From NCBI GenBank assembly GCA_001730015.1, contig MDLA01000175.1, positions 1 through 64,000 of the forward strand: a DNA stretch of 64,000 nt, given 5' to 3'. The notes beneath the pieces were generated by a model that was given only the letters and a program-made list of their open reading frames with translations, had not been told where the DNA came from and ran no database searches. Position numbers and translations under genes: made by a program. Below, piece by piece: positions 1-64,000 of this stretch; the first letter of the stretch is position 1; each line of letters begins with the position of its first letter. The DNA comes from Chromatiales bacterium (ex Bugula neritina AB1). Its GTDB lineage: Bacteria > Pseudomonadota > Gammaproteobacteria > Granulosicoccales > Granulosicoccaceae.

Positions 1-1253
1 TGCAAGTTAAGACTATCCTAAATCGCTGCAGTAAATTCAAGTCTTTTGTATACGGCACTATCCATTTTGTAGAAGACAATGGCCGGCAATGCCTGGAAAT
101 CGAACTGTTGCCTCGAAGCAATTCCAGGCCACTGTGCAGCTCGTGTGGGAAACCAGCCCCACTATATGATCGATTGGATCAACGTCGATTTGAGTTCATT
201 CCCTTGTGGGGAATTGCCGTATTTTTTCTATACGTGATGAGGCGAGTCAACTGTTCCAGATGCGGCGTGAAGGTTGAGCAGATCCCGTGGGCTAAAGGCA
301 AGCAGACACTGACCACCAGCTACCAACAATTTCTTGCCCATTGGGCTAAATTATTATCATGGGAACAGGTGGCGGTGAATTTCAATACCAGCTGGGATAA
401 GGTGTATCGCTCTGTAGAACAAATTGTTCGGTGGGGACTGAAGCATCGAGATCTGGACAATGTGGAGTCTATTGGCGTAGACGAGATTTCGTGGAAAAAG
501 GGGCATAATTATCTAACTTTAGTCTATCAGATTGATCAGGGCTGCAAACGCTTACTTTGGGTTGGAGAGGATCGCACGGCAAAAACGTTGTTGCGCTTTT
601 TCCACCTGTTTGGTACAGAGCGTAGTCAAAATCTTAAACACGTGTGTTCAGATATGTGGAGAGCCTACATTAAGGTTATCCATAAAAAAGCGCCTCAGGC
701 CATTCATATTCTGGATCGTTTTCATATCGTAGCTAACCTCAACAAAGCCGTTAACGAGGTTCGCGCAGAAGAACACAGAAAAATGACAGCAGATGGCTAT
801 GAGCCAGTATTGAAGAAAAGCCGTTGGTGCATTCTGAAACGACCGGAAAACCTTACCGAGAAACAGGAGATCAAACTAAAAGAAATCCTGTCCTACAATC
901 TCAAGACAGTAAGAGCCTATTTACTCAAGGAGGATTTCGACGGATTTTGGGATTATACCTCACCAGCATGGGCGGAAAAATATCTGGACCGGTGGTGTAC
1001 CCGAGTGATGAGATCAAAGATCGATCCTATGAAAAAGGTAGCCAGGTCTATACGCAAGCACAAGCCTCTAATCCTCAATTGGTTCAGGGCAAAAAAGCAA
1101 TTCTCTAGTGGCATTGTCGAAGGCCTAAATAACAAAGCAAAAGTGACTACCAGAACTTCATACGGTTTTCGCACCTTTAAATGCGCGGAAATCGCCTTAT
1201 ATCATGCACTTGGCAACCTGCCTGAGCCTCCCTCGACCCATAGATTCTGCTGA
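1..1253 (+). CDS. ISL3-family transposase (start codon one base outside window)
   Basis: DDE transposase that moves its own insertion sequence. The reading frame is open from the first bases of the window. Positions 1-2 are TG in the right frame to complete an ATG whose A lies just outside, followed by QVKTILNRC, the typical ISL3 N-terminus, which gives about 417 residues, a normal family length. It has an N-terminal zinc finger (LCSSCG followed by NCSRCG), then the catalytic residues D161 (IGVDEIS), D218 (CSDMW) and E374 (IVEGLNNKAK). The C-terminus ends in the usual YGFRTF block. The left end of the element is off the window and I could not identify a right inverted repeat after the stop, so IS borders are not defined. 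It appears intact and its insertion probably disrupted the gene that follows. Confidence 0.93.
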   Translation, partial: QVKTILNRCSKFKSFVYGTIHFVEDNGRQCLEIELLPRSNSRPLCSSCGKPAPLYDRLDQRRFEFIPLWGIAVFFLYVMRRVNCSRCGVKVEQIPWAKGKQTLTTSYQQFLAHWAKLLSWEQVAVNFNTSWDKVYRSVEQIVRWGLKHRDLDNVESIGVDEISWKKGHNYLTLVYQIDQGCKRLLWVGEDRTAKTLLRFFHLFGTERSQNLKHVCSDMWRAYIKVIHKKAPQAIHILDRFHIVANLNKAVNEVRAEEHRKMTADGYEPVLKKSRWCILKRPENLTEKQEIKLKEILSYNLKTVRAYLLKEDFDGFWDYTSPAWAEKYLDRWCTRVMRSKIDPMKKVARSIRKHKPLILNWFRAKKQFSSGIVEGLNNKAKVTTRTSYGFRTFKCAEIALYHALGNLPEPPSTHRFC

Positions 1254-1271
1254 GGAGGCGAAAAGTATAAT

Positions 1272-1820
1272 GTGAATTCGAAAACGGTTGAGATAAACGG
1301 TGGAAGGCTCTATAAAAAATCAGGGGAGGATTTTCCCTGGCAACTGAAATGCTCCCGGTTTGATTTCAGAGTGATACACGGTTGTCCTGAAATTCGATTT
1401 TTCGATCCCAGTGCGCGGGTTTATTTTGACCGAGGCAAAGATTCCGCTTCTGAAATAGATATATTTAACAACGGCGGTTTGAATGCCTCAATCGATTTTG
1501 TATCGATCAACTTGCCGTGGCGTTTCGGACGATCTGAGTTTTACGACTCCTGGTCCTGGGGTCCATCAATCGGAGTCGGTATCGGATCTCCCGCCGGTGA
1601 CTCGGAAGACGGCACAGAGAAAGCCACCGGCGCGCCCGTGGTGCTTACCTCTGTTGGTCTGTTTTTGGAGTATAAGTTTGCCAAAGAGGGGCCATCGTTC
1701 GGATTTGAAATAGGCCGTTCAGTCGGGTTTTCGTCAGATGAGTCCGTGATGGATAACTCAGACAGTGCAACATTTGTGGGTATAAAAATAAAGGTACCCA
1801 CCATTAGTCCAGGAGAATAG
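1272..1820 (+). CDS. hypothetical beta-rich protein, probably an IS-truncated gene remnant
   Basis: Open frame of 182 residues beginning at a GTG 18 bases after the transposase stop; I see no convincing ribosome binding site. The protein has no signal peptide. Its second half alternates hydrophobic and polar residues with many Gly and aromatic residues (for example SWGPSIGVGIG, GLFLEYKF, SFGFEIGRSVGF, FVGIKIKVP), a pattern seen in beta-barrel or beta-sandwich proteins. Because it starts immediately behind an IS and lacks an export signal, it may be the 3' part of an outer-membrane or surface protein gene interrupted by the element. No family assigned. About 210 bases with no gene follow before the next start. 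Confidence 0.5.
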   Translation: MNSKTVEINGGRLYKKSGEDFPWQLKCSRFDFRVIHGCPEIRFFDPSARVYFDRGKDSASEIDIFNNGGLNASIDFVSINLPWRFGRSEFYDSWSWGPSIGVGIGSPAGDSEDGTEKATGAPVVLTSVGLFLEYKFAKEGPSFGFEIGRSVGFSSDESVMDNSDSATFVGIKIKVPTISPGE

Positions 1821-2029
1821 CGTGGGGAGACTCCAGTTCTGTAACCAGCCTGCTCAGGAATTGCGTTCTGCTCGCAGAAAGTAAACCCCAATGCAGCAGT
1901 CAATACCACGGTAGATTATTCTAAATTTACGTGGTGATCTAAAAGAAGTATCAACGGCTGCTGTGATACGCTTAATACAGGGAGCAACCAGAGTCACGGT
2001 TGAAAAGTAACGAGCAAATCAGGTTTGTA

Positions 2030-3418
2030 ATGAGTAAGCGAGATTTTCGAGTTTTTTTAGCCTCACCCGGAGATGTGGGGCCAGAGCGTGAAGAAGTTAA
2101 AGCCATTGTGAATAGAATTGCCACAGAACGGCAAATTCGAGACACTCTGGATCTTCGATTGGTGGCCTGGGACCTACCCGGTATGGAAGTCGCCATGGTC
2201 GCGACGGATACACCACAATCCGCAATAGAGAAAGGGTTGCCCAATCCTTCAGAATGTCAGGCTGCGGTGGTTATTCTATGGTCTCGAATTGGCACGCCAT
2301 TGCCGGAAAAATACAAAAAACCTGATGGCAGTAGGTATTTGTCAGGGACAGAGTACGAGTATTGTGATGCCATAGCAGGTCACGAAGAAAACGGGCAGCC
2401 AGCGGTCTGGTTATATTGGAATCGAAACCCGCCTAGCATAACGTTGGGCGACCCAGAATACGCAGAAAAAGAAGCGCAGCTTAATCAGGTTAGCGCTTTT
2501 TTCGAAGATTTTAGTAACGCCGATGGCTCGCAGTCAGGAGGTTATGACACCTTCAACGATACCACCCACTTTACCACGCAGTTTGAGCAACGTCTAAGAG
2601 ATCATTTAACACAGTTTATACAAGAGGTTGAAAATGAAGAGCCCAGTACTTCACCTAAAGCGCCACCGGATACCGCCCTGGGGTACACCAACGAAGCGTT
2701 AAAGCTAGACCGAACAGAGCAGTGGATTAGCCTGCTAAAATTGCTCAATACCGACCGACACGCCACCCTGCTGTTGTATGGAACTACGCTGCAAAGCATG
2801 GAGCTTTTTGTCGCGCGCCTTTGGGCTTATGTGCAATCAGAGGCAGACAAAGAGCACGATCTAATCGAAGTGCCCGCCAAGCGCGATATGGAATTCCCAT
2901 GCAGTGCAGCGGAGTGGGTTAACCGCGTGCGCTTTGCTCTTGACGACGAGCGCTCTGCAAGTGAAGCGCTGGTCACACGGCTGCGCAATGCACCAGTGCT
3001 GCTCATTATCGGGCGCAATCCGTTTCATCTGTCTGAATTAACCGACCGACAACTAAAAGCACTGAAAGAATTCTTGAGCCGATCGTTGCCAGAAATATTT
3101 AGTGAAGTTGAGCAAGCCCCGGTGGTGCGGCATCCGCTGCGGGTATTGATCGCACTGAGCTACGACGATACACAAGCCGCTATCGAAGCATTCGATCAAT
3201 CGATGCAAACGGCATTTTCCGATACCGTAGTTCGCCATAGAAAGCTGAAGGAATTCCAATCGGTGGATTGGGAGCATATTGAATCCTACCTCGACGGACT
3301 CAAGCCTGCACCAAGCAACGCGGTTTACGAAAAGCTCAAGCAGATGTTCGCCAAGCTCGATCAAGAGAACATGAGTTTTCGGCAACTAACCGATTGGCTG
3401 AACACAACGTTACACTAG
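2030..3418 (+). CDS. DUF4062 (TIR-like) protein with degenerate NTPase-like C-terminal region
   Basis: First gene of the DGR-associated operon. Residues 1 to about 160 match the DUF4062 family, a Rossmann-like domain related to TIR/SEFIR domains (FRVFLASPGDVGPERE start, AAVVILWSRIGTPLP core, SGTEYEYCDA). The remaining part (about 225-460) has a strand-loop pattern like a P-loop NTPase (TLLLYGTTLQSMELF, APVLLIIGRNPF) but no intact GxxxxGK[ST], so it could be an inactive STAND-like module; that is inference. Start: the frame also opens at a TTG at 2000, but the ATG at 2030 begins directly with the domain (MSKRDFRVFLAS). The stop is 5 bases before the MoxR ATG, so the two are probably translated together. 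Likely an effector or signalling partner of the ATPase. Confidence 0.75.
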   Translation: MSKRDFRVFLASPGDVGPEREEVKAIVNRIATERQIRDTLDLRLVAWDLPGMEVAMVATDTPQSAIEKGLPNPSECQAAVVILWSRIGTPLPEKYKKPDGSRYLSGTEYEYCDAIAGHEENGQPAVWLYWNRNPPSITLGDPEYAEKEAQLNQVSAFFEDFSNADGSQSGGYDTFNDTTHFTTQFEQRLRDHLTQFIQEVENEEPSTSPKAPPDTALGYTNEALKLDRTEQWISLLKLLNTDRHATLLLYGTTLQSMELFVARLWAYVQSEADKEHDLIEVPAKRDMEFPCSAAEWVNRVRFALDDERSASEALVTRLRNAPVLLIIGRNPFHLSELTDRQLKALKEFLSRSLPEIFSEVEQAPVVRHPLRVLIALSYDDTQAAIEAFDQSMQTAFSDTVVRHRKLKEFQSVDWEHIESYLDGLKPAPSNAVYEKLKQMFAKLDQENMSFRQLTDWLNTTLH

Positions 3419-3423
3419 GCGCT

Positions 3424-4383
3424 ATGAAATCGAACCGATCAATTGCGGCAGATGGCTTACTGGGTCGGCAAAACCAGCCTTACTTCGCCCATCACGATCT
3501 AATCGCCGCAGCGAATACCGCACTCCTTTTAGAGATGCCGCTGCTGCTGACCGGAGAAGCAGGCTGTGGTAAGACGGAATTTGCCTGGGCAGCAGCTCAG
3601 CAGTTGGCCGGTGCTGAGCCCTTCAGTTTTTATGTTCGCAGTGATTCCGTATCACGCGATCTGCTCTATCGCTACGACAGCTTGCTGCGCTACGGGGAAT
3701 CCCAGTACGGTACTGATGCGGAGCGGCGTGACCGGGCTGATGTCAGGCGCTACCTGACGCTCGAAGCACTCGGCAAAGGGCTTTGCTCACCGCATGAGTC
3801 CGTTGTATTAATAGACGAGATAGACAAAGCCCCGCGCGACTTGCCCAACGATCTATTGCGAGAGCTTGAGCAGGGTGAATTTGAAATTGCCGAATTGCCC
3901 GAATTACCGGTAGCGAATGCCAAGCTGGATATCGACGACCCCTTCACTTTTAATCGCCTGATGAAAAAGCCAGACGGCAAACCCCGACCACTGATTATCA
4001 TAACCAGCAACGTTGAACGGCAACTGCCAGATCCATTCCTTCGGCGATGTATTTTTTATCATATTCAATTTCCCGGCGCTGAGCAGCTTCGGCAGATATT
4101 GCAGGCCCGTTTTCCGGGGGAAACACCCATTGTTGATCAGTCTATCTGCATTTTTACCACTCTGCGGAATGTATCTGGGCTCACCAAAAAACCGGCAACT
4201 TCAGAACTAATCAACTGGGTGCAGGCGATAATCGGTTTTCATCGCGATGCGAACAGCACATTGCAAGCAGCAGTGGTGTCGGTTGAAAATAAAAAGCGGG
4301 TGCAGTGGAGTTCCTTACCAGCCCTGTGCTGCCTTATAAAACTGCGCGAAGATCGTGAGCTCCTCGGCCTCGACGTCAGCTAG
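3424..4383 (+). CDS. MoxR-type AAA+ ATPase
   Basis: AAA+ ATPase of about 319 residues that would use ATP hydrolysis to remodel or activate partner proteins, typically von Willebrand A (vWA) proteins in MoxR systems. Walker A is LLTGEAGCGKTEFAW, Walker B is VVLIDEIDKAPRDLP, the sensor-1 strand is LIIITSNVERQLPDPFLRRC, and an arginine finger is likely in the last motif. The ORF could be extended 10 codons upstream to a TTG inside the previous gene; I chose the ATG at 3424, 5 bases after that stop. Its 3' end overlaps the next gene by 29 bases, indicating translational coupling with the FGE-domain membrane protein. Such MoxR plus vWA-like plus effector sets have been described as NTP-dependent conflict systems. 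Confidence 0.85.
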   Translation: MKSNRSIAADGLLGRQNQPYFAHHDLIAAANTALLLEMPLLLTGEAGCGKTEFAWAAAQQLAGAEPFSFYVRSDSVSRDLLYRYDSLLRYGESQYGTDAERRDRADVRRYLTLEALGKGLCSPHESVVLIDEIDKAPRDLPNDLLRELEQGEFEIAELPELPVANAKLDIDDPFTFNRLMKKPDGKPRPLIIITSNVERQLPDPFLRRCIFYHIQFPGAEQLRQILQARFPGETPIVDQSICIFTTLRNVSGLTKKPATSELINWVQAIIGFHRDANSTLQAAVVSVENKKRVQWSSLPALCCLIKLREDRELLGLDVS

Positions 4384-7300
4384 CAACATCGAACTTCCTA
4401 TCGATGATCTGCTGGCTCGAATTCATCGTCAGCGTACGCTGGGTGCCAGAGAGTATATAGCCGTTCAACAGCTGCTGGCTGCCCTTACCGGCGCCGATTT
4501 CAACACGGTTCGCGCCTCACTAGCGTCTCTGTTGTCGAGCAACCCAGATGAATGGGAGGAGATAGCCGCCCAGATCGATGTACTTCGGCTAGAGGCGCAA
4601 GGTGATTCGTTGCCGCAATTTAGCGGGAAGGGGGCACGAGCTGATGTCAGTGAAAGTGTGGCGGTTTCACTTGAGAGCACGCGCAACGATAACGCGAAAT
4701 TTGAGTGGGTAAAGTGGCTAAAAACCCGCTATCAGGCACTTTGCTTTCAGTTATCGAATTGGAATAGAGGGGTGTTCCTTTCTCTAGGACTTGCCGCTGG
4801 TCTGGGTGTTTATGGCATCAATGGTAAATATCTCGATCCGGCAACGGTTGATGAAATTCAAAATCCCGACCCCCGCGGTGATGATCCTGTAATTATCCAT
4901 CCCATGGACTCAACGGTTAAGTTCAAGGTCACACAAGTCCCTGGTAGCGAAGTGACCAGGCCAATCAGCGCCCCAAAAGAATCGATCTCACTCATTCTAA
5001 TTCTCACGCTGATTTCGGCACTGTTGGCACTAATCGGCTGGCGCCTACGTACCGTCGCTCGACTGCCGTCGAACCGCCTGCAGAAAGATTTTGAAAGCAC
5101 CATGGAGCAGGTGTACCAAAGTAGGGAAATTCTGGAAGCGCAATTCAGTAAAAGCGGCAAGCGTTTTTTACTCGACTATGCGGTGCCACTCACTATACCG
5201 GTATCGCCCGCAGCGATAGCAGATAGCGCCACGCTGTTAGGCCGGCTGCATAGACAAGAGGCCGGGAGGCAGCTCGATGGTATCCGCACGGTTAACCGCA
5301 GTGTTGCGTCCACCGGGCAGTTTACGCCAATAATGAAACCGGCAAGGCGGCGATTGCCCGTTTGTATGCTGGTTGATATAGAGCGGGGTGATCATCCGTG
5401 GCTTGGCAGTTTTAATCGGATTGTCGCGGCGTGGCAGAAAGAGGGCGTAGAGTTTGAACTATATCGCTTTAACAGCTCACCTCATAGAGTGCAAAGCCAG
5501 CAGTCAAAAGAATGGACAGCGCTCGGTGAGCTGGTCACTCGCGACCAGGACCTACCTTTGATTATCTTTTCCCGAAGTCTGGACCCCGACGCACTTCATG
5601 GCAAAGGAGCAGGCTGGTTACAGTGGATCAAAAGCTGGTCGGCGGCCTGCTGGATAGACCCCGATCCCTGGCCCGATGCAAATCTCAGCGCCCGCCGTGT
5701 GAGGCAAATTGCCACGCTGGAGGCAGCTGGTTTGCCGCGCTTCCCAATGACCGACGGGGGCTTGTGCGGCGCAGCCGACTGGCTTGCCGGTACCGCTACA
5801 GCAACGGTCTGTCAATTTGACAGCCGGGGTCTTTCAATTGTTGATAGTTCTAAACGGGATTCCGCTTTGGCGCTATGGGGAGCCGCTGCTGGCATGGTTC
5901 CCGACCCCAGTTGGGATCAGCTAGAGGCAATTCGTGCGCACTTTATAGAAATATACAGCGTTTTCAGCAGTCGGCACGATGTGGCTTATCTAATCAAACT
6001 GGTACACGACAAAACGGGTGAATCTGAAGATCAGGGTGGCCGTGTGCTTAACGTTACTGAAAAACTTCAGAGTGACTGGCTGGCCGATCATCGCCGCCAG
6101 GCAACGCATACAGATAATCTACGTGATTTTGAAGAACGAGCAAGAAAGTTGTTGCTGCAGCAACTGGGCGACAGACCCCCGGACGACCCGCTTCTAGCGC
6201 ATTGGTGGTCTTACAAGCGAGCTATGCACCAGGCAGTTGTGCAGCCACAGCGAGCAAAGGACTTGATCGAACCGCTACTGCAATCACCAGTGGCCGATAG
6301 CGTAGTACGCTGGATCAAACAGGAATGTAAGCTATCCGAGAATGGTGCGGATCGCCTGGGCCTTGCAAATACGGAAACGCTACGCCGTGCGGTCGGTCAG
6401 GCGCGTGGCGTTGATTGGCGAGAAGTACTCGGGCAAGCTAAATCCGACAACTGGCGTCGAGCCCTGCTTGAGCATATAGCCCATTGGAATCCCGGCTGGC
6501 GTTTGCTTTGGCTAGTCCCTCTGGCCGGAATGCTATTTCTATCGAGTCAGATTCTAGGCTCGCAATGGCTGAAAGATCAACTGCCGCTTCGCCACGCTAC
6601 GCTTCCAGCGTCCTGGGTGTTGGCAGAGCTAAAAGCAACAGAGCAAGTAGCGTTACCGGAGATGGTTCAAATTACAGGTGGCAGTTTTAAAATGGGTTCG
6701 ATGACCGGTGACAAGGATGAACAGCCGGTTCATTCGGTTACCGTAGCTTCTTTTGATATGTCAAAAACGGAAGTAACGGTGGAGCAATATGCGGCGTGTG
6801 TATTGGCTGGTCAGTGTGATGAGCCTGAAACACCTTATTCGACATGTAGCTGGCCCGGATTGGAGGGGCTGGAGATTGTTGAGGGAAGGGTGATATTTGG
6901 CACTGAGCAGTCAAAACAACGCACGCAAGACCCGATTAACTGCGTAACCTGGCATCAGGCGCAACAGTACGCGAAGTATGTCAGTGCATGGATTCCCGGT
7001 GCCCGTTTGCCGAGCGAGGCAGAATGGGAATATGCAGCCAGAGATGGTGGAAAGCAACGGCAATATCCATGGGGAGACAGCCCGCCAGAGGGGTGCAAAT
7101 TCGCTGTAATCAACTCCTGTAGTTATGATCGGCCGCAGCCGGTGTGTTCTATTCCGGCAGGTAATACCTCAGCGGGACTATGCGATATGGCTGGCAATGT
7201 ATGGGAGTGGCTGGAAGATGATTGGCACGGCAATTACGACGGTGCGCCCGATGACGGATCGGCCTGGCTATCAAAGGAAGAAGGCCGGAGCCGTGTCATT

Positions 7301-7417
7301 CGGGGCGGCTCGTTCAGCAACGGCCCGCGCAACGCGCGCGTGGCGGATCGCTACTGGTTCGAGCCGGACAATCGCGCCGTCAGCCTGGGTTTTCGTCTAT
7401 CGAGGTCTTTACCCTGA
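4355..7417 (+). CDS. large membrane protein with vWA-like and FGE-sulfatase (C-type lectin fold) domains; DGR target 1
   Basis: 1020-residue protein and one of the two diversified targets. The N-terminal 100 residues are helical and resemble N-termini of CoxE/vWA-type partners of MoxR ATPases. Hydrophobic segments lie near 145-165, 207-228 and 715-735. Residues about 330-490 look like a degenerate vWA/Rossmann domain (LPVCMLVDIERGD, LIIFSRSLDPDAL) without an intact MIDAS motif. From about 770 to 1018 there is a complete FGE-sulfatase/SUMF1-type fold (GGSFKMGS, LPSEAEWEYAARDG, DMAGNVWEW, VIRGGSF, LGFRLS). The VR occupies codons about 977-1017. Expected FGE catalytic cysteines are not evident in the pocket, so I read it as a binding scaffold. 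It starts at a GTG within the moxR gene. It probably couples ligand binding by the variable lectin face to the MoxR/DUF4062 partners at the membrane. Confidence 0.85.
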   Translation: MSSSASTSASNIELPIDDLLARIHRQRTLGAREYIAVQQLLAALTGADFNTVRASLASLLSSNPDEWEEIAAQIDVLRLEAQGDSLPQFSGKGARADVSESVAVSLESTRNDNAKFEWVKWLKTRYQALCFQLSNWNRGVFLSLGLAAGLGVYGINGKYLDPATVDEIQNPDPRGDDPVIIHPMDSTVKFKVTQVPGSEVTRPISAPKESISLILILTLISALLALIGWRLRTVARLPSNRLQKDFESTMEQVYQSREILEAQFSKSGKRFLLDYAVPLTIPVSPAAIADSATLLGRLHRQEAGRQLDGIRTVNRSVASTGQFTPIMKPARRRLPVCMLVDIERGDHPWLGSFNRIVAAWQKEGVEFELYRFNSSPHRVQSQQSKEWTALGELVTRDQDLPLIIFSRSLDPDALHGKGAGWLQWIKSWSAACWIDPDPWPDANLSARRVRQIATLEAAGLPRFPMTDGGLCGAADWLAGTATATVCQFDSRGLSIVDSSKRDSALALWGAAAGMVPDPSWDQLEAIRAHFIEIYSVFSSRHDVAYLIKLVHDKTGESEDQGGRVLNVTEKLQSDWLADHRRQATHTDNLRDFEERARKLLLQQLGDRPPDDPLLAHWWSYKRAMHQAVVQPQRAKDLIEPLLQSPVADSVVRWIKQECKLSENGADRLGLANTETLRRAVGQARGVDWREVLGQAKSDNWRRALLEHIAHWNPGWRLLWLVPLAGMLFLSSQILGSQWLKDQLPLRHATLPASWVLAELKATEQVALPEMVQITGGSFKMGSMTGDKDEQPVHSVTVASFDMSKTEVTVEQYAACVLAGQCDEPETPYSTCSWPGLEGLEIVEGRVIFGTEQSKQRTQDPINCVTWHQAQQYAKYVSAWIPGARLPSEAEWEYAARDGGKQRQYPWGDSPPEGCKFAVINSCSYDRPQPVCSIPAGNTSAGLCDMAGNVWEWLEDDWHGNYDGAPDDGSAWLSKEEGRSRVIRGGSFSNGPRNARVADRYWFEPDNRAVSLGFRLSRSLP
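7283..7404 (+). repeat. DGR variable repeat VR1
   Basis: 122 bp at the 3' end of the first FGE gene, aligned without gaps to the template repeat at 9367-9488. It differs at 12 positions and every one is an adenine in the template (A to G six times, A to T five times, A to C once). The changes alter codons at the lectin ligand face, including template Asn to Ser, Asp, Tyr, Phe or Ala, Arg to Trp and Asp to Val. The block CTGGGTTTTCGTCTATCGAG ending at 7404 is identical to the template, after which VR and template diverge (GTCTT versus CTGAA), as expected for an initiation-of-mutagenic-homing site. The gene stops 13 bases later. Confidence 0.97.
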
Positions 7418-7502
7418 TCACTTTTACCCTCTTGCCCTTTTCGCTTTTATGGGTCAATCTGTAGTGCAGGCTGCGTTTAATAACAACAGGGAGGATGTTA
7501 AA

Positions 7503-7979
7503 ATGCAGATTAGCTTGGTAACGCTCGCTTTTGATCCGGCGACCGGGGGTTTTCCACAGGCTCCGTTGAAAGAGATTGAAGGCGAAATAGTCAATGTCGT
7601 TGAGCATTTTTTTCACTTTGAAGAGGTGCCCCGACTTTTACTGGTGGTTCACCATCGCGAGCAACCGCGCAGCGGGGGTAAGTCCAAGCGGCTCGTGGTG
7701 GGAGATTTACCACCTGAAGATCGCGAATTATATAAGCGATTATCGGCTTGGCGTTTGGGGCGCTCGCAAGCTGATGGGGTTCCGGTCTATATCATCTTTA
7801 CCAATCGGCACCTTGCGGATTTAGCGCGCCGCAGGCCGCGTTCAAATCGCGAGTTGGTTGAGGTACGTGGTGTCGGTGAGGCGAAAGCTGGCCAATACGG
7901 AGCCGAGGTACTCAAAGTGGTGAGTCAGTATCTATCGGCAGAGGATACCCAGGAAGCCCCGAAGAAAGACGATGTCTAG
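7503..7979 (+). CDS. HRDC-domain DGR accessory protein
   Basis: 158-residue soluble protein. An ORF in this frame runs back through VR1, but the real start is the ATG at 7503, preceded by a strong AGGGAGG site about 8 bases upstream. The C-terminal half (about 75-150) matches an HRDC helical nucleic-acid-binding domain (LYKRLSAWRLGRSQADGVPVY, then RRPRSNRELVEVRGVGEAK). HRDC proteins are a known accessory family of DGRs, probably binding template RNA or cDNA. The N-terminal half (1-70) is unassigned. It overlaps avd by 8 bases and sits between target 1 and the reverse transcriptase, so it is part of the same transcript. Confidence 0.88.
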   Translation: MQISLVTLAFDPATGGFPQAPLKEIEGEIVNVVEHFFHFEEVPRLLLVVHHREQPRSGGKSKRLVVGDLPPEDRELYKRLSAWRLGRSQADGVPVYIIFTNRHLADLARRRPRSNRELVEVRGVGEAKAGQYGAEVLKVVSQYLSAEDTQEAPKKDDV

Positions 7980-8331
7980 CGGTAGTATTCCGACGGTCTA
8001 TGTGCAGTGGGAGACTTTTCTGCATTGGCTGCTAGATCGCACTGAGGGCTTTCCAAAGCGATTGCGGTTCACGCTAACCAGTCGCATCGATAATCGCGCA
8101 CTCGATGTCTTTGAACGGTTGGTCGAAGCACGGTACTCCCGAGACAAGATCAATTTGCTTTCAGCGATAAATCGTGATTTGGAGATTCTTCGCCTGCTAT
8201 TGCGAATTGCCCATGATCGTCGTGCGCTTGACCATCGGGCTTTTGATCATGCTACCGTGCAGATAGATACGACCGGCCGTATGATCGGGGGGTGGCTCAG
8301 GCAGCAGCGACAGCGTAGTAATACTCGTTGA
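7972..8331 (+). CDS. avd: Avd, DGR accessory variability determinant
   Basis: 119-residue all-helical basic protein matching the Avd family (four-helix bundle, pentameric in the Bordetella phage system) that binds the reverse transcriptase and template RNA and is needed for cDNA synthesis. Family hallmarks are visible: FPKRLRFTLTSRID in helix 2, LVEARYSRDK in the middle, LEILRLLLRIAHDRRAL and the C-terminal GRMIGGWLRQQR, where Avd proteins usually end with GGWI/LK. The ATG lies inside the end of the HRDC gene and the TGA shares 4 bases (TTGA) with the TTG start of the RT gene, so the three are translationally coupled. Confidence 0.93.
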   Translation: MSSGSIPTVYVQWETFLHWLLDRTEGFPKRLRFTLTSRIDNRALDVFERLVEARYSRDKINLLSAINRDLEILRLLLRIAHDRRALDHRAFDHATVQIDTTGRMIGGWLRQQRQRSNTR

Positions 8332-9680
8332 ATTACCTGGCGTTGACAAGTTTTGAGTCGTTGTTGAAGGCGACTAAGCGGGCGGCAAAAGGTAAGCGAT
8401 CTAAAAGAGATGTCGCTGCATTTCTAATGGACGCTGAAAAGCACTGCCGTCAGCTATCTCTAGAATTGAGGCGCAAGCCCGGTGAACCGGGAGCGTGGCA
8501 GCCAGGTAATGCTAAACTTATTACCATCAGAGATCCCAAGCCTCGGCAAATCTCTGTGCAGCCCTTTCGCGACAGGGTAGTTCATCATGCCTTGTGTCCG
8601 GGCTTTGAATCAGTTTTGGAGCGGTACGCAATTCACCACTCATATGCCTGTAGATCCGGTAAAGGGCAGCATAAGGCTCTGGCATCGACACAGAGCTTTG
8701 CGCGCCGACACGATTGGGTTTTTAAGGGAGATATCGGCGCCTATTTTTACAGTATTCCGCATGATGAATTGCTGGCTCGTCTGGAGCGAAGAGTAATCGA
8801 TAAGCAGGTAATGGCTTGGCTACGATTTATTGTTGCCGGAGAATCACAGCAAGGCGTGGGCCTTCCGATTGGGTCCTTGCTGTCTCAGCACTTCGCCAAT
8901 TTCTACCTTTCAGCTCTGGATCATTGGCTGACCGACGAATTAGGTTTTGGTGCAACAATAAGATATATGGATGACTTTCTCGTTTTTGGTAGCAAAGGGT
9001 CGCTTGTTGAGCTGCGCAGTAAATTACCGGAATTTCTGCAACAACAACTGGGATTGAAGTTGAATTCTCGTGTCAGTCAATTGATACCTGTCGCCGCTGG
9101 TGTGCCGTTTTTAGGGTTTCGCGTTTATCCGGCAACAATAAGGTTGACGGGTGAACGCTGGCGTCGGTTCAAAAAACGTTATAAGGCAATTGAGCGACAG
9201 CATTTGTCTGGTGAAATAGACGACAATGAAGCTGCAAATGCAATGGCTAGCCAGTTTGCTCATATAGGTCAATTTGACACGCGGGCTCGATGCAGGTCAA
9301 CTATACAGGGTGCCAACAACAAGCCTGCCGGTTTGTTGCGAGGTACTGAGGTCGGCAGTCGACAAAGGCCAGAACCGTGTCATTCGGGGCGGCTCGTTCA
9401 ACAACGGCCCGCGCAACGCGCGCGTGGCGAATCGCAACAGGAACGAGCCGGACAATCGCAACGACAACCTGGGTTTTCGTCTATCGAGCTGAACACTGGT
9501 GGTAAGCCTTCGCTTATCGCTGGCGGAACCGATGCTTCGCGCTTACGGGTGTGCGGCCTGTTTCCAGGTGTTGACCAGACCGCTGACCAGAGCTTGCCGC
9601 TGTTGCAGGCCAAAGCCAGGTGCGGAGCACGCGGCGTGCAAACGTGGCGTGCTACCGCTTTATTTCAGCCCAAAAGATGA
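8328..9680 (+). CDS. diversity-generating retroelement reverse transcriptase (ORF runs through the template repeat)
   Basis: Reverse transcriptase that copies the template RNA with errors opposite adenine. Motifs are in the expected order: KGDIGAYFYSIP (palm Asp 135), the DGR hallmark LPIGSLLSQHFANFYL at 179-194, catalytic YMDD at 213-216, and GVPFLGFRVYP at 258-268. Recognisable RT sequence ends near residue 325 (about 9305). The frame then stays open for 125 more codons, reading the template repeat in a different frame from the one used in the targets and producing a Gln/Arg-rich tail. It starts at TTG 8328 overlapping the avd stop; no in-frame ATG occurs before residue 34. The TGA overlaps the ATG of target 2 (ATGA, 9677-9680), which suggests the long frame is really translated. 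A normal DGR RT is about 330-400 residues. Confidence 0.95.
   Translation: MNYLALTSFESLLKATKRAAKGKRSKRDVAAFLMDAEKHCRQLSLELRRKPGEPGAWQPGNAKLITIRDPKPRQISVQPFRDRVVHHALCPGFESVLERYAIHHSYACRSGKGQHKALASTQSFARRHDWVFKGDIGAYFYSIPHDELLARLERRVIDKQVMAWLRFIVAGESQQGVGLPIGSLLSQHFANFYLSALDHWLTDELGFGATIRYMDDFLVFGSKGSLVELRSKLPEFLQQQLGLKLNSRVSQLIPVAAGVPFLGFRVYPATIRLTGERWRRFKKRYKAIERQHLSGEIDDNEAANAMASQFAHIGQFDTRARCRSTIQGANNKPAGLLRGTEVGSRQRPEPCHSGRLVQQRPAQRARGESQQERAGQSQRQPGFSSIELNTGGKPSLIAGGTDASRLRVCGLFPGVDQTADQSLPLLQAKARCGARGVQTWRATALFQPKR
9367..9488 (+). repeat. DGR template repeat (TR)
   Basis: 122-bp template for both variable repeats, lying inside the 3' part of the RT open frame. In the frame used by the targets it reads RVIRGGSFNNGPRNARVANR followed by further Asn-rich sequence up to LGFRLS. 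Many AAC codons are present; these allow 15 amino acids and no stop when adenines are mutated. The 3' border at 9488 (CTATCGAG followed by CTGAAC) differs from both VRs (followed by GTCTT), as expected for the homing site versus its template copy. The 188 bases between TR and the next gene (9489-9676) are probably the spacer used for priming cDNA; I see no independent gene there. Confidence 0.97.
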
Positions 9681-10654
9681 AGTCAGTATTTGAATTTAAG
9701 CCAAAGTGGCTCCGGCATACCGGCACGCTGCTGTTGCTTATTGCAGTGGTGGCACCGCTAACAGTGCTGGTCTTGAGGGCAGCGAATTCGGAGGATCAGT
9801 CCAAGCCGACTCTGCGGCCTGCCATGGTTGTGCTGCCCGCTGGAGAATTCAACATGGGCAGCGCAGAATCTGAAGCTAATCGAGACACAGACGAGCTGCA
9901 GCACCGAGTTTCCATCACCCGGCCTTTTGCCATATCCCAAACTGAAGTGACTCAGGGGCAGTATCAGTTAGCGACAGGAAAAACTGCTATTAGTGATTGC
10001 TCAGACGGTATCGATGTTGGAACAGGTGGCAATTTGCCCGTTGTCTGTGTGAGCTGGTTCGATGCCGTGGAATATGCTAATGCTATGTCTAGAATCGAAG
10101 GGTTGACTGAGGTCTATGAAATTAACTACTCGGATGTTAACTGGAAAAAGGAGGCGAACGGCTATCGCTTGCCTACAGAAGCGGAGTGGGAGTATGCGGC
10201 ACGCGCTGGTACATCGACTACCTTTGTTGGGACCGATAGTGAAAACGCCGTGTGTGAGTTCGCCAATGTCGCTGACAGAACTGCCAGTCTCAAGCATAGC
10301 GATTGGAACTCATTTGCTTGCGACGATAGCCATGTTTACCTCTCTCCTGTGGAAAATCGGCGGTTTAACGCATGGTGGCTTTATGGTTTTGGAGGGAATG
10401 CTTTGGAGTGGGTATGGGACTGGTACGGAGACTACGATACTAACGACGCTACTGACCCAAGCGGGCCGGTAGATGGCCAGTTCCGTGTCATTCGGGGCGG
10501 CTCGTTCAACTTCGGCCCGCGCAACGCGCGCGTGGCGAATCGCGGCTGGTACGTGCCGGGCGCTCGCAACGGCAGCCTGGGTTTTCGTCTATCGAGGTCT
10601 TGTTACTCTTCTCTTTTGCCCTCTAGCCCTCTGCAGGATTGCCTAAAAAAATAA
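9677..10654 (+). CDS. membrane-anchored FGE-sulfatase (C-type lectin fold) protein; DGR target 2
   Basis: 325-residue protein with a basic N-terminus, one transmembrane segment at about 14-36 and a periplasm-facing FGE-sulfatase fold from about 50 to 310 (VVLPAGEFNMGS, ISQTEVTQGQY, RLPTEAEWEYAARAGT, YGFGGNALEWVWDW, FRVIRGGSFNFG, LGFRLSRS). The ORF extends 19 codons upstream, but the ATG at 9677 overlaps the RT stop (ATGA) and begins a sensible membrane anchor. The VR occupies codons about 267-306. It lies downstream of the TR, so the two targets bracket the HRDC-avd-RT-TR core. It has no vWA region, so it may be a stand-alone displayed sensor or pair with the CHAT protein that follows. Enzymatic FGE activity is not indicated. 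Confidence 0.9.
   Translation: MKSVFEFKPKWLRHTGTLLLLIAVVAPLTVLVLRAANSEDQSKPTLRPAMVVLPAGEFNMGSAESEANRDTDELQHRVSITRPFAISQTEVTQGQYQLATGKTAISDCSDGIDVGTGGNLPVVCVSWFDAVEYANAMSRIEGLTEVYEINYSDVNWKKEANGYRLPTEAEWEYAARAGTSTTFVGTDSENAVCEFANVADRTASLKHSDWNSFACDDSHVYLSPVENRRFNAWWLYGFGGNALEWVWDWYGDYDTNDATDPSGPVDGQFRVIRGGSFNFGPRNARVANRGWYVPGARNGSLGFRLSRSCYSSLLPSSPLQDCLKK
10475..10596 (+). repeat. DGR variable repeat VR2
   Basis: 122 bp aligned without gaps to the template repeat, with 14 differences, all at template adenines, and different from VR1 at most variable sites. Changed codons include Asn to Phe, Gly, Tyr, Ala and Ser, Arg to Trp, Glu to Val and Asp to Gly. The terminal block CTGGGTTTTCGTCTATCGAG is identical in TR, VR1 and VR2. 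As in VR1 the next bases are GTCTT rather than the template's CTGAA. A pyrimidine-rich stretch starting 15 bases after the VR (10611-10632) matches 18 of 22 bases at the same distance behind VR1 (7419-7440). Confidence 0.97.
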
Positions 10655-10670
10655 GAGTAGCGCGGTGCAA

Positions 10671-10689
10671 AATAGTGGTTGCTACTATT
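10671..10689 (+). terminator. weak hairpin after target 2
   Basis: AATAGT and ACTATT arms of 6 bp around a 7-base loop, followed by a mildly T-rich stretch (TCTTTGTT). It could attenuate or end the DGR operon before the CHAT gene, whose ATG has its own GGAG/GGGAG site and about 190 bases of leader. The stem is AT-rich and weak, so this is a low-confidence call. Confidence 0.25.
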
Positions 10690-10845
10690 CTTTGTTAGAT
10701 GTGTTTAGGTTGAATAGTTTTCTATGTTTTCTGTCAGCGTATACTGGCAGGCGGCAGTGCAAGTAGAGCCTGAAGTTGGGCGAGCAAGGCTGGGCCTAAC
10801 CGTATTGTGTAGTTCTTGAAAAAGTAAACGGAGCGGGAGATCGGT

Positions 10846-13800
10846 ATGACTGAAAAAACCTATAGCTTCACGGGAAAAAAAGACAAAGGCGGTAGCAGCA
10901 GGCTGCTGTCTGAGTCTGCCGCACAGGTCGAGTACGAACTTACCTTCGACAGCATCGGCCGTTCTGATTCAACAGAAGAATCCATCAAGCTCGACGACAA
11001 TCAACTGCTTGAAGTAGAGCTCGACTCCGTTACCTTGCTGATGACCCTCGCTGAGCTCAAGGGCTATGCTCAAGCAGAGCCCAGCCGTGGAGATGCAGGC
11101 AATTCACTGCCAACGCAGATGCTTTCTTTTAGCGATTCGCGTGGCATGGTGGGGCTGGCGATTCGGGTTCTGCGGGTGCTCGGGGTCAATGTTGCGGAAA
11201 AAGCCATTCAAATAGCGACGGCAAAGGTTGAGGGCTGGATCAACCCCGGCGGTCCAGGGGTATACAAGCTCAACGAAAAGGGTACGTTAAGCCGGCAGTC
11301 GTTGCCGACTGGCGATGAGCCGGTATTGTTGCTGCTGCACGGTACCGCCAGCTCAACTGAAAAAGCCTTTGCCAATTTGCTGCCTGGTGTTGATAAAGAC
11401 GGAAAGCAACAGGCCAACTACAACAATGGCTGGAGCGAGCTATACCAGCAGTTTCACGGTCGGGTTTTCGCACTGGAGCAGAAAACGCTGTCCCAGACGC
11501 CGGTCACTAACGTTATGCAGTTTTTGGATGTTTGGTCGGAAACTGGTGGTCCTCCGCTGGTTTTACTCAGTCACAGCAGGGGCGGCATTGTCGGGGACTA
11601 TCTGAGTTCCCTGAAAGACTGGGAAAAGCACTCTGCCGAAATTCTCGATGCGTTGCCTGCGGCTGATTTTGAGACCGGGCAGTTGCAGGCGTTGAATGCA
11701 AAAATTAGCAATGTGCCACGCAGCAAGCGCCCTGAAGTGCTTCGGCACATCCGGGTGGGCAGTCCGGCTGCTGGAACCAGTCTGGCCAGCGAGAAGACTC
11801 ATATCTGGTTGTCGGTGCTGGCGGATCTGCTCGGTCGAATTCCGGGTGTCGGTATTGGCCTGGGTGCCTTGGGCGATCTGGCCGTGGCTATTGTCAAGGA
11901 AGGGCTGGAGCCGGGTACGCTGCCGGGAATTGATGCGCAAAAAAGCGATAGCCTGTTTATCAAGGCGGCGCAGTTTTTTCAGTGCGAACATACCGAGCTG
12001 CTGGCGGTGTCGGGCGACAGCAAAGGCATGATGAAAAAAACGCTGATGGTCATTTTCGGCGATAAAAATGATCTGGTGGTCGATACCAGCTCTATGCTGC
12101 TCGGGCCAAGGTATAAATCGCGCTATCAATTGTCAATTAGCGATGGCGAGATCATTCACACCTCCTATTTCAAGCACCCAAAGCTTCGGCGTGATCTGGG
12201 CAAAGCACTTGACGGCAATATCGGGGCGACTGATTTTCAACAGCTGGACCATCATTCCGGTAGTCGTGGTCGTGTCAATGCTGCCAGCCCGAACGAAGCG
12301 CTAAATCTGCCCTGTGCGTTTTTGCTACCTGGAATTATGGGTAGCGAGCTTTCGGTAGGGAAGGCTGGTGATAGCAAAGATATCTGGCTGGATGCGTTCA
12401 GGTTGTTTTTGGGCAAGGGGACAAAGCTTGATATAAAAAACGAAGAGGTAAAATCCAGCGGAGTGCTGGAAAAAGGCTATGAGCATTTTGTTGATTATGT
12501 TCGTGCGGGTAACGCCATGCATGTGGTGCCGTTTGGCTATGACTGGCGAAAAACAATATTTGACTCGGTAGACGAATTTGAAAGGCAACTGCAAATTCGC
12601 CTGCAAGCCGCACCACAACAACCGATTGTGCTGCTGTGCCACAGCATGGGCGGGCTGGTTGCGCGCGCCTGGCGTAGCAGGAACCCGGATACCTGGAGCA
12701 GGATTGTCAGCAATGGTGGCCGCATGGTGCAGTTCGGTACACCAAACTACGGTTCATGGACGGTGGCGAAAATATTTCAGGGCGAAGAGAAAATTCTGTC
12801 GTTGCTGGCTATTGCCGATATAAAAAATAGCGAAGATGACTGGCTGAAAATGATCAGTAAGTTTCCAGGGTTGCTGGAGCTGAGTGACTTTCACGATAGC
12901 CGAGTTGATCTAGAGAAACGTGAAACCTGGTCGGGTCTGAAGGCTAAAGTGACCTCGCCGGTCGCTGTCCTAAAAAAGGCATCGAAAGCCATAGAAGAAT
13001 TGGCGCAAGATCAATTCGAACAGGACGAGGCCATAGTCTACGTGGCGGGTGTCAGCGACGAAACTCCGTCTTTGGATATTGTTGATTCGAAAGCCGTTGT
13101 CGTTAATAGCCGTGGCGCTGGTGATGGCAGAGTATTGTGGCCGGTCGGTGAGGGTAGAAAGCCGATCGACTATTACATGGGGGTGGTGCATGGGGATTTG
13201 CTTAACAGCAAGGAGCACTTCGACGCCATTATAGAACTTGCTCTGACTGGCCGAACTGAGAAGCTTGAGAAATCCCCGCCGCTAGTGGCTTCTCGTGGAA
13301 CGGTTTCTGGTTCTTCCAGGGAAGGGGCTATGGCAATGCCGCCTGCCGGTGGTGTGCTGTATCCGTCGGCGGCAGAGCTTTCCGCAGCGGCGTTGGGTGG
13401 TGTGATAAAAGCGAAAATTGCCAGTAAAGACGAAAAGCAAACGCTGCGATTATCCGTGACCCACGGCAATTTGCTGTATTGCGGAAACGCGGTAATCGTC
13501 GGGCATTATATTGGTGATGGTATCAGGCGCGCTGAACGTGCGCTGGACTCATCACTAAATGATGTGCTGACTCAGCGCTGGAATCTGGGAACAGAATTCT
13601 ATGCGGGCGAGGTTGGAACCCATGAAGTTGCACTGCGAGACAGCCTGAACAATACAACATTTGGTCCGGCCGGTGCAATAGTGGTTGGCTTGGGGCGCAT
13701 GGGCGAACTGCAAAAAGGCGACCTCATTGCCACGGTTAGAAACGGCGTTCTAAAGTACGCGCAAATGTGCGCCGAGCGAGGGATGGATTGCTCTGGCCTC

Positions 13801-16314
13801 AAGCTGGCCGCGCTGTTAATTGGCAGCGGGCAGGAGGTTTTGAAACTGCCTGATGTACTCGATGGTACGGTGCGAGGTGTGATGCTGGCCAATAAGATTC
13901 TACAGGCCAACCGTGCGGAGGGCCTGAAGCCCATTCGCATCAGCGAGCTGGAATTTATTGAATGGCATCTGGATATGGCCATCGAGGCCAGACACCTGCT
14001 AGAGCATTTGCCGAGTACCGTGTCGTATCAGCTACCGGTAGAGCCTGGGCTGGGCAAGACGGCTGGCGGGCACAAGCGTGCTTATTTGCATGAAAACACT
14101 GACTGGTGGGATTCACTGAAAGTCAGAATGGTCAAGCCGCCCAAAAACAAGAACCGCAAAAAGAGCAAATGCACTGACAAGAGTGAAAAATCCAGAGATA
14201 AAGAGCAGGATCAGTTATCGCAGCTGTCGTTTTCCGGGGTCGGCGGCAGAGCCCTGGGCATTAGGGATTCGGTCTTGTTCAACCGCCGAGAGATTGATGC
14301 TTTTCTCACGCCTATACTCAGTAACACCAACGCTCCTGAGTCAGAGCAGGTTCAAGCACTTTTTGAACAGTTGATACCCGCTAGTTTGAAACCGCTAGCT
14401 GCTCAGAGACGCAATCTTGTGGTTAATATGGACCCTCGCTCCGCTTATCTGCCGTGGGAAATACTGGTCGATCGCAAAACCGACGACGGTGAGCCTATGG
14501 CCGTAGCAGCGGGTTTGGTCAGGCGAATTGTGCCGGACCTAGACGATAGGCCGATCGAGCATGTGACCCACGCGGAAGGTGATACCGCCATGCTGATTGG
14601 CAATCCGCCCGGTGGTCCGGGGTTCCAGAATCTACCGGGTGCTTATCGGGAAGCGGCGGAGCTGGCAAAGCAACTTAAAAAGTCTGACTGGCACGTGAAT
14701 GACAATAACCTGTTTAAGGACACCATAGTCGAACCAACAGCCGCGCGAATCCGGCAGGATATATTGGTCAAGGACTACCGCATTCTGCACTTTGCCGCCC
14801 ATGGCATTCACGATAATGAAAACCCGGCCAAGTCCGGCGTGGTGATTGGTTACGACCACGCTAGAGAAGCGATCGAGCTGTTCGCACCGCATCACGTTCG
14901 CGCTATTCGCAACAAGCCGAGCCTGGTTTTTATCAACTGCTGTCACACCGGGAAACTTGAAGACTGGAGTGGTCACAAGCTCAGCGCTAGTCTGGCGGTC
15001 GAGTTTATCAAAGCCGGTGTTCACTGTGTGATCGGCGCGGGCTGGGCCGTGGCCGATGAAGCGGCAAAGGATTTTTCCAAAACTATTTACGAATGCTTGT
15101 TGCAGGGTAAGGATTTTGGTTTTTCTGTACGCCGCGCCAGAGAGTATGTGTACCAGCGGCATCCGGATACTAATACCTGGGCGGCATTCCAGTGTTATGG
15201 TGACCCCGGCTTTGTACTGACCCGGCGCGGTCGTGCCAATTACGCTACAGAAGAAGAGACCTTTTGCGATGTAACCGAGCTGCTGTGTGCTCTAGACAAC
15301 ATCCGCAGTGACTTTTCCGGCAGCAAAGGCCCGGGCAGTACTGGTAATCGATCGTCATTGCTGCGTCGAACAAATACTCTCTATGCAAAAGCAAAGCACC
15401 AGAAAGACCCGGGTTCAAACCAGTGCTGGGCTGACCGTGGTGATGTGCTTACGCAATTTGCCGCAATCTATTGCGGCCTGGATGAGCAAAGTAAGGCAAT
15501 CGAGTTTCTACAGCTTGCATCAGAGGCTGATCGATCAAAAGTCCCGCTGACTGATCTTCTTCTGGTGTTGAATTACAAAGCACGGTATGCGGAACGACGA
15601 TTCTATGAACTGGGAAAATTAGATAGTACAAAAACCGACCTAAACAAAAATGTGCAGCAGCAAAAGGCATGCAATGAGGATATTAAAGGAATCCTCGATT
15701 CCCTGAGGTTCTATGCAGACATTCACGACGATGCGGATACATTGCAGCAGTTAGCGTCGGCATATAAGCTTTTTGCAATGACATTCGATAACGCAAAAGA
15801 AAAGAAAACAAAAAGAGAACAACGCGATATTCGAAAGCTGCAAGAGCGTGAAATTCAAAACATGATAGCCGTGTATTGCAGCGCCGTTGAAAAAGCAGAC
15901 AAAGCGGATAGAGCCGCCTACTACCCGGCTATTAATGCAATGCTAGGCTATCTATTGCTGAGAGATGATTCAAATAATGCGAGCGAGCAAAGCAAGGGCA
16001 AGGTGGCAAACTTGCGCGAAACGATTGTCAATTCGCTTCCTGGTCACAACAGTAAGAGCTTCTGGGATCTGATTTCGCGTTTGGAGGCCGATTTTACCTT
16101 TGCATTGGATGACGGAGAATTCAACGAAGCTATGGCCAGAGAAATAGCCTCGAAGATTATTGATGTGGCTGCCCGTTACGGATCGCCTATACAGCTGGAT
16201 TCGGTCGCCAAGCAATTCCGATGCGTAAGCCTGTTAAGTAACGAATCTGAAGCGAGCAAGGCAGCGGAAATTGCTTACGACTTGATACAGGAGTATAGAG
16301 ACGCTTATCTATAG
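10846..16314 (+). CDS. giant effector-like protein: two alpha/beta-hydrolase domains, CHAT protease domain, C-terminal helical repeats
   Basis: 1822 residues, no signal peptide. Domain 1 (about 150-450) is a lipase-like alpha/beta hydrolase with nucleophile motif SHSRGG (S244). Domain 2 (about 490-800) is a second, LCAT/lipase-like hydrolase with CHSMGG (S600) and ends around a DGRVLWPVGEG block. Residues about 840-1130 are mixed alpha/beta and unassigned. Residues about 1200-1480 form a CHAT (caspase-like) domain: His 1319 in HFAAHG and Cys 1366 in INCCHTG make the dyad, and AFQCYGDPGFVL closes the fold. The C-terminal 340 residues are helical and TPR-like. GGAG/GGGAG sites precede the ATG. 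Position directly behind the DGR targets suggests it is the executioner or signalling arm: a protease plus lipases that could damage membrane or activate partners when the sensors bind. That role is inference. Confidence 0.85.
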   Translation: MTEKTYSFTGKKDKGGSSRLLSESAAQVEYELTFDSIGRSDSTEESIKLDDNQLLEVELDSVTLLMTLAELKGYAQAEPSRGDAGNSLPTQMLSFSDSRGMVGLAIRVLRVLGVNVAEKAIQIATAKVEGWINPGGPGVYKLNEKGTLSRQSLPTGDEPVLLLLHGTASSTEKAFANLLPGVDKDGKQQANYNNGWSELYQQFHGRVFALEQKTLSQTPVTNVMQFLDVWSETGGPPLVLLSHSRGGIVGDYLSSLKDWEKHSAEILDALPAADFETGQLQALNAKISNVPRSKRPEVLRHIRVGSPAAGTSLASEKTHIWLSVLADLLGRIPGVGIGLGALGDLAVAIVKEGLEPGTLPGIDAQKSDSLFIKAAQFFQCEHTELLAVSGDSKGMMKKTLMVIFGDKNDLVVDTSSMLLGPRYKSRYQLSISDGEIIHTSYFKHPKLRRDLGKALDGNIGATDFQQLDHHSGSRGRVNAASPNEALNLPCAFLLPGIMGSELSVGKAGDSKDIWLDAFRLFLGKGTKLDIKNEEVKSSGVLEKGYEHFVDYVRAGNAMHVVPFGYDWRKTIFDSVDEFERQLQIRLQAAPQQPIVLLCHSMGGLVARAWRSRNPDTWSRIVSNGGRMVQFGTPNYGSWTVAKIFQGEEKILSLLAIADIKNSEDDWLKMISKFPGLLELSDFHDSRVDLEKRETWSGLKAKVTSPVAVLKKASKAIEELAQDQFEQDEAIVYVAGVSDETPSLDIVDSKAVVVNSRGAGDGRVLWPVGEGRKPIDYYMGVVHGDLLNSKEHFDAIIELALTGRTEKLEKSPPLVASRGTVSGSSREGAMAMPPAGGVLYPSAAELSAAALGGVIKAKIASKDEKQTLRLSVTHGNLLYCGNAVIVGHYIGDGIRRAERALDSSLNDVLTQRWNLGTEFYAGEVGTHEVALRDSLNNTTFGPAGAIVVGLGRMGELQKGDLIATVRNGVLKYAQMCAERGMDCSGLKLAALLIGSGQEVLKLPDVLDGTVRGVMLANKILQANRAEGLKPIRISELEFIEWHLDMAIEARHLLEHLPSTVSYQLPVEPGLGKTAGGHKRAYLHENTDWWDSLKVRMVKPPKNKNRKKSKCTDKSEKSRDKEQDQLSQLSFSGVGGRALGIRDSVLFNRREIDAFLTPILSNTNAPESEQVQALFEQLIPASLKPLAAQRRNLVVNMDPRSAYLPWEILVDRKTDDGEPMAVAAGLVRRIVPDLDDRPIEHVTHAEGDTAMLIGNPPGGPGFQNLPGAYREAAELAKQLKKSDWHVNDNNLFKDTIVEPTAARIRQDILVKDYRILHFAAHGIHDNENPAKSGVVIGYDHAREAIELFAPHHVRAIRNKPSLVFINCCHTGKLEDWSGHKLSASLAVEFIKAGVHCVIGAGWAVADEAAKDFSKTIYECLLQGKDFGFSVRRAREYVYQRHPDTNTWAAFQCYGDPGFVLTRRGRANYATEEETFCDVTELLCALDNIRSDFSGSKGPGSTGNRSSLLRRTNTLYAKAKHQKDPGSNQCWADRGDVLTQFAAIYCGLDEQSKAIEFLQLASEADRSKVPLTDLLLVLNYKARYAERRFYELGKLDSTKTDLNKNVQQQKACNEDIKGILDSLRFYADIHDDADTLQQLASAYKLFAMTFDNAKEKKTKREQRDIRKLQEREIQNMIAVYCSAVEKADKADRAAYYPAINAMLGYLLLRDDSNNASEQSKGKVANLRETIVNSLPGHNSKSFWDLISRLEADFTFALDDGEFNEAMAREIASKIIDVAARYGSPIQLDSVAKQFRCVSLLSNESEASKAAEIAYDLIQEYRDAYL

Positions 16315-16438
16315 TGGAGATTGTCAATTAGGGCAGGGTGAGGCTTGCAACTTGTTGCGGCGCAGTTGCCAGCCAGGAGCGAAATACTGCCGTAGAAATA
16401 AGTGGGGTTTTGTGTAGGTTATTCACGCTAGTTTCTGT

Positions 16439-17374
16439 TTACCACGTGCGAGCTGTTGCCGCCCAGGCGGATTGGCGCATCAGTTCGCCCATTTTCTCGC
16501 TGGTGCCGGGCGGATGGTATTGCTCTAGTGTTAGTGGTTCTTTCCCGAGCAAGGTAGAGTACACGACACTGGCGGCCATGTAGGCAACTGGAATAAATGG
16601 GTGGATACTGTCGTACGTTAATGTGGCTTCGATGGTTTCATCGTCTAACACTTCAGCTAGTGAATCATACACCAGCTTGTAGGCGATGCCGTTGGGTGCG
16701 CAGGTGGCATTGTTTCTGGCAGCCGCCTGGCAATATATTTCATGGGCGGCGGGTCCAAAGCTGTCGCCGCGCTCAGAGCTAATGTGGGCATCGGTGGCCC
16801 ATAGCCCGTAGAAGACTACTTTTGTTCCGTTTTTGCTTGCAAGCTCGGCGAATAGATTGGCGTAGCGGTTGAAGCGGTCTTTGTATTGCTCTCCGTCTAA
16901 AATATCGAAACGGCCCTGAATAATGAGTACATCAAACTGGCCGCTGCTTAAATCGTAGCGTGCTGTGCCTTCGCCTTCACCTTTTTCCCAATGCTGTTCG
17001 AGTGTGCCTCCGCCGATTGAATGAATTCGACGTTTCACATTGGCAAATTCAATGTTCATCATGTCTACTATTTGCTTTGCTACCGAGTGCTTTGACGGCG
17101 TGCCTTCAAGATAGGGCTGGTGTGTGAGGTAGGAATTTCCGATAAACAGGATAGAGAGGTTTTCGCTATTGCTGTCGATCAGTGGTGTAATTGCTGAAAC
17201 CCCGGCTTCAAGTTCCGGCGTAGCGAGATCGGGGTTCGAAAGAGCGGGTGCAATTTCTATATCGGTTACCGGCTGTATCGGCGGTTCAGAATCGCTCTCA
17301 CTACCACAGGCGCCTAGAGTATATGTAGCTGCCAGTACTCCAAAAAAGCAAATAATAGATCGGGGAAATGTCAT
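16439..17374 (-). CDS. SGNH-hydrolase-like lipoprotein
   Basis: 311-residue exported lipoprotein. The N-terminus has a hydrophobic signal ending in the lipobox LGAC (Cys 23), then a low-complexity Ser/Glu/Pro linker. From residue 74 the sequence follows an SGNH esterase plan: block I ILFIGNSYL (Ser 81), a FDVLIIQGRFD strand, and the C-terminal DSIH (Asp 255, His 258). The pattern resembles secreted esterase or deacetylase families whose substrate is not predictable here. It faces away from the CHAT gene (convergent) and is separated by about 140 bases from the hydrolase at 17514, so it is not clearly part of the biosynthetic cluster. Confidence 0.75.
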   Translation of the reverse strand: MTFPRSIICFFGVLAATYTLGACGSESDSEPPIQPVTDIEIAPALSNPDLATPELEAGVSAITPLIDSNSENLSILFIGNSYLTHQPYLEGTPSKHSVAKQIVDMMNIEFANVKRRIHSIGGGTLEQHWEKGEGEGTARYDLSSGQFDVLIIQGRFDILDGEQYKDRFNRYANLFAELASKNGTKVVFYGLWATDAHISSERGDSFGPAAHEIYCQAAARNNATCAPNGIAYKLVYDSLAEVLDDETIEATLTYDSIHPFIPVAYMAASVVYSTLLGKEPLTLEQYHPPGTSEKMGELMRQSAWAATARTW

Positions 17375-17513
17375 TTTTCGCGCCTACATATACTGAGAAA
17401 ATGAAAGCCTGTAAGTTTTTCCTGCGTGCCAGGCGTCAGACTTTGATATTAGTTATACGGAAATTCTAATCACTGAAGGAATTTATGAATTATGGTTTTT
17501 CTAAAAGGCAACA

Positions 17514-18371
17514 TCATGCGACCTCTACAGCGGGTGCAACATCAATACTACCGAAGGCTCGTGCCCATGCGGTTATATCCTCCAGAACTTTTTTCTGATA
17601 GTGGGGTTCCGTAATAATATGGTGGCAGTTAGAATAGAAGCGGGCGGTAAAGCATCCGTTAAAATTTACGTCGCTCATGCTCTCTTCAAATTGGGATTCA
17701 TAATAGTATTCCTGAGAACTGGTGAAAATAGCCAGTATGCTAACGTCCCGATCAGCCAGTTTTTGCATGCCATCCCGGACTGATTCTCTCTCAGGGAAAA
17801 TTCTAACGTAGGAAGGTGTCTCCAGATTTTCATCGTCTATTGCGCTGTTGGTCGATTGCTGAAAACGCTGTGCTTTTATTTTAATATACTGAACCCAGTG
17901 GGACGCACTTAGCAATCTTGGAATCCAATGGTACAGGTAGCTCTTTTTTGTCCGGTAGCAGTAGGGATCGATTTGTGTAATTGCGCAGACTCTTTTATCT
18001 ATAAGTGCTGTTTCATAGGCGGCGTCTGCGCCGGAACAAAGACCGATTAGCACAAATTTGCTTATTCCTCTGGAATTCTGAAGAAAATCCATAACTTCGA
18101 TTACCTCTGATGGTGCGCTCTCGGTAAAGGTTTGCGTACCGCTCCTCGGGGCGCTGTCGCCGATGCCAGAAAAATCAAAGCGGATTGATAGTAAACCGAT
18201 ATTCGCCAGCGCGCGCGCTATTTTTACCGATAATCGGCAGGTTCCTACGTGATGCATAACGCCGGAATTCAGCAGGATAACCGCTGGAATTTCCGGATTC
18301 AGTGTTTTCGGTATCGAGACAATACTTGTGAGCGGTTGTGGTTTTCCTATTTTTAAAATTCGCTCACGCAT
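17514..18371 (-). CDS. alpha/beta hydrolase, likely release or editing enzyme of the NRPS/PKS cluster
   Basis: 285-residue cytoplasmic alpha/beta hydrolase of the serine-aminopeptidase/exosortase-A-associated-hydrolase style. The oxyanion strand reads AVILLNSGVMHHVGTCRL, the RFDFSGIGDSA loop is typical, the nucleophile elbow is GLCSGAD (Ser 113) and a His lies near NCHHII toward the C-terminus. Its ATG overlaps the stop of the preceding hydrolase by one base (TAATG), so both are co-translated as the last genes of the minus-strand operon. The PKS has no thioesterase domain, so this active-looking hydrolase is the best candidate for product release; that is inference. Confidence 0.75.
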   Translation of the reverse strand: MRERILKIGKPQPLTSIVSIPKTLNPEIPAVILLNSGVMHHVGTCRLSVKIARALANIGLLSIRFDFSGIGDSAPRSGTQTFTESAPSEVIEVMDFLQNSRGISKFVLIGLCSGADAAYETALIDKRVCAITQIDPYCYRTKKSYLYHWIPRLLSASHWVQYIKIKAQRFQQSTNSAIDDENLETPSYVRIFPERESVRDGMQKLADRDVSILAIFTSSQEYYYESQFEESMSDVNFNGCFTARFYSNCHHIITEPHYQKKVLEDITAWARAFGSIDVAPAVEVA

Positions 18372-19159
18372 TACGCAGCCTCCTGAAAGTTGAACCGGCC
18401 TACAATGTATTGGATAATCTGCTGAGGCAATAGAATGCTGCCATTGGCGTCAACATAGTTCCAATCGCCTTGTGTATCGATATGCTTGTATGTAAATGAG
18501 TGCTTGTTATCCCATAGGGACCTGAGCTGTCGGGTCTGATCGGTCTCAGCAGAGACAAGATATATTGTTTCGGCGTCATCTGGCGGGCCTTGCGTTAGAA
18601 GGTTCATTTCACTAAGTTGTGATTGAAACTCTGTGCTTAAAGCGAATCCGTTGTAGTGTAAGGTGCCTTCTGTATCGATAAAATTTGACTGTGCGTTTTC
18701 AGGGTGATTGGCAATATCGTGCCGCAATTCATTGAGGTAGTTTTCGCCGGAGGTTACCGTATCCCATAGAATGACGGTGGAGATATCACGTCTGGTTTTT
18801 ACGACTTCACAGGCGATGACGCCACTCATTCTGAGTGCAACCAGACACACGGAATTTACACCGGCCGTTTCTTTGAGTTCTTCGACAGCGGTGTGTGCAT
18901 CCAGCACCCACTGTTTTGGATTGGCATCGTATAGATCACCGGCCGAATCTCCCGTTCCTCTATAGTCAAATCGAAGTACCGGAATGCCTTTTTTTGCCAG
19001 CATCATGGCCAGTTGACGTAGCGCACGATGACTTCGCATGTATTCCTGACCAAATGGAGGCATCAGTAATACGCCTTCATTCTTGTTACTGGTCGATTCG
19101 GGTTTATGATAAACGCCATAAAGCGGGGATTTGGAATGACCGAAGAATAGAGGGTTCAT
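18371..19159 (-). CDS. alpha/beta hydrolase with degenerate nucleophile elbow
   Basis: 262-residue alpha/beta hydrolase-fold protein related to the next gene. The family blocks GVLLMPPFGQEYMRSH and LRFDYRGTGDSAGD are clear. At the nucleophile elbow, however, the sequence is VALRMSG around residues 107-113, with Arg 110 where the catalytic Ser of GxSxG is expected, so it may be catalytically altered or a non-catalytic partner. It starts 2 bases after the PKS stop and ends overlapping the second hydrolase. The paired arrangement resembles the two exosortase-A-system hydrolases, here linked to an NRPS/PKS cluster. Confidence 0.72.
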   Translation of the reverse strand: MNPLFFGHSKSPLYGVYHKPESTSNKNEGVLLMPPFGQEYMRSHRALRQLAMMLAKKGIPVLRFDYRGTGDSAGDLYDANPKQWVLDAHTAVEELKETAGVNSVCLVALRMSGVIACEVVKTRRDISTVILWDTVTSGENYLNELRHDIANHPENAQSNFIDTEGTLHYNGFALSTEFQSQLSEMNLLTQGPPDDAETIYLVSAETDQTRQLRSLWDNKHSFTYKHIDTQGDWNYVDANGSILLPQQIIQYIVGRFNFQEAA

Positions 19160-19161
19160 TG

Positions 19162-22100
19162 TTATTGTCCTAACATTCTTTTCAGGAAATGCGGTTTCTT
19201 ATCTGATTTTCCTGGAATTAGCTCATCATACGTGGCTGTTCCGGTAGCAGCTGTCGCTTCAGTGTCTGGTTGCAATGCGTTTTGCCTGCAGGGTGTTGCC
19301 GCCTTGGGGACAGCTGTTGCAGGGTTCTGGGATTCAATGTCTGCTGCTATTTGTTCAAGCGTCAATAGCGACATCTTTGCCTGGTCCAGTTCTGCCGAGA
19401 GTTCCTGCTGTACTCTAACGATTATCCTTATGGATAAAAGCGAGTGCCCTCCTATGTCGAAAAAGTTGTCATTGATACTGACTCGCTGTGTACCCAGAAC
19501 GTCAGCCCAGATAGCCGCCAGCTGTCTTTCAAGTTCCGTTCGTGGTGCGACATAGGTGTCTACGGGGGCAAAAGGATCGAGTAGTGAGGCCCGATCGACT
19601 TCACCCGTTTCCAACAGCGGAAGTTCATCGAGCTCGGCGATATGATGCGGTGTGTGACTCCTGCTTAATTCAAGCCTTGCGTATTTTCTAAACTCGCTGA
19701 TCGTAATCGGTTCCCAGTCGTCGGCCTTGTACCATGCGACTAGTTGTCGCTCGTTGGCTGTGTTCAGGAACGAACGAACCACGATAGATTCCACTGCAGG
19801 ATGCTGCAGAAGGGTTGATTCAATCAGCGGTATGTCGGGATCAATATCCGGATTGTGCACTGGTGCCTGATCAACGAGTTCGCTTGTGGCACTGGTGGGG
19901 TTCTGTACCCGGTGTAGTTCTTCGACAATATACAGTGGCTGGTATGGGGCGACAATTACATTGGGTGCCGGTTGTGTGGCAATAATTCTTGTAAGTGCTG
20001 CCAGCCCTTGATCTGAACTGACGCCCAGCTCTAGTGTTTTCTCCAGTACAGGGTTCACCTTTGCCTGGGCTTTTCCGGCCTTTGATGCGGATGGGGGATT
20101 GATTTTCTGCATTGTGAATTCTTTGATTTCAACGCAGGTATTGCCGTATTCATCAGTTATGGTGATATCAAAGCAAGCCGTGGCAAATGGTTCTGTTGAT
20201 GTGCTGGTTAGCCTTATGTGGCTTACTGCTTTTCCGGGTATAGCGCTGGTTAAGGTCAGAGTGCCGTATTCGACGGGAACATAAAGATCTGCGGTCGGGT
20301 TGATATCCGGAATCAATTTCTGTGCGCCACCCGTTGCCATATCCAGCATGGCCGGATGTAACTGATAGTGCTGTAGATCGTCTGCGTAGGGCGGTGCCAG
20401 TTGCAGACGTGCTATGGCCTCTTGCTCACCATAAGTTACGCTTGCCAGTGCGGACCAGCGCTCTCCGAACTTAAGGTTCGGGTGATGGTCGTCGTCGGTG
20501 AATTTCTGTATGTCCCCGGTGCATCGTGCTGATACATCCGCAATACTGATATACGAAGTTTCTGTCTGTACGGGAGCCAGCTCTCCGATGGCATGCTCGA
20601 TTTCACCGTCGGATTGCTGACTGATAATTCGAAATCGACATCCGTCACTGTTTGTTGCAAAGTCAGGATCAATCAGTTCGACATGCATTTCAAGCGTTTC
20701 GTCATCGGCAACGATTAATGGTTGTAGAAATTTTGCATTTTTAATAACAATATTCTGATTACCACATTTATCATTGAAAGCCGCTCTGGCGAGTTCTATA
20801 AAACCAGACCCCGGTATCAGAGCTGTGCCGTCTTTGAGCCGGTGCTCATTCAGAACCCAGTGATTCGTGGTAGATAACAGCGTTTTATAGACAATATGGT
20901 TCTCCGACAGGCTGGTACGGATATCAAGTAGCGGATGGTCGACAGTGGACCCCGTTAGTTTTACGGGTGCGGTTGTAGTGTTCTTTTGTGCGGCCCGGTC
21001 TGCTGCCATGCCGGTGTCTTTCCAGGCTGGCCAATTGACGCTGAATACGTTGTTATTTCCGATTGACCCCTGATAATTCGCGAAGCCGTCGAGGTAACTA
21101 TTAGCTGCTGCGTAGTCAATCTGCCCGATTAAGCCTGAAAAAGCCGAGGATGAACTGTACAGCCCCAGGAAATCCATCCGTGATAGATCAAAAGTGGCCG
21201 TGATTATATTGGTGGAATCTACTTTGGCCGCAAGAACCTGTTCGATTTCTGTCGCGGGCTTTAATGCCAGCAGCGAGTCTTGTGCGATGCCTGCGGTATG
21301 GAGGCATCCGTCGAGCTCTCCTATATTGTTGATAATATCTGTTCGCAGCCCGGATACGGCATTTGCGTCGGTGAAATCACATCCGTAGTTATAGACAGAT
21401 GCGCCTGTATTTTCAATTTCGATTATGGTGTCTATAATGTGCTGTCTGTCTGCGGAAATTTCGCTCCATCGCTCTCGAGGTGGAAGTCCTGTGCGGCTTG
21501 CCAGCACCAGTTTTATATTCTCGGCCTGATTGGCCAATTGCTTCGCGGCAGCAAGGCCAAGCCCGCCGTGTCCACCGGTAATCAGGTAGACGCCATTGTT
21601 TTTAATTCCTGTGTAGAGATCATTGCTGGTTGATGTGCCCGGTACTTTTTGAAAAGTACGCGAAAACCGCGAAGCGCCACGTATGGCCAGCTGTGTCGCA
21701 ACAGGGGGAGTCTCAATTGTTGCGATCAGTTGCTTAAAGTATTGACCGTCTGTCTCGGTTGAGGGCAGATCGAGAACACTGCAGCTAAGCTCTGGAACTT
21801 CATTGTTTATTACTTCGCTGGCGCCGTGTATTAGCGCCTGGATCGGGTTGGAGATTGTCTCTCCAGCGAGTGATACTGCCTGCCTGGTAAGTACTAATAG
21901 TGGTAATTTACCGGGAGGCGGGTTATTTCCTATAGATCTTGCGATGGCTAGCAATGTATCGAAGCAACGGAATTGATCCTGCTGGCGGGAATCAACTGTG
22001 GGTTCAGCGGCACAGCCTGGTGCCATCGCATGGATAATAATATCCGGCATGCCTTGATCACTAAAGTGGTTGTGCACAAGAGCACCGAGATCGGCATTAC

Positions 22101-24990
22101 TTTGTTCGTCGAGTAAAAACTGACCATTGTTGTTGTACAGTGCTGTGCTTGCAGTAGCGCCAATGCGGGTAATGGTATCTTTAAGGTGTTCCGCGAAGTC
22201 GGAGTTATCGGCTATGAGAAGAATGTGCTTACCAGAGATATTATTAGAGTTGCTGCTGACCATATCCCGTTGCCATACAGGTTGGTAGAAGTAGTCTTCA
22301 ATATCAATGGCGCGGGCATTCTCTGCAACTGTACTGCCGGGTTGGATCCAGTGCAGTTCGTGATCGAACTGGTAGGTTGGTAGTGATACGCGCCTGCATT
22401 CGGTAGTGGAGAAATAGGTATGCCAGTCTACCTCTGCACCTAGTTGCCAGACCTTCCCTAGTGCATCAAGCATGAACTCCCGGGAATCCGAGGCGTCATC
22501 AGGATGAGGCAGAGATGTTACGCTGGAAATTTCATCTGCAGCCGTGTAGTGAGTTTTTGCCAGTGTGGATAATGTTCTACCCGGACCGACTTCAAGCAAC
22601 ACAGGCTGAGTTGAACCGGATCTCAAGGTGTCGAGTCCGGCAGCGAATTGCACAGTGCTGCGCAGGTGGGATACCCAGTAGTCCGGATCTGTTGCCTGTT
22701 CTGCGGTAATCCAGCCTCCGCTGACATTGGATATAAAGGGTATTGAAGGTGGAGCCAGCTCTATCGATTGCAGGTATTGTCGAAAAGCAGCGAGTATCGG
22801 TTCGAGCATTGCTGAATGTGCGGCAACATTGATATGAATGCGCTGGCAGCTTTGCTCCTGTGCGGTTAATAATGTTTCTAATTTGTCCAGTAGCTCATTG
22901 GGCCCTGATGCTACGCACAATTCTTCTGCGTTAACAGCGGCCAGATCCAGCCCGGTTTCTTCAATCAGTGGTTTCAGATCGGCGGCGTTCATTGATACGC
23001 TGAGCATGCCGCCTGATTCGACTAGCTCGAACAGTTGCCCGCGTAACACAACAAGCCCAAGTGCATCTTTCAATGTCATAACGCCTGCCAGACAGGCAGC
23101 TGTGTTTTCACCCATGCTATGACCGATAAGGGACCCGGGTTTCACGCCCCATGACAACCACTGTTGTGCCTGCGCGTACTGGGTGATGAATAATAAGGGC
23201 AGTGCGTATGAAGGTTGCTTCATAACAGCGGACAGCTGCCCGGGCGAGTTGTTGTCAGGAAACAGCACTGAGCGGAAATCAAGCTGACTGATGCGCCCAA
23301 GCTCAAGCAGGCAGTTGTCTATGGAATCCTTATAGACCACCTCTTTGCGGTACAGCTCTATTCCCATATTTTCGTATTGTGTGCCTCCTCCCGCGAACAT
23401 AAAGCAAACGGCCTGATCGTCTTTATTGTTTCCGGTTGAGTTGTTGTTTTCTATTGACTCGAGTCTGGCTATCGCATCGTCTATATCAGCGGCGGTAAGT
23501 GATTCACGGTACGGGAAGTGCGCCCTGCCAGTGCTCAGTGTAAATGCAACGTCGTCAAGGGCCAGCCCGCGGTTTTCATCCAGATACTCCGCCAGCCTGG
23601 CAGACTGTTTTCGCAGTGCTGTCTGGCTCTTTGCTGACAGTAATAACGGGCGAGGTGTCTGAACACGGGTTTCTCTAGCTGGAAGAGCTGCTTCCTGTAA
23701 AATTACGTGGGCGTTGGTGCCACCTACGCCGAGAGAGCTCACACCGGCTCGCCTCGGGCCATTTGTTGTCTGCCAGGCTTCGGCGTCGGTGTTAACGTAA
23801 AAACCGGTATTCTCCAATCCAAGCCCCGGGTTTTCGTTCTGAAAGTGCAGTGTGGGAGGCAGTTGTTTGTTTTTTAGTGCCTGGACTGTCTTTATCAGAC
23901 TGGCTACACCCGCTGCGGTATCCGTGTGTCCTATGTTGCCTTTAACTGACCCGATTGCGCAGCGATGTGAACTCCCGGTTTTATATGCGCTGGCGAGCGC
24001 AGCAACTTCGATCGGATCTCCCATTTGTGTACCCGTGCCATGACATTCTATAAAGCTCACATCGGAAGGTTCTACCTCTGCAATTTCAAGTGCTTCACTT
24101 ACAGCCGCAATTTGCCCGTCAACGCTGGGGGCCAGATAGCTGACTTTTCCCGAGCCGTCGTTATTGATGGCAGTGCCTTTAATAATCGCCTGGATGTTGT
24201 CGCGGTCGGTGACGGCATCATCGTAGCGTTTTAATAGAAGGCACCCTACGCCACTGCCGAAAATAGTGCCGCCTGCTGAGGCGTCGAATGGCCTGCAGTG
24301 TCCGTCGGGCGATAAAATTTCCCCTTCGTTGAACAGATAACCGGTTCTGCCGGGTAATTCTATTGTTACTCCACCGGTGAGTACCATGTCACATTCGGCG
24401 TTGAGCAGGCTCTGTACGCCCATATGAACTGCAACCAGTGATGTAGAACAGGCAGTTTGAACGTTGACGCTCGGGCCTCGAAGGTTAAGCAGATAAGATA
24501 CGCGGGTAGCGAGGAAGTCTTTATCGTTTCCGGTGTGCCGCAATAGAAAATAGCCTGCTTCGTCGAGGAGCTTTTTATTACTGAGTACGTTTTCGCTAAA
24601 GTAGGCGTTGTGACCGGAGCCGGCAAATACGCCGATGGCACCATCAAATATAAGCGGGTTGTAGCCAGCGTCTTCAAATACTTCCCAGGCGCATTCTATA
24701 AAATGACGGTGTTGCGGATCGAGAATTCGTGCATCACCGGGGCTGAACCCAAAGAAACCCGCATCAAAGGCTTCTACGCCATCCATGAACATACCGGCTT
24801 TTACGTATCGGGGGTGGCTTATTTCCTGCTCGCTGACCCCGCTCTGGCGAAGTTCATCGTCAGTCAGGCTGGTGAGCGCTTCGTGTCCATCGATCAGATT
24901 CTGCCAGTATTGTTGTGGTGTTGTGGCGTCTGGAAAGCGACATGACATACCTACTATCGCTATATCGTTTTCGTTGTGAATTGTGCTCAT
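19162..24990 (-). CDS. type I polyketide synthase, order KS-AT-KR-DH-(adenylation C-terminal remnant)-ACP
   Basis: 1942-residue single-module PKS. KS at about 8-430 has active Cys 181 in QTACSTS with downstream HGTGTQMGD and GSVKGNIGHT. AT at about 530-850 has GHSMGE with Ser 625. From about 900 (FYQPVWQRD) a KR structural plus catalytic domain follows, with NADPH motif LITGGHGGLGL near 1135. After it, not before it, is a DH-like hotdog (HWVLNEHRLKDG with a likely catalytic His near 1382, and LHPAMLDMATGG). Residues about 1690-1800 resemble the C-terminal lid of an adenylation domain (HPAVESIVV, ELPLLETGEVDRASLL) with no A core. A carrier domain with GGHSLL (Ser near 1850) ends the protein; there is no thioesterase. 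It starts 39 bases after the NRPS stop. It probably extends the NRPS-bound aminoacyl unit by one malonyl unit, reduces and dehydrates it. Confidence 0.9.
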   Translation of the reverse strand: MSTIHNENDIAIVGMSCRFPDATTPQQYWQNLIDGHEALTSLTDDELRQSGVSEQEISHPRYVKAGMFMDGVEAFDAGFFGFSPGDARILDPQHRHFIECAWEVFEDAGYNPLIFDGAIGVFAGSGHNAYFSENVLSNKKLLDEAGYFLLRHTGNDKDFLATRVSYLLNLRGPSVNVQTACSTSLVAVHMGVQSLLNAECDMVLTGGVTIELPGRTGYLFNEGEILSPDGHCRPFDASAGGTIFGSGVGCLLLKRYDDAVTDRDNIQAIIKGTAINNDGSGKVSYLAPSVDGQIAAVSEALEIAEVEPSDVSFIECHGTGTQMGDPIEVAALASAYKTGSSHRCAIGSVKGNIGHTDTAAGVASLIKTVQALKNKQLPPTLHFQNENPGLGLENTGFYVNTDAEAWQTTNGPRRAGVSSLGVGGTNAHVILQEAALPARETRVQTPRPLLLSAKSQTALRKQSARLAEYLDENRGLALDDVAFTLSTGRAHFPYRESLTAADIDDAIARLESIENNNSTGNNKDDQAVCFMFAGGGTQYENMGIELYRKEVVYKDSIDNCLLELGRISQLDFRSVLFPDNNSPGQLSAVMKQPSYALPLLFITQYAQAQQWLSWGVKPGSLIGHSMGENTAACLAGVMTLKDALGLVVLRGQLFELVESGGMLSVSMNAADLKPLIEETGLDLAAVNAEELCVASGPNELLDKLETLLTAQEQSCQRIHINVAAHSAMLEPILAAFRQYLQSIELAPPSIPFISNVSGGWITAEQATDPDYWVSHLRSTVQFAAGLDTLRSGSTQPVLLEVGPGRTLSTLAKTHYTAADEISSVTSLPHPDDASDSREFMLDALGKVWQLGAEVDWHTYFSTTECRRVSLPTYQFDHELHWIQPGSTVAENARAIDIEDYFYQPVWQRDMVSSNSNNISGKHILLIADNSDFAEHLKDTITRIGATASTALYNNNGQFLLDEQSNADLGALVHNHFSDQGMPDIIIHAMAPGCAAEPTVDSRQQDQFRCFDTLLAIARSIGNNPPPGKLPLLVLTRQAVSLAGETISNPIQALIHGASEVINNEVPELSCSVLDLPSTETDGQYFKQLIATIETPPVATQLAIRGASRFSRTFQKVPGTSTSNDLYTGIKNNGVYLITGGHGGLGLAAAKQLANQAENIKLVLASRTGLPPRERWSEISADRQHIIDTIIEIENTGASVYNYGCDFTDANAVSGLRTDIINNIGELDGCLHTAGIAQDSLLALKPATEIEQVLAAKVDSTNIITATFDLSRMDFLGLYSSSSAFSGLIGQIDYAAANSYLDGFANYQGSIGNNNVFSVNWPAWKDTGMAADRAAQKNTTTAPVKLTGSTVDHPLLDIRTSLSENHIVYKTLLSTTNHWVLNEHRLKDGTALIPGSGFIELARAAFNDKCGNQNIVIKNAKFLQPLIVADDETLEMHVELIDPDFATNSDGCRFRIISQQSDGEIEHAIGELAPVQTETSYISIADVSARCTGDIQKFTDDDHHPNLKFGERWSALASVTYGEQEAIARLQLAPPYADDLQHYQLHPAMLDMATGGAQKLIPDINPTADLYVPVEYGTLTLTSAIPGKAVSHIRLTSTSTEPFATACFDITITDEYGNTCVEIKEFTMQKINPPSASKAGKAQAKVNPVLEKTLELGVSSDQGLAALTRIIATQPAPNVIVAPYQPLYIVEELHRVQNPTSATSELVDQAPVHNPDIDPDIPLIESTLLQHPAVESIVVRSFLNTANERQLVAWYKADDWEPITISEFRKYARLELSRSHTPHHIAELDELPLLETGEVDRASLLDPFAPVDTYVAPRTELERQLAAIWADVLGTQRVSINDNFFDIGGHSLLSIRIIVRVQQELSAELDQAKMSLLTLEQIAADIESQNPATAVPKAATPCRQNALQPDTEATAATGTATYDELIPGKSDKKPHFLKRMLGQ

Positions 24991-25029
24991 ACCTGGTTTC
25001 CGTACACAAAAACATATTTTTCGTGCTGC

Positions 25030-28000
25030 TCAGTTTGTAATCCGTCTTCTTGCTCTGGCTGCTTTTCTAGATGAGGCTCGATTGCTGCCTCTGGATGTGA
25101 CAGGCGCGACGGTGACTGCCGAACTGTCAAAAAAATTTGCCAGTGCTTCGATGGTTGTATGCCGATATAGATCGACCATGCTTAGTTCTTTTCCGAGCCC
25201 CGGATCGTTATTGATTCGCCTCATTACATCGATAATAAGCAGTGAGTGACCGCCAATATCGAAAAAGTTCTCTCGTTTACCGACCTGATCCACACCAAGC
25301 GCCGCTTTCCAGTGAGACTCGATTGCAGACTCGGTACCTGACTTCGGCAGGGACTCCACGGGTGCTTTTCTATTTTTGCCGGGGGCGGGCAGGGCATTGC
25401 GATCGATTTTGCCATTGGGTGTGAGTGGCAGAGTCTTAAGTGGTACATAGCTGGCTGGCAGCATAAATGACGGCAAAGTTTTTGATAACAGCGAGCGTAG
25501 TTCATCAGCGCTGGGCAGATTGCCGGAAGCCGGAACCAGATACGCGACCAGCCGTTTGTCACCGGGTGTGTCTTCACGTGCACAAACGACAGCCTGATTG
25601 ACTTCTGCTGTGTTCAATAGGGCGGTTTCTATTTCACCCAGCTCGACCCGATAGCCATGTATTTTTACCTGGTTATCAATCCGGCCAAGGAAATGAATTT
25701 TACCGTCCGTATCGTATTTGGCGAGATCTCCGGTGCGATAAAGTCTTGGAGACCGGGTGGCGTCAAACGGGTTTCGTATAAACTTCTCACTGGTCAGGGT
25801 TTTATTGTTGAGGTACCCGGGTACAACGCCATTGCCGCCAATTAGCAATTCGCCTGCAAGCCCGGGGGGCAGTAATTGCATTTGCTCATCAACGATATAG
25901 ATCTGTGTGTTGGCGATTGGAGTACCAATATCAACCGAATCTGCACCGCGCGTGATACGGGAGGTTGTCGACCATATCGTTGTTTCTGTTGGTCCGTACA
26001 TATTGCTGACTTTGCCAGTCACGCAGTTGGAGAGTTCCGTGCTCAATTCCAGTGGCAGGGCCTCGCCGCCAACCAAAAGGTGTTCTAGAGTAGCAACGGC
26101 CTCTCGTGACTTTCTGTCCACCATTAAAAGCGCAGCCATGGAAGGAGTGCATTGCAGATGCGTGACACCATGTTTTCTGATTAGCGCGGGTACAGTGTGC
26201 TCTTCGCTGCTTGCTTTTTCTTCAGGTGCCGGGTTGCAGCGTTGCCTTGCCTGTGCAAGGTAGGGAAGGTGCTGCAGAACATCGTCGTCGGCCATACCGA
26301 AGTCTATAAGGCAGGCGACTTCGTTCACGCCAATCTCCTTGCATCGATCCAGCATTGACACAGCTTCATCAACTGAGCCGAAAAGGCCGCTGGTTGAAAA
26401 ATAGCGCTCGAATGCAAATTGCAGAAGTGCATCCATGTCTTCTTCGCTGATCGTTTCGAAAAATGAATCGAGAGTAGCGCCCGTTTCTTCTGATACCTGC
26501 TTGAAGGTCGGGAATGACCATGCTGCTTCTTTAACCAGAAACATGGCGGACTTCAGGTACTCCTTCATGGGTTTTTCTACCAGTGCTTTTACATCTGCCC
26601 GGTTCTCTCCCACGCAGGTGTGTAGCATCACGGTTACCTGGCCGGGACCGGTGTGACCTGCCTTTAAGCGAGCCTCCTGGTAGAGTTCTATTTTTCCTTT
26701 CAGTTCATCAATCGTTTGCCCTAGCAAGTGAGTGAGAAGGTTCGCTCCCACTTCACCGGCTTTGGTGAAATTATCGGGGTTCCCTGCAGTGGTTATCCAT
26801 ACTGGCAGTTCTGATTGAATCGGCCGTGGGAGGGTCTTGACGGAAACAGTTCCCTTGGGGCCTGGAAAGTCAACTGATTCGCCTCGCCAGAGTTGTTGAA
26901 CGGTTTCCAGTTGCTCAAACATGTGGCTTTTTGCATCGGCGAAATGATCGGGTCTGATAGCAAAATCCGGAGCGGCCCAGCCTGATGCAAAGGCGACCCC
27001 CGCCCGGCCATTGGAGAGGTTATCTATAACTGACCAGTCCTCGGCAATTCGAATCGGGCTGTGCAATGGAGCTACGCAACTTCCGGCGCGTATGTCAATA
27101 TTCTTTGTGGTGGCGGCAACAGCGGCACAGGTAACAGCGGGATTTGGAAATGATCCGCCAAACGCCGAAAAATGGCGTTCCGGGTTCCAGACTGCTGCGA
27201 AGCCGTTTTCATCGGCGAACTTTGCGCCCTCCAGTAGCAGGCGGTATTTGTCATCTGCTACTCTGGTCGCGGTTGTCTCTGTAGCTACGTTCCAGTAAAA
27301 CAGGCTTAAGTCAATTGTTTTGTCGGGGTATTGTGTGGCAGCTGGCTTTCGCTGTTGAGTGTGCTCATTGTTGTATAGAACTACTTTAAAGCCGCGTGTC
27401 AGGGTCCAGAATACTTCCAGAACCGAGATATCGAATGAGATACTGGTTACAGCCAGCCAGGTGCCGGAGCGCTCGCTGATCTGTTGGTCCATGGCGCTTA
27501 GAAAGTTGTCGACATTGCGGTGCTCGACCATTACGCCTTTCGGGTTTCCGGTTGACCCGGAGGTATAGATTACATATGCGAGTGAGTCGAGCGCAACCTG
27601 AGTCTCAGAATTTGGTTCGGTAGCCAGGTGGATCAGTGCGGGCGTTACCGTTTTGCACTGTGTCTGAAGAAATGTAGTGTAGTTTTCCCCCGCGAGGATA
27701 ATAGCCAGGCCGGAATCCTCCACCATATATTCTAATCGTTCTACGGGGTAGACTGGATCTAGTGGAACGTACGCTGCTCCGGTTTTAAGCACACCGAATA
27801 AATAGATAATAAGATTGATGTCGCGATCACACAACACACCGACCAGATCACCGGGTTTGATACCCTGGGTGGTAAGATACCTGGCAACATGATTGGCTCT
27901 GGCATTGAGTTCGCGATAACTAATGCTGGTGTCTTGATACACCAGGGCTGTTGAATCAGGGTGTTTGTCAACGCGTTGTTCGAAGGCTCTGTGTATGGTT

Positions 28001-29682
28001 AACGGGTTCAGCGGCGAATCTGTATTATTCCATTGTGTTAGCTGAGCTCTTTCCTGTGCTGATAGCATGGACAGGTTTTTAACCAATATGCTTTGATCGA
28101 CCAGCGCCGAGGCTCTGATTGCACTCAGCTCTTTCTGCATCCGGCTGATAGTCGACTCGGAAAAAGCAGACGGGTTATATTGCCAGCTGATGCTTGCGCC
28201 ATCGTCAGCGATTGAAAATAGAAGATCGTATGGCAATTGCCCGGTTGGTAATTCGCCGCCACGGGATATTGCAATTGATGATTCCCGGTATTGAGATGTG
28301 TCGCTTCCTATACGTTCGGCATAGTCCCGGCTGAACGGTGTGTGCTGTAGCAATTCGGCTCGATCAGATTCTATCTTTTTCTGGAAATCGGCTATTGGCA
28401 GATTGGTGGAATCGACATGAAACGGAATGTGCTTGCTTAAGCAGGTTAGTTCGCTGGATGCTTTGTTAACCAGTGTAAGGTCGAAACTCTGCTTTGCGGA
28501 TAGTCGTCCCAGGTAGGCAAGCAGAATAGCCAGCGTGGAGGTTCCGGTGGTGTTGTTATAGTGGCTGGTGGTGTCAAGTTGCTGAACACGTATTTTGGTA
28601 GTACAGGCTGTACCCGGTACCTGATCGGGTAAAGTTATCTTTGAAAAAGAGGTGAGCTTTGGCAGCCAATACCGCTCTGTCTTTGCTGAATCGATAAGTT
28701 CATCTGTAATTGATAACAGTTGCTGGCTAGTGATGGAAGGCAACTGATCTGATACGCCTTGAAGTGCAGATGCAAGAGTTAGTTTTATTGCACCGTTTTT
28801 ACAGGCAACAGTAATATTTTTACCCTCTGCGCTGATAATCTTGCCGGGAAAATCAGAGTTTCTGTTGTCGGGTGTTGCGCTGGTTACTTGAATATACTCT
28901 TGCCCTGTCCACACTACCGGCTTGCAAAGCGGGTTGTTGTAGGTTCCAAAATCCAGCGCGTTCACTAGTTGCTTCAGCTGAGTCGCATCGAGTGACCAGT
29001 CCAGAACCGGGCACGGTCTGTCACGTTTGGTGTAGACTTTTGACTTGTTTCCACGCTGGGGAGTAGCGATTACCTGTTTTTGTGACAGCGCTGGTACCAG
29101 GCTCGAGAACGTAGACTCAGCGTGTTGATAGCACTTGGCGTTGAGAGTCAGTGAGGTTTCGTCGTCAGAAATATTAAAATCGCTGCGCGCAAGTATATTG
29201 CCGCTATCTACTGTTTCCGCCATGAGGTGAAAACAGATGGCATGAGAGTTTTCTCCGTTAATTATTGCCCAGCTGGGTGTGTTTATTCCAATATAGTCTG
29301 GTAGTGGTCCGTCATGGTAATTGATGGCTGCAATTGCAGCCTGATTTACTATGTTTTGCGGAACTATGTTTAGATTGGTGATGCTCAGCAGATAATCAAA
29401 GGACAGAGACCGTGTGACATCTGCGAGTTCTGCATAGGGGTAGCAGTGAAAATTGTGCTGGGTACACCAGGGTATTACCTGTGGGTGGGAGCTGAATACG
29501 CCACTGATGGAGTTGCCGTTTTCCAGCCAGATCCCGGCGCAGCGCAGTAGCAGACTCTCTTCGCCGATAAAAATAGCGGAACAGGGTTCAGCTCGATGTA
29601 CTTTATCCTTGTGCAGCAGCTGCCCTGGATTTACCTCTCCAGTGCGGTTTTGATCGTCGGGCTGTGATCCGTTTCTGTGCAC
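25030..29682 (-). CDS. NRPS: formyltransferase - partial C - A with inserted luciferase-like monooxygenase - PCP
   Basis: 1550 residues. Residues 1-250 are a formyltransferase domain (INYHDGPLPDYIGINTPSWA and VDSGNIL carry the Asn-His-Asp triad), followed by a small FMT C-terminal-like domain. About 320-540 looks like only the later part of a condensation domain; no HHxxxDG is present. The adenylation domain begins near 545 (core A3 YTSGSTGNPKGV near 707; FDIS retains the Asp that binds the alpha-amino group). It is interrupted at about 785-1130 by a luciferase-like FMN-dependent monooxygenase of the MupA/Atu3671 type, then resumes (NMYGPTETT near 1229, YRTGDLAKYDTDG, LPLTPNGKIDRNALP). A PCP ends the protein (GGHSLL near 1478). 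GTG start with GAGG upstream. First gene of the operon; probably loads and oxidises or N-formylates a starter amino acid for the PKS. Confidence 0.9.
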   Translation of the reverse strand: MHRNGSQPDDQNRTGEVNPGQLLHKDKVHRAEPCSAIFIGEESLLLRCAGIWLENGNSISGVFSSHPQVIPWCTQHNFHCYPYAELADVTRSLSFDYLLSITNLNIVPQNIVNQAAIAAINYHDGPLPDYIGINTPSWAIINGENSHAICFHLMAETVDSGNILARSDFNISDDETSLTLNAKCYQHAESTFSSLVPALSQKQVIATPQRGNKSKVYTKRDRPCPVLDWSLDATQLKQLVNALDFGTYNNPLCKPVVWTGQEYIQVTSATPDNRNSDFPGKIISAEGKNITVACKNGAIKLTLASALQGVSDQLPSITSQQLLSITDELIDSAKTERYWLPKLTSFSKITLPDQVPGTACTTKIRVQQLDTTSHYNNTTGTSTLAILLAYLGRLSAKQSFDLTLVNKASSELTCLSKHIPFHVDSTNLPIADFQKKIESDRAELLQHTPFSRDYAERIGSDTSQYRESSIAISRGGELPTGQLPYDLLFSIADDGASISWQYNPSAFSESTISRMQKELSAIRASALVDQSILVKNLSMLSAQERAQLTQWNNTDSPLNPLTIHRAFEQRVDKHPDSTALVYQDTSISYRELNARANHVARYLTTQGIKPGDLVGVLCDRDINLIIYLFGVLKTGAAYVPLDPVYPVERLEYMVEDSGLAIILAGENYTTFLQTQCKTVTPALIHLATEPNSETQVALDSLAYVIYTSGSTGNPKGVMVEHRNVDNFLSAMDQQISERSGTWLAVTSISFDISVLEVFWTLTRGFKVVLYNNEHTQQRKPAATQYPDKTIDLSLFYWNVATETTATRVADDKYRLLLEGAKFADENGFAAVWNPERHFSAFGGSFPNPAVTCAAVAATTKNIDIRAGSCVAPLHSPIRIAEDWSVIDNLSNGRAGVAFASGWAAPDFAIRPDHFADAKSHMFEQLETVQQLWRGESVDFPGPKGTVSVKTLPRPIQSELPVWITTAGNPDNFTKAGEVGANLLTHLLGQTIDELKGKIELYQEARLKAGHTGPGQVTVMLHTCVGENRADVKALVEKPMKEYLKSAMFLVKEAAWSFPTFKQVSEETGATLDSFFETISEEDMDALLQFAFERYFSTSGLFGSVDEAVSMLDRCKEIGVNEVACLIDFGMADDDVLQHLPYLAQARQRCNPAPEEKASSEEHTVPALIRKHGVTHLQCTPSMAALLMVDRKSREAVATLEHLLVGGEALPLELSTELSNCVTGKVSNMYGPTETTIWSTTSRITRGADSVDIGTPIANTQIYIVDEQMQLLPPGLAGELLIGGNGVVPGYLNNKTLTSEKFIRNPFDATRSPRLYRTGDLAKYDTDGKIHFLGRIDNQVKIHGYRVELGEIETALLNTAEVNQAVVCAREDTPGDKRLVAYLVPASGNLPSADELRSLLSKTLPSFMLPASYVPLKTLPLTPNGKIDRNALPAPGKNRKAPVESLPKSGTESAIESHWKAALGVDQVGKRENFFDIGGHSLLIIDVMRRINNDPGLGKELSMVDLYRHTTIEALANFFDSSAVTVAPVTSRGSNRASSRKAARARRRITN

Positions 29683-30268
29683 TTTAACTTTACCTCTTCA
29701 TTGATACACTTCTCTTGCAGAGCAGTTGAGCGAATCGCAGGTGTTACTGAACTACTGAATTCGCCCGTTGGAACTGATTGAGCAGTTTCCGGCGAATTAC
29801 GTCTATGGTTACACAGCCCTTAGGTGGCGTATTCGAATCAGTTCATAAAATGACGGTCTGAATAACGACTGGGAGGCATGACGCCAGGTTTCTGTGCAGT
29901 CAATGTTTATGGAATATACGTTAATCGCGGGCAGGAGAACGAAGGCGGTTCGGACAATGCGTTTCAACAAACGGTTTAGATCGTAGTTTGCTCCTCCAGT
30001 ACGATTTGGCCTTGTTCGCTAGAGTGCGGAGTGATCAATATCTGCGGTAAGCACGACCAGTCAAAGATCAGCGCCGTAGATTCTGATACTTTTTGTTGTT
30101 TCAATAACTGTACAATTGAACGGGCCGCGATATTGTTCTTATGCGGTATCTACTTGTTTCATTCGCGGTATAGTACCGCTTCAACTATGAGTTACATTAT
30201 TTGTCTTCCGCGGGACTCCTCTATCGCGTTAACACTTTCTACAAAGCAGGCACGGGTTTTTGATCTGA
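29683..30268. other. divergent intergenic region between NRPS and transporter
   Basis: 586 bases without a credible gene; short frames in it have no ribosome binding site or family features. It must carry the promoters for the minus-strand biosynthetic operon and the plus-strand transporter. The only structure I can point to is the GCGGTA palindrome near the transporter end (separate entry). No riboswitch, tRNA or strong sigma-70 pair was recognised. Confidence 0.5.
30143..30179. promoter_or_regulatory. possible operator: three GCGGTA half-sites
   Basis: A perfect inverted repeat GCGGTA-TAG-TACCGC at 30165-30179, with another direct GCGGTA at 30143-30148, 22 bases upstream. The site is about 90-125 bases before the EamA transporter start. 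Such a dyad could bind a dimeric regulator of the divergent biosynthetic and transporter genes. No regulator gene is seen nearby, so this is weak. Confidence 0.25.
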
Positions 30269-31105
30269 ATGGGCTACATACTCGCCAGCATACTGGCATC
30301 GACATTAATCCTTGTGCTATTTCGATGGATGCAACATTCCGGTGCGAATACCCGCCACGCAATCCTGATTGGTTACCTGGCATCGGCCGTTGCAGGTGTA
30401 GCCATTTTTGACGTTGACTGGAGCTTAAGTTCCCAGGGATGGTTCTGGCCCGCGGCCCTGGAAGGCGTTGGTTTTTACGTTGTGTTTCGAATGATGGCAC
30501 TGACAACGCAAATTTCGGGAATTACCGTAGCCAGTATCGCTACAAAAATGAGTGTTGTAATACCAACCCTGGTCGGCATAGTTGTGCTGAATGAGTCGGC
30601 CAGTTTATTAAAGATCGGCGGGCTGGTCTTTGGTGTGTTGTCGGTTTTTATTGCCGCCGGCTCTCGTATAAGAGTTGCGAAGTGGTTTCTGCCATTGCTG
30701 GTATTCTTTTGTACCGGATTAATTGATACCAGTTTTAAACTCTTTCAAATTTGGGGGCTGACAGACGCCCAGTTTCCAGGCTTTGTGATCACTATTTTTG
30801 GATTTGCGTTTATTGCAGGCGCTCTGCATCACCTTCTGCAGCCCGATCGGTTAGTCAATCGGATAAGCGTAGTTTGCGGGGTGGTACTCGGGTTGGCAAA
30901 TTTGGGCACCGTTTATTTTATATTAAAGGCGCTCGCACTCCCGGGTTGGGAGAGCTCCATTGTATTTCCATTTAACAATTTCGGTATTGTGTTGGCTTCG
31001 ACCCTGACAGCCATATTTCTATTCGGCGAACGACCAACCAGAACAACCAGATTCAGCCTTGCCTGTGCTGTTGTGTCAATCGCGCTACTTTATGCAGCAA
31101 GCTAG
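30269..31105 (+). CDS. EamA/DMT-family transporter
   Basis: 278-residue polytopic membrane protein with about nine or ten hydrophobic helices in two similar halves, matching the drug/metabolite transporter (EamA) plan: first half through VVIPTLVGIVVLNESASLLKIGGLVFGV and second half through PFNNFGIVLASTLTAIFLFGERPT. ATG at 30269; no strong ribosome binding site. It is divergent from the NRPS/PKS operon and is the only transporter beside it, so export of the cluster product is plausible but unproven. It ends 4 bases before the convergent GGDEF-EAL gene. Confidence 0.85.
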   Translation: MGYILASILASTLILVLFRWMQHSGANTRHAILIGYLASAVAGVAIFDVDWSLSSQGWFWPAALEGVGFYVVFRMMALTTQISGITVASIATKMSVVIPTLVGIVVLNESASLLKIGGLVFGVLSVFIAAGSRIRVAKWFLPLLVFFCTGLIDTSFKLFQIWGLTDAQFPGFVITIFGFAFIAGALHHLLQPDRLVNRISVVCGVVLGLANLGTVYFILKALALPGWESSIVFPFNNFGIVLASTLTAIFLFGERPTRTTRFSLACAVVSIALLYAAS

Positions 31106-31109
31106 CAGA

Positions 31110-33884
31110 TCAGGCGACAACAACTTCAAGACGTTCGGGTTCGTGTAATAAAAAGCCCTGTGCATAGTCGATTCCCAATTCCTTTGAGCGATCCAGTATC
31201 TGTGGGGTTTTAACAAATTCAGCTACCGTTTTAAGCCCCATTATTTTTGCGACATCAACAAAGCAGCGCACAGCAGCATCATCAAGGCGATCATCCATCA
31301 TTCCAGTGATATATTGTCCGTCAATTTTTAAAATATCGACCTTCAGCACTTTAAGATAACCAAAAGATGAGGCCCCGGCACCGAAATCGTCGAGTGCTAT
31401 TTGAACACCCAGTTCGCGAACATTGTCTATAAATACTGTGCTATCGGCGATTCTTGTGACAGCGGCAGTCTCTGTAATCTCAAGACAGATCTTCCGGCAT
31501 ATATCCTCGCCCGCATAGGACAAAAGATCTATTACCTCATCGTGAAACTTTCGGTCTCCTATCGATTGGCCAGACAAGTTTATGCACAGCTGTTCAATTG
31601 CTGAAATATCGGAAAGACGCATTAAATGGTTTATAGCGCGTTGCAAAACCCAGCGATCAACTAGCGTTGCCAGATGAAATCGTTCTGCTGCCCGGAGAAA
31701 TATATTCGGTGGTATAAGGCTGCCATCAGTGTCCTTAAGACGTAGAAGAACTTCGGCGTGCAAACCGGAGGTATTACTATGCAATCCTTCTATACGCTGA
31801 GCGTATAGAACAAATTGATCATCATGATCAACCGCTTGTTGCAAGCGTGTTGCCCATTGCATATCTTTTTGGCGAATTTGAATTGTCTTGTCGGTGTCTA
31901 CCCAGAGATTGACTCGATTTCTACCGGCTTCCTTTGCCGCATAGCATGAGCGGTCAGCTGCCTGCATCGCTGCCGCTGTTGTTGACCAGCGTTTATCCAG
32001 TGGCACTAACCCTATACTGGTGCCGATCCTGAATTGCTGATCTGAGTGAGTAAAACGGTATTCGTGTACGTGCTCACAGATGAGCCTGGCAACCCGATGA
32101 GCCTGCTCCGTAGAGCAGTCTTCGAGAATAACGCCGAATTCGTCACCACCTATGCGCGCAAACGTGTCTGATGTTCGAACGCATTTTTGCATTATTTTGG
32201 ATACCTGTTGCAAGAGCAGGTCTCCGGCGGAATGACCACAGGTATCGTTAACTAATTTAAACCGATCAAGATCGATGTACATCAACGCGTGGCTTTTGTC
32301 GAATTCAGATGCCCGGTCAAGTGATAGACTTAGTTGCGCTTCAAACTCTGAGCGATTCACGAGTCCGGTTAGTTCATCATGTGTGGCTCGATAGCTCATC
32401 TCGATGGACAGCCGTCTTTGCTCGGTTACGTCGTGAAATACCAGCACGACACCTAGAATATCATTTGATTTATTTTTGATCGGTGCCGCTGAGTCGGCTA
32501 TTCCGTACTCCTTCCCGGAACGTGAGATTAGTACGGTATGATTAGCAAGCCCGACAATGCGACCATGCTCCAGACACGATTCCACCGGGTTCGGCGTCAC
32601 CAGTCTGGTGTGCTCATTGATAATATTAAATATCTGAACAAGTGGCTGTCCTTCGGCTTCCTGATGCGTCCATTCTGTCATTCGCTCGGCGATTGGATTC
32701 AACCAGGTGACAATACCCTGCGCATCGGTAGTAATTACAGCGTCTCCGATAGAGGAAAGAGTTACACGCAATAGTTCGTGTTGTTCGGCAAGCTCAGCTG
32801 TAATTTTCCGAAGCGGAGTGACGTCCCAATTAACGCCGAGGAGCCGTATCGCTTTACCGTCGGGATTGCGTGTTATTTTAGCTGAGGAGCGCAAATGGCA
32901 GGTAGTATTGTTGTTCCCGGTGCTTCGGTACTCGGTATCAATAGAATTCCCTTCCTCTATCGAATTGCGTAGCAAAGCCCGGGTCCTGTGGCGATCCTCA
33001 GGATGCAGGGAGCTCATCCAGCGCTCAAAATCTACATAGCCGCTTGTGCCGGGTAAGCCATGTAGCTGGAACATCTCTGGTGTCCAATGCAGTGTGTTGC
33101 GCTCTAGGTTCCAGTCCCATATTCCAATGTTGCCGTTCTCGGTTGCGAGTGCAATGCGTTCATACGCATCTTCAAGCGCGCTGCGCTGGGCTATTTTCTC
33201 AGTGATATCTTCAACCAGACCAACGTGGCCTGACAACTTTCCGGTGGTATCAAATACAGGTCGGGAAACCGCTCTGACATGAGTTATAACTGCGTCGTCC
33301 CGGCCGATTCGAAATTCCATATCGAAATTCCGGCCTTTGGCTGCGGTATCGTTCCACTCATTGAATACTCTGTTTTTATCTTCATCGTATAGTGTTTGAC
33401 TCCAGCCGTGCCCCAATGCATCGTCGTGTGACAAGCCGAATATCTGCTGCCATCGTGGATTTGCATGCGTACACGCTCCTTCTGCATCGGTTCTGAATAG
33501 TCCCATAGGCGATGCATCACTCACTGCTCTAAAGCGTGATTCACTGATTGCCAGTGAGTTATTGATGCGTCGGACTTCAAGCACCTGAACAACGGCTCTG
33601 GATAAGTTCAGCAGTATTTCTTTTTGATTAGTAGTGAGTTTCCGGGGTTTGCGGTCGATAACGCACAGTGTTCCGGCGTTTGCGCCATTGCTTAGTTGCA
33701 GAGTCGCCCCGGCATAGAAGCGAATATTGGGTTCACCCAGTACCAGCGGGTTGTCGGAGAATCGTGGATCTTCTGTGGCATCGGTTATTTCCAGAATACC
33801 GTTCTGCTCGATTGAGTGTGCGCAAAAGCGTGCTCCCTGGGCGTTTCGGTTACACCGGGGAGCCCCGTGTTCGCCTTGAACCAT
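31110..33884 (-). CDS. PAS-PAS-PAS-GGDEF-EAL cyclic-di-GMP protein (main frame; 5' part frameshifted)
   Basis: Main frame of a c-di-GMP turnover protein, 924 codons as it stands. It begins within a GAF domain (FCAHSIEQNG, ATEDPRFSDNPLV, IRFYAGATL), followed by three PAS domains (about 112-230, 238-360 and 370-490), a GGDEF domain with intact GGDEF at about 579-583, and an EAL domain (about 690-915). The EAL motif itself reads EVL (AEVLLRL, about 709), while LEITETA, LDDFGAGASSFGYL and LKIDGQYI are preserved, so phosphodiesterase activity is likely but should be tested. The apparent start at 33884 is not natural: the missing N-terminal half of GAF is in another frame (33785-34048), joined by a one-base slip in an A4 run at 33824-33827. 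Both synthesis and hydrolysis domains look functional. Confidence 0.85.
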   Translation of the reverse strand: MVQGEHGAPRCNRNAQGARFCAHSIEQNGILEITDATEDPRFSDNPLVLGEPNIRFYAGATLQLSNGANAGTLCVIDRKPRKLTTNQKEILLNLSRAVVQVLEVRRINNSLAISESRFRAVSDASPMGLFRTDAEGACTHANPRWQQIFGLSHDDALGHGWSQTLYDEDKNRVFNEWNDTAAKGRNFDMEFRIGRDDAVITHVRAVSRPVFDTTGKLSGHVGLVEDITEKIAQRSALEDAYERIALATENGNIGIWDWNLERNTLHWTPEMFQLHGLPGTSGYVDFERWMSSLHPEDRHRTRALLRNSIEEGNSIDTEYRSTGNNNTTCHLRSSAKITRNPDGKAIRLLGVNWDVTPLRKITAELAEQHELLRVTLSSIGDAVITTDAQGIVTWLNPIAERMTEWTHQEAEGQPLVQIFNIINEHTRLVTPNPVESCLEHGRIVGLANHTVLISRSGKEYGIADSAAPIKNKSNDILGVVLVFHDVTEQRRLSIEMSYRATHDELTGLVNRSEFEAQLSLSLDRASEFDKSHALMYIDLDRFKLVNDTCGHSAGDLLLQQVSKIMQKCVRTSDTFARIGGDEFGVILEDCSTEQAHRVARLICEHVHEYRFTHSDQQFRIGTSIGLVPLDKRWSTTAAAMQAADRSCYAAKEAGRNRVNLWVDTDKTIQIRQKDMQWATRLQQAVDHDDQFVLYAQRIEGLHSNTSGLHAEVLLRLKDTDGSLIPPNIFLRAAERFHLATLVDRWVLQRAINHLMRLSDISAIEQLCINLSGQSIGDRKFHDEVIDLLSYAGEDICRKICLEITETAAVTRIADSTVFIDNVRELGVQIALDDFGAGASSFGYLKVLKVDILKIDGQYITGMMDDRLDDAAVRCFVDVAKIMGLKTVAEFVKTPQILDRSKELGIDYAQGFLLHEPERLEVVVA

Positions 33885-34048
33885 TGTCGATCAGTGTCTA
33901 TCAACGATATGAGTGAAATAGGAACACCGCAAACAGCAGCGGCAACTTTAACGAGCCCGTCAAAAACTGCTTCTGCTTTGGTGTCCAGAACTTTCAGGTC
34001 AATCAGGGACTCGATACGATCCGTTTCGCTCAAGGATGATGTAGCCAT
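33785..34048 (-). pseudogene. N-terminal GAF fragment of the GGDEF-EAL gene (frameshift)
   Basis: This frame starts with ATG at 34048 (MATSSLSETDRIESL) and contains the first half of a GAF domain (LISLIDTDRQWFK, GLPGVTETPREHAF). After HAF the family sequence continues with CAHS in the frame of the neighbouring entry. One extra T on the coding strand in the TTTT run (plus-strand AAAA 33824-33827) would fuse both into a single protein of about 979 residues. Either a real frameshift or a sequencing or assembly slip in a homopolymer. Confidence 0.8.
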
Positions 34049-34373
34049 TAATCACCTGCTTTTCGTTGTTCTTGTATTTTTAACCCGGCGCTATCAGGTT
34101 GACTTTTATTGCCTTGCTGCCTGTAGATATTGTTCGAAAAAGCAATACTAATTGAAGAAAGCAAGAGCCTGATGCCAGTAGAACATAGACTGCCTGAGAT
34201 GAAAACGAAGTTGGTTCTGTATATTCCTGAATTTAATTAAGTTAATAAAATAAATGTCATTATGTTATAGATTCAGGTGTTACATAGAGTAACTTTCATT
34301 GATCGATGAAAACTGCAACTGGCAGTTACTTTCCGGTTGGGTAGAATGAGTTAATCCATCGATTCGGAATATC
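34049..34373. other. divergent intergenic region
   Basis: 325 bases between the GGDEF-EAL gene (minus) and the M81 peptidase gene (plus). AT-rich near 34230-34270. No gene, repeat or RNA recognised; it should hold both promoters, but I could not assign boxes. Confidence 0.5.
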
Positions 34374-35861
34374 ATGAGCTTGAAAATATTCACGGCCTGC
34401 CTCGGCACTGAGACCAACTCATTTTCGCCGATACCAACCGGTCTTGAATTATTTGAGCGCACAATGCTCGTGCGCGGTGGAGACTTCGGTGATCGTGTGT
34501 CGCTGTTTGGTTTGCCATTGATTACCTGGCGTGAGCGCGCAAAGAGCTGCGGCTGGACTGTTGCTGAAGGTTTGGCAGCGTTTGCAACTCCGGCCGGCGA
34601 CACCACTCGAGCAGCCTACGAAGCATTGCGCGATGAAATTCTTGCTGACCTCGCAAGTGCAATGCCAGTGGATGCTGTGATGCTGAATTTGCATGGTGCA
34701 ATGGTGGCTGACGGTTATCCGGATGCAGAAGGCGACCTCTTAATACGTGTGCGTGAGCTAATCGGTGCAGACATTCCGCTGTTGGCGGAACTTGATCTGC
34801 ATGGTCACATGACACAGGCCAAGCTCGATGCAAGTGATGCACTCATTTACTACAAAGAGTACCCGCATGTCGATGCCGTTGAGCGCGCGGCCGAACTATT
34901 TGATATTGCCGAAGGCATGCTCACAAACGGATTACGTCCGCGCATGTCGATGTACGATTGCCGGATGCTCGGTATCTTTCCCACTACCCGTGAGCCACTT
35001 CAGGGCTTTGTCTCACGAATGAAAGCGCTGGAGCAACAGCCCGGCATTTTGTCGGTTTCGCTGGTGCATGGCTTCCCGTGGAGCAATACACCGGAGATCG
35101 GTATGCGGGTTCTGGTCGTCACCGATAACGACCAGCAGCTCGCTGATAATACCGCCGGGGAACTGGGCCGGTGGATCTGGAATCATCGTGCAGATCTGGT
35201 CGCACCATTTGTTGATTTGGATCACGCGCTCGATCGAGTCGCAGATGCGACTGGCAGCAGCCGGCCATTGATTCTGGCGGACACTGCCGACAACACCGGC
35301 ATCGGCGCCGCGGGTGATTCAACATTCGTGCTGGCGCGGTTAATTGAGCGTAATATTGGTGGTGTCGCTATTTCTCCGCTCTGGGATCCGGTTTTTGTCG
35401 ACGTGGCCTTTGATGCAGGGAAAGGGGCCAGGGTAAATGTTCGTCTGGGCGGCAAGCTGGGCCCTGCATCTGGCAACCCGCTGGATTTAGAAGTGACAGT
35501 TATGGATCTGGTGCGCGATGCTGAGCAACCTTTCGGTGGCGCTAAGGCACCGTTGGGGGATGTCGCCTGGCTTCGCGTGGGTGATCCGGAGGATAATGAA
35601 AACGCAATTGATATTATTGTAAACAGTAAGCGCGTACAGGCCTTTGATCCGGCCTGCTTTTCAGTGGCGGGACTCGACCCACTGAAACCGCGTGCACTGG
35701 TAGTGAAATCAACCCAGCACTTCTACGCGGGGTTCGAACCTATTGCTGAGGACATCATCTATATGGCGACACCCGGTTGTGGTTCTATGGATTTTGCCGC
35801 CATTGAGCACCCGATGGTTAGTGCGAAACTGTGGCCTAAAGAGGATGATCCGTTTAAATAG
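34374..35861 (+). CDS. M81-family metallopeptidase (MlrC/microcystinase-C-like)
   Basis: 495 residues, the usual length for MlrC-like proteins, cytoplasmic (no signal). The N-terminal family block is present (IFTACLGTETNSFSP), then AVMLNLHGAM, LLAELDLHGHMT with metal-ligand Asp and His, YKEYPHVDAVERA, and a C-terminal domain with ILADTADNTGIGAAGDST and VVKSTQHFYAGF. MlrC is the zinc enzyme of microcystin linear-peptide breakdown, but most family members, like this one, sit outside mlr clusters and probably hydrolyse other small amide or peptide substrates. It is a monocistronic gene with no related neighbours. Confidence 0.88.
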   Translation: MSLKIFTACLGTETNSFSPIPTGLELFERTMLVRGGDFGDRVSLFGLPLITWRERAKSCGWTVAEGLAAFATPAGDTTRAAYEALRDEILADLASAMPVDAVMLNLHGAMVADGYPDAEGDLLIRVRELIGADIPLLAELDLHGHMTQAKLDASDALIYYKEYPHVDAVERAAELFDIAEGMLTNGLRPRMSMYDCRMLGIFPTTREPLQGFVSRMKALEQQPGILSVSLVHGFPWSNTPEIGMRVLVVTDNDQQLADNTAGELGRWIWNHRADLVAPFVDLDHALDRVADATGSSRPLILADTADNTGIGAAGDSTFVLARLIERNIGGVAISPLWDPVFVDVAFDAGKGARVNVRLGGKLGPASGNPLDLEVTVMDLVRDAEQPFGGAKAPLGDVAWLRVGDPEDNENAIDIIVNSKRVQAFDPACFSVAGLDPLKPRALVVKSTQHFYAGFEPIAEDIIYMATPGCGSMDFAAIEHPMVSAKLWPKEDDPFK

Positions 35862-35956
35862 TGGTCAGGCAGCGAGTAACTATTTGCAGAGCGGATTCTG
35901 GCACAGTGGTCATGATTCTTCTTGTATGGCGCTTGATCAGGCGTTGTGCTTGCAGG

Positions 35957-35976
35957 GCTCTATTAATTAATAGAGC
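35957..35976. other. perfect 20-bp palindrome downstream of the peptidase gene
   Basis: GCTCTATTAATTAATAGAGC is fully self-complementary. It lies about 95 bases after the M81 peptidase stop and about 50 bases from the convergent VC0807-like gene end. It has no following T-run, so it could be a bidirectional transcription end or a protein site; function unknown. Confidence 0.4.
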
Positions 35977-36027
35977 GCCAGTAAATTCAAGTTGATGAAA
36001 TTTTAATTAGCATGCGGCATATTCTCA

Positions 36028-36717
36028 TCATTCGTTGCCCGCTACCATAATCTCCTCAAATTTTAATCCGGTTTGCTTACTAATTGTGCGCCACAGCATA
36101 TAAAAAATACCCAGCATCATCAGGGTTGAAGGGATGGCAATCATCGGGTAGCTGAGTAGTGTCATCCGGCCCAGCTCTTCATTAAAAGCAGTGGTGCCGG
36201 AATCGCTTTTAACAATCCATTTCGCCAGTACGTAATTCATCATTGCTGAAAAACCAAATGTACCGGCGAAAAGGTAATTGGCAGTATCAAGTTGCGTCTC
36301 AAATATATTGCGTGTTCCACGCTTGTCTAGCTCGCTTTCTATGCGTTTAACATTTAAAACAGATGGGTTGAATAACAGTTTCCGTATAACTGGATAGCCG
36401 ACTTTATGTGCAATCAGAACGCCGATGCCGATAACTGTTGGCACGGCAGCTTCTTTAATGGCTAGCCAGCCTGCGTCAAGTTTCAGCAAACCGATTCCAC
36501 CGGTCAGCAAAACACTGAATACACCAATTAAAGCGATCCAGTTCTTCTTTCGATTGTTGATCAGTTCGTAGAGGCCCCAGCAGACGGGAAATGCCAGGGC
36601 CAGCAGCAGGGCGCGTGTAGCGCCCAGTTGCTCCGGGCCGCTGAGTTTCATCAATACTACTGATGGAATCAGTATGCTGACTGCCAGATCTATAAACGGG
36701 TGTGATTTTTCACTCAT
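36028..36717 (-). CDS. VC0807-family inner-membrane protein
   Basis: 229-residue hydrophobic protein with about six transmembrane helices, matching the VC0807/septation-protein-A-like family of unknown function (YELINNRKKNWIALIGVFSVLLTG, WLAIKEAAVPTVIGIGVL, GTFGFSAMMNYVLAKWIV). It lies 50 bases downstream of hflC on the same strand and could be co-transcribed with hflK-hflC, although I know no functional link. Confidence 0.75.
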   Translation of the reverse strand: MSEKSHPFIDLAVSILIPSVVLMKLSGPEQLGATRALLLALAFPVCWGLYELINNRKKNWIALIGVFSVLLTGGIGLLKLDAGWLAIKEAAVPTVIGIGVLIAHKVGYPVIRKLLFNPSVLNVKRIESELDKRGTRNIFETQLDTANYLFAGTFGFSAMMNYVLAKWIVKSDSGTTAFNEELGRMTLLSYPMIAIPSTLMMLGIFYMLWRTISKQTGLKFEEIMVAGNE

Positions 36718-36767
36718 GTGCTGGACCGGTGAATAGCAGAATCTCTATTGAATAGAATAATCATAAT

Positions 36768-37721
36768 TTATTGTTCAGGCGTCATGCCTTTCAAGTACCT
36801 GAATGCTTCACTTTCGGTAGAAAGCATTAGTGTGGTGTTGCTTTTGAGTATAGATTTGTACATGTCCATGGTTTTCTGGAATTCATAGAAATCTACAGAT
36901 GCCTGGTTTTTGTTATAGGCTTTGGCATATATTTCGGTGGCTTTTGCATCAGCGGCGCCGCGTATTTCTTCTACTTCGCGGTAAGCTTCTGACTGAATTT
37001 TATTCAGCTCACGCTCTCTGAATCCGTTGATACGTGCCGCTTCACCATTGCCTTCGGATCTGAATCGCTCGGCAATTTGCCGGCGCTCACTGATCATTCG
37101 GTCGTAAATTTTCGGACGCACGCTTTCGTTGTAATTGATTCGCTTGAACCGGATATCAAGTAGCTCGATACCGAACACTTCAACCTTTGTGGCGGCAGAT
37201 TTAAATATTTCCTGCTCCACGAGTTTACGACCTTTTGTTATTGGAACCAATGTACCAAGCGTTGCCAGATCTTCTTCAGTGAGTGATGCGTCCAGCAGTG
37301 GTTTTCTGTCTTTGGTGGTTCGGATGATTTCTATCAGTTCATGCTTGGCAACGGCATTGCGTGTTTCACTGCCGAGTATGTCGTCGAGGCGTGATTGAGC
37401 GCTGCGCTCATCGCGCAGCCTAAGCAAATACTGTAGCGGGTCGACTATGCGCCAGCGAGCGAACAGATCAACAGCAATATAGAGTTTATCTTTTGTGGGC
37501 ATGTTGCTGGGGTTTCCATCCCACTCAAGTATGCGTTTTTCAATTGGATTTACTTTTTGTACAAAAGGTAATTTAAATTTAAGGCCGGCAGTGGTCACCG
37601 CATCGCCAACCGGTTTACCGAACTGGGTGATAATGACCTGTTCCGTTTCGTTGACCTTGTAGGCTGAATTGCCGACAAGCAGAGCCAGTAACGCAATAGT
37701 TATCAGAATAAGTACTTTCAT
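36768..37721 (-). CDS. hflC: HflC, modulator of FtsH protease
   Basis: 317-residue SPFH/band-7 protein with one N-terminal transmembrane anchor (ITIALLALLVGNSAY) and a periplasmic SPFH domain (VNETEQVIITQFGKPVGD, VDLFARWRIVDPLQYL), then a long coiled coil rich in Glu/Arg/Ala (AERFRSEGNGEAARINGFRE). With HflK it forms the large cage around the FtsH protease that restrains degradation of membrane proteins. The ATG overlaps the hflK stop by 4 bases, the usual hflKC arrangement. Confidence 0.95.
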   Translation of the reverse strand: MKVLILITIALLALLVGNSAYKVNETEQVIITQFGKPVGDAVTTAGLKFKLPFVQKVNPIEKRILEWDGNPSNMPTKDKLYIAVDLFARWRIVDPLQYLLRLRDERSAQSRLDDILGSETRNAVAKHELIEIIRTTKDRKPLLDASLTEEDLATLGTLVPITKGRKLVEQEIFKSAATKVEVFGIELLDIRFKRINYNESVRPKIYDRMISERRQIAERFRSEGNGEAARINGFRERELNKIQSEAYREVEEIRGAADAKATEIYAKAYNKNQASVDFYEFQKTMDMYKSILKSNTTLMLSTESEAFRYLKGMTPEQ

Positions 37722-38899
37722 CGTGTGAGCGCTCCGGTTCCACTCAGCGGCAGTAAAGGCAGAACCTGTTGAGATTTCTCATCCATAATTATTTTTGATT
37801 CCAGCTCTGGTAATACTTCCTCAAGTGTCTCTATATAGATACGGCGCCGTGTTACTTCGGGGGCCTTGAGGTATTCAGTCAGTATGGCGTTGAATCTGGC
37901 TGCATCACCTTCTGCTTCGTTGATACGTTTCAGCCGGTAGCCATCTGCGGCTCGTATTCTCTGATCTTTTTCACCTTCGGCCAGTGGTACCACTTTGTTG
38001 TACTCTCGGCGGGCCGCGTTGATCAGGCTTTCTTTCTCCTGCTGCGCCTGATTCACTTCGTTGAAGGACTCCTGCACTGGTCGGGGAGGGTTTATATTTT
38101 TCAGTTGTACCTGATCAATACTGACACCGATACCATACTTGGTGGTGAGCTCCTGCATTTTTACCAGAGCCTCGTCTTCTATTTCCTGTCGGCCAATGGT
38201 AATGACTTCATCAACGGTGCGGTCGCCCACGACTTCTCGCATTACAGACTCTGACAGATCGCGCAGGGTTTCTCCCGGATTGCGAACTTCGAACATGTAT
38301 TTTTTCGGATCTTCGATCCGGTACTGTACGACCCATTCAACCAGAGCGGCATTGAGATCGCCGGTTACCATCTGGCTTTGGGCCTGCGGATTGGGGCGGT
38401 GCTGACTGCGGTTGGTGGCGCCAGTGGTCGAAAAACCGAACTCCTGTTTCAGCTGGCGCTTTACCGGAACGATGGTGACTTCGTCAGCACCCCAGGGGAC
38501 TTTGAAATGAAGCCCCGCTGGCTCCTCCTTTAGGTACTTGCCAAAGCGCGTAACCAGACCAACGGAGTCACTGGGCACGGTGTAATACGCAGTAGAGATG
38601 AACAAACCAATGGCAACCAGCGCAGCTACGATCAATATGGGCATCAAACCACCGGGCAGGTTCATGCCGGCACCACCGGTTCCGGTTCCGTTACCGGACC
38701 GGCCGCCAGAGCCGCCACCCGAATTGCCGCCACCACCCGAATTACCGCCGCCCCCAAAAAGATTCTCAAGCTTTTTTTTCTGCTGGCGAATTACCTCGTC
38801 GAGGTCGGGCGGGCCGTTATTGGAATTCGGCTGATTTTTGTGGCTCCAGTCGGAAGCCTGGGCTCCCTTCTTATTGTTGTGCAGATCAATTACTGCCAT
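37718..38899 (-). CDS. hflK: HflK, modulator of FtsH protease
   Basis: SPFH/band-7 protein of about 393 residues, partner of HflC. The N-terminal cytoplasmic part is polar with DEVIRQQKKKLENLFGG, followed by a Gly/Asn/Ser-rich linker of GGGGNS-type repeats, a transmembrane helix (LIVAALVAIGLFISTAYYTV), SPFH domain (VGLVTRFGKYLKEEPAGLHFK) and coiled coil. The ORF can start 15 codons upstream at a TTG (38944), but the ATG at 38899 gives the family N-terminus (MAVIDLHNN) and is chosen. Confidence 0.93.
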   Translation of the reverse strand: MAVIDLHNNKKGAQASDWSHKNQPNSNNGPPDLDEVIRQQKKKLENLFGGGGNSGGGGNSGGGSGGRSGNGTGTGGAGMNLPGGLMPILIVAALVAIGLFISTAYYTVPSDSVGLVTRFGKYLKEEPAGLHFKVPWGADEVTIVPVKRQLKQEFGFSTTGATNRSQHRPNPQAQSQMVTGDLNAALVEWVVQYRIEDPKKYMFEVRNPGETLRDLSESVMREVVGDRTVDEVITIGRQEIEDEALVKMQELTTKYGIGVSIDQVQLKNINPPRPVQESFNEVNQAQQEKESLINAARREYNKVVPLAEGEKDQRIRAADGYRLKRINEAEGDAARFNAILTEYLKAPEVTRRRIYIETLEEVLPELESKIIMDEKSQQVLPLLPLSGTGALTR

Positions 38900-39265
38900 G
38901 TTGCTGTTCTCAGTGTTGCACCGGGTTTTCAGTGATGGGCTCAAATCCAGCAGATCGGTTCATAATCTGATTGCCTGATGATTTGCTTGCTGATTGTATC
39001 GTTGCCGCGCATTATCGGTGCAATTCATTTTGATTGCATTATTGAACAGGCAATTCTTCAGATTATCAGAAAACGATAATCGGTGAGGATAGACCAGTAA
39101 TCTGTGCGGGCATGAGGCGCATGATGAAGATGTTAGTTCAGATATTTCTGATTGATCGAATAGTTGTTCCTATTCAACAAAACCGATCGGTAAAACCGCG
39201 TCTGTTGAGAGCGCACCAACAGTTCGATGATTAATTCCTGCAAAACGTCCAGCTGCGTGAGTTAT
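38900..39265. other. intergenic region upstream of hflK
   Basis: 366 bases between the acyl-CoA ligase stop and hflK, both on the minus strand. It holds a perfect 7-bp inverted repeat GATTATC-7 bases-GATAATC at 39061-39081, about 160 bases upstream of hflK, which could be an operator. No gene or RNA recognised. Confidence 0.45.
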
Positions 39266-40837
39266 TTATTGCCGGGTAATTCCGGCTTTGTTGTTCCGCA
39301 ACACAAACTTTTGTACTTTGCCGGTCGCGGTTTTAGGCAGCTCATTGACAAAGCTAACCCACTGCGGTGTTTTAAAGTGCGCCAGCGTGTCCCTGACGTG
39401 CTGCTTTAAGTCTGCCTCTGTCGTCTGTTGACCAGGCTGAAGCACAACAAACGCATGTGGCGATTCGCCCCACTTTTCATGTGCCATGCCGACGACAGCA
39501 GCTTCCTGTACAGCGGGATGTCGTAACAGACATCCTTCAACTTCGACCGATGAAATATTTTCACCGCCACTGATGATGACGTCTTTGAATCGATCGCGTA
39601 TTTCCAGAAACCCGTCAGGGTGCACTACAGCAGCATCGCCGGAATGGAACCAGCCGTTTTTAATGGCGGCATCTGTGGCGGCCGGGTCGTTATAGTATCC
39701 TTTCATGACAACATTACCTTGAACGGTAATCTCCCCCAGAGTTGCACCATCATGCGGGACTTCGTTTCCATGTTCATCAACCACCCGCAGCTCGCCCGAG
39801 CCGACCAGTTCAACTCCCTGCCGGGCTTTGATGACAGCCAGTTCTTCGGCGGATAACTTGTGATGTTCCGGTTGCGACTCGCATATAGAGATCAGCGGTG
39901 CGGTTTCGGTCAGCCCGTACACATGAGTCAGATGCCAGCCGAGATCCTGCTCCAGGGCCTCGATGGTTGCGGCAGCAGGTGGTGCCCCGGCCGTGAACAG
40001 ACGTACGCCGCGCGGGATCTGCCGACGAAACTCCTCCGGAGCGTTGATGATGCCAATTAACACGGTAGGTGCGGCACAGAGCATGGTGATTTTTTCGTCT
40101 GCCAGCGCTTTGCACACGAGCTCCGGGTCGACCTTTGGCAGGCAGACGTGCGTCATGCCGCGGGCTGTATTCAGCCAGGTGAACGTCCAGCCATTTGCGT
40201 GGAACATGGGTAGTGTCCACAGGTAGCGATCTGCCGGTGTCAGGTGCTGGTGCGCCAGCGTGTTCATGATATTCAGATACGCATTGCGGTGCGTGATCAT
40301 CACGCCTTTAGGGCGCGCCGTGGTACCGCTGGTGTAGTTAATTGTCAGTAGATCCGATTCTGCGATTTCTACTTCAGCGAAATCCGGCTCGCTGTCGGCG
40401 AGCATTTGCTCGTAGTCCATCCATCCGTCGCGGCTACCGCTCAGGGCAATATAGAATTCAATGTGGGTTAGTTGCTCGCGAATACTGTCGATTGCCGGCA
40501 TGTACTCGGGATGTACGCAAACGGCTTTAGCACCGCAGTGGTTTAGTATGTATTCGAAATCATCGGCCAGCAGCCGGTAATTTATCGGAACCAGCACAGC
40601 GCCTATTTGCGGTACCGCATAGTAGCCCTCCAGATGCGAATGCGTGTTAGGGGCTATATAGGCAACTCGGTCACCCTGTGTGATACCCAGGCCTTGCAGT
40701 GCAGCAGACCACTTGTCACAACGGTTGAGAAACTCGGCGTAGGTGAAGCGTTTTTCGCCTTCGACAACGGCTTCTTTGTGTGCGTACAGGCGGCGAGCCC
40801 GGCGCCCGAACTCGATAGGTGATAGTGCGATTTCCAC
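39266..40837 (-). CDS. AMP-forming acyl-CoA ligase (FadD/methylmercaptopropionate-CoA-ligase-like)
   Basis: 523-residue ANL-superfamily ligase that activates a carboxylic acid with ATP and transfers it to CoA. Core motifs: INYTSGTTARPKGVMITH (P-loop), HVYGLTETAP, GWFHSGDAAVVHPDGFLEI, RFKDVIISGGENISSVEVE hinge and LPKTATGKVQKFVLR with the catalytic Lys. Length and start MEIALSPIEFGRRARRLY fit medium-chain/short-branched acyl-CoA ligases including DmdB-type enzymes; the acid cannot be read from sequence. It is followed upstream by a MITE-like element and a separate monooxygenase gene. Confidence 0.9.
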   Translation of the reverse strand: MEIALSPIEFGRRARRLYAHKEAVVEGEKRFTYAEFLNRCDKWSAALQGLGITQGDRVAYIAPNTHSHLEGYYAVPQIGAVLVPINYRLLADDFEYILNHCGAKAVCVHPEYMPAIDSIREQLTHIEFYIALSGSRDGWMDYEQMLADSEPDFAEVEIAESDLLTINYTSGTTARPKGVMITHRNAYLNIMNTLAHQHLTPADRYLWTLPMFHANGWTFTWLNTARGMTHVCLPKVDPELVCKALADEKITMLCAAPTVLIGIINAPEEFRRQIPRGVRLFTAGAPPAAATIEALEQDLGWHLTHVYGLTETAPLISICESQPEHHKLSAEELAVIKARQGVELVGSGELRVVDEHGNEVPHDGATLGEITVQGNVVMKGYYNDPAATDAAIKNGWFHSGDAAVVHPDGFLEIRDRFKDVIISGGENISSVEVEGCLLRHPAVQEAAVVGMAHEKWGESPHAFVVLQPGQQTTEADLKQHVRDTLAHFKTPQWVSFVNELPKTATGKVQKFVLRNNKAGITRQ

Positions 40838-40871
40838 TATGCGCTTCCTCTTCAGATGTAACTGGAATAGT

Positions 40872-41034
40872 TAGTGCCCGTCCATAAACCAGGGCGTAGC
40901 GAGGATCATTCAGGTGCGTGAGATTTCGCCTACCACATGTGGGCGTTTAGTCATTCTAAATAACTACATGTGGTCGGTGAAAGATTGCGTGTCCTGAGTG
41001 GTCCGCAGTAGCGCTGGTTTATGGATGGGCACTA
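40872..41034. mobile_element. MITE-like palindromic element, 163 bp
   Basis: Terminal inverted repeats of about 21 bp with one mismatch: the left arm TAGTGCCCGTCCATAAACCA pairs with TGGTTTATGGATGGGCACTA at the right end. Inside, a second pair (ACCACATGT at about 40932-40940 and ACATGTGGT at about 40963-40974) and an intermediate pair (GGATCATTCAGG with CCTGAGTGGTCC, two mismatches) make the whole element nearly self-complementary. It has no coding capacity, and TA may be the target. Long nearly palindromic non-coding units like this are usually non-autonomous transposons; a structured RNA is the alternative. Confidence 0.6.
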
Positions 41035-41098
41035 GGTAGTTTATAGAGCGAGCATAGCGCGTAGCGAATCGGTTTCAAAGTGCATTGTATGCAGAGCA

Positions 41099-41121
41099 TC
41101 GCCCACCTGAGCGGTGGGCGA
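41099..41121. terminator. stable hairpin after the monooxygenase gene
   Basis: TCGCCCACC and GGTGGGCGA form a perfect 9-bp GC-rich stem with a 5-base loop. It lies 20 bases downstream of the minus-strand monooxygenase stop, in the right place for its terminator, but no T-run follows on either strand, so termination would be weak or factor-assisted. Confidence 0.5.
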
Positions 41122-41140
41122 AAACCATGACAGACGCCGA

Positions 41141-42301
41141 TCAGGCGTCAGCGAGATCCTTCTCGTGACGAGCTGTGGCTTCTTCTACTGCTTTCAATTG
41201 CTTTTCTGCCAGCACAGCACGTTTTGAGCGGGCTAGATCTGCTGCTGCCTGCAAGCCGCTGCCGGAGGATTGAAAGTGTGGCATAACTTCGCGAGCGAAC
41301 AATTCGTAACTTTTCTTTGTTGCTGCATTGTTTGCCCAGTTATGTGCCAGCGTCAGATAGGTGCCGAAGCCGCCGTTGGATTGCTCGATGAGGCTTTCGA
41401 TTTGCTCAATCATCCGATCTGGCGTACCAACAACACCGAGACCGCCATTGACGAAATCAATCATTTCATCGACATCGGCGCCATCGACGGCCATTTGAGG
41501 AAATGCGGCGACGTCCTGGAAGTACCGGAACCACTGTTCCATGCCGTATTTCATGTCTTTTCTGGCTTGTGCTTCGGTCTCGGCAAGGTGCATCAAGCCG
41601 ACCAGTCGCCACTTGCTGCGATCGGCGACCTGATTGTGCTGAGCTGCCATTTGCTCCTGAATGGTCCAGTGGTGGGCGAGCACATCCATACCTACCGCAA
41701 CAGTCGCCCCAAGAGATAATAATCCGGCACCATAACGGCCCGCCAGACGCGCTCCGGACGGAGAAGCTACCGCGGCGACGGTGACATCAAACAGTGGGTC
41801 GGAGTAGGGTCGAAGATGTAGCCTTGCGTCCTTCAGTGTGAGATGTTCGCTTTCATAACTGACGGGTTCTTCCGAAGTCAGCAGGCGCATCACGATATCC
41901 ATATAGTCTTCGAACAATGGTCGCATTTGCGTGGGCTCGAGGCCAAGCATTGCCGCATCGGTTGGCAAAGCCCCCGGGCCTACGCCCATCATTACTCTGC
42001 CGCGAGTCAGATGATCGAGCAGTACCATGCGTTCAGCGGTCCACAACGGATTGTGATACGGCAGTGAAACGACGCCGGTACCAAGTTTGATGCGTTGTGT
42101 TCGTGCAGCAGCAGAGGCAATAAATACCTCTGGTGATGCAATAATTTCACTACCGGCAGAGTGGTGTTCGCCTATCCATGCTTCATCGTAGTCGAGCATA
42201 TCAAGGTGAGCCAGCAGGTCGAGATCCTGTTCTAAAGACAGGGTCGGGTTGTGATTTGGCGCGTGGAAAGGCGCCATGAATATTCCAAACTTCATTTTCA
42301 T
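41141..42301 (-). CDS. LLM-class flavin-dependent monooxygenase (limonene-monooxygenase-like)
   Basis: 386-residue luciferase-like (TIM-barrel) flavin-dependent oxidoreductase using reduced FMN and oxygen. Family blocks: MKFGIFMAPFHAPNHNP, DYDEAWIGEHHSAG, RTQRIKLGTGVVSLPYHNPL, RGRVMMGVGPGALPTDA and GTPDRMIEQIESL. The C-terminal 40 residues are a charged helix. The start is the ATG at 42301 (MKMKFG) with GGAGG 6 bases upstream, 11 codons inside the longest frame. The style resembles limonene 1,2-monooxygenase and related alkanal monooxygenases; substrate unknown, and no flavin reductase is adjacent. Confidence 0.85.
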   Translation of the reverse strand: MKMKFGIFMAPFHAPNHNPTLSLEQDLDLLAHLDMLDYDEAWIGEHHSAGSEIIASPEVFIASAAARTQRIKLGTGVVSLPYHNPLWTAERMVLLDHLTRGRVMMGVGPGALPTDAAMLGLEPTQMRPLFEDYMDIVMRLLTSEEPVSYESEHLTLKDARLHLRPYSDPLFDVTVAAVASPSGARLAGRYGAGLLSLGATVAVGMDVLAHHWTIQEQMAAQHNQVADRSKWRLVGLMHLAETEAQARKDMKYGMEQWFRYFQDVAAFPQMAVDGADVDEMIDFVNGGLGVVGTPDRMIEQIESLIEQSNGGFGTYLTLAHNWANNAATKKSYELFAREVMPHFQSSGSGLQAAADLARSKRAVLAEKQLKAVEEATARHEKDLADA

Positions 42302-42552
42302 TGCATTCCTCCGGGAATTCTGGGGTGATTGCAATCATGGCTATCACCCATGTGGCCGCAATAGAGCGGTTGTCAGTAATAATACCAATGCACTGTTTCG
42401 GAAGTATGCTTTTTATTATTATTAGTTAGTTGCGTTCTATCGGGTTAAAATTCTGGTGAAGAGTCAGTCTGATTGAGAACACGCTGCGTCAGGGTCTGAA
42501 TATTCGGAAGTTCGGCGGTAGCTGATTTATTTCAAGGTAAAGGGGACACACA

Positions 42553-43461
42553 ATGCGTTGGCAGCAGGGCAGAAAAAGCAGGAATATTGAAGATCGTCGC
42601 GGAGGCCGTGGAGGTGGCACGGTAGCCCGTCGCGGAGGCTCCAAAATGGGTGGGCTGATGACGATCGGGCTGGTTATTGCCGGACTGGTATTCGGCGTGA
42701 ACCCGATGAAACTCATTAATATGACCGGAGGGCTTGGCGGTTTGGGTGGAGGTGGCGCCAGCATTGGAGCCCCTGCAGGCGGTGGAGTCCAGTACGATGC
42801 CAGTGCCCGCAAGGATGATCAGGCTGGTCAGTTTGTAGCCTCCGTTCTTGGCTATACCGAAGATACCTGGAACGACATCTTCCGAAGTTACGGCGCAAAA
42901 TATCAGCCGCCGACACTCGTGATGTTTGAGGGTAGCGTGCGTTCGGCCTGTGGAACACAAAGTTCTGCCGCAGGGCCATTCTATTGCCCGGGTGATAAGC
43001 AGGTATATATCGATACATCATTTTTCCGGGAACTGCAGAATATGGGCGCGCCGGGGGATTTTGCCATGGCCTATGTTATTGGCCATGAAGTCGCTCACCA
43101 TGTTCAAAATCTTGAAGGTATTTCCATGAAAGTTCAAGGGCGCCAGCGTAGAGTATCGAAGGTCGAAGCCAATCGCCTTTCTGTGTTAACTGAACTGCAG
43201 GCGGACTGCTATGCTGGTGTCTGGGCCCACCATACACAAAAGAAAACCCGGTTTCTTGAAGAGGGAGATCTTGAAGAAGGGCTTAACGCAGCGGCGCAGA
43301 TTGGCGATGATGTGTTGCTGAAGAAAGCAGGGCATACGCCTCACGAGAGCATGTATACGCATGGTTCAGCGAAGCAGCGCCAGCAGTGGTTTACCGAAGG
43401 TCTGCGTAACGGCAAGGTCGAAAACTGCAATACGTTCAGACAGGCAGGTGTTCAGCTCTAG
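42553..43461 (+). CDS. ypfJ: YpfJ-type neutral zinc metallopeptidase
   Basis: 302 residues. The basic Gly/Arg-rich N-terminus (QGRKSRNIEDRRGG) precedes one transmembrane helix (about 36-56), then the Zn-peptidase domain: CGTQSSAAGPFYCPGDKQVY, HEVAHH with HExxH at 178-182, and LQADCYAGVW supplying the third-ligand region. This matches the YpfJ/putative neutral zinc metallopeptidase family throughout its length. Physiological substrate unknown. Monocistronic and convergent with cdd. Confidence 0.92.
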   Translation: MRWQQGRKSRNIEDRRGGRGGGTVARRGGSKMGGLMTIGLVIAGLVFGVNPMKLINMTGGLGGLGGGGASIGAPAGGGVQYDASARKDDQAGQFVASVLGYTEDTWNDIFRSYGAKYQPPTLVMFEGSVRSACGTQSSAAGPFYCPGDKQVYIDTSFFRELQNMGAPGDFAMAYVIGHEVAHHVQNLEGISMKVQGRQRRVSKVEANRLSVLTELQADCYAGVWAHHTQKKTRFLEEGDLEEGLNAAAQIGDDVLLKKAGHTPHESMYTHGSAKQRQQWFTEGLRNGKVENCNTFRQAGVQL

Positions 43462-43554
43462 AGAACCTGATACTGTAAATGGCGGGTCCGGGAATAGGGC
43501 CCGTGATAGTTGGTTTGTGTACGGCGCTCTGGTGGTTAGAGATAGTGCTGGTGA

Positions 43555-43959
43555 TTAATTGAGATTGTCCGGCCCGAAAGACAACGGCAGCAGATCTCCC
43601 AGAGTGCTTGTGTAGCGTATCGTATTGTTGTCGCCAATCAGTACTGGTGTGGCTTCGTCGGCAAATTCCCGAATGCGCTGTCTGCAGCCGCCACACGGTG
43701 TGCAAAGTTCATCACCGAAACCCGCCACTGCTATCGCGGCAATGCTATTGTCGCCGCCCATAATCATCGAGCTTATTGCACTGGCTTCAGCGCAGTTGCC
43801 CAATGGGTAGGCAGCGTTTTCGACATTACAGCCGCTGTAGATGTTGCCGGTGTCAGTGAGAATTGCAGCACCAACCGGAAAATTTGAGTAGGGTGCGTAG
43901 GCACGGGACATAGCAGCCCGGGCGTGCTCTATAAGGTCTGAGTAATCCGCAGTAACCAT
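43555..43959 (-). CDS. cdd: cytidine deaminase
   Basis: 134-residue short-form (tetrameric type) cytidine deaminase that converts cytidine/deoxycytidine to uridine/deoxyuridine. Zinc site and catalytic Glu are present in CNVENAAYPLGNCAEASA and PCGGCRQ. N-terminal SRAYAPYSNFPVGAAI is typical. It starts 3 bases after the last permease stop and is the terminal gene of a nucleoside-uptake operon, so it probably processes imported pyrimidine nucleosides. Confidence 0.95.
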   Translation of the reverse strand: MVTADYSDLIEHARAAMSRAYAPYSNFPVGAAILTDTGNIYSGCNVENAAYPLGNCAEASAISSMIMGGDNSIAAIAVAGFGDELCTPCGGCRQRIREFADEATPVLIGDNNTIRYTSTLGDLLPLSFGPDNLN

Positions 43960-43962
43960 CTG

Positions 43963-44940
43963 CTAGCGCTCTTTGGTGAACGGAATGCCGACAGCTTTCG
44001 GCGCGATGGCGCGTCCTATAAAACCGGCCAGCAATACCACCGTAAGAATATAGGGCAGTGCTTGAATTAACTGTACCGGGACTTCCCCGATAACGGGCAG
44101 CACAATGCCCTGCAGGCGAATGGATACCGCATCGAGGAATCCGAACATGAGACAGGCGAACAAAGCTGGTACCGGACGCCATTTACCGAAGATCATTGCC
44201 GCCAGTGCGATGTACCCCTGGCCTGCGGTCATTTCACGCGAAAAAGCAGCGTTTTGTGCGATGGCAAGGTAGGTTCCTGCAACGCCGCAAAGTGCGCCGC
44301 ATATTATCACCGCGTAGTAGCGAAGCCGACTGACCGAGATACCGGTGGTGTCTACCGCTAGCGGGTTTTCTCCTACGGCTCTCAGACGTAAGCCGAAACG
44401 AGTCCGATAAACTACCCACCAGGTGGTCGGTACTGCCAGAAGCGCAATATAAACCAGCAGGTTGTGGCCGTTGATCACGGTATCGAAAAAAGTGCCTATG
44501 AGCGGCACTTTGGCAATTAAATTACTGAGGGGTATTTCCAGCGGCATAAACCGGGCTTCAGACGAGAGTGCTGGCGTTTGCCCGCCCTGCGAGAACCATG
44601 CTATTCCCAGAACTATCGTCAGACCCGAGGCGAGTACGTTTATCGCCAGTCCGCTGACTACCTGATCACCGCGATGGGTTATACAGGCGAAGCCGTGCAC
44701 AAGTGCCAGCCCGATACTGACAATTATAGCGCCGATTAAAGCGACCCAGGCTGACCCGGTTATAGCCGCCAGTGTGCCTGCCGCAAAAGCGGCCGCCAGC
44801 ATTTTACCTTCCAGACTGATGTCGACAATACCGGAGCGCTCCGAAAACAGCCCGGCCATCGCGCAGAGGATTAGGGGGGTTGAAACGCGCAGAGTGGCAT
44901 CGAGGGTGGCGAGCAATATGGGCAGGTTGATGACATCCAT
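43963..44940 (-). CDS. nucleoside ABC transporter permease (second)
   Basis: 325-residue permease of the BMP/nucleoside (branched-chain-like) ABC group with about nine transmembrane helices. Family features: GLFSERSGIVDISLEGKMLA near the N-terminus, a THRGDQVVSGLAINVLASGLT loop, and RLRAVGENPLAVDTTGIS, the cytoplasmic coupling region. It pairs with the permease encoded upstream and the double ATPase. Confidence 0.9.
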   Translation of the reverse strand: MDVINLPILLATLDATLRVSTPLILCAMAGLFSERSGIVDISLEGKMLAAAFAAGTLAAITGSAWVALIGAIIVSIGLALVHGFACITHRGDQVVSGLAINVLASGLTIVLGIAWFSQGGQTPALSSEARFMPLEIPLSNLIAKVPLIGTFFDTVINGHNLLVYIALLAVPTTWWVVYRTRFGLRLRAVGENPLAVDTTGISVSRLRYYAVIICGALCGVAGTYLAIAQNAAFSREMTAGQGYIALAAMIFGKWRPVPALFACLMFGFLDAVSIRLQGIVLPVIGEVPVQLIQALPYILTVVLLAGFIGRAIAPKAVGIPFTKER

Positions 44941-44989
44941 AGTTAGCTCCGCACCCGCCTTAGCAACAGGGAATAAGATTTGCGCAGCA

Positions 44990-46105
44990 TTATGCCGTGA
45001 CTCGTTGTCTGGTGATTGCGAGCCATACGCGTACAGCCCAGGGCCGTAGCATTAGCGCCAGCGCACCGGAAAACAGGATGATCAGCCCCTGTATGGCGAC
45101 AACCATTTCCCGTGTGATTTTTGGTACCTCGAAGGCGAGTTCGGTACCACCCTGATAGAGCACGCCAAACAACAGGCTGGCGACCAGAATGCCGAGAGGG
45201 TGATTACGCCCCATTAGTGCGACGGCGATGCCCGTGAAGCCATAGCCTGCCGGAAAATTCAGCAGCAGGCGATGGTGTACGCCCATGATCTCGTTGACAG
45301 CCACCAGACCAGCCAGTGCACCGGAAATGCACATGGCGGTGATGACAATGCGTTTTGGTTTGATGCCCGCATAGACAGCAGCGGCTTCACTTTGCCCGGC
45401 GGTGCGAAGTGCATAGCCCCAACGGGTTTTCCATACGTAGAGCCAAACGATCACACAACAGATAAGCGCCAGCAGGAATGACAAGTTGAGCGGCGTGCGG
45501 GTTATGTTCACGCCGAAAAAAGCGAATAGCTCGTGCATGAAAGGCAGCCATCCGGATGGATCAAACTCACGTGTTTCCGGAGACATGCTGCCAGGCTTGA
45601 TCAGTACGTTTACCAGCAGATAAACCATTAGTGATGCGGCGATAAAATTGAACATGATTGTTGTAATCACAATATGACTGCCGCGGTAGGCCTGCAGCCA
45701 CGCTGGTATAAAAGCCCACAGAGCGCCGAATAACGCAGCAGCTATAATTCCAACGGGTATTAATATTAGCGCCGGCAGATATTGATCGAGCAATAGAAAT
45801 GACAGGCCAACCCCGAGGCCACCGATATAGGCCTGGCCTTCACCGCCTATATTGAACAGGCGTGCATGAAAGGCAACAGCTACAGCCAGCCCGGTAAAAA
45901 TAAAATTGGTGGTGTAGTAGAGGGTGTAGCCGATGGCCTCATCGTAGCCGAACGCGCCGTTGATCATGATGCCAACGGCTTCAATCGGGTTTTCGCCAAT
46001 AGCGAGAATGATCAGCCCGGCAAATACCAGGGCCAACAGTATGTTCAGTAACGGAATCAGGACAACTTCAATCCACGCCGGCAATTCTATATTGCTGGTA
46101 TTCAT
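44990..46105 (-). CDS. nucleoside ABC transporter permease (first)
   Basis: 371-residue permease with about nine or ten transmembrane segments. FHARLFNIGGEGQAYIGGL and GYALRTAGQSEAAAVYAGI are the hallmark blocks of the nucleoside/BMP-type permeases. Its ATG overlaps the ATPase stop by 4 bases. It forms the heterodimeric channel with the second permease 49 bases downstream. Confidence 0.9.
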   Translation of the reverse strand: MNTSNIELPAWIEVVLIPLLNILLALVFAGLIILAIGENPIEAVGIMINGAFGYDEAIGYTLYYTTNFIFTGLAVAVAFHARLFNIGGEGQAYIGGLGVGLSFLLLDQYLPALILIPVGIIAAALFGALWAFIPAWLQAYRGSHIVITTIMFNFIAASLMVYLLVNVLIKPGSMSPETREFDPSGWLPFMHELFAFFGVNITRTPLNLSFLLALICCVIVWLYVWKTRWGYALRTAGQSEAAAVYAGIKPKRIVITAMCISGALAGLVAVNEIMGVHHRLLLNFPAGYGFTGIAVALMGRNHPLGILVASLLFGVLYQGGTELAFEVPKITREMVVAIQGLIILFSGALALMLRPWAVRVWLAITRQRVTA

Positions 46106-47667
46106 GCTACCGGATCCAACGCATTTGCCATCATCAGGCCAAGGGTTGTTTTGTCGGCTTCGGAGCCTTTCATGGTGCCGACAACCTTGCCTTCGAACAT
46201 CACCAGTATTCGATCACTGAGTGTCATGATTTCATCGAGCTCGACCGACACCAGCAGCACCGCGCAGCCGTTGTCACGCATCTCCACGATTTTCTGGTGG
46301 ATCAGTTCAATAGCACCGATGTCTACTCCGCGAGTGGGCTGGCCCACCAGTAGTACAGAAGGAGCTTTGTCGAGTTCGCGTGCAAGAATCAGTTTTTGCT
46401 GGTTGCCGCCGGAAAAAGAAGCGGACTTGAGTTTTGGGTCTTGCGGGCGTACGTCAAATGCACTCATTAACTTTTTACAGGCTTCCTTGATCGCATCTGC
46501 TTTTAGAAACATTCGCCAGTTAAAGGCTGCTTTTGTGTGATAGCCGAGAAGTGAAGATTCAGCGGCCGTAAATGCTTTCACCAGGCCTAGTCGCAAGCGA
46601 TCTTCGGGCACATGCTGAACACTGATTTCACGCATACTGGCCGGGTCTAACGGCGCTTCTTTGCTGACCTTGTGGCCATTAATAGTGAATTCACCATCAC
46701 TGGGTGATTGTATACCAGACAGCAATTCCAGCAGTTTGCTCTGGCCGTTGCCGGCAACTCCAGCGATTCCGACTATTTCCCCGCGTTTTACGTCGAAGCT
46801 TATGTTGTCGAGACGCTTCAGACCGCGTTCGTCTATAACGGTTACGTTGTTAACCGAAATTCCTGTCTCTGTGTTCGGTGTATCTATTTTTTCGAAGCTT
46901 TGAGCTGCCAGCTTGCGCCCTACCATTAGCTCGGCGAGAGCCGCCATGTCTGTGTCTACAGTGCGCTGTGTTGAGACGATTTTGCCGAGTCGGAGCACCG
47001 AGACGTTATCGGTTATATCCATAATTTCACGCAGTTTGTGCGTGATGAGTATGATCGTGACACCGCGCTCTTTCAGTACCTGCAGCACGCGAAACAGCTG
47101 ATCGGCTTCCTGTGGAGTTAAAACGCCGGTGGGTTCGTCTAGAATGAGGATGTCGGCGTTGCGGTACAGGGCTTTGAGTATTTCCGTGCGTTGCTGCTGG
47201 CCGACGGGAAGTTCGTCGATAAGGCTGTCCAGTGGTACTTTGAGTTCGTACTCGTCTGCCAGATGCTGCAGTGATTCCCGCGCATGTGCGCCGCTTGTTT
47301 TCAGCAGATGGCTTTGCTCTGCACCGAGTATTACGTTCTCCAGCACGGTAAACGTATCAACGAGCATGAAATGCTGATGCACCATGCCGATACCCGCTGC
47401 TATTGCCTCGCGGGAATTATTTATTTTTCGGGGTGTGCCATTGATCAGAATTTCTCCGCTGTCGGCCTGGTAAAAGCCGTAAAGAATGCTCATCAAGGTA
47501 GATTTTCCGGCACCGTTTTCACCAACGATACCGTGAATGCTGCCGCTTTCAACGCGCAGGTTGATGTCCTGGTTTGCCAGTACCGCACCGAAGCGCTTAC
47601 TGATACCCCGGAGTTCGATAGCGGGAGGAAGTGAGCCTTCCTCCCGAGTCACGTGATCAGTTGTCAT
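46102..47667 (-). CDS. nucleoside ABC transporter ATPase (two ABC domains)
   Basis: 521-residue duplicated ATPase. Domain 1 has Walker A GENGAGKSTL, signature-like LPVGQQQRTEILKAL and Walker B ILILDEPTGVLTPQE. Domain 2 has a degenerate Walker A GVAGNGQSKLLELL and signature FSGGNQQKLILAREL, the usual asymmetry of the ribose/nucleoside class. Both are needed to energise uptake through the two permeases. It lies downstream of the binding-protein gene by about 100 bases. Confidence 0.92.
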   Translation of the reverse strand: MTTDHVTREEGSLPPAIELRGISKRFGAVLANQDINLRVESGSIHGIVGENGAGKSTLMSILYGFYQADSGEILINGTPRKINNSREAIAAGIGMVHQHFMLVDTFTVLENVILGAEQSHLLKTSGAHARESLQHLADEYELKVPLDSLIDELPVGQQQRTEILKALYRNADILILDEPTGVLTPQEADQLFRVLQVLKERGVTIILITHKLREIMDITDNVSVLRLGKIVSTQRTVDTDMAALAELMVGRKLAAQSFEKIDTPNTETGISVNNVTVIDERGLKRLDNISFDVKRGEIVGIAGVAGNGQSKLLELLSGIQSPSDGEFTINGHKVSKEAPLDPASMREISVQHVPEDRLRLGLVKAFTAAESSLLGYHTKAAFNWRMFLKADAIKEACKKLMSAFDVRPQDPKLKSASFSGGNQQKLILARELDKAPSVLLVGQPTRGVDIGAIELIHQKIVEMRDNGCAVLLVSVELDEIMTLSDRILVMFEGKVVGTMKGSEADKTTLGLMMANALDPVA

Positions 47668-47764
47668 CGGCTGCTTTGCTGAGGTTATCTGTTAGTAGCA
47701 GAGCAGTAATAACACTAGCCATAGTAGTCCGGTTACTGATCGGTGTTGCGAGTTGAGTCAACTA

Positions 47765-48781
47765 CTAATAGTTGCAGGTGTTATCGCTGGTATAGTCGTG
47801 TACTTTGATGTCGCCGGATTTGATCATCGCTGATATTTCTTCAACTTTGGCTTTCATGTCGTCGCTGATCAAAGATGCGTTGTGCTCATCCAGTGCCCAG
47901 CCAACTCCTTCTTCGGCAAGCCCCAATACCTGGATACCCGGAGTGAACGCATCGTTCTGGGAATCCATGAACACGCTATAGGCGGCTACATCAACGCGCT
48001 TCAGCATTGAAGTAAGCATGGTGCCCGGATGCAGATAGTTTTGGTTTGAATCGACACCAATGGCCAGCTTGCCAGCATCTTTTGCTGCCTGGTAGACGCC
48101 GACACCGGTACCACCGGCCGCTGCATAGACAACATCAACTCCGCGCTCAAACTGGCTCTTGGTGAGCTCACCACCACGACCCGGATCGTTCCACGCGGCA
48201 GGCGTGGTGCCTGTCATGTTCTGGACTACTTCAGTATCGGCATTGATGTGCTTCGCGCCCTGCTCATAGCCGCAGGCAAAGCGACGGATCAACGGAATAT
48301 CCATACCGCCGACGAAGCCGACTTTACTCGACTCGGAAGCCAGTGCTGCCAGTACGCCGACCAGGAAAGAACCTTCGTGCTCTTTGAAAACTATTGAGCG
48401 AACATTGGGCAGGTCAACCACCATATCGATGATGGCAAAACGTGTATCAGGGAATTCTTTAGCGACTTTTTCCAGTGCCGGTGCCTGGGCGAAACCTATT
48501 CCCAGTACCGGATCCGCACCGCGCTGAGCCATGCGTCGCAGTGCCTGCTCCCGCTGTGCTTCGTTGGTCACTTCGAATTCACGATACTCGATACCGGTTT
48601 CGCTCTTGAATTTTTCAACACCGTCGTACACGCCCTGGTTGAAAGATTTGTCGAATTTACCGCCCATGTCGAAAACAACGGCAGGTTTTATGTCTTCGGC
48701 GTGAGCGCTGGTGACGGCCAGAAGTGCAGTCACTGCACCGACCAGTGCAGGCTTGAAAAGTTTATTCAGAGATAAGCTCAT
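47765..48781 (-). CDS. BMP-family nucleoside-binding protein
   Basis: Periplasmic binding protein of about 338 residues (BmpA/PnrA-like). It starts at the ATG 48781 (MSLSLNKLF) with GAGGA 8 bases upstream, giving a clean signal peptide ending AHA-ED; the longer frame to 48898 adds 39 residues without an export signal. Mature part: VVFDMGGKFDKSFNQGVYDG, DPVLGIGFAQ, VGFVGGMDIPLIRRFACGYEQG and VVYAAAGGTGVGVY, characteristic of purine/pyrimidine nucleoside binders. First gene of the operon binding protein-ATPase-permease-permease-cdd; nucleosides are the most likely ligands. Confidence 0.92.
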   Translation of the reverse strand: MSLSLNKLFKPALVGAVTALLAVTSAHAEDIKPAVVFDMGGKFDKSFNQGVYDGVEKFKSETGIEYREFEVTNEAQREQALRRMAQRGADPVLGIGFAQAPALEKVAKEFPDTRFAIIDMVVDLPNVRSIVFKEHEGSFLVGVLAALASESSKVGFVGGMDIPLIRRFACGYEQGAKHINADTEVVQNMTGTTPAAWNDPGRGGELTKSQFERGVDVVYAAAGGTGVGVYQAAKDAGKLAIGVDSNQNYLHPGTMLTSMLKRVDVAAYSVFMDSQNDAFTPGIQVLGLAEEGVGWALDEHNASLISDDMKAKVEEISAMIKSGDIKVHDYTSDNTCNY

Positions 48782-49121
48782 AGATGATCCTCGTTGGTTG
48801 GGACGCTGGAAAGCGGATGGTGTGCCGAATTGAACAATGAACGGGTTCGCCAGTTCAGCACATGCGGCGCTGGTTCCATGTGCGATAGCATGTGACAATA
48901 GCGCGGTGATATCAAGCGACGTTCCCTCTCTTTCTGCCCGAATGCGGCGGATAATTAGTTGAATACTCCTGATTTAAGAGCAAGGGAGGCATTTAGCGAA
49001 GTCCACCAATCCCGATTCTGGCAGCGCCATCAAATGGTGCTGGCGTCTTTTTCTGTTCCACACCCTCAATTCAACGGGATTCCCGAATATCGATAGCCAC
49101 CATCACACGGAACGCTCTGCG
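48782..49121. other. divergent promoter region of the nucleoside operon and MFS gene
   Basis: 340 bases between the binding-protein gene (minus) and the MFS gene (plus). Apart from the ribosome binding site of the binding protein I see no repeat, RNA element or gene here. Confidence 0.45.
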
Positions 49122-50255
49122 ATGCGGATCAGTGCAGTTTACGCTGCTCTGTTCTGGGTAACTTGTCTTGGCGTGGTGTATCTGCCGGAATGGTTGCGTC
49201 AGACAGGGCTTGATACAGGGCAGATCGGGGTGGTGCTGGCGTCAGCTTCGTGGCTGAAAATTCCGGTAACTCTGGCGGCGGGTAATCTGGCCGATCATTT
49301 AGGCCGCAGAAAACGCGTTCTGTTGATAACCGCGGGTCTATTGGCCTGTGTACTGCCGGTGTTTTTCTTCATAAAAGAGTATTTCTGGCTGTGCGTAGTG
49401 TGGGCAATTGCAGGCGCGCTGGCATCTACCTGTGTCCCCGTTGCAGACAGCATTGCGGTTACAGCGGTGAGACGGGACAATGCAAAATACGGCCGCATGC
49501 GAGTCTGGGGCTCTATCAGCTTTTTGACCGGTAGTATTTTGTGCGGCTGGATAATCAGTAAACTCGGCGGAAATACACTGGTGTGGTTGCTGTGTATAGC
49601 AGCGCTACTATTAGTGGTCAGTATTGCTCTGGCGCCGGACTACCGTACTAAAAAGCCGAATTATCGGGGCCTGATGATCATGCCCGTTTTGAAAATACCG
49701 GGCTTCGCTATCTTTTTGTTTGCGGCAGCGATGATCATGGCCAGTCATTCGGCGCTGTACAGTTTATCTACCGTGTACTGGTCTGCGAATGGTATTGAGT
49801 TGTCGGTTATCGGCTTGTTGTGGGCGACCGGTGTTGTTGCCGAGATTTTAATTTTTTATATTGCAGCACCTGTGCAGCGAGTATTCAATCCGTGGGGGTT
49901 ACTGCTGGTGGCCAGCGCGGTCGCTATCGGGCGATGGCTGCTCACGGCAGTCGTTACCGAACCGCTGAGTCTGTTTTTTATTCAGTCATTGCATGCAATT
50001 ACGTTTACTTTTACACAACTGGCAGTGGTTGGTTTTATCGCGCGGGAAATACCCGAAGAATTAACCTCCAGTGCGCAGACGATCTATGACAGTTGTGCCA
50101 TTGGCTTAATTTTCGGATTAGCGTTATTTGTTAGCGGGCAGTTGTCGCGAGTCAGTATCGGGCTGTCTTTTTATGCGATGGCTTTGATGGCGCTGGTGGG
50201 GTTTGCTTTTGCGCTGTGGCAGATTCGGCGGCTGGGGTGGCGAGCACACGCGTGA
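49122..50255 (+). CDS. MFS transporter (HcaT/nucleoside-symporter-like group)
   Basis: 377 residues with about 11-12 transmembrane helices. The motif-A-like loop GNLADHLGRRKRVLL follows helix 2, and the ALASTCVPVADSIAVTAV and YGRMRVWGSISFLTGS blocks match the MFS_1_like subgroup that includes phenylpropionate and nucleoside symporters. It lacks the large central loop. It is divergent from the nucleoside ABC operon, which makes a nucleoside or related substrate possible but not shown. Confidence 0.82.
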   Translation: MRISAVYAALFWVTCLGVVYLPEWLRQTGLDTGQIGVVLASASWLKIPVTLAAGNLADHLGRRKRVLLITAGLLACVLPVFFFIKEYFWLCVVWAIAGALASTCVPVADSIAVTAVRRDNAKYGRMRVWGSISFLTGSILCGWIISKLGGNTLVWLLCIAALLLVVSIALAPDYRTKKPNYRGLMIMPVLKIPGFAIFLFAAAMIMASHSALYSLSTVYWSANGIELSVIGLLWATGVVAEILIFYIAAPVQRVFNPWGLLLVASAVAIGRWLLTAVVTEPLSLFFIQSLHAITFTFTQLAVVGFIAREIPEELTSSAQTIYDSCAIGLIFGLALFVSGQLSRVSIGLSFYAMALMALVGFAFALWQIRRLGWRAHA

Positions 50256-50483
50256 GTTGTGGGGGGTTTAGAGAGTTCTGAGTGTATGGTCTGAAGGCTG
50301 TTTAATGGTAAACCATACTGATTAGCTGAAATCGTGCATTCGGTAAGCGAAATGATCGGTAGATTATCTGTGCTAGAGTGATGGAAGTTGAGTAAGTTAG
50401 AGCAACACAGAAACCACTCCGGAAACCCGCCCGCGGAACTAATCTGAAACTCGGGCAGCAGGATCGCCAGTACACCAGACCGT

Positions 50484-51836
50484 ATGCCAAAAGTTTTTAT
50501 CTCTTACCGCCGCAGCGATGACCCCTACGCCGCCAACTTGATTTACGATCGGCTGTGCGCGCACTTTGGTAAGGAGTCGGTCTATCTGGATATCGATGAT
50601 ATTCCACCTGGTATCGATTTCCGCAAGCACATTCGTGAGGCTGTTGCTGAGTGTGATGTGCTGCTTGCAATTATTGGAGCGCGTTGGCTGGAAGCAGATG
50701 AGAATGGTCAATCACGGCTTGAGAATCCAGCAGACTTTGTTCGATTGGAGATTGAAGCTGCCCTTGCGCGAAATATCCCGGTGGTGCCGGTACCGGTGGG
50801 CCGTGCGCGGTTGCCGAGGGAAAATGAACTGCCTTCGGTGCTGGCCGATCTCGCCTATCGCAATGCCTGTGAGGTTCGCGCTGGTGTTGACCTTCAGGGT
50901 CATATAACACGTCTGCTTAAAGGAATAGAGCGGGTGCTGGTTTATGTCGCAGAGCCGCCGTCAGAAGTGACACCGCAACCGGGATCTGTGCCGGATAAAA
51001 AAACGGAATCGGTTGTGGCGGCAAATACGCGAACTGAATCTGTGGAAGAAGCGCCGCCCTGGGCAGCGGCAACCGGTACAGACAGCTATGGCCGCTGGGC
51101 CGCGTTTGAATTGGGCGATCAGTCGTATCGCCTTCGCTGGATCAAACCAGGGGAGTTTCTGATGGGCTCGCCAGATGAAGAGCCGGAATGTTCTGACAAC
51201 GAAGCGCTGCATACCGTTACGTTGTCACACGGGTACTGGTTAGCTGAAACCGCTGTTAGCCAGGCGTTGTGGCAGCATGTAGCAGGTGGCAACCCTAGCC
51301 ATTTTGAAGGTGCAGATTTGCCAGTTGAGCAAGTTAGTTTTGACGATATAAAAAATGAGTTTCTGCCAGAGCTTAATCGTATATTGCCTGCTTTCAATGC
51401 GCAGCTCCCGACCGAGGCGCAATGGGAGTATGCGTGCAGAGCGGGCACCAGCACCCCGTTTCATTTTGGTGATTCGTTAACAACAGGTCTTGCTAACTAT
51501 GATGGCGATTACCCTTATAACGGTCAGAAAAAGGGTGAATACCGGAGCAAGACAATACCCGTTTCCGATTTGCAAATTAACCCGTGGGGGCTGTATCAGA
51601 TGCATGGCAACGTTTGGGAATGGTGCGCCGATTCCCCTCGTGAATTCAAAAAGGGAGAAACCGTTGTCGACCCAATCGGTCTGGAAGGGCAGGAGCGCGT
51701 GCTGCGCGGCGGCTCGTGGTGCGGCCGCGGGCGCTCCCTGCGCTCCGCATGTCGCCTCGGCTTCGGGCCGAGCCTCTGCGGCTGCAACTATGGCTTCCGC
51801 CTTGCCCAGGTCCCGGAGGGGCTGCGGAGCAGCTAG
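50484..51836 (+). CDS. TIR domain - FGE-sulfatase (lectin fold) protein, probable remote DGR target
   Basis: 450 residues. Residues 1 to about 135 are a TIR domain (VFISYRRSDDPYAANLIYDR, VYLDIDDIPPGIDF, CDVLLAIIGARWLE), a signalling or NAD-consuming effector fold. A Pro/Glu/Thr linker leads to an FGE-sulfatase fold at about 205-445 (IKPGEFLMGSPDEEPECSDN, LPTEAQWEYACRAGT, YQMHGNVWEWC, VLRGGSW, NYGFRLAQ). No transmembrane segment is seen. The last 40 codons have very high GC and few adenines, unlike the preceding part of the gene, as expected for a variable repeat. Compared with the 8-10 kb targets this is a soluble fusion of sensor and effector. Stand-alone gene followed by short repeats and a hairpin terminator. 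Confidence 0.85.
   Translation: MPKVFISYRRSDDPYAANLIYDRLCAHFGKESVYLDIDDIPPGIDFRKHIREAVAECDVLLAIIGARWLEADENGQSRLENPADFVRLEIEAALARNIPVVPVPVGRARLPRENELPSVLADLAYRNACEVRAGVDLQGHITRLLKGIERVLVYVAEPPSEVTPQPGSVPDKKTESVVAANTRTESVEEAPPWAAATGTDSYGRWAAFELGDQSYRLRWIKPGEFLMGSPDEEPECSDNEALHTVTLSHGYWLAETAVSQALWQHVAGGNPSHFEGADLPVEQVSFDDIKNEFLPELNRILPAFNAQLPTEAQWEYACRAGTSTPFHFGDSLTTGLANYDGDYPYNGQKKGEYRSKTIPVSDLQINPWGLYQMHGNVWEWCADSPREFKKGETVVDPIGLEGQERVLRGGSWCGRGRSLRSACRLGFGPSLCGCNYGFRLAQVPEGLRSS
51694..51810 (+). repeat. probable DGR variable repeat without its template in the window
   Basis: The segment encodes VLRGGSW, then a Cys/Arg/Gly/Ser/Leu-rich stretch, then NYGFRLAQ: exactly the position of VR1 and VR2 in their proteins. 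Adenine is nearly absent between 51711 and 51785, whereas TR-type sequence would be AAC-rich. The framework codons differ from the local template at non-adenine sites (CGC GTG CTG CGC versus CGT GTC ATT CGG), so the local TR cannot be its source. A second TR/RT elsewhere is inferred. Confidence 0.55.
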
Positions 51837-51903
51837 GGGCGGAGCCCAGTAAGCGGAGCGGGTAAATTGGAATCGCGGAGCGTTCATGTGGGAGTGGCGG
51901 AGC
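51824..51903 (+). repeat. five short direct repeats GCGGAGC behind the TIR-FGE variable segment
   Basis: GCGGAGC occurs at 51824, 51839, 51853, 51875 and 51897, with start-to-start spacing 15, 14, 22 and 22 bases. The first copy is inside the last codons of the gene and the last is inside the terminator hairpin. Function unknown; could be a target-recognition or RNA-structure feature of the VR 3' flank. Confidence 0.6.
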
Positions 51904-51921
51904 CACTAGAATTTTTTCTAG
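51893..51921 (+). terminator. double hairpin terminator after the TIR-FGE gene
   Basis: AGTGGC-GGA-GCCACT (6-bp stem, 51893-51907) immediately followed by CTAGAA-TTTT-TTCTAG (51906-51921). On the plus strand the GC-rich stem is followed by a TTTTTT run, a standard Rho-independent terminator, 57 bases after the stop. Confidence 0.7.
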
Positions 51922-51986
51922 ATGGCGGGGATTGAGTTAATACAAGCGCTCAACTACAAGGGTAAATATGGGGTGGAAGTCTGAAA

Positions 51987-52070
51987 TGGTGCGGTTCGTT
52001 CCTCTCACCGCACCCTACGAAAACTGCCGAGGTGCGGCGTAGGGTGTGGTGAGCGATGCGAACCGCACCA
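51987..52070. repeat. 84-bp interrupted palindrome (REP/MITE-like hairpin)
   Basis: Outer arms TGGTGCGGTTCG and CGAACCGCACCA are perfectly complementary (12 bp). Inner arms CTCACCGCACCCTACG and CGTAGGGTGTGGTGAG pair over 16 bp with one G/T (wobble) position. A loop of about 18 bases separates them. It lies in the 366-base gene-free stretch 51837-52202, between the terminator and the end of the dGTPase gene. Typical of dispersed extragenic palindromes or miniature mobile units; the remaining sequence of the stretch shows nothing else. Confidence 0.65.
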
Positions 52071-52202
52071 ATAAAACTTAAGCTCGATAAAAAAGTATAT
52101 GTCGAACGGTCATATAGATACTGGGTATGTATTTTTATAAAAATTATAGATGGAATTTGCCGGGAAAGCCCGGGTGACTCCCTAATCTATAAAACAAAAA
52201 CG

Positions 52203-53534
52203 TCAAACCCGATCAAATATAGAGCCAGCACTAGGAGTAGAAAATCGATGATATATACGAGTAGCCGAGGCATCCGTTAAGCCCGATATATAATCACAAA
52301 TAGCCCGCTCCGGATTATTACAATTTTGCGTCTCTTCATACGCACCGGTAGGAAGCAGTCGCTCCGGATTATGCAAATAGATATCGAAAATCTTCAATAC
52401 CACCTGCTGTCCGCGATACTGCAATGCCTGTAATTCCGGTCTCAATATCACCTCTTCCATAATAAACTTCTTTAATAACTTAAGCATCGCCATAGCATCT
52501 TTCGTCATGCGGGCTTGCAAGCGAAGCAGCGGGTGATCAAGCTCTTGCAGTTCACCCAATACCACATGCGTAATCAGCCAGCCCACCAGTTTACTAATCG
52601 CGTGCTTGCGTTTTTTATTGCTGCCACTGAACAAATTCTCTGTGTAGAAATCACGATTTCCGGCGATCGGGTTGTCGAGTATTTCCTCCAGCGGCTGTAA
52701 AAACTTCAGTTGCCACTGGCGTGGTGATAGTAACGACATAGCAATCGCATCTTCCAGATCGTGCACACCATAGGCGATATCGTCGGCCAGCTCCATTATA
52801 GATGTATCGAAGCTTTTATAACGGGTTTTCAAATGCCCGGTGGACGGGGAGGTTGTTGCCGTGAAGGTTGATCGATCCGATTCAGAAAAAGGCTGCAACA
52901 CCCAGTTGAGGACGTCTGCTTCATCGCTATAGATGCCTTTAGGCGGATGCCACTGATCCAGATTCAGTGATGAAGTGCTGGCCGCTGTTTCATTGTAGCG
53001 CGCCAGATCGTCGCAAAATCCCGGGTATTTTATAATACCTAAAGTGGCGCGCCGGGTGAGGTCGAGACCGCAGTTTTCAGAGTATTCGCCAAGGCGTGCG
53101 AGTATACGCAGGCTTTGCCCGTTGGCTTCGAACCCGCCGTGATCGCGCATCATGTAATTCAATGCTACTTCGCCGCCGTGCCCAAACGGTGAGTGACCGA
53201 TATCATGTGCCAGACAGGCGGCGTCCATCAGCCCGGACGGTGCCAGCCACTGCTGGTGTTCTTCCGTTTTAGCAGTAGCACGCAGGTGTTCGCAAATGCC
53301 GGAGCCAATCTGCGCCACTTCGAGGGAATGGGTCAGGCGGGTGCGGTAGAAGTCGCTCTCGCCAAGGCCCAGTACCTGAGTCTTGGATTGCAGTGCACGG
53401 AACCAGGCGCTGTGGATAACGCGCGCACGATCACGCTGAAAGTGGCTTTCGGTGGCGCCGGCGTTAAACCGGGTTTTAGTTGAGGTTCGTGTTTGCGAAC
53501 GACGGGCGATCCAGTCTTCCAATGGGTAATACAA
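52203..53534 (-). CDS. dgt: dGTP triphosphohydrolase
   Basis: 443-residue HD-domain dNTPase. It hydrolyses dGTP (or dNTPs) to the deoxynucleoside and triphosphate; some relatives starve phages of dNTPs. Motifs: FRALQSKTQVLG and RTRLTHSLEVAQIG (first His), AHDIGHSPFGHGGE (HD pair), MELADDIAYGVHDLEDA (last Asp). It begins at a TTG (53534): an ATG 5 bases upstream is in another frame and no other start exists between the upstream stop and the conserved N-terminus. Length fits the family. Located between the TIR-FGE gene and a racemase-like gene. Confidence 0.9.
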   Translation of the reverse strand: MYYPLEDWIARRSQTRTSTKTRFNAGATESHFQRDRARVIHSAWFRALQSKTQVLGLGESDFYRTRLTHSLEVAQIGSGICEHLRATAKTEEHQQWLAPSGLMDAACLAHDIGHSPFGHGGEVALNYMMRDHGGFEANGQSLRILARLGEYSENCGLDLTRRATLGIIKYPGFCDDLARYNETAASTSSLNLDQWHPPKGIYSDEADVLNWVLQPFSESDRSTFTATTSPSTGHLKTRYKSFDTSIMELADDIAYGVHDLEDAIAMSLLSPRQWQLKFLQPLEEILDNPIAGNRDFYTENLFSGSNKKRKHAISKLVGWLITHVVLGELQELDHPLLRLQARMTKDAMAMLKLLKKFIMEEVILRPELQALQYRGQQVVLKIFDIYLHNPERLLPTGAYEETQNCNNPERAICDYISGLTDASATRIYHRFSTPSAGSIFDRV

Positions 53535-53602
53535 TTCATTTAGGCAGACAACAGCTTATCGCAATCTGTGGGGAATTGCCCGCCAGCGTGGCTTTAGGGA
53601 TG

Positions 53603-54286
53603 CTACAGTAATACGGGTTGAGCGTCTGCCAGCCAATGGATCGCATCGATAATATCGTAGACGGGCAGGCCGGTGTGCTGGCGGATCTCCTCTTTGTACG
53701 GTGACAGATTGGTGCATTCGAGAACAATGGCTCGGAGTGATTCTGACTGTCGGCTTAGCTGCCCGGCCGAATGTAAAACCTCCTGCAATGCCGTGAGACG
53801 GTTAAGTTCCGGCAAGTCGCGGCTGATGGTTTGCCGCAGAGTGTCGTCTTCCTGCAAGCCGCTCACGGCCGCAGGTTTGTTTTTCCCGAAATGGCGCGGG
53901 CCTAGTGTTCTACTGTCGAAGGTAATTATTCCCAAGCGCTCGATGCCGCCGTGAATCTGCCCCAGCAGTGGCAATAGCACAAGTGCTGATGTAACCACGG
54001 GAACATTGCACAGTCTGGACAGCTGCTGCTGCATCGGGCTTAAAAAACCACATGAGGTGGTGATAATTGAAACGTGTTGCTCTTCGAGCTCAATGGCAGC
54101 GCGGCAGAAATCTGTTTCGAGATTCTCTGCCATCCCGCGTTCGGTGATTACCGTATCAGGCTTTGCCCGCTCGACTGTCTTGTAGATAACCGGGTAGTTA
54201 AACGAGGCGGGGTTTCCGATATCTCCCGGTAACCGTGGAAAACGGGTGTTTAGCATGAGTACGCCAATAGGGCGCCGGTTTTTCAT
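53603..54286 (-). CDS. Asp/Glu racemase-superfamily protein
   Basis: About 227 residues. The two-domain racemase fold is indicated by RPIGVLMLNTRFPRLPGDIGN at the N-terminus and the two cysteines of a two-thiol active site, TTSCGFLSP and LECTNLSPY. This matches the aspartate/glutamate/hydantoin racemase group; the exact substrate is uncertain. Two possible ATGs exist (54325 and 54286); I chose 54286 because it starts directly at the first strand. Upstream of dgt on the same strand with a 68-base gap. Confidence 0.75.
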   Translation of the reverse strand: MKNRRPIGVLMLNTRFPRLPGDIGNPASFNYPVIYKTVERAKPDTVITERGMAENLETDFCRAAIELEEQHVSIITTSCGFLSPMQQQLSRLCNVPVVTSALVLLPLLGQIHGGIERLGIITFDSRTLGPRHFGKNKPAAVSGLQEDDTLRQTISRDLPELNRLTALQEVLHSAGQLSRQSESLRAIVLECTNLSPYKEEIRQHTGLPVYDIIDAIHWLADAQPVLL

Positions 54287-54343
54287 TCTAATCTGGCGGC
54301 CGGGGACGGTAGCCCCGGCACACATTTGTCCGGTTCAATAGCG

Positions 54344-55630
54344 CTATTTCAGGCGATACTTGAAGCCCATGTTGAATATAACGGTAGGATCATCACTGGG
54401 GTCGGGTTCTTCCGGATCTTCTGGGGTGGAGGTGATGTCTGTCTGCCTGAGAGATAAAGTCACCGTGTAGTCCAGACGATTATTCAAGTGGTATCGATAC
54501 GATGAGGTCAGCAAATGGCTGATGGTTTCTCTGTCGGCACCGGTATCCGTCTGGCTGTCAGAGAATGAGGCGGCCCAGGTATTTACCCAGTCAACACGAT
54601 CTGACAATTCATGTGTATAGCTCATCTGGTTTCGAATGGCCTGAGTGGTTTCATCGCCGAAGACAGGCTCATAGGTAACCAGATTGATGAACTGGCCTTT
54701 ATAGCCATAGGGTTTGGCATATTCCCACTGCAGCAATAATTTTGGATCGTCGTCTGCCTGACCGCTTCGTTCACTTGCCTGGAAGCCCGCGCCGAGTCGT
54801 ACAACCCAGCCATGTCGGCGTACACTAATGGGTTCCTGATCCAGTATTTCGTCAACGGTTAATGCGCCGAGTGCGCCGAGCTTTCCGTCTCTGACAGCTC
54901 CACTGCGTGCCAGTGCTGCTTCTATTGCTGCGTAGTAATCTCGGCGATACTGATCAACCCCGAAGCGGCTTTTGAATTCGTCTTCCCGGTCAATAATTTC
55001 GGCCACTTCAAGTGCGACTGAATCGGGAATGGGGCCGGTTAGAATACCTTCAACGTTGAGTTCTTCGACAATGCGAATAACCTTTGCCAGTGGCGTTGCA
55101 TTATAGACTCTGCCGTAGCCCAGCCCGATAGTGGCTGAAACGTCGTCGTCGGGTGCTGAGTCATCGTGGGCATAACGTCCCTGACCGAACCAGAATGTTT
55201 TCGGATGCTTGGAGTTGATGAAATAGGTATCAATGGTTCCTTCTGCCTCGACGGTCCAATTGTCGAAGTGATCGGGTAATTCCTCTACTTCGGGGTTGCC
55301 ATCGGCATCAAGGACCGTTGCGCCGTTTTCATCAACGACATTTTGCGTTGGCGTTATTCCGAATTGCCTGGCTTTTGCCGATGCACCCAATGTGTAATTC
55401 CACGAACGGGGCAAGGTGCTGAATGTTTTGGAATATTGACTATTGAAGTCAAGATCGTAGTCGATCTGTTCGTTTTGCGGCCCGTCGCCAGCATTAAACT
55501 GGGCGTCAAGAAATGCTTCTTCATATGAACTGTTGGCAACCAGGTAGTCCTGCAAAATGACAGCGTTGGCTATCATTGGCGATCCGCAAATGGCTATTGT
55601 CAGTGCGGATTTTGAAACATTGAAAATCAT
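54344..55630 (-). CDS. exported outer-membrane-type beta-barrel protein, unknown function
   Basis: 428 residues with an N-terminal signal peptide (SALTIAICGSPMIANA). The mature protein has many alternating strands with aromatic girdle-like ends (FNSQYSKTFSTLPRSWNYTLG, HGWVVRLGAGFQA, LLLQWEYAKPYG, HLLTSSYRYHLNNRLDYTVT) and ends in a strand NMGFKYRLK. That suggests a beta barrel of about 14 to 16 strands, but the last residue is Lys rather than the usual Phe. A helical, charged insertion lies near residues 200-260. No family recognised; monocistronic. Confidence 0.6.
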   Translation of the reverse strand: MIFNVSKSALTIAICGSPMIANAVILQDYLVANSSYEEAFLDAQFNAGDGPQNEQIDYDLDFNSQYSKTFSTLPRSWNYTLGASAKARQFGITPTQNVVDENGATVLDADGNPEVEELPDHFDNWTVEAEGTIDTYFINSKHPKTFWFGQGRYAHDDSAPDDDVSATIGLGYGRVYNATPLAKVIRIVEELNVEGILTGPIPDSVALEVAEIIDREDEFKSRFGVDQYRRDYYAAIEAALARSGAVRDGKLGALGALTVDEILDQEPISVRRHGWVVRLGAGFQASERSGQADDDPKLLLQWEYAKPYGYKGQFINLVTYEPVFGDETTQAIRNQMSYTHELSDRVDWVNTWAASFSDSQTDTGADRETISHLLTSSYRYHLNNRLDYTVTLSLRQTDITSTPEDPEEPDPSDDPTVIFNMGFKYRLK

Positions 55631-55860
55631 ACGGTGGGGGCTCCAGGCGAGGCTGTATATCTCGCATATACTTTCAATAACGATACGAAGTGTAACGATA
55701 GCGTTACAAATATATAGTAGTTTGGAGATCCCTTGTGCACCTGGAGCGTTACTGACTGGTTATGAAGGGCTGATTTTTACTATTTTAACAATTGCGGGCC
55801 TGTTACCCGTTTTTTACGGCTGATGGTGCTGCCCGCGGATACTTGGCGGGGAGGGATTGA

Positions 55861-57549
55861 CTACAGCATGTAGAAGAGCAAAAACACCATAAGAGAGCCA
55901 ACAACCAGTGCAACCATACCGGTTGAATCCAGGGTTTTGGATAGCCATGCTCTGGGGCCTAGCCAGTCGGTAACACGGTTCACGCTGTATTGAGCGAGAC
56001 GATCAGTACTTCCGAATAGCGTTGCTGTGGTTTTTTGCACTGCTGTAATAAGCGGCGTAAGGGCGCTGACCGCAGCAACCCGGTAGAACCAGTCGGTATC
56101 CAGATTGGTTGATTTGATTTCCGGAGGGTACCTGCCGCTGATGAACAGTACGGTGAATGCCAGTGCTGAGAACATCAGGAGTTGTAATTGCGTGATGACA
56201 TGCGTTGTGGTGTAGGGCGCATAGTCGACGGGATAGGGCAATATCGCGTAGAGCGATTGTGGATAAACGCCGATAGCAATACACAAAAATGAAGCGATCC
56301 CCATGGCAATCAACATATTGGTTGGTGCTTCTTTACAGCGCTTGCCGCTGTCGTGAGCAAAAAAAGCAAAAAATGGAATTTTAATTCCGGAGTGATCCAT
56401 CACGCCCGCTGAAGCTAAAAGCAGTATCAGCCAGACCCAGGTGTAGTGCTGCTCAGCGACCGCCGTCAGGATCATCGATTTTGATATGAATCCTGAAAAA
56501 AGCGGGAAGGCGGAGATGGACATTGACCCGATAATGCAAAATACGGTGGTCCAGGGCATCGATTTATACAAACCGCCCAGTTCGGAAGCCTTGATGGTTT
56601 TAACGCGGTATAGAACAGCGCCCATCGCCATAAATAAAAGTGCTTTGTACAATATGTGACTAAAGGCGTGCGCTGCGGTTCCGTTTAGAGACAACTCAGT
56701 ACCTATTCCAACGCCAACGACCATAAAGCCGAGCTGGTTGTTGAGGCTGTAGGAAAGTACGCGTCGCAGATCGTTTTCGATAACCGCAAACAGGATCGGG
56801 AAAGCGGTCATGATCGCGCCTATCCAGATAAGTATTTCGGTACCGGCGAACCCTCGGGCCAGTGCGTAGACAGCAAGCTTCGTTGTGAAGGCAGAGAGAA
56901 TAACGGTGCCTGTGACAGTAGCTTCGGGGTAGGCGTCCTGTAGCCAGTTGTGCAACAGGGGAAATGCGCATTTGATACCAAACGAAATGAAAATAAACCA
57001 GGAAGCAACAGAGCCCAGGCCGATATGTTCAAAAGCCAGACTGCCGGTGGTATGGAGCTGCAGCAACACACCGGTTAGCAGGATAACTCCCGAACCAACC
57101 TGAATGATCAGATAGCGCATCCCGACTCGATAAGCGCGGTTTGTTCGTCTTGCCCAGATCAGAAACACCGAGGCGATAGCCGTCAGTTCCCACCATACAA
57201 ATAGTGTGAGCAAATCTCCGGCGAGTACAGCACCTATCGCGGCGCCCTGGTAGATCAGTGCGGCCACTTGCTGTATCGGATCCTTAAGGTGGAAGGCGTA
57301 AATTGCGCCTATTACAGCGGCGATATGGAAGATGAGCGCCCAGACAAAAGCCAGTTTATCGAGCCGGTAACTCTCAAGCGGTAGTCCGAATATTGAAGCC
57401 TGACCGTAGTTTCCGTAGGGAGTCAGGCATAGCAACAGCATGCCAAGTAATGGCACAAACAAAACGCAGTAGCGTCTGCTCGCAGCAGGCAGTAGCGGCA
57501 GCAGTATACCGACTACCAGAAACAACAGGGCGGGATTAAGGCTGGTCAT
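55861..57549 (-). CDS. Mrp/complex-I-like antiporter subunit (MnhD/NuoL/M-like), third copy
   Basis: Membrane protein of about 562 residues of the proton-pumping NADH:quinone oxidoreductase M/L superfamily with roughly 14-15 helices. Conserved blocks: FVWWELTAIASVFLIWARR, FGIKCAFPLLHNWLQDAYPEA, TVTGTVILSAFTTKLAVYAL and LSYSLNNQLGFMVVGVGIG. The longest frame adds 48 polar residues, but the ATG at 57549 starts at the first helix (MTSLNPALLF) and is chosen; it overlaps the small upstream gene by 14 bases. Last gene of the antiporter operon; one of three D-type subunits that replace a single MrpA. Confidence 0.85.
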   Translation of the reverse strand: MTSLNPALLFLVVGILLPLLPAASRRYCVLFVPLLGMLLLCLTPYGNYGQASIFGLPLESYRLDKLAFVWALIFHIAAVIGAIYAFHLKDPIQQVAALIYQGAAIGAVLAGDLLTLFVWWELTAIASVFLIWARRTNRAYRVGMRYLIIQVGSGVILLTGVLLQLHTTGSLAFEHIGLGSVASWFIFISFGIKCAFPLLHNWLQDAYPEATVTGTVILSAFTTKLAVYALARGFAGTEILIWIGAIMTAFPILFAVIENDLRRVLSYSLNNQLGFMVVGVGIGTELSLNGTAAHAFSHILYKALLFMAMGAVLYRVKTIKASELGGLYKSMPWTTVFCIIGSMSISAFPLFSGFISKSMILTAVAEQHYTWVWLILLLASAGVMDHSGIKIPFFAFFAHDSGKRCKEAPTNMLIAMGIASFLCIAIGVYPQSLYAILPYPVDYAPYTTTHVITQLQLLMFSALAFTVLFISGRYPPEIKSTNLDTDWFYRVAAVSALTPLITAVQKTTATLFGSTDRLAQYSVNRVTDWLGPRAWLSKTLDSTGMVALVVGSLMVFLLFYML

Positions 57550-57889
57550 CAGTTTTCTCACTGACTGCAGCGCTGGCGCTGGCCGGATCCGAATCGGGCG
57601 AGGGAATTTCGTTGCTGGTATCCGAGTCTTCAGGTTCGTAGTAGGTTTCTTCTCTGCCGATAAACTTACGCAGTTGCTTTGCGGTAAGCACAATGGCGCA
57701 ATAGCTTAGAAAACCATACCAGGCATAGAAGCCCGGCCATTGCTCGAAATTGAAGTGCCCGTGTTTGTGGTAGAAAAAATCGGCGAGAAACAAGGCGGCG
57801 CAAATGACTGCGAGTGCATTCACCAGCAACTTTATATTGGCGGGCTTGTCCAGCCACCAGTTTTCCGAGGCGTTGGATCTGTGGTTCAT
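57536..57889 (-). CDS. small membrane protein in the antiporter operon
   Basis: 117 residues with two transmembrane helices (LLVNALAVICAALFLADFFYH and a second around YAWYGFLSYCAIVLTAKQL) and an acidic, Ser/Pro-rich cytoplasmic tail. Its ATG overlaps the preceding D-type gene by 4 bases, so it is co-translated with the antiporter. Unassigned small proteins at this place occur in Mrp-like clusters. Confidence 0.75.
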   Translation of the reverse strand: MNHRSNASENWWLDKPANIKLLVNALAVICAALFLADFFYHKHGHFNFEQWPGFYAWYGFLSYCAIVLTAKQLRKFIGREETYYEPEDSDTSNEIPSPDSDPASASAAVSEKTDDQP

Positions 57890-59361
57890 GGCAGCTCAGC
57901 CCTCAACGGTATCAGGGTGACGAGATGATTCAATGCATCACCGAACATGAACAGTAGAAAGGTACCCGCTGCTGTGATGCATAACGGCACAACGCACAGC
58001 ATAGGCGCTTCAGCTACTTGTATTGTGGGTGTTTTCTGTTCAGGTGTGAGATAAAAAGCTCGTGCGGCAACTGGTATCAGGTAAGCGATGTTAAGCAGCG
58101 AGCTCAGTAGTAATGCGCCCACAATAATCCATTGGCTTGCTTCGAGTGAACCGAGTAACAGATGCCACTTCGCCCAGGAGCCACCGAGGGGTGGTAATCC
58201 TATAATGCTGATTGATCCAATGAAAAACGCAGCAAAGGTAAATGGCATGCGGTAGCCGAGGCCGCGCATGTCACTGATTTCAGTTTTATGTGTGGCGACG
58301 TAGATGGCACCGGCACAGAAAAACAGCGTAATCTTGCCCATCGCGTGCATGGCAATTTGCATAGTGGCGCCAATTATACCGGCAGCGTTGGCGAGCATAG
58401 CGCCAACAATCACATAGCTGAGCTGGCCGATTGTCGAATAGGCGAGGCGGGCTTTGAGGTTGTTTTTTGTTAGTGCAACCAGTGACGCTACGGTGAGCGT
58501 AAAAGTGGCCGTCCACAGTGCAATGTCGCCTGCGCCGGTTTCCGCGACCAGGTCGATACCGAAAATATAGATGGTGATCTTGAGTACGGTAAACACCCCG
58601 GCTTTTACCACCGCCACCGCATGCAGTAAGGCGCTGACGGGTGTTGGAGCAACCATTGCCGCCGGTAGCCAGCGGTGAAAAGGCATCAGTGCCGCTTTGC
58701 CGGTGCCAAAGGCAAATAGCGTAAGTAGTATCAGTGCGGTGGTAGGGGTGACGTGATCTTTTAAAATGCCACCCGCACGAAAATCGAGGGTGCCGGCCAG
58801 GCTATAGGTCCACAGGGTAGCGAACAACAGGAAGCCGATAGACGTAAACATTAATATGCCAAGGTAGATCCGACCACCGCGGCGCGCGTCTTCGTTGCCT
58901 TTGTGGGTAACAAGCGGATAGGTCGATAAGGTCAGCATTTCATAAAACAAAAACAGCGTGAACAGATTGCCGGCAAAAGCAATACCCATTGCTGCAGAAA
59001 TTGATATGGCAAAGCAGAAGAAAAACCGGGTTTGCTGAACTTCACCGTTACCGCGCATGTAGCCCATGCCGTATACGGTGGTCAGTATCCATAGCCCCGA
59101 TGCGACTGTAGCGAACAACAGGCCCAATGGTTCTACCTGCAATGAAAAGCTCAGGCCTTTAACCGGCTCTGCGAGGATTAACTGCGGTGAGTTACCGGCA
59201 AGTACAGCGGGGTACAGGCTCAATACGGCTGCAAAAAGTGAAACCCCGGTGACCAGTGAAATGGTGTCACGTGTGTTGGGTGATTTGTTTTGCATGGCAA
59301 GCAGCACGCCGCCACACAGGGGAATTATCAGGCAGAGTAGCAGTATTGTCGGGGCATTCAT
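57886..59361 (-). CDS. Mrp/complex-I-like antiporter subunit (MnhD-like), second copy
   Basis: 491 residues, about 14 helices, proton-conducting transporter family. YEMLTLSTYPLVTHKG, GTGKAALMPFHRWLPAAMVAPTPV with the conserved Lys, SALLHAVAVVKAGVF with His and Lys, and LAYSTIGQLSYVIVG are clear. 4-base overlaps on both sides show tight coupling. Confidence 0.9.
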   Translation of the reverse strand: MNAPTILLLCLIIPLCGGVLLAMQNKSPNTRDTISLVTGVSLFAAVLSLYPAVLAGNSPQLILAEPVKGLSFSLQVEPLGLLFATVASGLWILTTVYGMGYMRGNGEVQQTRFFFCFAISISAAMGIAFAGNLFTLFLFYEMLTLSTYPLVTHKGNEDARRGGRIYLGILMFTSIGFLLFATLWTYSLAGTLDFRAGGILKDHVTPTTALILLTLFAFGTGKAALMPFHRWLPAAMVAPTPVSALLHAVAVVKAGVFTVLKITIYIFGIDLVAETGAGDIALWTATFTLTVASLVALTKNNLKARLAYSTIGQLSYVIVGAMLANAAGIIGATMQIAMHAMGKITLFFCAGAIYVATHKTEISDMRGLGYRMPFTFAAFFIGSISIIGLPPLGGSWAKWHLLLGSLEASQWIIVGALLLSSLLNIAYLIPVAARAFYLTPEQKTPTIQVAEAPMLCVVPLCITAAGTFLLFMFGDALNHLVTLIPLRAELP

Positions 59362-60836
59362 GAGCCCGCTCCCAACAGTGTCTGGGCAACACGACCGGCA
59401 AGTCCGGCTGTGAGACGTGTATCGATGCCAAAGTAAAGGGTTAGTAGTGCGAATACCCAGCAGGGCACAAGTATCAGCGCCGGAACTTCTTTAACGTTGG
59501 CGTGAGATGCCGGAACCGGTTTGAAATAGGCGGCATCGATAACTTTGCCTATATAGACCACCGCCATTAGCGAGGAGGCAATTAAAAGAGCGGCGAGCAC
59601 AAGCCACTCTTTTTCCAGGGCTGCGCTGATCAGGTACCACTTACTGATAAAGCCCGCGGTAAGCGGAACACCGACTAATCCTAATCCCAGGATCACAAAG
59701 GCGGCAGTTGTATAGGGCATTGTGCGTCCAATTCCAGCCAGGTCGTCGAGTTGGCTGGACTCGACGCGATAGATCATTGCAGCGAGCGCAAGAAACAGTC
59801 CGGCTTTGATCATTGCATGATTGAACATGTGGGCAATCGATGCGGTTAGACCATCAACGTTCAGCAAACCGAGCCCGAGTACCATATAACTGAGCTGGGC
59901 TACACTGGACCATGCGAGTAGCCGTTTGACATCTGTTTGGACGGTAGCCGTTAGTGAGGCTATTAGAAAACCCGCGATGCTCAGTGGCACCAGGAGTTTA
60001 TCCAGCTGCATCTGGTTGAAAGAAAATTCGACGCCGTAGACATCGAAAAAAAAGCGGATCATTACATACAACGAAACTTTGGTTGCGGTGGCTGCAAGAA
60101 AAGCTGTTGTCGCTTTAGGCGCGTAGGTATAGGAGTTCGGTAACCAGTAGTGCAGCGGAAAGACGGCAACCTTTAGTGCTATCCCGATAGTAAAAAACGC
60201 GAAGGATGCCTGAATTACCCGATTGTCTGCATGTGCGGGTAGCCGCTCGGCCAGATCGGCCATATTCAGGGTGCCGGTAACCATGTACATAAAGCCGATC
60301 GCAATCAGAATAAACGTAGCGCCGATAGTGCCCATGATCAGGTAGCGGAATGACGCCGTGAGTGCGCGCCTGTCTCGACCGCGCGCAATCAGTGCGTATG
60401 TTGAGAGCGAAGATATTTCTAAAAATACGAACACATTAAAAGCATCACCGGTGATGGTGATGCCGATTAACGATGCCATGCACAGCAGGAACGTTGTGTA
60501 GTACAGGCTGTGTCTGTGTTTGCGCATGATCGGACGTAAAGATTCCCGCAATGCGCTTAACACTATAGATCCGAAAAGTGTGACGAGCGCCAATACGAGT
60601 GCGGTGAGCTCATCTATTCTTACTTCTATACCCCAGGGCGGTGGCCAGCCACCCATCTGATAACTTATTTCATAACCACCCCAGACCTGATGCAACAACG
60701 CGAACGCTACTATTACCGACATCCAGGCAGCGCTGACAGCGACTTTCCATGCCTGCTCGCCGTTGCGCATCATCGAGCACAGCGGGGCGGCGAGTAGTGT
60801 CAGTAGTAGTACAATTGCTGGTAATTGATGAGTCAT
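59358..60836 (-). CDS. mnhD: Na+/H+ antiporter subunit D (MnhD/MrpD-like), first copy
   Basis: 492-residue polytopic ion-translocating subunit homologous to NuoM/NuoN. It has FVFLEISSLSTYALIARG, LKVAVFPLHYWLPNSYTYAP, LAWSSVAQLSYMVLGLGL and HMFNHAMIKAGLFLAL. Conserved membrane Glu, Lys and His are present. Its ATG overlaps the mnhC stop by 4 bases, the canonical C-D order of Mrp operons. Confidence 0.92.
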   Translation of the reverse strand: MTHQLPAIVLLLTLLAAPLCSMMRNGEQAWKVAVSAAWMSVIVAFALLHQVWGGYEISYQMGGWPPPWGIEVRIDELTALVLALVTLFGSIVLSALRESLRPIMRKHRHSLYYTTFLLCMASLIGITITGDAFNVFVFLEISSLSTYALIARGRDRRALTASFRYLIMGTIGATFILIAIGFMYMVTGTLNMADLAERLPAHADNRVIQASFAFFTIGIALKVAVFPLHYWLPNSYTYAPKATTAFLAATATKVSLYVMIRFFFDVYGVEFSFNQMQLDKLLVPLSIAGFLIASLTATVQTDVKRLLAWSSVAQLSYMVLGLGLLNVDGLTASIAHMFNHAMIKAGLFLALAAMIYRVESSQLDDLAGIGRTMPYTTAAFVILGLGLVGVPLTAGFISKWYLISAALEKEWLVLAALLIASSLMAVVYIGKVIDAAYFKPVPASHANVKEVPALILVPCWVFALLTLYFGIDTRLTAGLAGRVAQTLLGAGS

Positions 60837-61228
60837 GACTCTGCGTCTGTTACCGGCTTTGGTGCGGCTTCCTGTTCATGATCTGCGTTGTCCATGGCAG
60901 CGATTTCGATTTCATCGACAGTGCCATACGATTCATAGATTCGAACGGCTATGGCAAGGCCGAGTGCGGTAGTGGCGACACCGACAACAATCGCGGTGAG
61001 GATCAGCACGTGCGGTAGCGGGTTGCTGTAACTCGTGATGCCTTCAGCGAGTATAGGTGCGGTACCGCCGGAGACTTTTCCCATTGATATAAAAAGTATA
61101 AACACGGCGGTCTGAAAAATATTCAAGCCAATGATTTTTTTTACCAGATGGCTGCTCGACATAACGATGTACAAGCCGGACATCATGGTGATTATCACTA
61201 CCCAGTAGTTAAATAGCCCGGTGAACAT
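60833..61228 (-). CDS. mnhC: Na+/H+ antiporter subunit C (MnhC/NuoK-like)
   Basis: 131 residues with three helices, NuoK fold: GLYIVMSSSHLVKKIIGLNIFQ in helix 1-2 and DPLPH-type segment YSNPLPHVLILTAIVVGVAT in helix 3, plus a charged C-terminal tail. It starts immediately after the MnhB fusion and overlaps mnhD. Confidence 0.92.
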   Translation of the reverse strand: MFTGLFNYWVVIITMMSGLYIVMSSSHLVKKIIGLNIFQTAVFILFISMGKVSGGTAPILAEGITSYSNPLPHVLILTAIVVGVATTALGLAIAVRIYESYGTVDEIEIAAMDNADHEQEAAPKPVTDAES

Positions 61229-62197
61229 TTACAGCGATCTCTCCGAAAACGAGAAAAAGATATTGATCATCACAGCAGCCACTGTTATGCCGACACCGAG
61301 TTCTATGATAAGAATGCCGTAGTGTTGGCCGTGCAGTGGGTCGTGAACGAGCACGCTATAGTTAAGAAATTCACCGCCTTTGAGCATGCTGACTACGCCG
61401 ACTCCGGCGTAGAGAAGTAATCCGACTGCCGGCAGATAGGCCAGCTTGCGCGGTGGCAGTAGTTGCTGCGCCGGAACGATCCCGTAGATCAGTGCGTATA
61501 GAATGATTCCACTGGCGAATATAACGCCTGCCTGAAATCCGCCGCCAGGGCCGAAATCGCCATGCCATTGAACGTAGAGTGCAAACACCAGTACCGGTGC
61601 AATAACCAGATCGGAAACCTCGCGCAGAACAATTTTCTGACGCATCGACTCCTCACCGTATTTTGTCGGAGCAGGGCGTTCCACACCGGATTTACGCGTG
61701 CCTGCTCCGAGCAGCAGGAATACACCAATAAATGCAGTGAAAACAACGCCGACTTCTCCCAGCGTATCGTAGCCGCGGTAACTGGCCAGTACAGAGGTGA
61801 CGACATTAGGCGGTCCAACCTCACCGGCTGATTCGTTCAGGTAACGAGGTGCCACATGTTGATGAATCGGTGCATCACCGCTGCCAAAACGTGGCATGTC
61901 GAAGGTTGCATAAATAAGGATTGCACCGGTCACGATGCAGGTAATCAATGGCAGGATTTTTTTCTCGTTCTTAACCGGTCGGGTGGTCCGGCCGACGATT
62001 GCAATTGCTGCCAGAAAGAATATCGTTGACACACCTGCGCCGACGGCAGCTTCTGTAAAGGCGACATCTACTGCATCGAGTACCATGAAGATGCAGGAGC
62101 TCAGCAAGCTGAAAAAGCCCATCATCATGACAGCTGGCATCAGCTTTTCGAGTCGAATAATGACAAATACGGTGGCAACGAGCATGCTCAGGAGCAT
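61229..62197 (-). CDS. mnhB: fused DUF4040 (MrpA C-terminal-like) - MnhB antiporter subunit
   Basis: 322 residues as annotated. The N-terminal 95 residues are three helices like the DUF4040/MbhD module (AVDVAFTEAAVGAGVSTIFFLAA). A linker with GYDTLGEVGVVFTAFIGVFLL resembles the MbhE/MrpA C-terminal part. The C-terminal 130 residues are MnhB (REVSDLVIAPVLVFALYVQWHG and DFGPGGGFQAG). MrpA normally carries the first modules in one large gene; here they are fused to B. Start: the first ATG (62197) has no ribosome site, whereas GAGGAG at 62227-62232 sits 8 bases before an in-frame ATA (62218) that would add 7 residues, IEFLINA, typical of the family, so a non-standard start is possible. Confidence 0.85.
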   Translation of the reverse strand: MLLSMLVATVFVIIRLEKLMPAVMMMGFFSLLSSCIFMVLDAVDVAFTEAAVGAGVSTIFFLAAIAIVGRTTRPVKNEKKILPLITCIVTGAILIYATFDMPRFGSGDAPIHQHVAPRYLNESAGEVGPPNVVTSVLASYRGYDTLGEVGVVFTAFIGVFLLLGAGTRKSGVERPAPTKYGEESMRQKIVLREVSDLVIAPVLVFALYVQWHGDFGPGGGFQAGVIFASGIILYALIYGIVPAQQLLPPRKLAYLPAVGLLLYAGVGVVSMLKGGEFLNYSVLVHDPLHGQHYGILIIELGVGITVAAVMINIFFSFSERSL

Positions 62198-62214
62198 GGC
62201 GTTTATGAGAAATT

Positions 62215-62628
62215 CTATGGCGATGGCTCCTCTTTATCAGGGGCACTGTTATCTGTGTTTGTTGTGTCCGTTGGATTGTCGGCCGGTTGCGGAGCGTCAA
62301 TATTTTTATCAAGACGCTGCACAATATTGGCAAGTTTGGGGTTTACACCAGCTACGTTCACTGTCTGTGCCAGCGCGTGGATGGCAGCCAGACTGGTAAT
62401 GATCAGGAAAAAAAATACAAACAGCAGTTTCAGAACGACGAGGTAATTTGGCGCTTGCAGCGCGAGGCCGAGCAGAATCAGACCGGCGCCCATACTGTCG
62501 AGGATACTTCCGGCATGGGCGCGAGTGAAAAAATCTGGCATTCGCAGCAGGCCGACGCCGGCGGTAATACAGAAGAATCCACCGAGCAAAAGTAGAATCC
62601 AGCTGGCCATGTCGAGGAAGAGGTTCAT
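62215..62628 (-). CDS. mnhG: Na+/H+ antiporter subunit G
   Basis: 137 residues, three helices, MnhG/PhaG family: LLGGFFCITAGVGLLRMPDF, FTRAHAGSILDSMGAGLIL. The C-terminal 40 residues are polar and acidic (Asp/Pro/Asn-rich). Its ATG overlaps the mnhF stop by 4 bases. Confidence 0.92.
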   Translation of the reverse strand: MNLFLDMASWILLLLGGFFCITAGVGLLRMPDFFTRAHAGSILDSMGAGLILLGLALQAPNYLVVLKLLFVFFFLIITSLAAIHALAQTVNVAGVNPKLANIVQRLDKNIDAPQPADNPTDTTNTDNSAPDKEEPSP

Positions 62629-62918
62629 CCGGGAGTATTCGCTGAGGAGTCACTGGTATCGGAACTGGCGAGATTACCGAATTTGTAAAACTTCAAGACG
62701 GCGAGCGTGCCAATGAAATTGATGAGGGCGTAGGCCAGAGCGATATCCAGAAATTCGGGACGCCCCATTAAGAAGCCCAATACGGCAATAAACAGTACGG
62801 TACCGGTTCCGGCTGAGTTGATCGCCAGAATACGGTCATAGATTGTAGGACCCATAAAGCTTCGTGCCAGCGCCATGAGCATGGTGACAATAACGGCGAT
62901 CATGGTTACGACGAACAT
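62625..62918 (-). CDS. mnhF: Na+/H+ antiporter subunit F
   Basis: 97 residues, three helices, MnhF/PhaF family with RSFMGPTIYDRILAINSAGT after helix 1 and FLDIALAYALINFIGTLAVL in helix 3. It starts directly after the mnhE stop. Confidence 0.93.
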   Translation of the reverse strand: MFVVTMIAVIVTMLMALARSFMGPTIYDRILAINSAGTGTVLFIAVLGFLMGRPEFLDIALAYALINFIGTLAVLKFYKFGNLASSDTSDSSANTPG

Positions 62919-63422
62919 TTAGTTATTGCCTTCCAATTTTGTCACCCGGCGATCCATTTCGCCATTTTGCAGATCTGGTATTGAGTCTGATGTCAGTGCG
63001 TGCACCTCGATCAGTCCTGGCTCAACATCGATGGATAGAGTGCCTGGGGTCATGGTGATTGAATTTGCATGAATGACCAGCCCCAGTGCCGTCTTCTGCG
63101 AGGCGGGGACCGTTACGATTGTTGGTGAGATCGGCATTTCTTTTTGCCAGATCCGCCTGGCGACATCGATGTTTGATTTGACCACTTCGCCCACTAGCCA
63201 TGGGACATATGAAATCATGCGTGCGAAAATCAGCAGCGGACGCTCGCTACTGTCGACAATCTTCAGTCTGGAAACTATAAGAGCGACTAACAAGCAGGAA
63301 GCAACGCCGAAAACCAGCATTAGCGGCTCGTACATACCGCTCCACAGCAGCCAGAGAGCTAGACAGAAAATGTAGGTGGTGGCGAATCTGTTCATTTGGG
63401 TTGGAACCGAGGCCAGTTTCAC
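62919..63422 (-). CDS. mnhE: Na+/H+ antiporter subunit E
   Basis: 167 residues of the MnhE family: two N-terminal helices (FCLALWLLWSGMYEPLMLVF, CLLVALIVSRLK), the conserved MISYVPWLVGEVVKSNIDVARRIW segment and a soluble C-terminal domain with NSITMTPGTLSIDVE. First gene of the operon E-F-G-(DUF4040/B)-C-D-D-small-D, which probably exchanges Na+ (or K+) for protons across the inner membrane and supports pH and salt homeostasis. The ORF begins at GTG 63422; an ATG at 63395 is the alternative. Confidence 0.9.
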   Translation of the reverse strand: MKLASVPTQMNRFATTYIFCLALWLLWSGMYEPLMLVFGVASCLLVALIVSRLKIVDSSERPLLIFARMISYVPWLVGEVVKSNIDVARRIWQKEMPISPTIVTVPASQKTALGLVIHANSITMTPGTLSIDVEPGLIEVHALTSDSIPDLQNGEMDRRVTKLEGNN

Positions 63423-63733
63423 GGCAGCAATACACCGGGTTAAGAATAGTAGTTTACCAATTGTTACAAGGGTAATTCTTTTTTTTCAATAGCATACAGT
63501 ACAATATGCAGTTTTTCTGCCGGAAACAGATTACCGGTGAAAAATAATAATGCAGCTATTTTATTTCGCAAACCGCCATCTGCTTAGTTGAATCCACACT
63601 TCAGTTGGATGAGTGCTGGTAAATATGCTAGGGTGCGCGCGTCTGTAGACGGCAAGATGCATGAAAATGTTGGCATGGATGTCAGTAGAGAAAAACAGTG
63701 TTAAAACGTTTCTTACTGGAGATTGTATATATA
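63423..63733. other. divergent intergenic region before aapJ-like gene
   Basis: 311 bases between the antiporter operon (minus) and the amino-acid binding-protein gene (plus). AT-rich with a T8 run at about 63479-63486. It must contain two promoters, but no boxes or other elements could be assigned with confidence. Confidence 0.45.
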
Positions 63734-64000
63734 ATGAATAAAATTTCGACTATCGCAGCCGTGGCGTTTACGTCACTGGCACTTGGTAATAGCGCCACTG
63801 CCGGCACCCTCGCCGATGTACAGGCAAAAGGGTTTCTGCAATGTGGTATTTCCACTGGTGTAGCAGGTTTTGCATTCACTGACGATGCAGGTGACTGGCA
63901 GGGTTTTGATCCCGATGTGTGCAAAGCAGTTGCTGCAGCAATTTTCGGCGACACATCTAAAGTAAAATACACCACTACAACAGGCAAGACTCGCTTCACT
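63734..64000 (+). CDS. aapJ: amino-acid ABC transporter substrate-binding protein (AapJ-like), 5' part
   Basis: First 89 codons; the gene runs off the window. A signal peptide (ISTIAAVAFTSLALGNSATA) precedes a mature N-terminus with the AapJ pattern: LADVQAKGFLQCGISTG, GFAFTDDAGDWQGFDPDVC, KAVAAAIFGD and TGKTRF. AapJ binds a broad range of L-amino acids in the periplasm for the AapQMP transporter. GGAG lies 12 bases before the ATG. Confidence 0.88.
   Translation, partial: MNKISTIAAVAFTSLALGNSATAGTLADVQAKGFLQCGISTGVAGFAFTDDAGDWQGFDPDVCKAVAAAIFGDTSKVKYTTTTGKTRFT

Follow-up and report, generated by a model that had tools for sequence, protein, structure and literature searches.

The window, a 64,000-nucleotide stretch of DNA from Chromatiales bacterium (ex Bugula neritina AB1) (assembly GCA_001730015.1, contig MDLA01000175.1, positions 1 to 64,000, forward strand), carries a diversity-generating retroelement (DGR) with two target genes. 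The genome comprises 207 contigs (~7.4 Mb; estimated contamination, 5.14%). The genes, template repeat (TR), variable repeats (VRs) and repeat chains at the locus are as follows.

2000..3418, + strand: iSTAND-like protein, 472 aa, possible third part of a ternary conflict system (Pfam iSTAND 22.6 bits, under the cut-off of 24)
3394..4383, + strand: MoxR-like AAA ATPase, 329 aa (AAA_5 39 bits, above the cut-off of 22)
4355..7417, + strand: target 1, 1020 aa, with a Rossmann-like domain mid-protein (domain model) and VR1 in a C-terminal FGE-sulfatase/CLec domain (FGE-sulfatase 189.8 bits)
7283..7404, + strand: VR1 (12/12 TR differences at adenines)
7407..7450, + strand: six-unit chain of 7-8-nt CT-initiated units after VR1, starting at 7407, 7414, 7421, 7429, 7437 and 7444
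7503..7979, + strand: HRDC-domain protein, 158 aa (HRDC 68.6 bits, cut-off 23.8)
7972..8331, + strand: Avd, 119 aa (NCBIfam DivGenRetAVD 92.4 bits, cut-off 80)
8328..9680, + strand: DGR reverse transcriptase (RT), 450-aa ORF with a TTG start, its frame passing through TR
9367..9488, + strand: TR, unique in the genome (alignment and genome search)
9677..10654, + strand: target 2, FGE-sulfatase/CLec (166.9 bits), bearing VR2; its ATG overlaps the RT stop
10475..10596, + strand: VR2 (14/14 TR differences at adenines)
10599..10636, + strand: five-unit chain of 7-8-nt CT-initiated units after VR2, starting at 10599, 10606, 10613, 10621 and 10629

An alternative in-frame start for target 2, GTG, lies upstream at 9620. 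An ISL3 transposase is encoded upstream of the DGR cassette, and eight ORFs are free of internal stops. The seven-gene cassette is also present in locus L015, which has an RT 60% identical to that of the window and its own adenine-only TR/VR pair. Two further complete DGRs with this same layout occur in the AB1 genome.

Retroelement genes and their neighbors

The proposal of a complete two-target DGR, made in an earlier note from the sequence alone, is backed by the RT tree, the above-cut-off match of Avd, the HRDC gene, the FGE/CLec targets and the adenine-only differences. The HRDC, Avd and RT genes, all intact, lie between VR1 and TR. In a quick tree, 69 rows including Bordetella phage BPP-1 and the window were separated with SH-aLRT support of 99% from two further RTs encoded in the AB1 genome; an RT outside the DGR clade, which the note had named as a refuting result, was looked for and not found against this outgroup of only two RTs. 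The best PDB match of the RT is 8ub7, which we take to be the BPP-1 RT. Both VRs are spanned by FGE-sulfatase domains at the 3' ends of the targets, and target 2 matches the T. denticola variable protein 2y3c. The element is an ordinary cellular DGR with two FGE/C-type-lectin targets.

The iSTAND-like gene, the MoxR-like gene and target 1 follow one another on one strand, giving the order third component, MoxR, effector-bearing gene; a strict gene order is stated for VMAP systems in the available text of Kaur et al. 2020 (PMC7159879). As in the iSTAND-MoxR-vWA ternary systems treated there, iSTAND-like, MoxR-like and FGS-bearing genes adjoin, FGS being found in about 22% of iSTAND systems. The window differs in that its iSTAND match is below the cut-off and vWA is unconfirmed, curated cut-offs for these two assignments being lacking or missed. 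The L015 homolog of the iSTAND-like protein scores 25.3 bits for DUF4062 (cut-off 24.7) and 23.6 bits for iSTAND.

The DGR conflict systems of multicellular bacteria in the accessible part of Dore et al. 2024 (PMC10907252) share with the window a pair of CLec targets, one long and the other short, a MoxR-like ATPase gene immediately preceding the long one, and several DGRs per large genome. As differences, the main text does not mention HRDC, the part consulted shows no chain of repeats following the VR, and the iSTAND-like partner in the window is only weakly recognized. To the extent of these two texts, a DGR with two CLec targets beside MoxR-like and iSTAND-like genes is a setting already published (PMC10907252, PMC7159879). 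Because target 1 lies beside such genes, the variable domains most probably serve as sensors in a conflict system, of the immune or cell-death kind.

A CHAT gene was rejected as a linked effector, homologs (31-34% identity) occurring in just 3/56 related genomes. A structure model of the whole of target 1 was set aside as poor (pLDDT 37.6), and a Foldseek search with its 170-aa domain found nothing at E 0.001.

Adenine-restricted differences between the repeats

TR, VR1 and VR2 align over 122 bp without gaps at the coordinates first claimed for them. Computational alignment, the check that the earlier note had proposed, reproduced its counts of 12 differences from TR in VR1 and 14 in VR2, all 26 at template adenines, and its observation that the VRs differ from each other, which they do at 17 sites. 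These counts were made without the TR/VR scanner used for the survey loci described below, whose adenine shares are biased upward because it tolerates mismatches at A and penalizes others. Thus 12/28 TR adenines are altered in VR1 and 14/28 in VR2, compared with 0/94 C, G or T sites in each; the hypergeometric chance of every difference hitting A is 2.3e-9 for VR1 and 4.7e-11 for VR2. Over both VRs, 0/188 non-A site pairs are changed (95% upper bound on divergence, 1.6%). In the target frame, 11 of the changes fall at codon position 1, 15 at position 2 and 0 at position 3, and the replacement bases are G (12), T (12) and C (2). Six adenines are altered in both VRs; in three cases the new base is identical, a pattern consistent with independent events in VR1 and VR2. 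The repeat can be extended by 2 nt upstream to 124 bp, with 15 differences in VR2, still all at A. A genome search with TR revealed no third target, the remaining matches having E values of at least 2.75.

A point absent from the earlier note is that the RT reading frame, ending at 9680, contains TR; TR is also wholly within the RT frame in L015, L022, L023, L026 and L028. Protein-level selection on the RT tail that TR may encode was considered and dropped, the comparison of the window with L015 after TR giving no clear codon-position pattern (28/38, 26/37 and 22/37 identical at positions 1, 2 and 3).

Unit chains downstream of the variable repeats

Both VRs, unlike TR, are followed immediately on the 3' side by a chain, first spotted by eye, in which 7-8-nt units starting with CT adjoin one another: six units after VR1 and five after VR2, with a spacing of 7,7,8,8 common to the two. 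An 18-mer from the chain occurs exactly twice in the genome, each time 17 nt past a VR end, and a search at fewer than three mismatches returns the same two places only in 7.4 Mb. The 3' flanks of VR1 and VR2 are identical at 27/38 nt, versus 10/38 and 7/38 for the TR flank against these two, and the FGE coding sequence preceding the VRs is identical at 255/564 (45%) between the targets. The chain is non-coding after VR1 but coding after VR2. Other clades being purine-rich, the chain is better described by its 7-8-nt spacing than by pyrimidine richness, which was abandoned as a descriptor. No description of a CT-unit chain 3' of a VR was found in the literature searched.

In BPP-1, the marking of the VR as recipient and the sparing of TR have been worked out and involve the IMH and a hairpin. 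Taking as the BPP-1-type criterion a GC-rich hairpin 3' of the VR with a stem of 7-10 bp and a loop of 4 nt, we found none in the window: no stem of at least 5 bp occurs within 130 nt of VR1, and the sole stem on the 3' side of VR2 is AT-rich, 6 bp long, at +74. Among sampled DGRs with TR downstream of RT, hairpins follow 3/43 VRs, about the chance rate. Complementarity between TR and VR 3' flanks, considered as a guide, is lacking in the window, with z of 0.1 and -1.0, though strong in five Bacteroidales loci.

The chain was surveyed across DGR loci as at least four CT starts at 7-8-nt steps. From the first two locus sets, 55 loci were scanned and 47 loci with 64 flanks kept. Seven loci were dropped by name (L043 and L044, other RTs; L077, L078, L029, L104 and L054, TR/VR pair missing or doubtful) and L064 failed the 75%-at-A filter; L102, with a contig equal in extent to that of L017, was left out of the scan, the second VR of L074 was dropped, and the VR end of L053 was set by hand. 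A third set of 80 loci, 9 without a pair, gave 73 flanks, and the 137 flanks were merged to 108 at 80% identity. Chains follow 39/108 VRs and 0/108 TRs in this collection, compared with 0.7% of 867 gene ends, these controls being drawn from the first two sets and not from IMG/VR loci; 69/108 VR flanks fall short of a chain of four. The words CTTT and CT were picked after these three sets had been viewed. In a later set of phage-type loci alone, 53 of the 79 loci retrieved were new and 46 had a pair, yielding 34 independent flanks; chains are present in 11/34 VR flanks versus 0/34. Chains occur in both phage and cellular loci, and the unit type follows the RT tree, with 5 changes over 44 labeled rows (shuffled mean 19.2, minimum 15).

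Two other known systems are among the closest to the window. Prosthecochloris aestuarii pPAES01 (L053) has the same order of FGE target, HRDC, Avd, RT, TR and FGE target, an RT 42.6% identical to that of the window, and VR 3' flanks that are nearly identical and contain CTT words. However, its TR starts just past the RT stop, MoxR/iSTAND annotation is absent in the 17 kb examined, and its CTTT words are too few for class assignment. BPP-1 (L057) likewise has an RT and adenine-directed TR/VR differences, but its TR precedes the RT, its target is a tail fiber, HRDC annotation is absent in the piece examined, and a GC hairpin, lacking in the window, follows its VR.

Proposed mechanism and alternatives

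Our joint reading, to which we assign a probability of about 0.85, is a complete cellular DGR with probable sensor targets and, at the lower odds given below, recipients marked by the 3' chain. The RT, acting with Avd and perhaps HRDC, would copy the TR transcript into cDNA randomized wherever the template has an adenine; replacement of VR1 and VR2 by this cDNA would diversify the variable face of both FGE/CLec proteins. What follows each repeat on its 3' side would separate recipient from donor: a chain after the VRs and none after TR. Retrohoming presumably takes place in the AB1 strain, and the retroelement was likely active recently, a view helped by the 0/188 changed non-A site pairs and by ORFs without internal stops.

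Ordinary gene conversion with selection on binding residues, in place of adenine-directed reverse transcription, could produce changes confined to codon positions 1 and 2, as seen here, but is extremely improbable given 26/26 changes on A, none at the 188 other site pairs, and a DGR RT and Avd adjoining TR. That the DGR is now a relic, its VRs last written some time ago, is unlikely. This would be compatible with a TR/VR state known from one assembly, the TTG start and long-tailed frame of the RT, the ISL3 transposase upstream and the degraded DGR loci in Thiohalocapsa reported in the accessible part of Dore et al. (PMC10907252); the eight uninterrupted ORFs, non-A divergence of at most 1.6% and two more complete, like-ordered DGRs in the genome argue against it.

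A stronger challenge concerns the chain, which may not be a homing signal and could instead reflect shared descent of VR-bearing gene ends, short repeats expanded through slippage, or an element acting in transcription or translation at gene ends. We regard this as a real but lesser possibility. The VR1 and VR2 targets are homologous, most VR flanks lack a chain of four, several CTTT loci are cyanobacterial, and heptanucleotide repeats are known in cyanobacteria. On the other hand, the flank is more conserved than the coding sequence next to it, the chain changes from non-coding to coding between the two VRs, ordinary gene ends of the same loci rarely carry it, unit type tracks the RT tree, and phage and cellular loci have it alike. 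Also running against the chain as a mark, the BPP-1 VR end has two CTG words 10 nt apart rather than 7-8, and activity is kept when its 4-nt spacer is complemented (PMC3240598). On balance, we put the odds at roughly even that, in this DGR family, the CT-unit chain serves as the IMH-type mark of the recipient, replacing the phage-type hairpin.

The retroelement itself is a clear two-target case, one of three DGRs in its genome, and joins the DGRs beside conflict-system genes. The unit chain carries more weight, and the window offers a clean natural example, with two VRs, one common 7,7,8,8 chain and no hairpin. It is about as likely as not that DGR recipients are generally marked by a degenerate 7-8-nt unit chain 3' of the VR, read by machinery of the same clade and forcing transfer from TR to VR only. 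With equal reservation, CTTT-type units would then belong to the cellular clade of the window, TCTGA-type to phage DGRs and AGC-type to another cellular clade. On this view, the IMH of BPP-1 would count as a short and irregular chain: the BPP-1 VR end has 5 mismatches to TR in the last 21 bp, three of which turn TGA (of a CTGA word) into ACC. If true, a clade-specific sequence signal would make target recognition directly testable and could aid in finding remote targets in genomes.

Repeats and machinery of the window element

The template repeat (TR, 9367-9488) and the two variable repeats (VR1, 7283-7404; VR2, 10475-10596) align without gaps across 122 bp at the positions proposed in the earlier note, and its claim of adenine-only variation holds: all 26 differences (12 in VR1, 14 in VR2) fall at template adenines. 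With a TR composed of 28 A, 38 C, 38 G and 18 T, the probability of all differences landing on A by chance is 2.3e-9 for VR1 and 4.7e-11 for VR2, and none of the 94 non-A sites is changed in either VR. The repeat can be extended by 2 nt upstream, in which case VR2 has 15 differences, all at A. In the target frame, every change affects the first or second base of a codon, and 27 of the 28 TR adenines occupy such positions; no stop codon is reachable from any variable TR codon, and the 16 variable codons allow ~10^15.2 proteins per VR. Activity of the element is supported only indirectly, by the 0 of 188 non-A site pairs that differ between TR and VR (95% upper bound 1.6%).

Genes of the diversity-generating retroelement (DGR)
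4355-7417, plus strand: target 1, FGE-sulfatase, 189.8 bits
7503-7979, plus strand: HRDC protein, 68.6 bits
7972-8331, plus strand: Avd, 92.4 bits (cut-off 80)
8328-9680, plus strand: reverse transcriptase (RT), RVT_1, 60.5 bits
9677-10654, plus strand: target 2, FGE-sulfatase, 166.9 bits

None of the eight ORFs checked contains an internal stop. The best matches among solved structures are 8ub7 for the RT and 2y3c, a Treponema denticola variable protein, for target 2. A quick-method tree of 71 RTs, which has two outgroup rows and leaves some forks open, places the window RT with that of phage BPP-1 and other DGR-side RTs, separate from two other RTs of the same genome (99% SH-aLRT). Its sister in the tree (60% identity) belongs to DGR locus L015, whose source is catalogued as a Saprospiraceae metagenome bin and in which seven genes are identical in kind and order to those of the window. 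The TR is nested in the RT frame both in the window (8328-9680) and at loci L015, L022, L023, L026 and L028; in the window, the stop of the RT gene also overlaps the target 2 start codon. The element is typical of a DGR group already described, and the earlier note read it correctly.

The genome assembly spans 7.44 Mb in 207 contigs (98.6% complete, 5.1% contamination) and contains one copy of this TR; a genome-wide search for a third VR found none. It carries two further DGRs, on contigs C51 (L039) and C125 (L040), each with two targets and the gene order AAA ATPase, long FGE target, HRDC, RT, TR, short FGE target; the scanned ORFs of both loci contained no Avd. The C51 VRs show 17 and 19 differences from their TR, all but one in each VR at A (16 and 18), and both C125 VRs have 14 of 14 differences at A. 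The window-type RT occurs in 3 of 57 genomes, its own included (E 1e-20). An ISL3-family transposase (108-1253) lies upstream of an iSTAND-like gene, and a 1822-aa protein that combines a CHAT protease domain with an alpha/beta-hydrolase domain (10846-16314), a possible effector, adjoins the DGR and has homologues of 31-34% identity in three genomes (G044, G035, G020). On the minus strand, 19162-24990 holds a 1942-aa ORF that, judged by motifs in its translation, is a putative modular polyketide synthase. According to Dore et al. (PMC10907252), clade 5 DGRs are found chiefly in multicellular bacteria, frequently with more than one in a genome, and near MoxR ternary and NACHT systems; the sensor role proposed there for DGR targets is hypothetical by the authors' own account. 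By its gene setting, the window would fit this picture.

A chain of short units 3' of the variable repeats

The 3' flanks of VR1 and VR2 are identical at 27 of 38 nt, compared with a maximum of 25 in 20,000 shuffles, and the TR 3' flank matches them at 10 and 7 of 38 nt. The FGE coding DNA upstream of the two VRs is 45% identical. The shared flank consists of contiguous units, each starting with CT.

Unit chains after the repeats
VR1: six units, starting at 7407, 7414, 7421, 7429, 7437 and 7444
VR2: five units, starting at 10599, 10606, 10613, 10621 and 10629

After the TR the CT chain has a length of 2. Exact copies of the 18-mer CTTTTRCCCTCTNGCCCT lie at 7421 and 10613, and no other site in the genome matches it with under three mismatches. 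Its copy after VR1 is past the target 1 stop codon and its copy after VR2 is in-frame coding sequence, suggesting conservation at the level of DNA, not of protein.

Unit chains across collected loci

We collected DGR loci from genome contigs, genomes, plasmids, phages and IMG/VR and merged alike flanks, leaving 108 VR flanks, of which 43 come from loci whose TR lies downstream of the RT and 65 from loci whose TR lies upstream; the chain had been spotted by eye, and the words were picked after seeing the loci behind these flanks. In the TR-downstream class, 35% of VRs and none of the TRs have at least two CTTT in the next 50 nt, and the 33 CTTT spacings include 8 of 7 and 11 of 8; in the TR-upstream class, 52% of VRs and none of the TRs are followed by at least two TCTG, and CTG spacings (n=127) include 62 of 7 and 39 of 8. 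At lags 6-9, self-similarity is significant (p<0.05) for 37% of VR and 5% of TR flanks in the TR-downstream class and for 32% and 3%, respectively, in the TR-upstream class. Runs of four or more CT starts in 7-8-nt steps follow 12/43 and 27/65 VRs, 0/43 and 0/65 TRs, 0.7% of 867 gene ends and 1-2% of dinucleotide shuffles. The signal is thus common, not universal, with 69 of the 108 VR flanks falling short of a four-unit chain. In a later set, with the chain statistic fixed beforehand, it was found in 11/34 VR flanks and 0/34 TR flanks, with CTG spacings (n=59) of 7 (25) and 8 (23); this set was phage-type only, so the clean replicate covers the phage form rather than the cellular one. In one scan batch, nine of ten usable TR-downstream loci had at least two CTTT, four of the nine being cyanobacterial or close kin and two close kin of locus L017.

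Unit type tracks the RT tree: the 44 labelled rows need 5 changes, compared with 19.2 when labels are shuffled (minimum 15), and counting unclassified rows as a fourth state gives 16 against 34.0 (minimum 27). The label of a locus comes from its first listed VR; VR2 of the window has an exact CTTT only once. Such agreement is expected if the machinery of each clade recognises units of its own type, and cassette-wide shared descent would add to it.

Other unit types were also seen. The L039 and L040 VR flanks are of the AGC type, one L039 VR being followed by near-perfect AGCAACA repeats, and by eye an ATG-rich type (e.g., CATG) replaces CTG after the VRs of phage loci L217, L221, L233, L243, L250 and others like them. 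In Bacteroidales DGRs L022, L024, L027, L028 and L030, 15-31 nt at or near the TR 3' edge match the reverse complement of the VR 3' flank (z 7.5 to 9.2), a complementarity that persists despite differing letters between loci and could allow template RNA to pair with the target strand.

Relation to the BPP-1 recipient mark and a possible mechanism

In BPP-1, the IMH that marks the recipient comprises the final 21 bp of the VR and sets the direction of transfer (PMC3240598). We re-counted five mismatches between it and the TR, three of which change TGA within a CTGA word to ACC. Its two CTG words are 10 nt apart, compared with 7-8 in the unit chains, and a GC hairpin follows the IMH. The window VRs lack such a hairpin. 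Hairpins within 90 nt of the VR (stem at least 7, loop 3-5) follow 26/65 VRs in the TR-upstream class and 3/43 in the TR-downstream class, the latter close to the shuffled rate of 2-3%. The same paper gives hairpins as predicted for most bacterial DGRs too, citing unpublished data, which this sample does not bear out by our stem and loop criterion. It also describes wild-type activity after the 4-nt VR-hairpin spacer was complemented, an experiment whose reach does not include the IMH itself. Searches of an open-licence library found no paper describing a repeat chain 3' of a VR, and none was seen in passages of PMC3240598, PMC12875486, PMC4372165, PMC4891356, PMC6642488, PMC7290462, PMC6199706, PMC7517822 and PMC10907252.

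Most likely, RT and Avd bind the TR RNA; cDNA would then be made with errors opposite A, pair with the VR and replace it, and the downstream unit chain would favor this replacement. Avd is a pentamer, and we speculate that the chain could bind protein, with pentameric Avd touching several units, or that it could stay open as a single strand or act otherwise. In an otherwise ordinary DGR, the unit chain is the part that deserves specialist attention.
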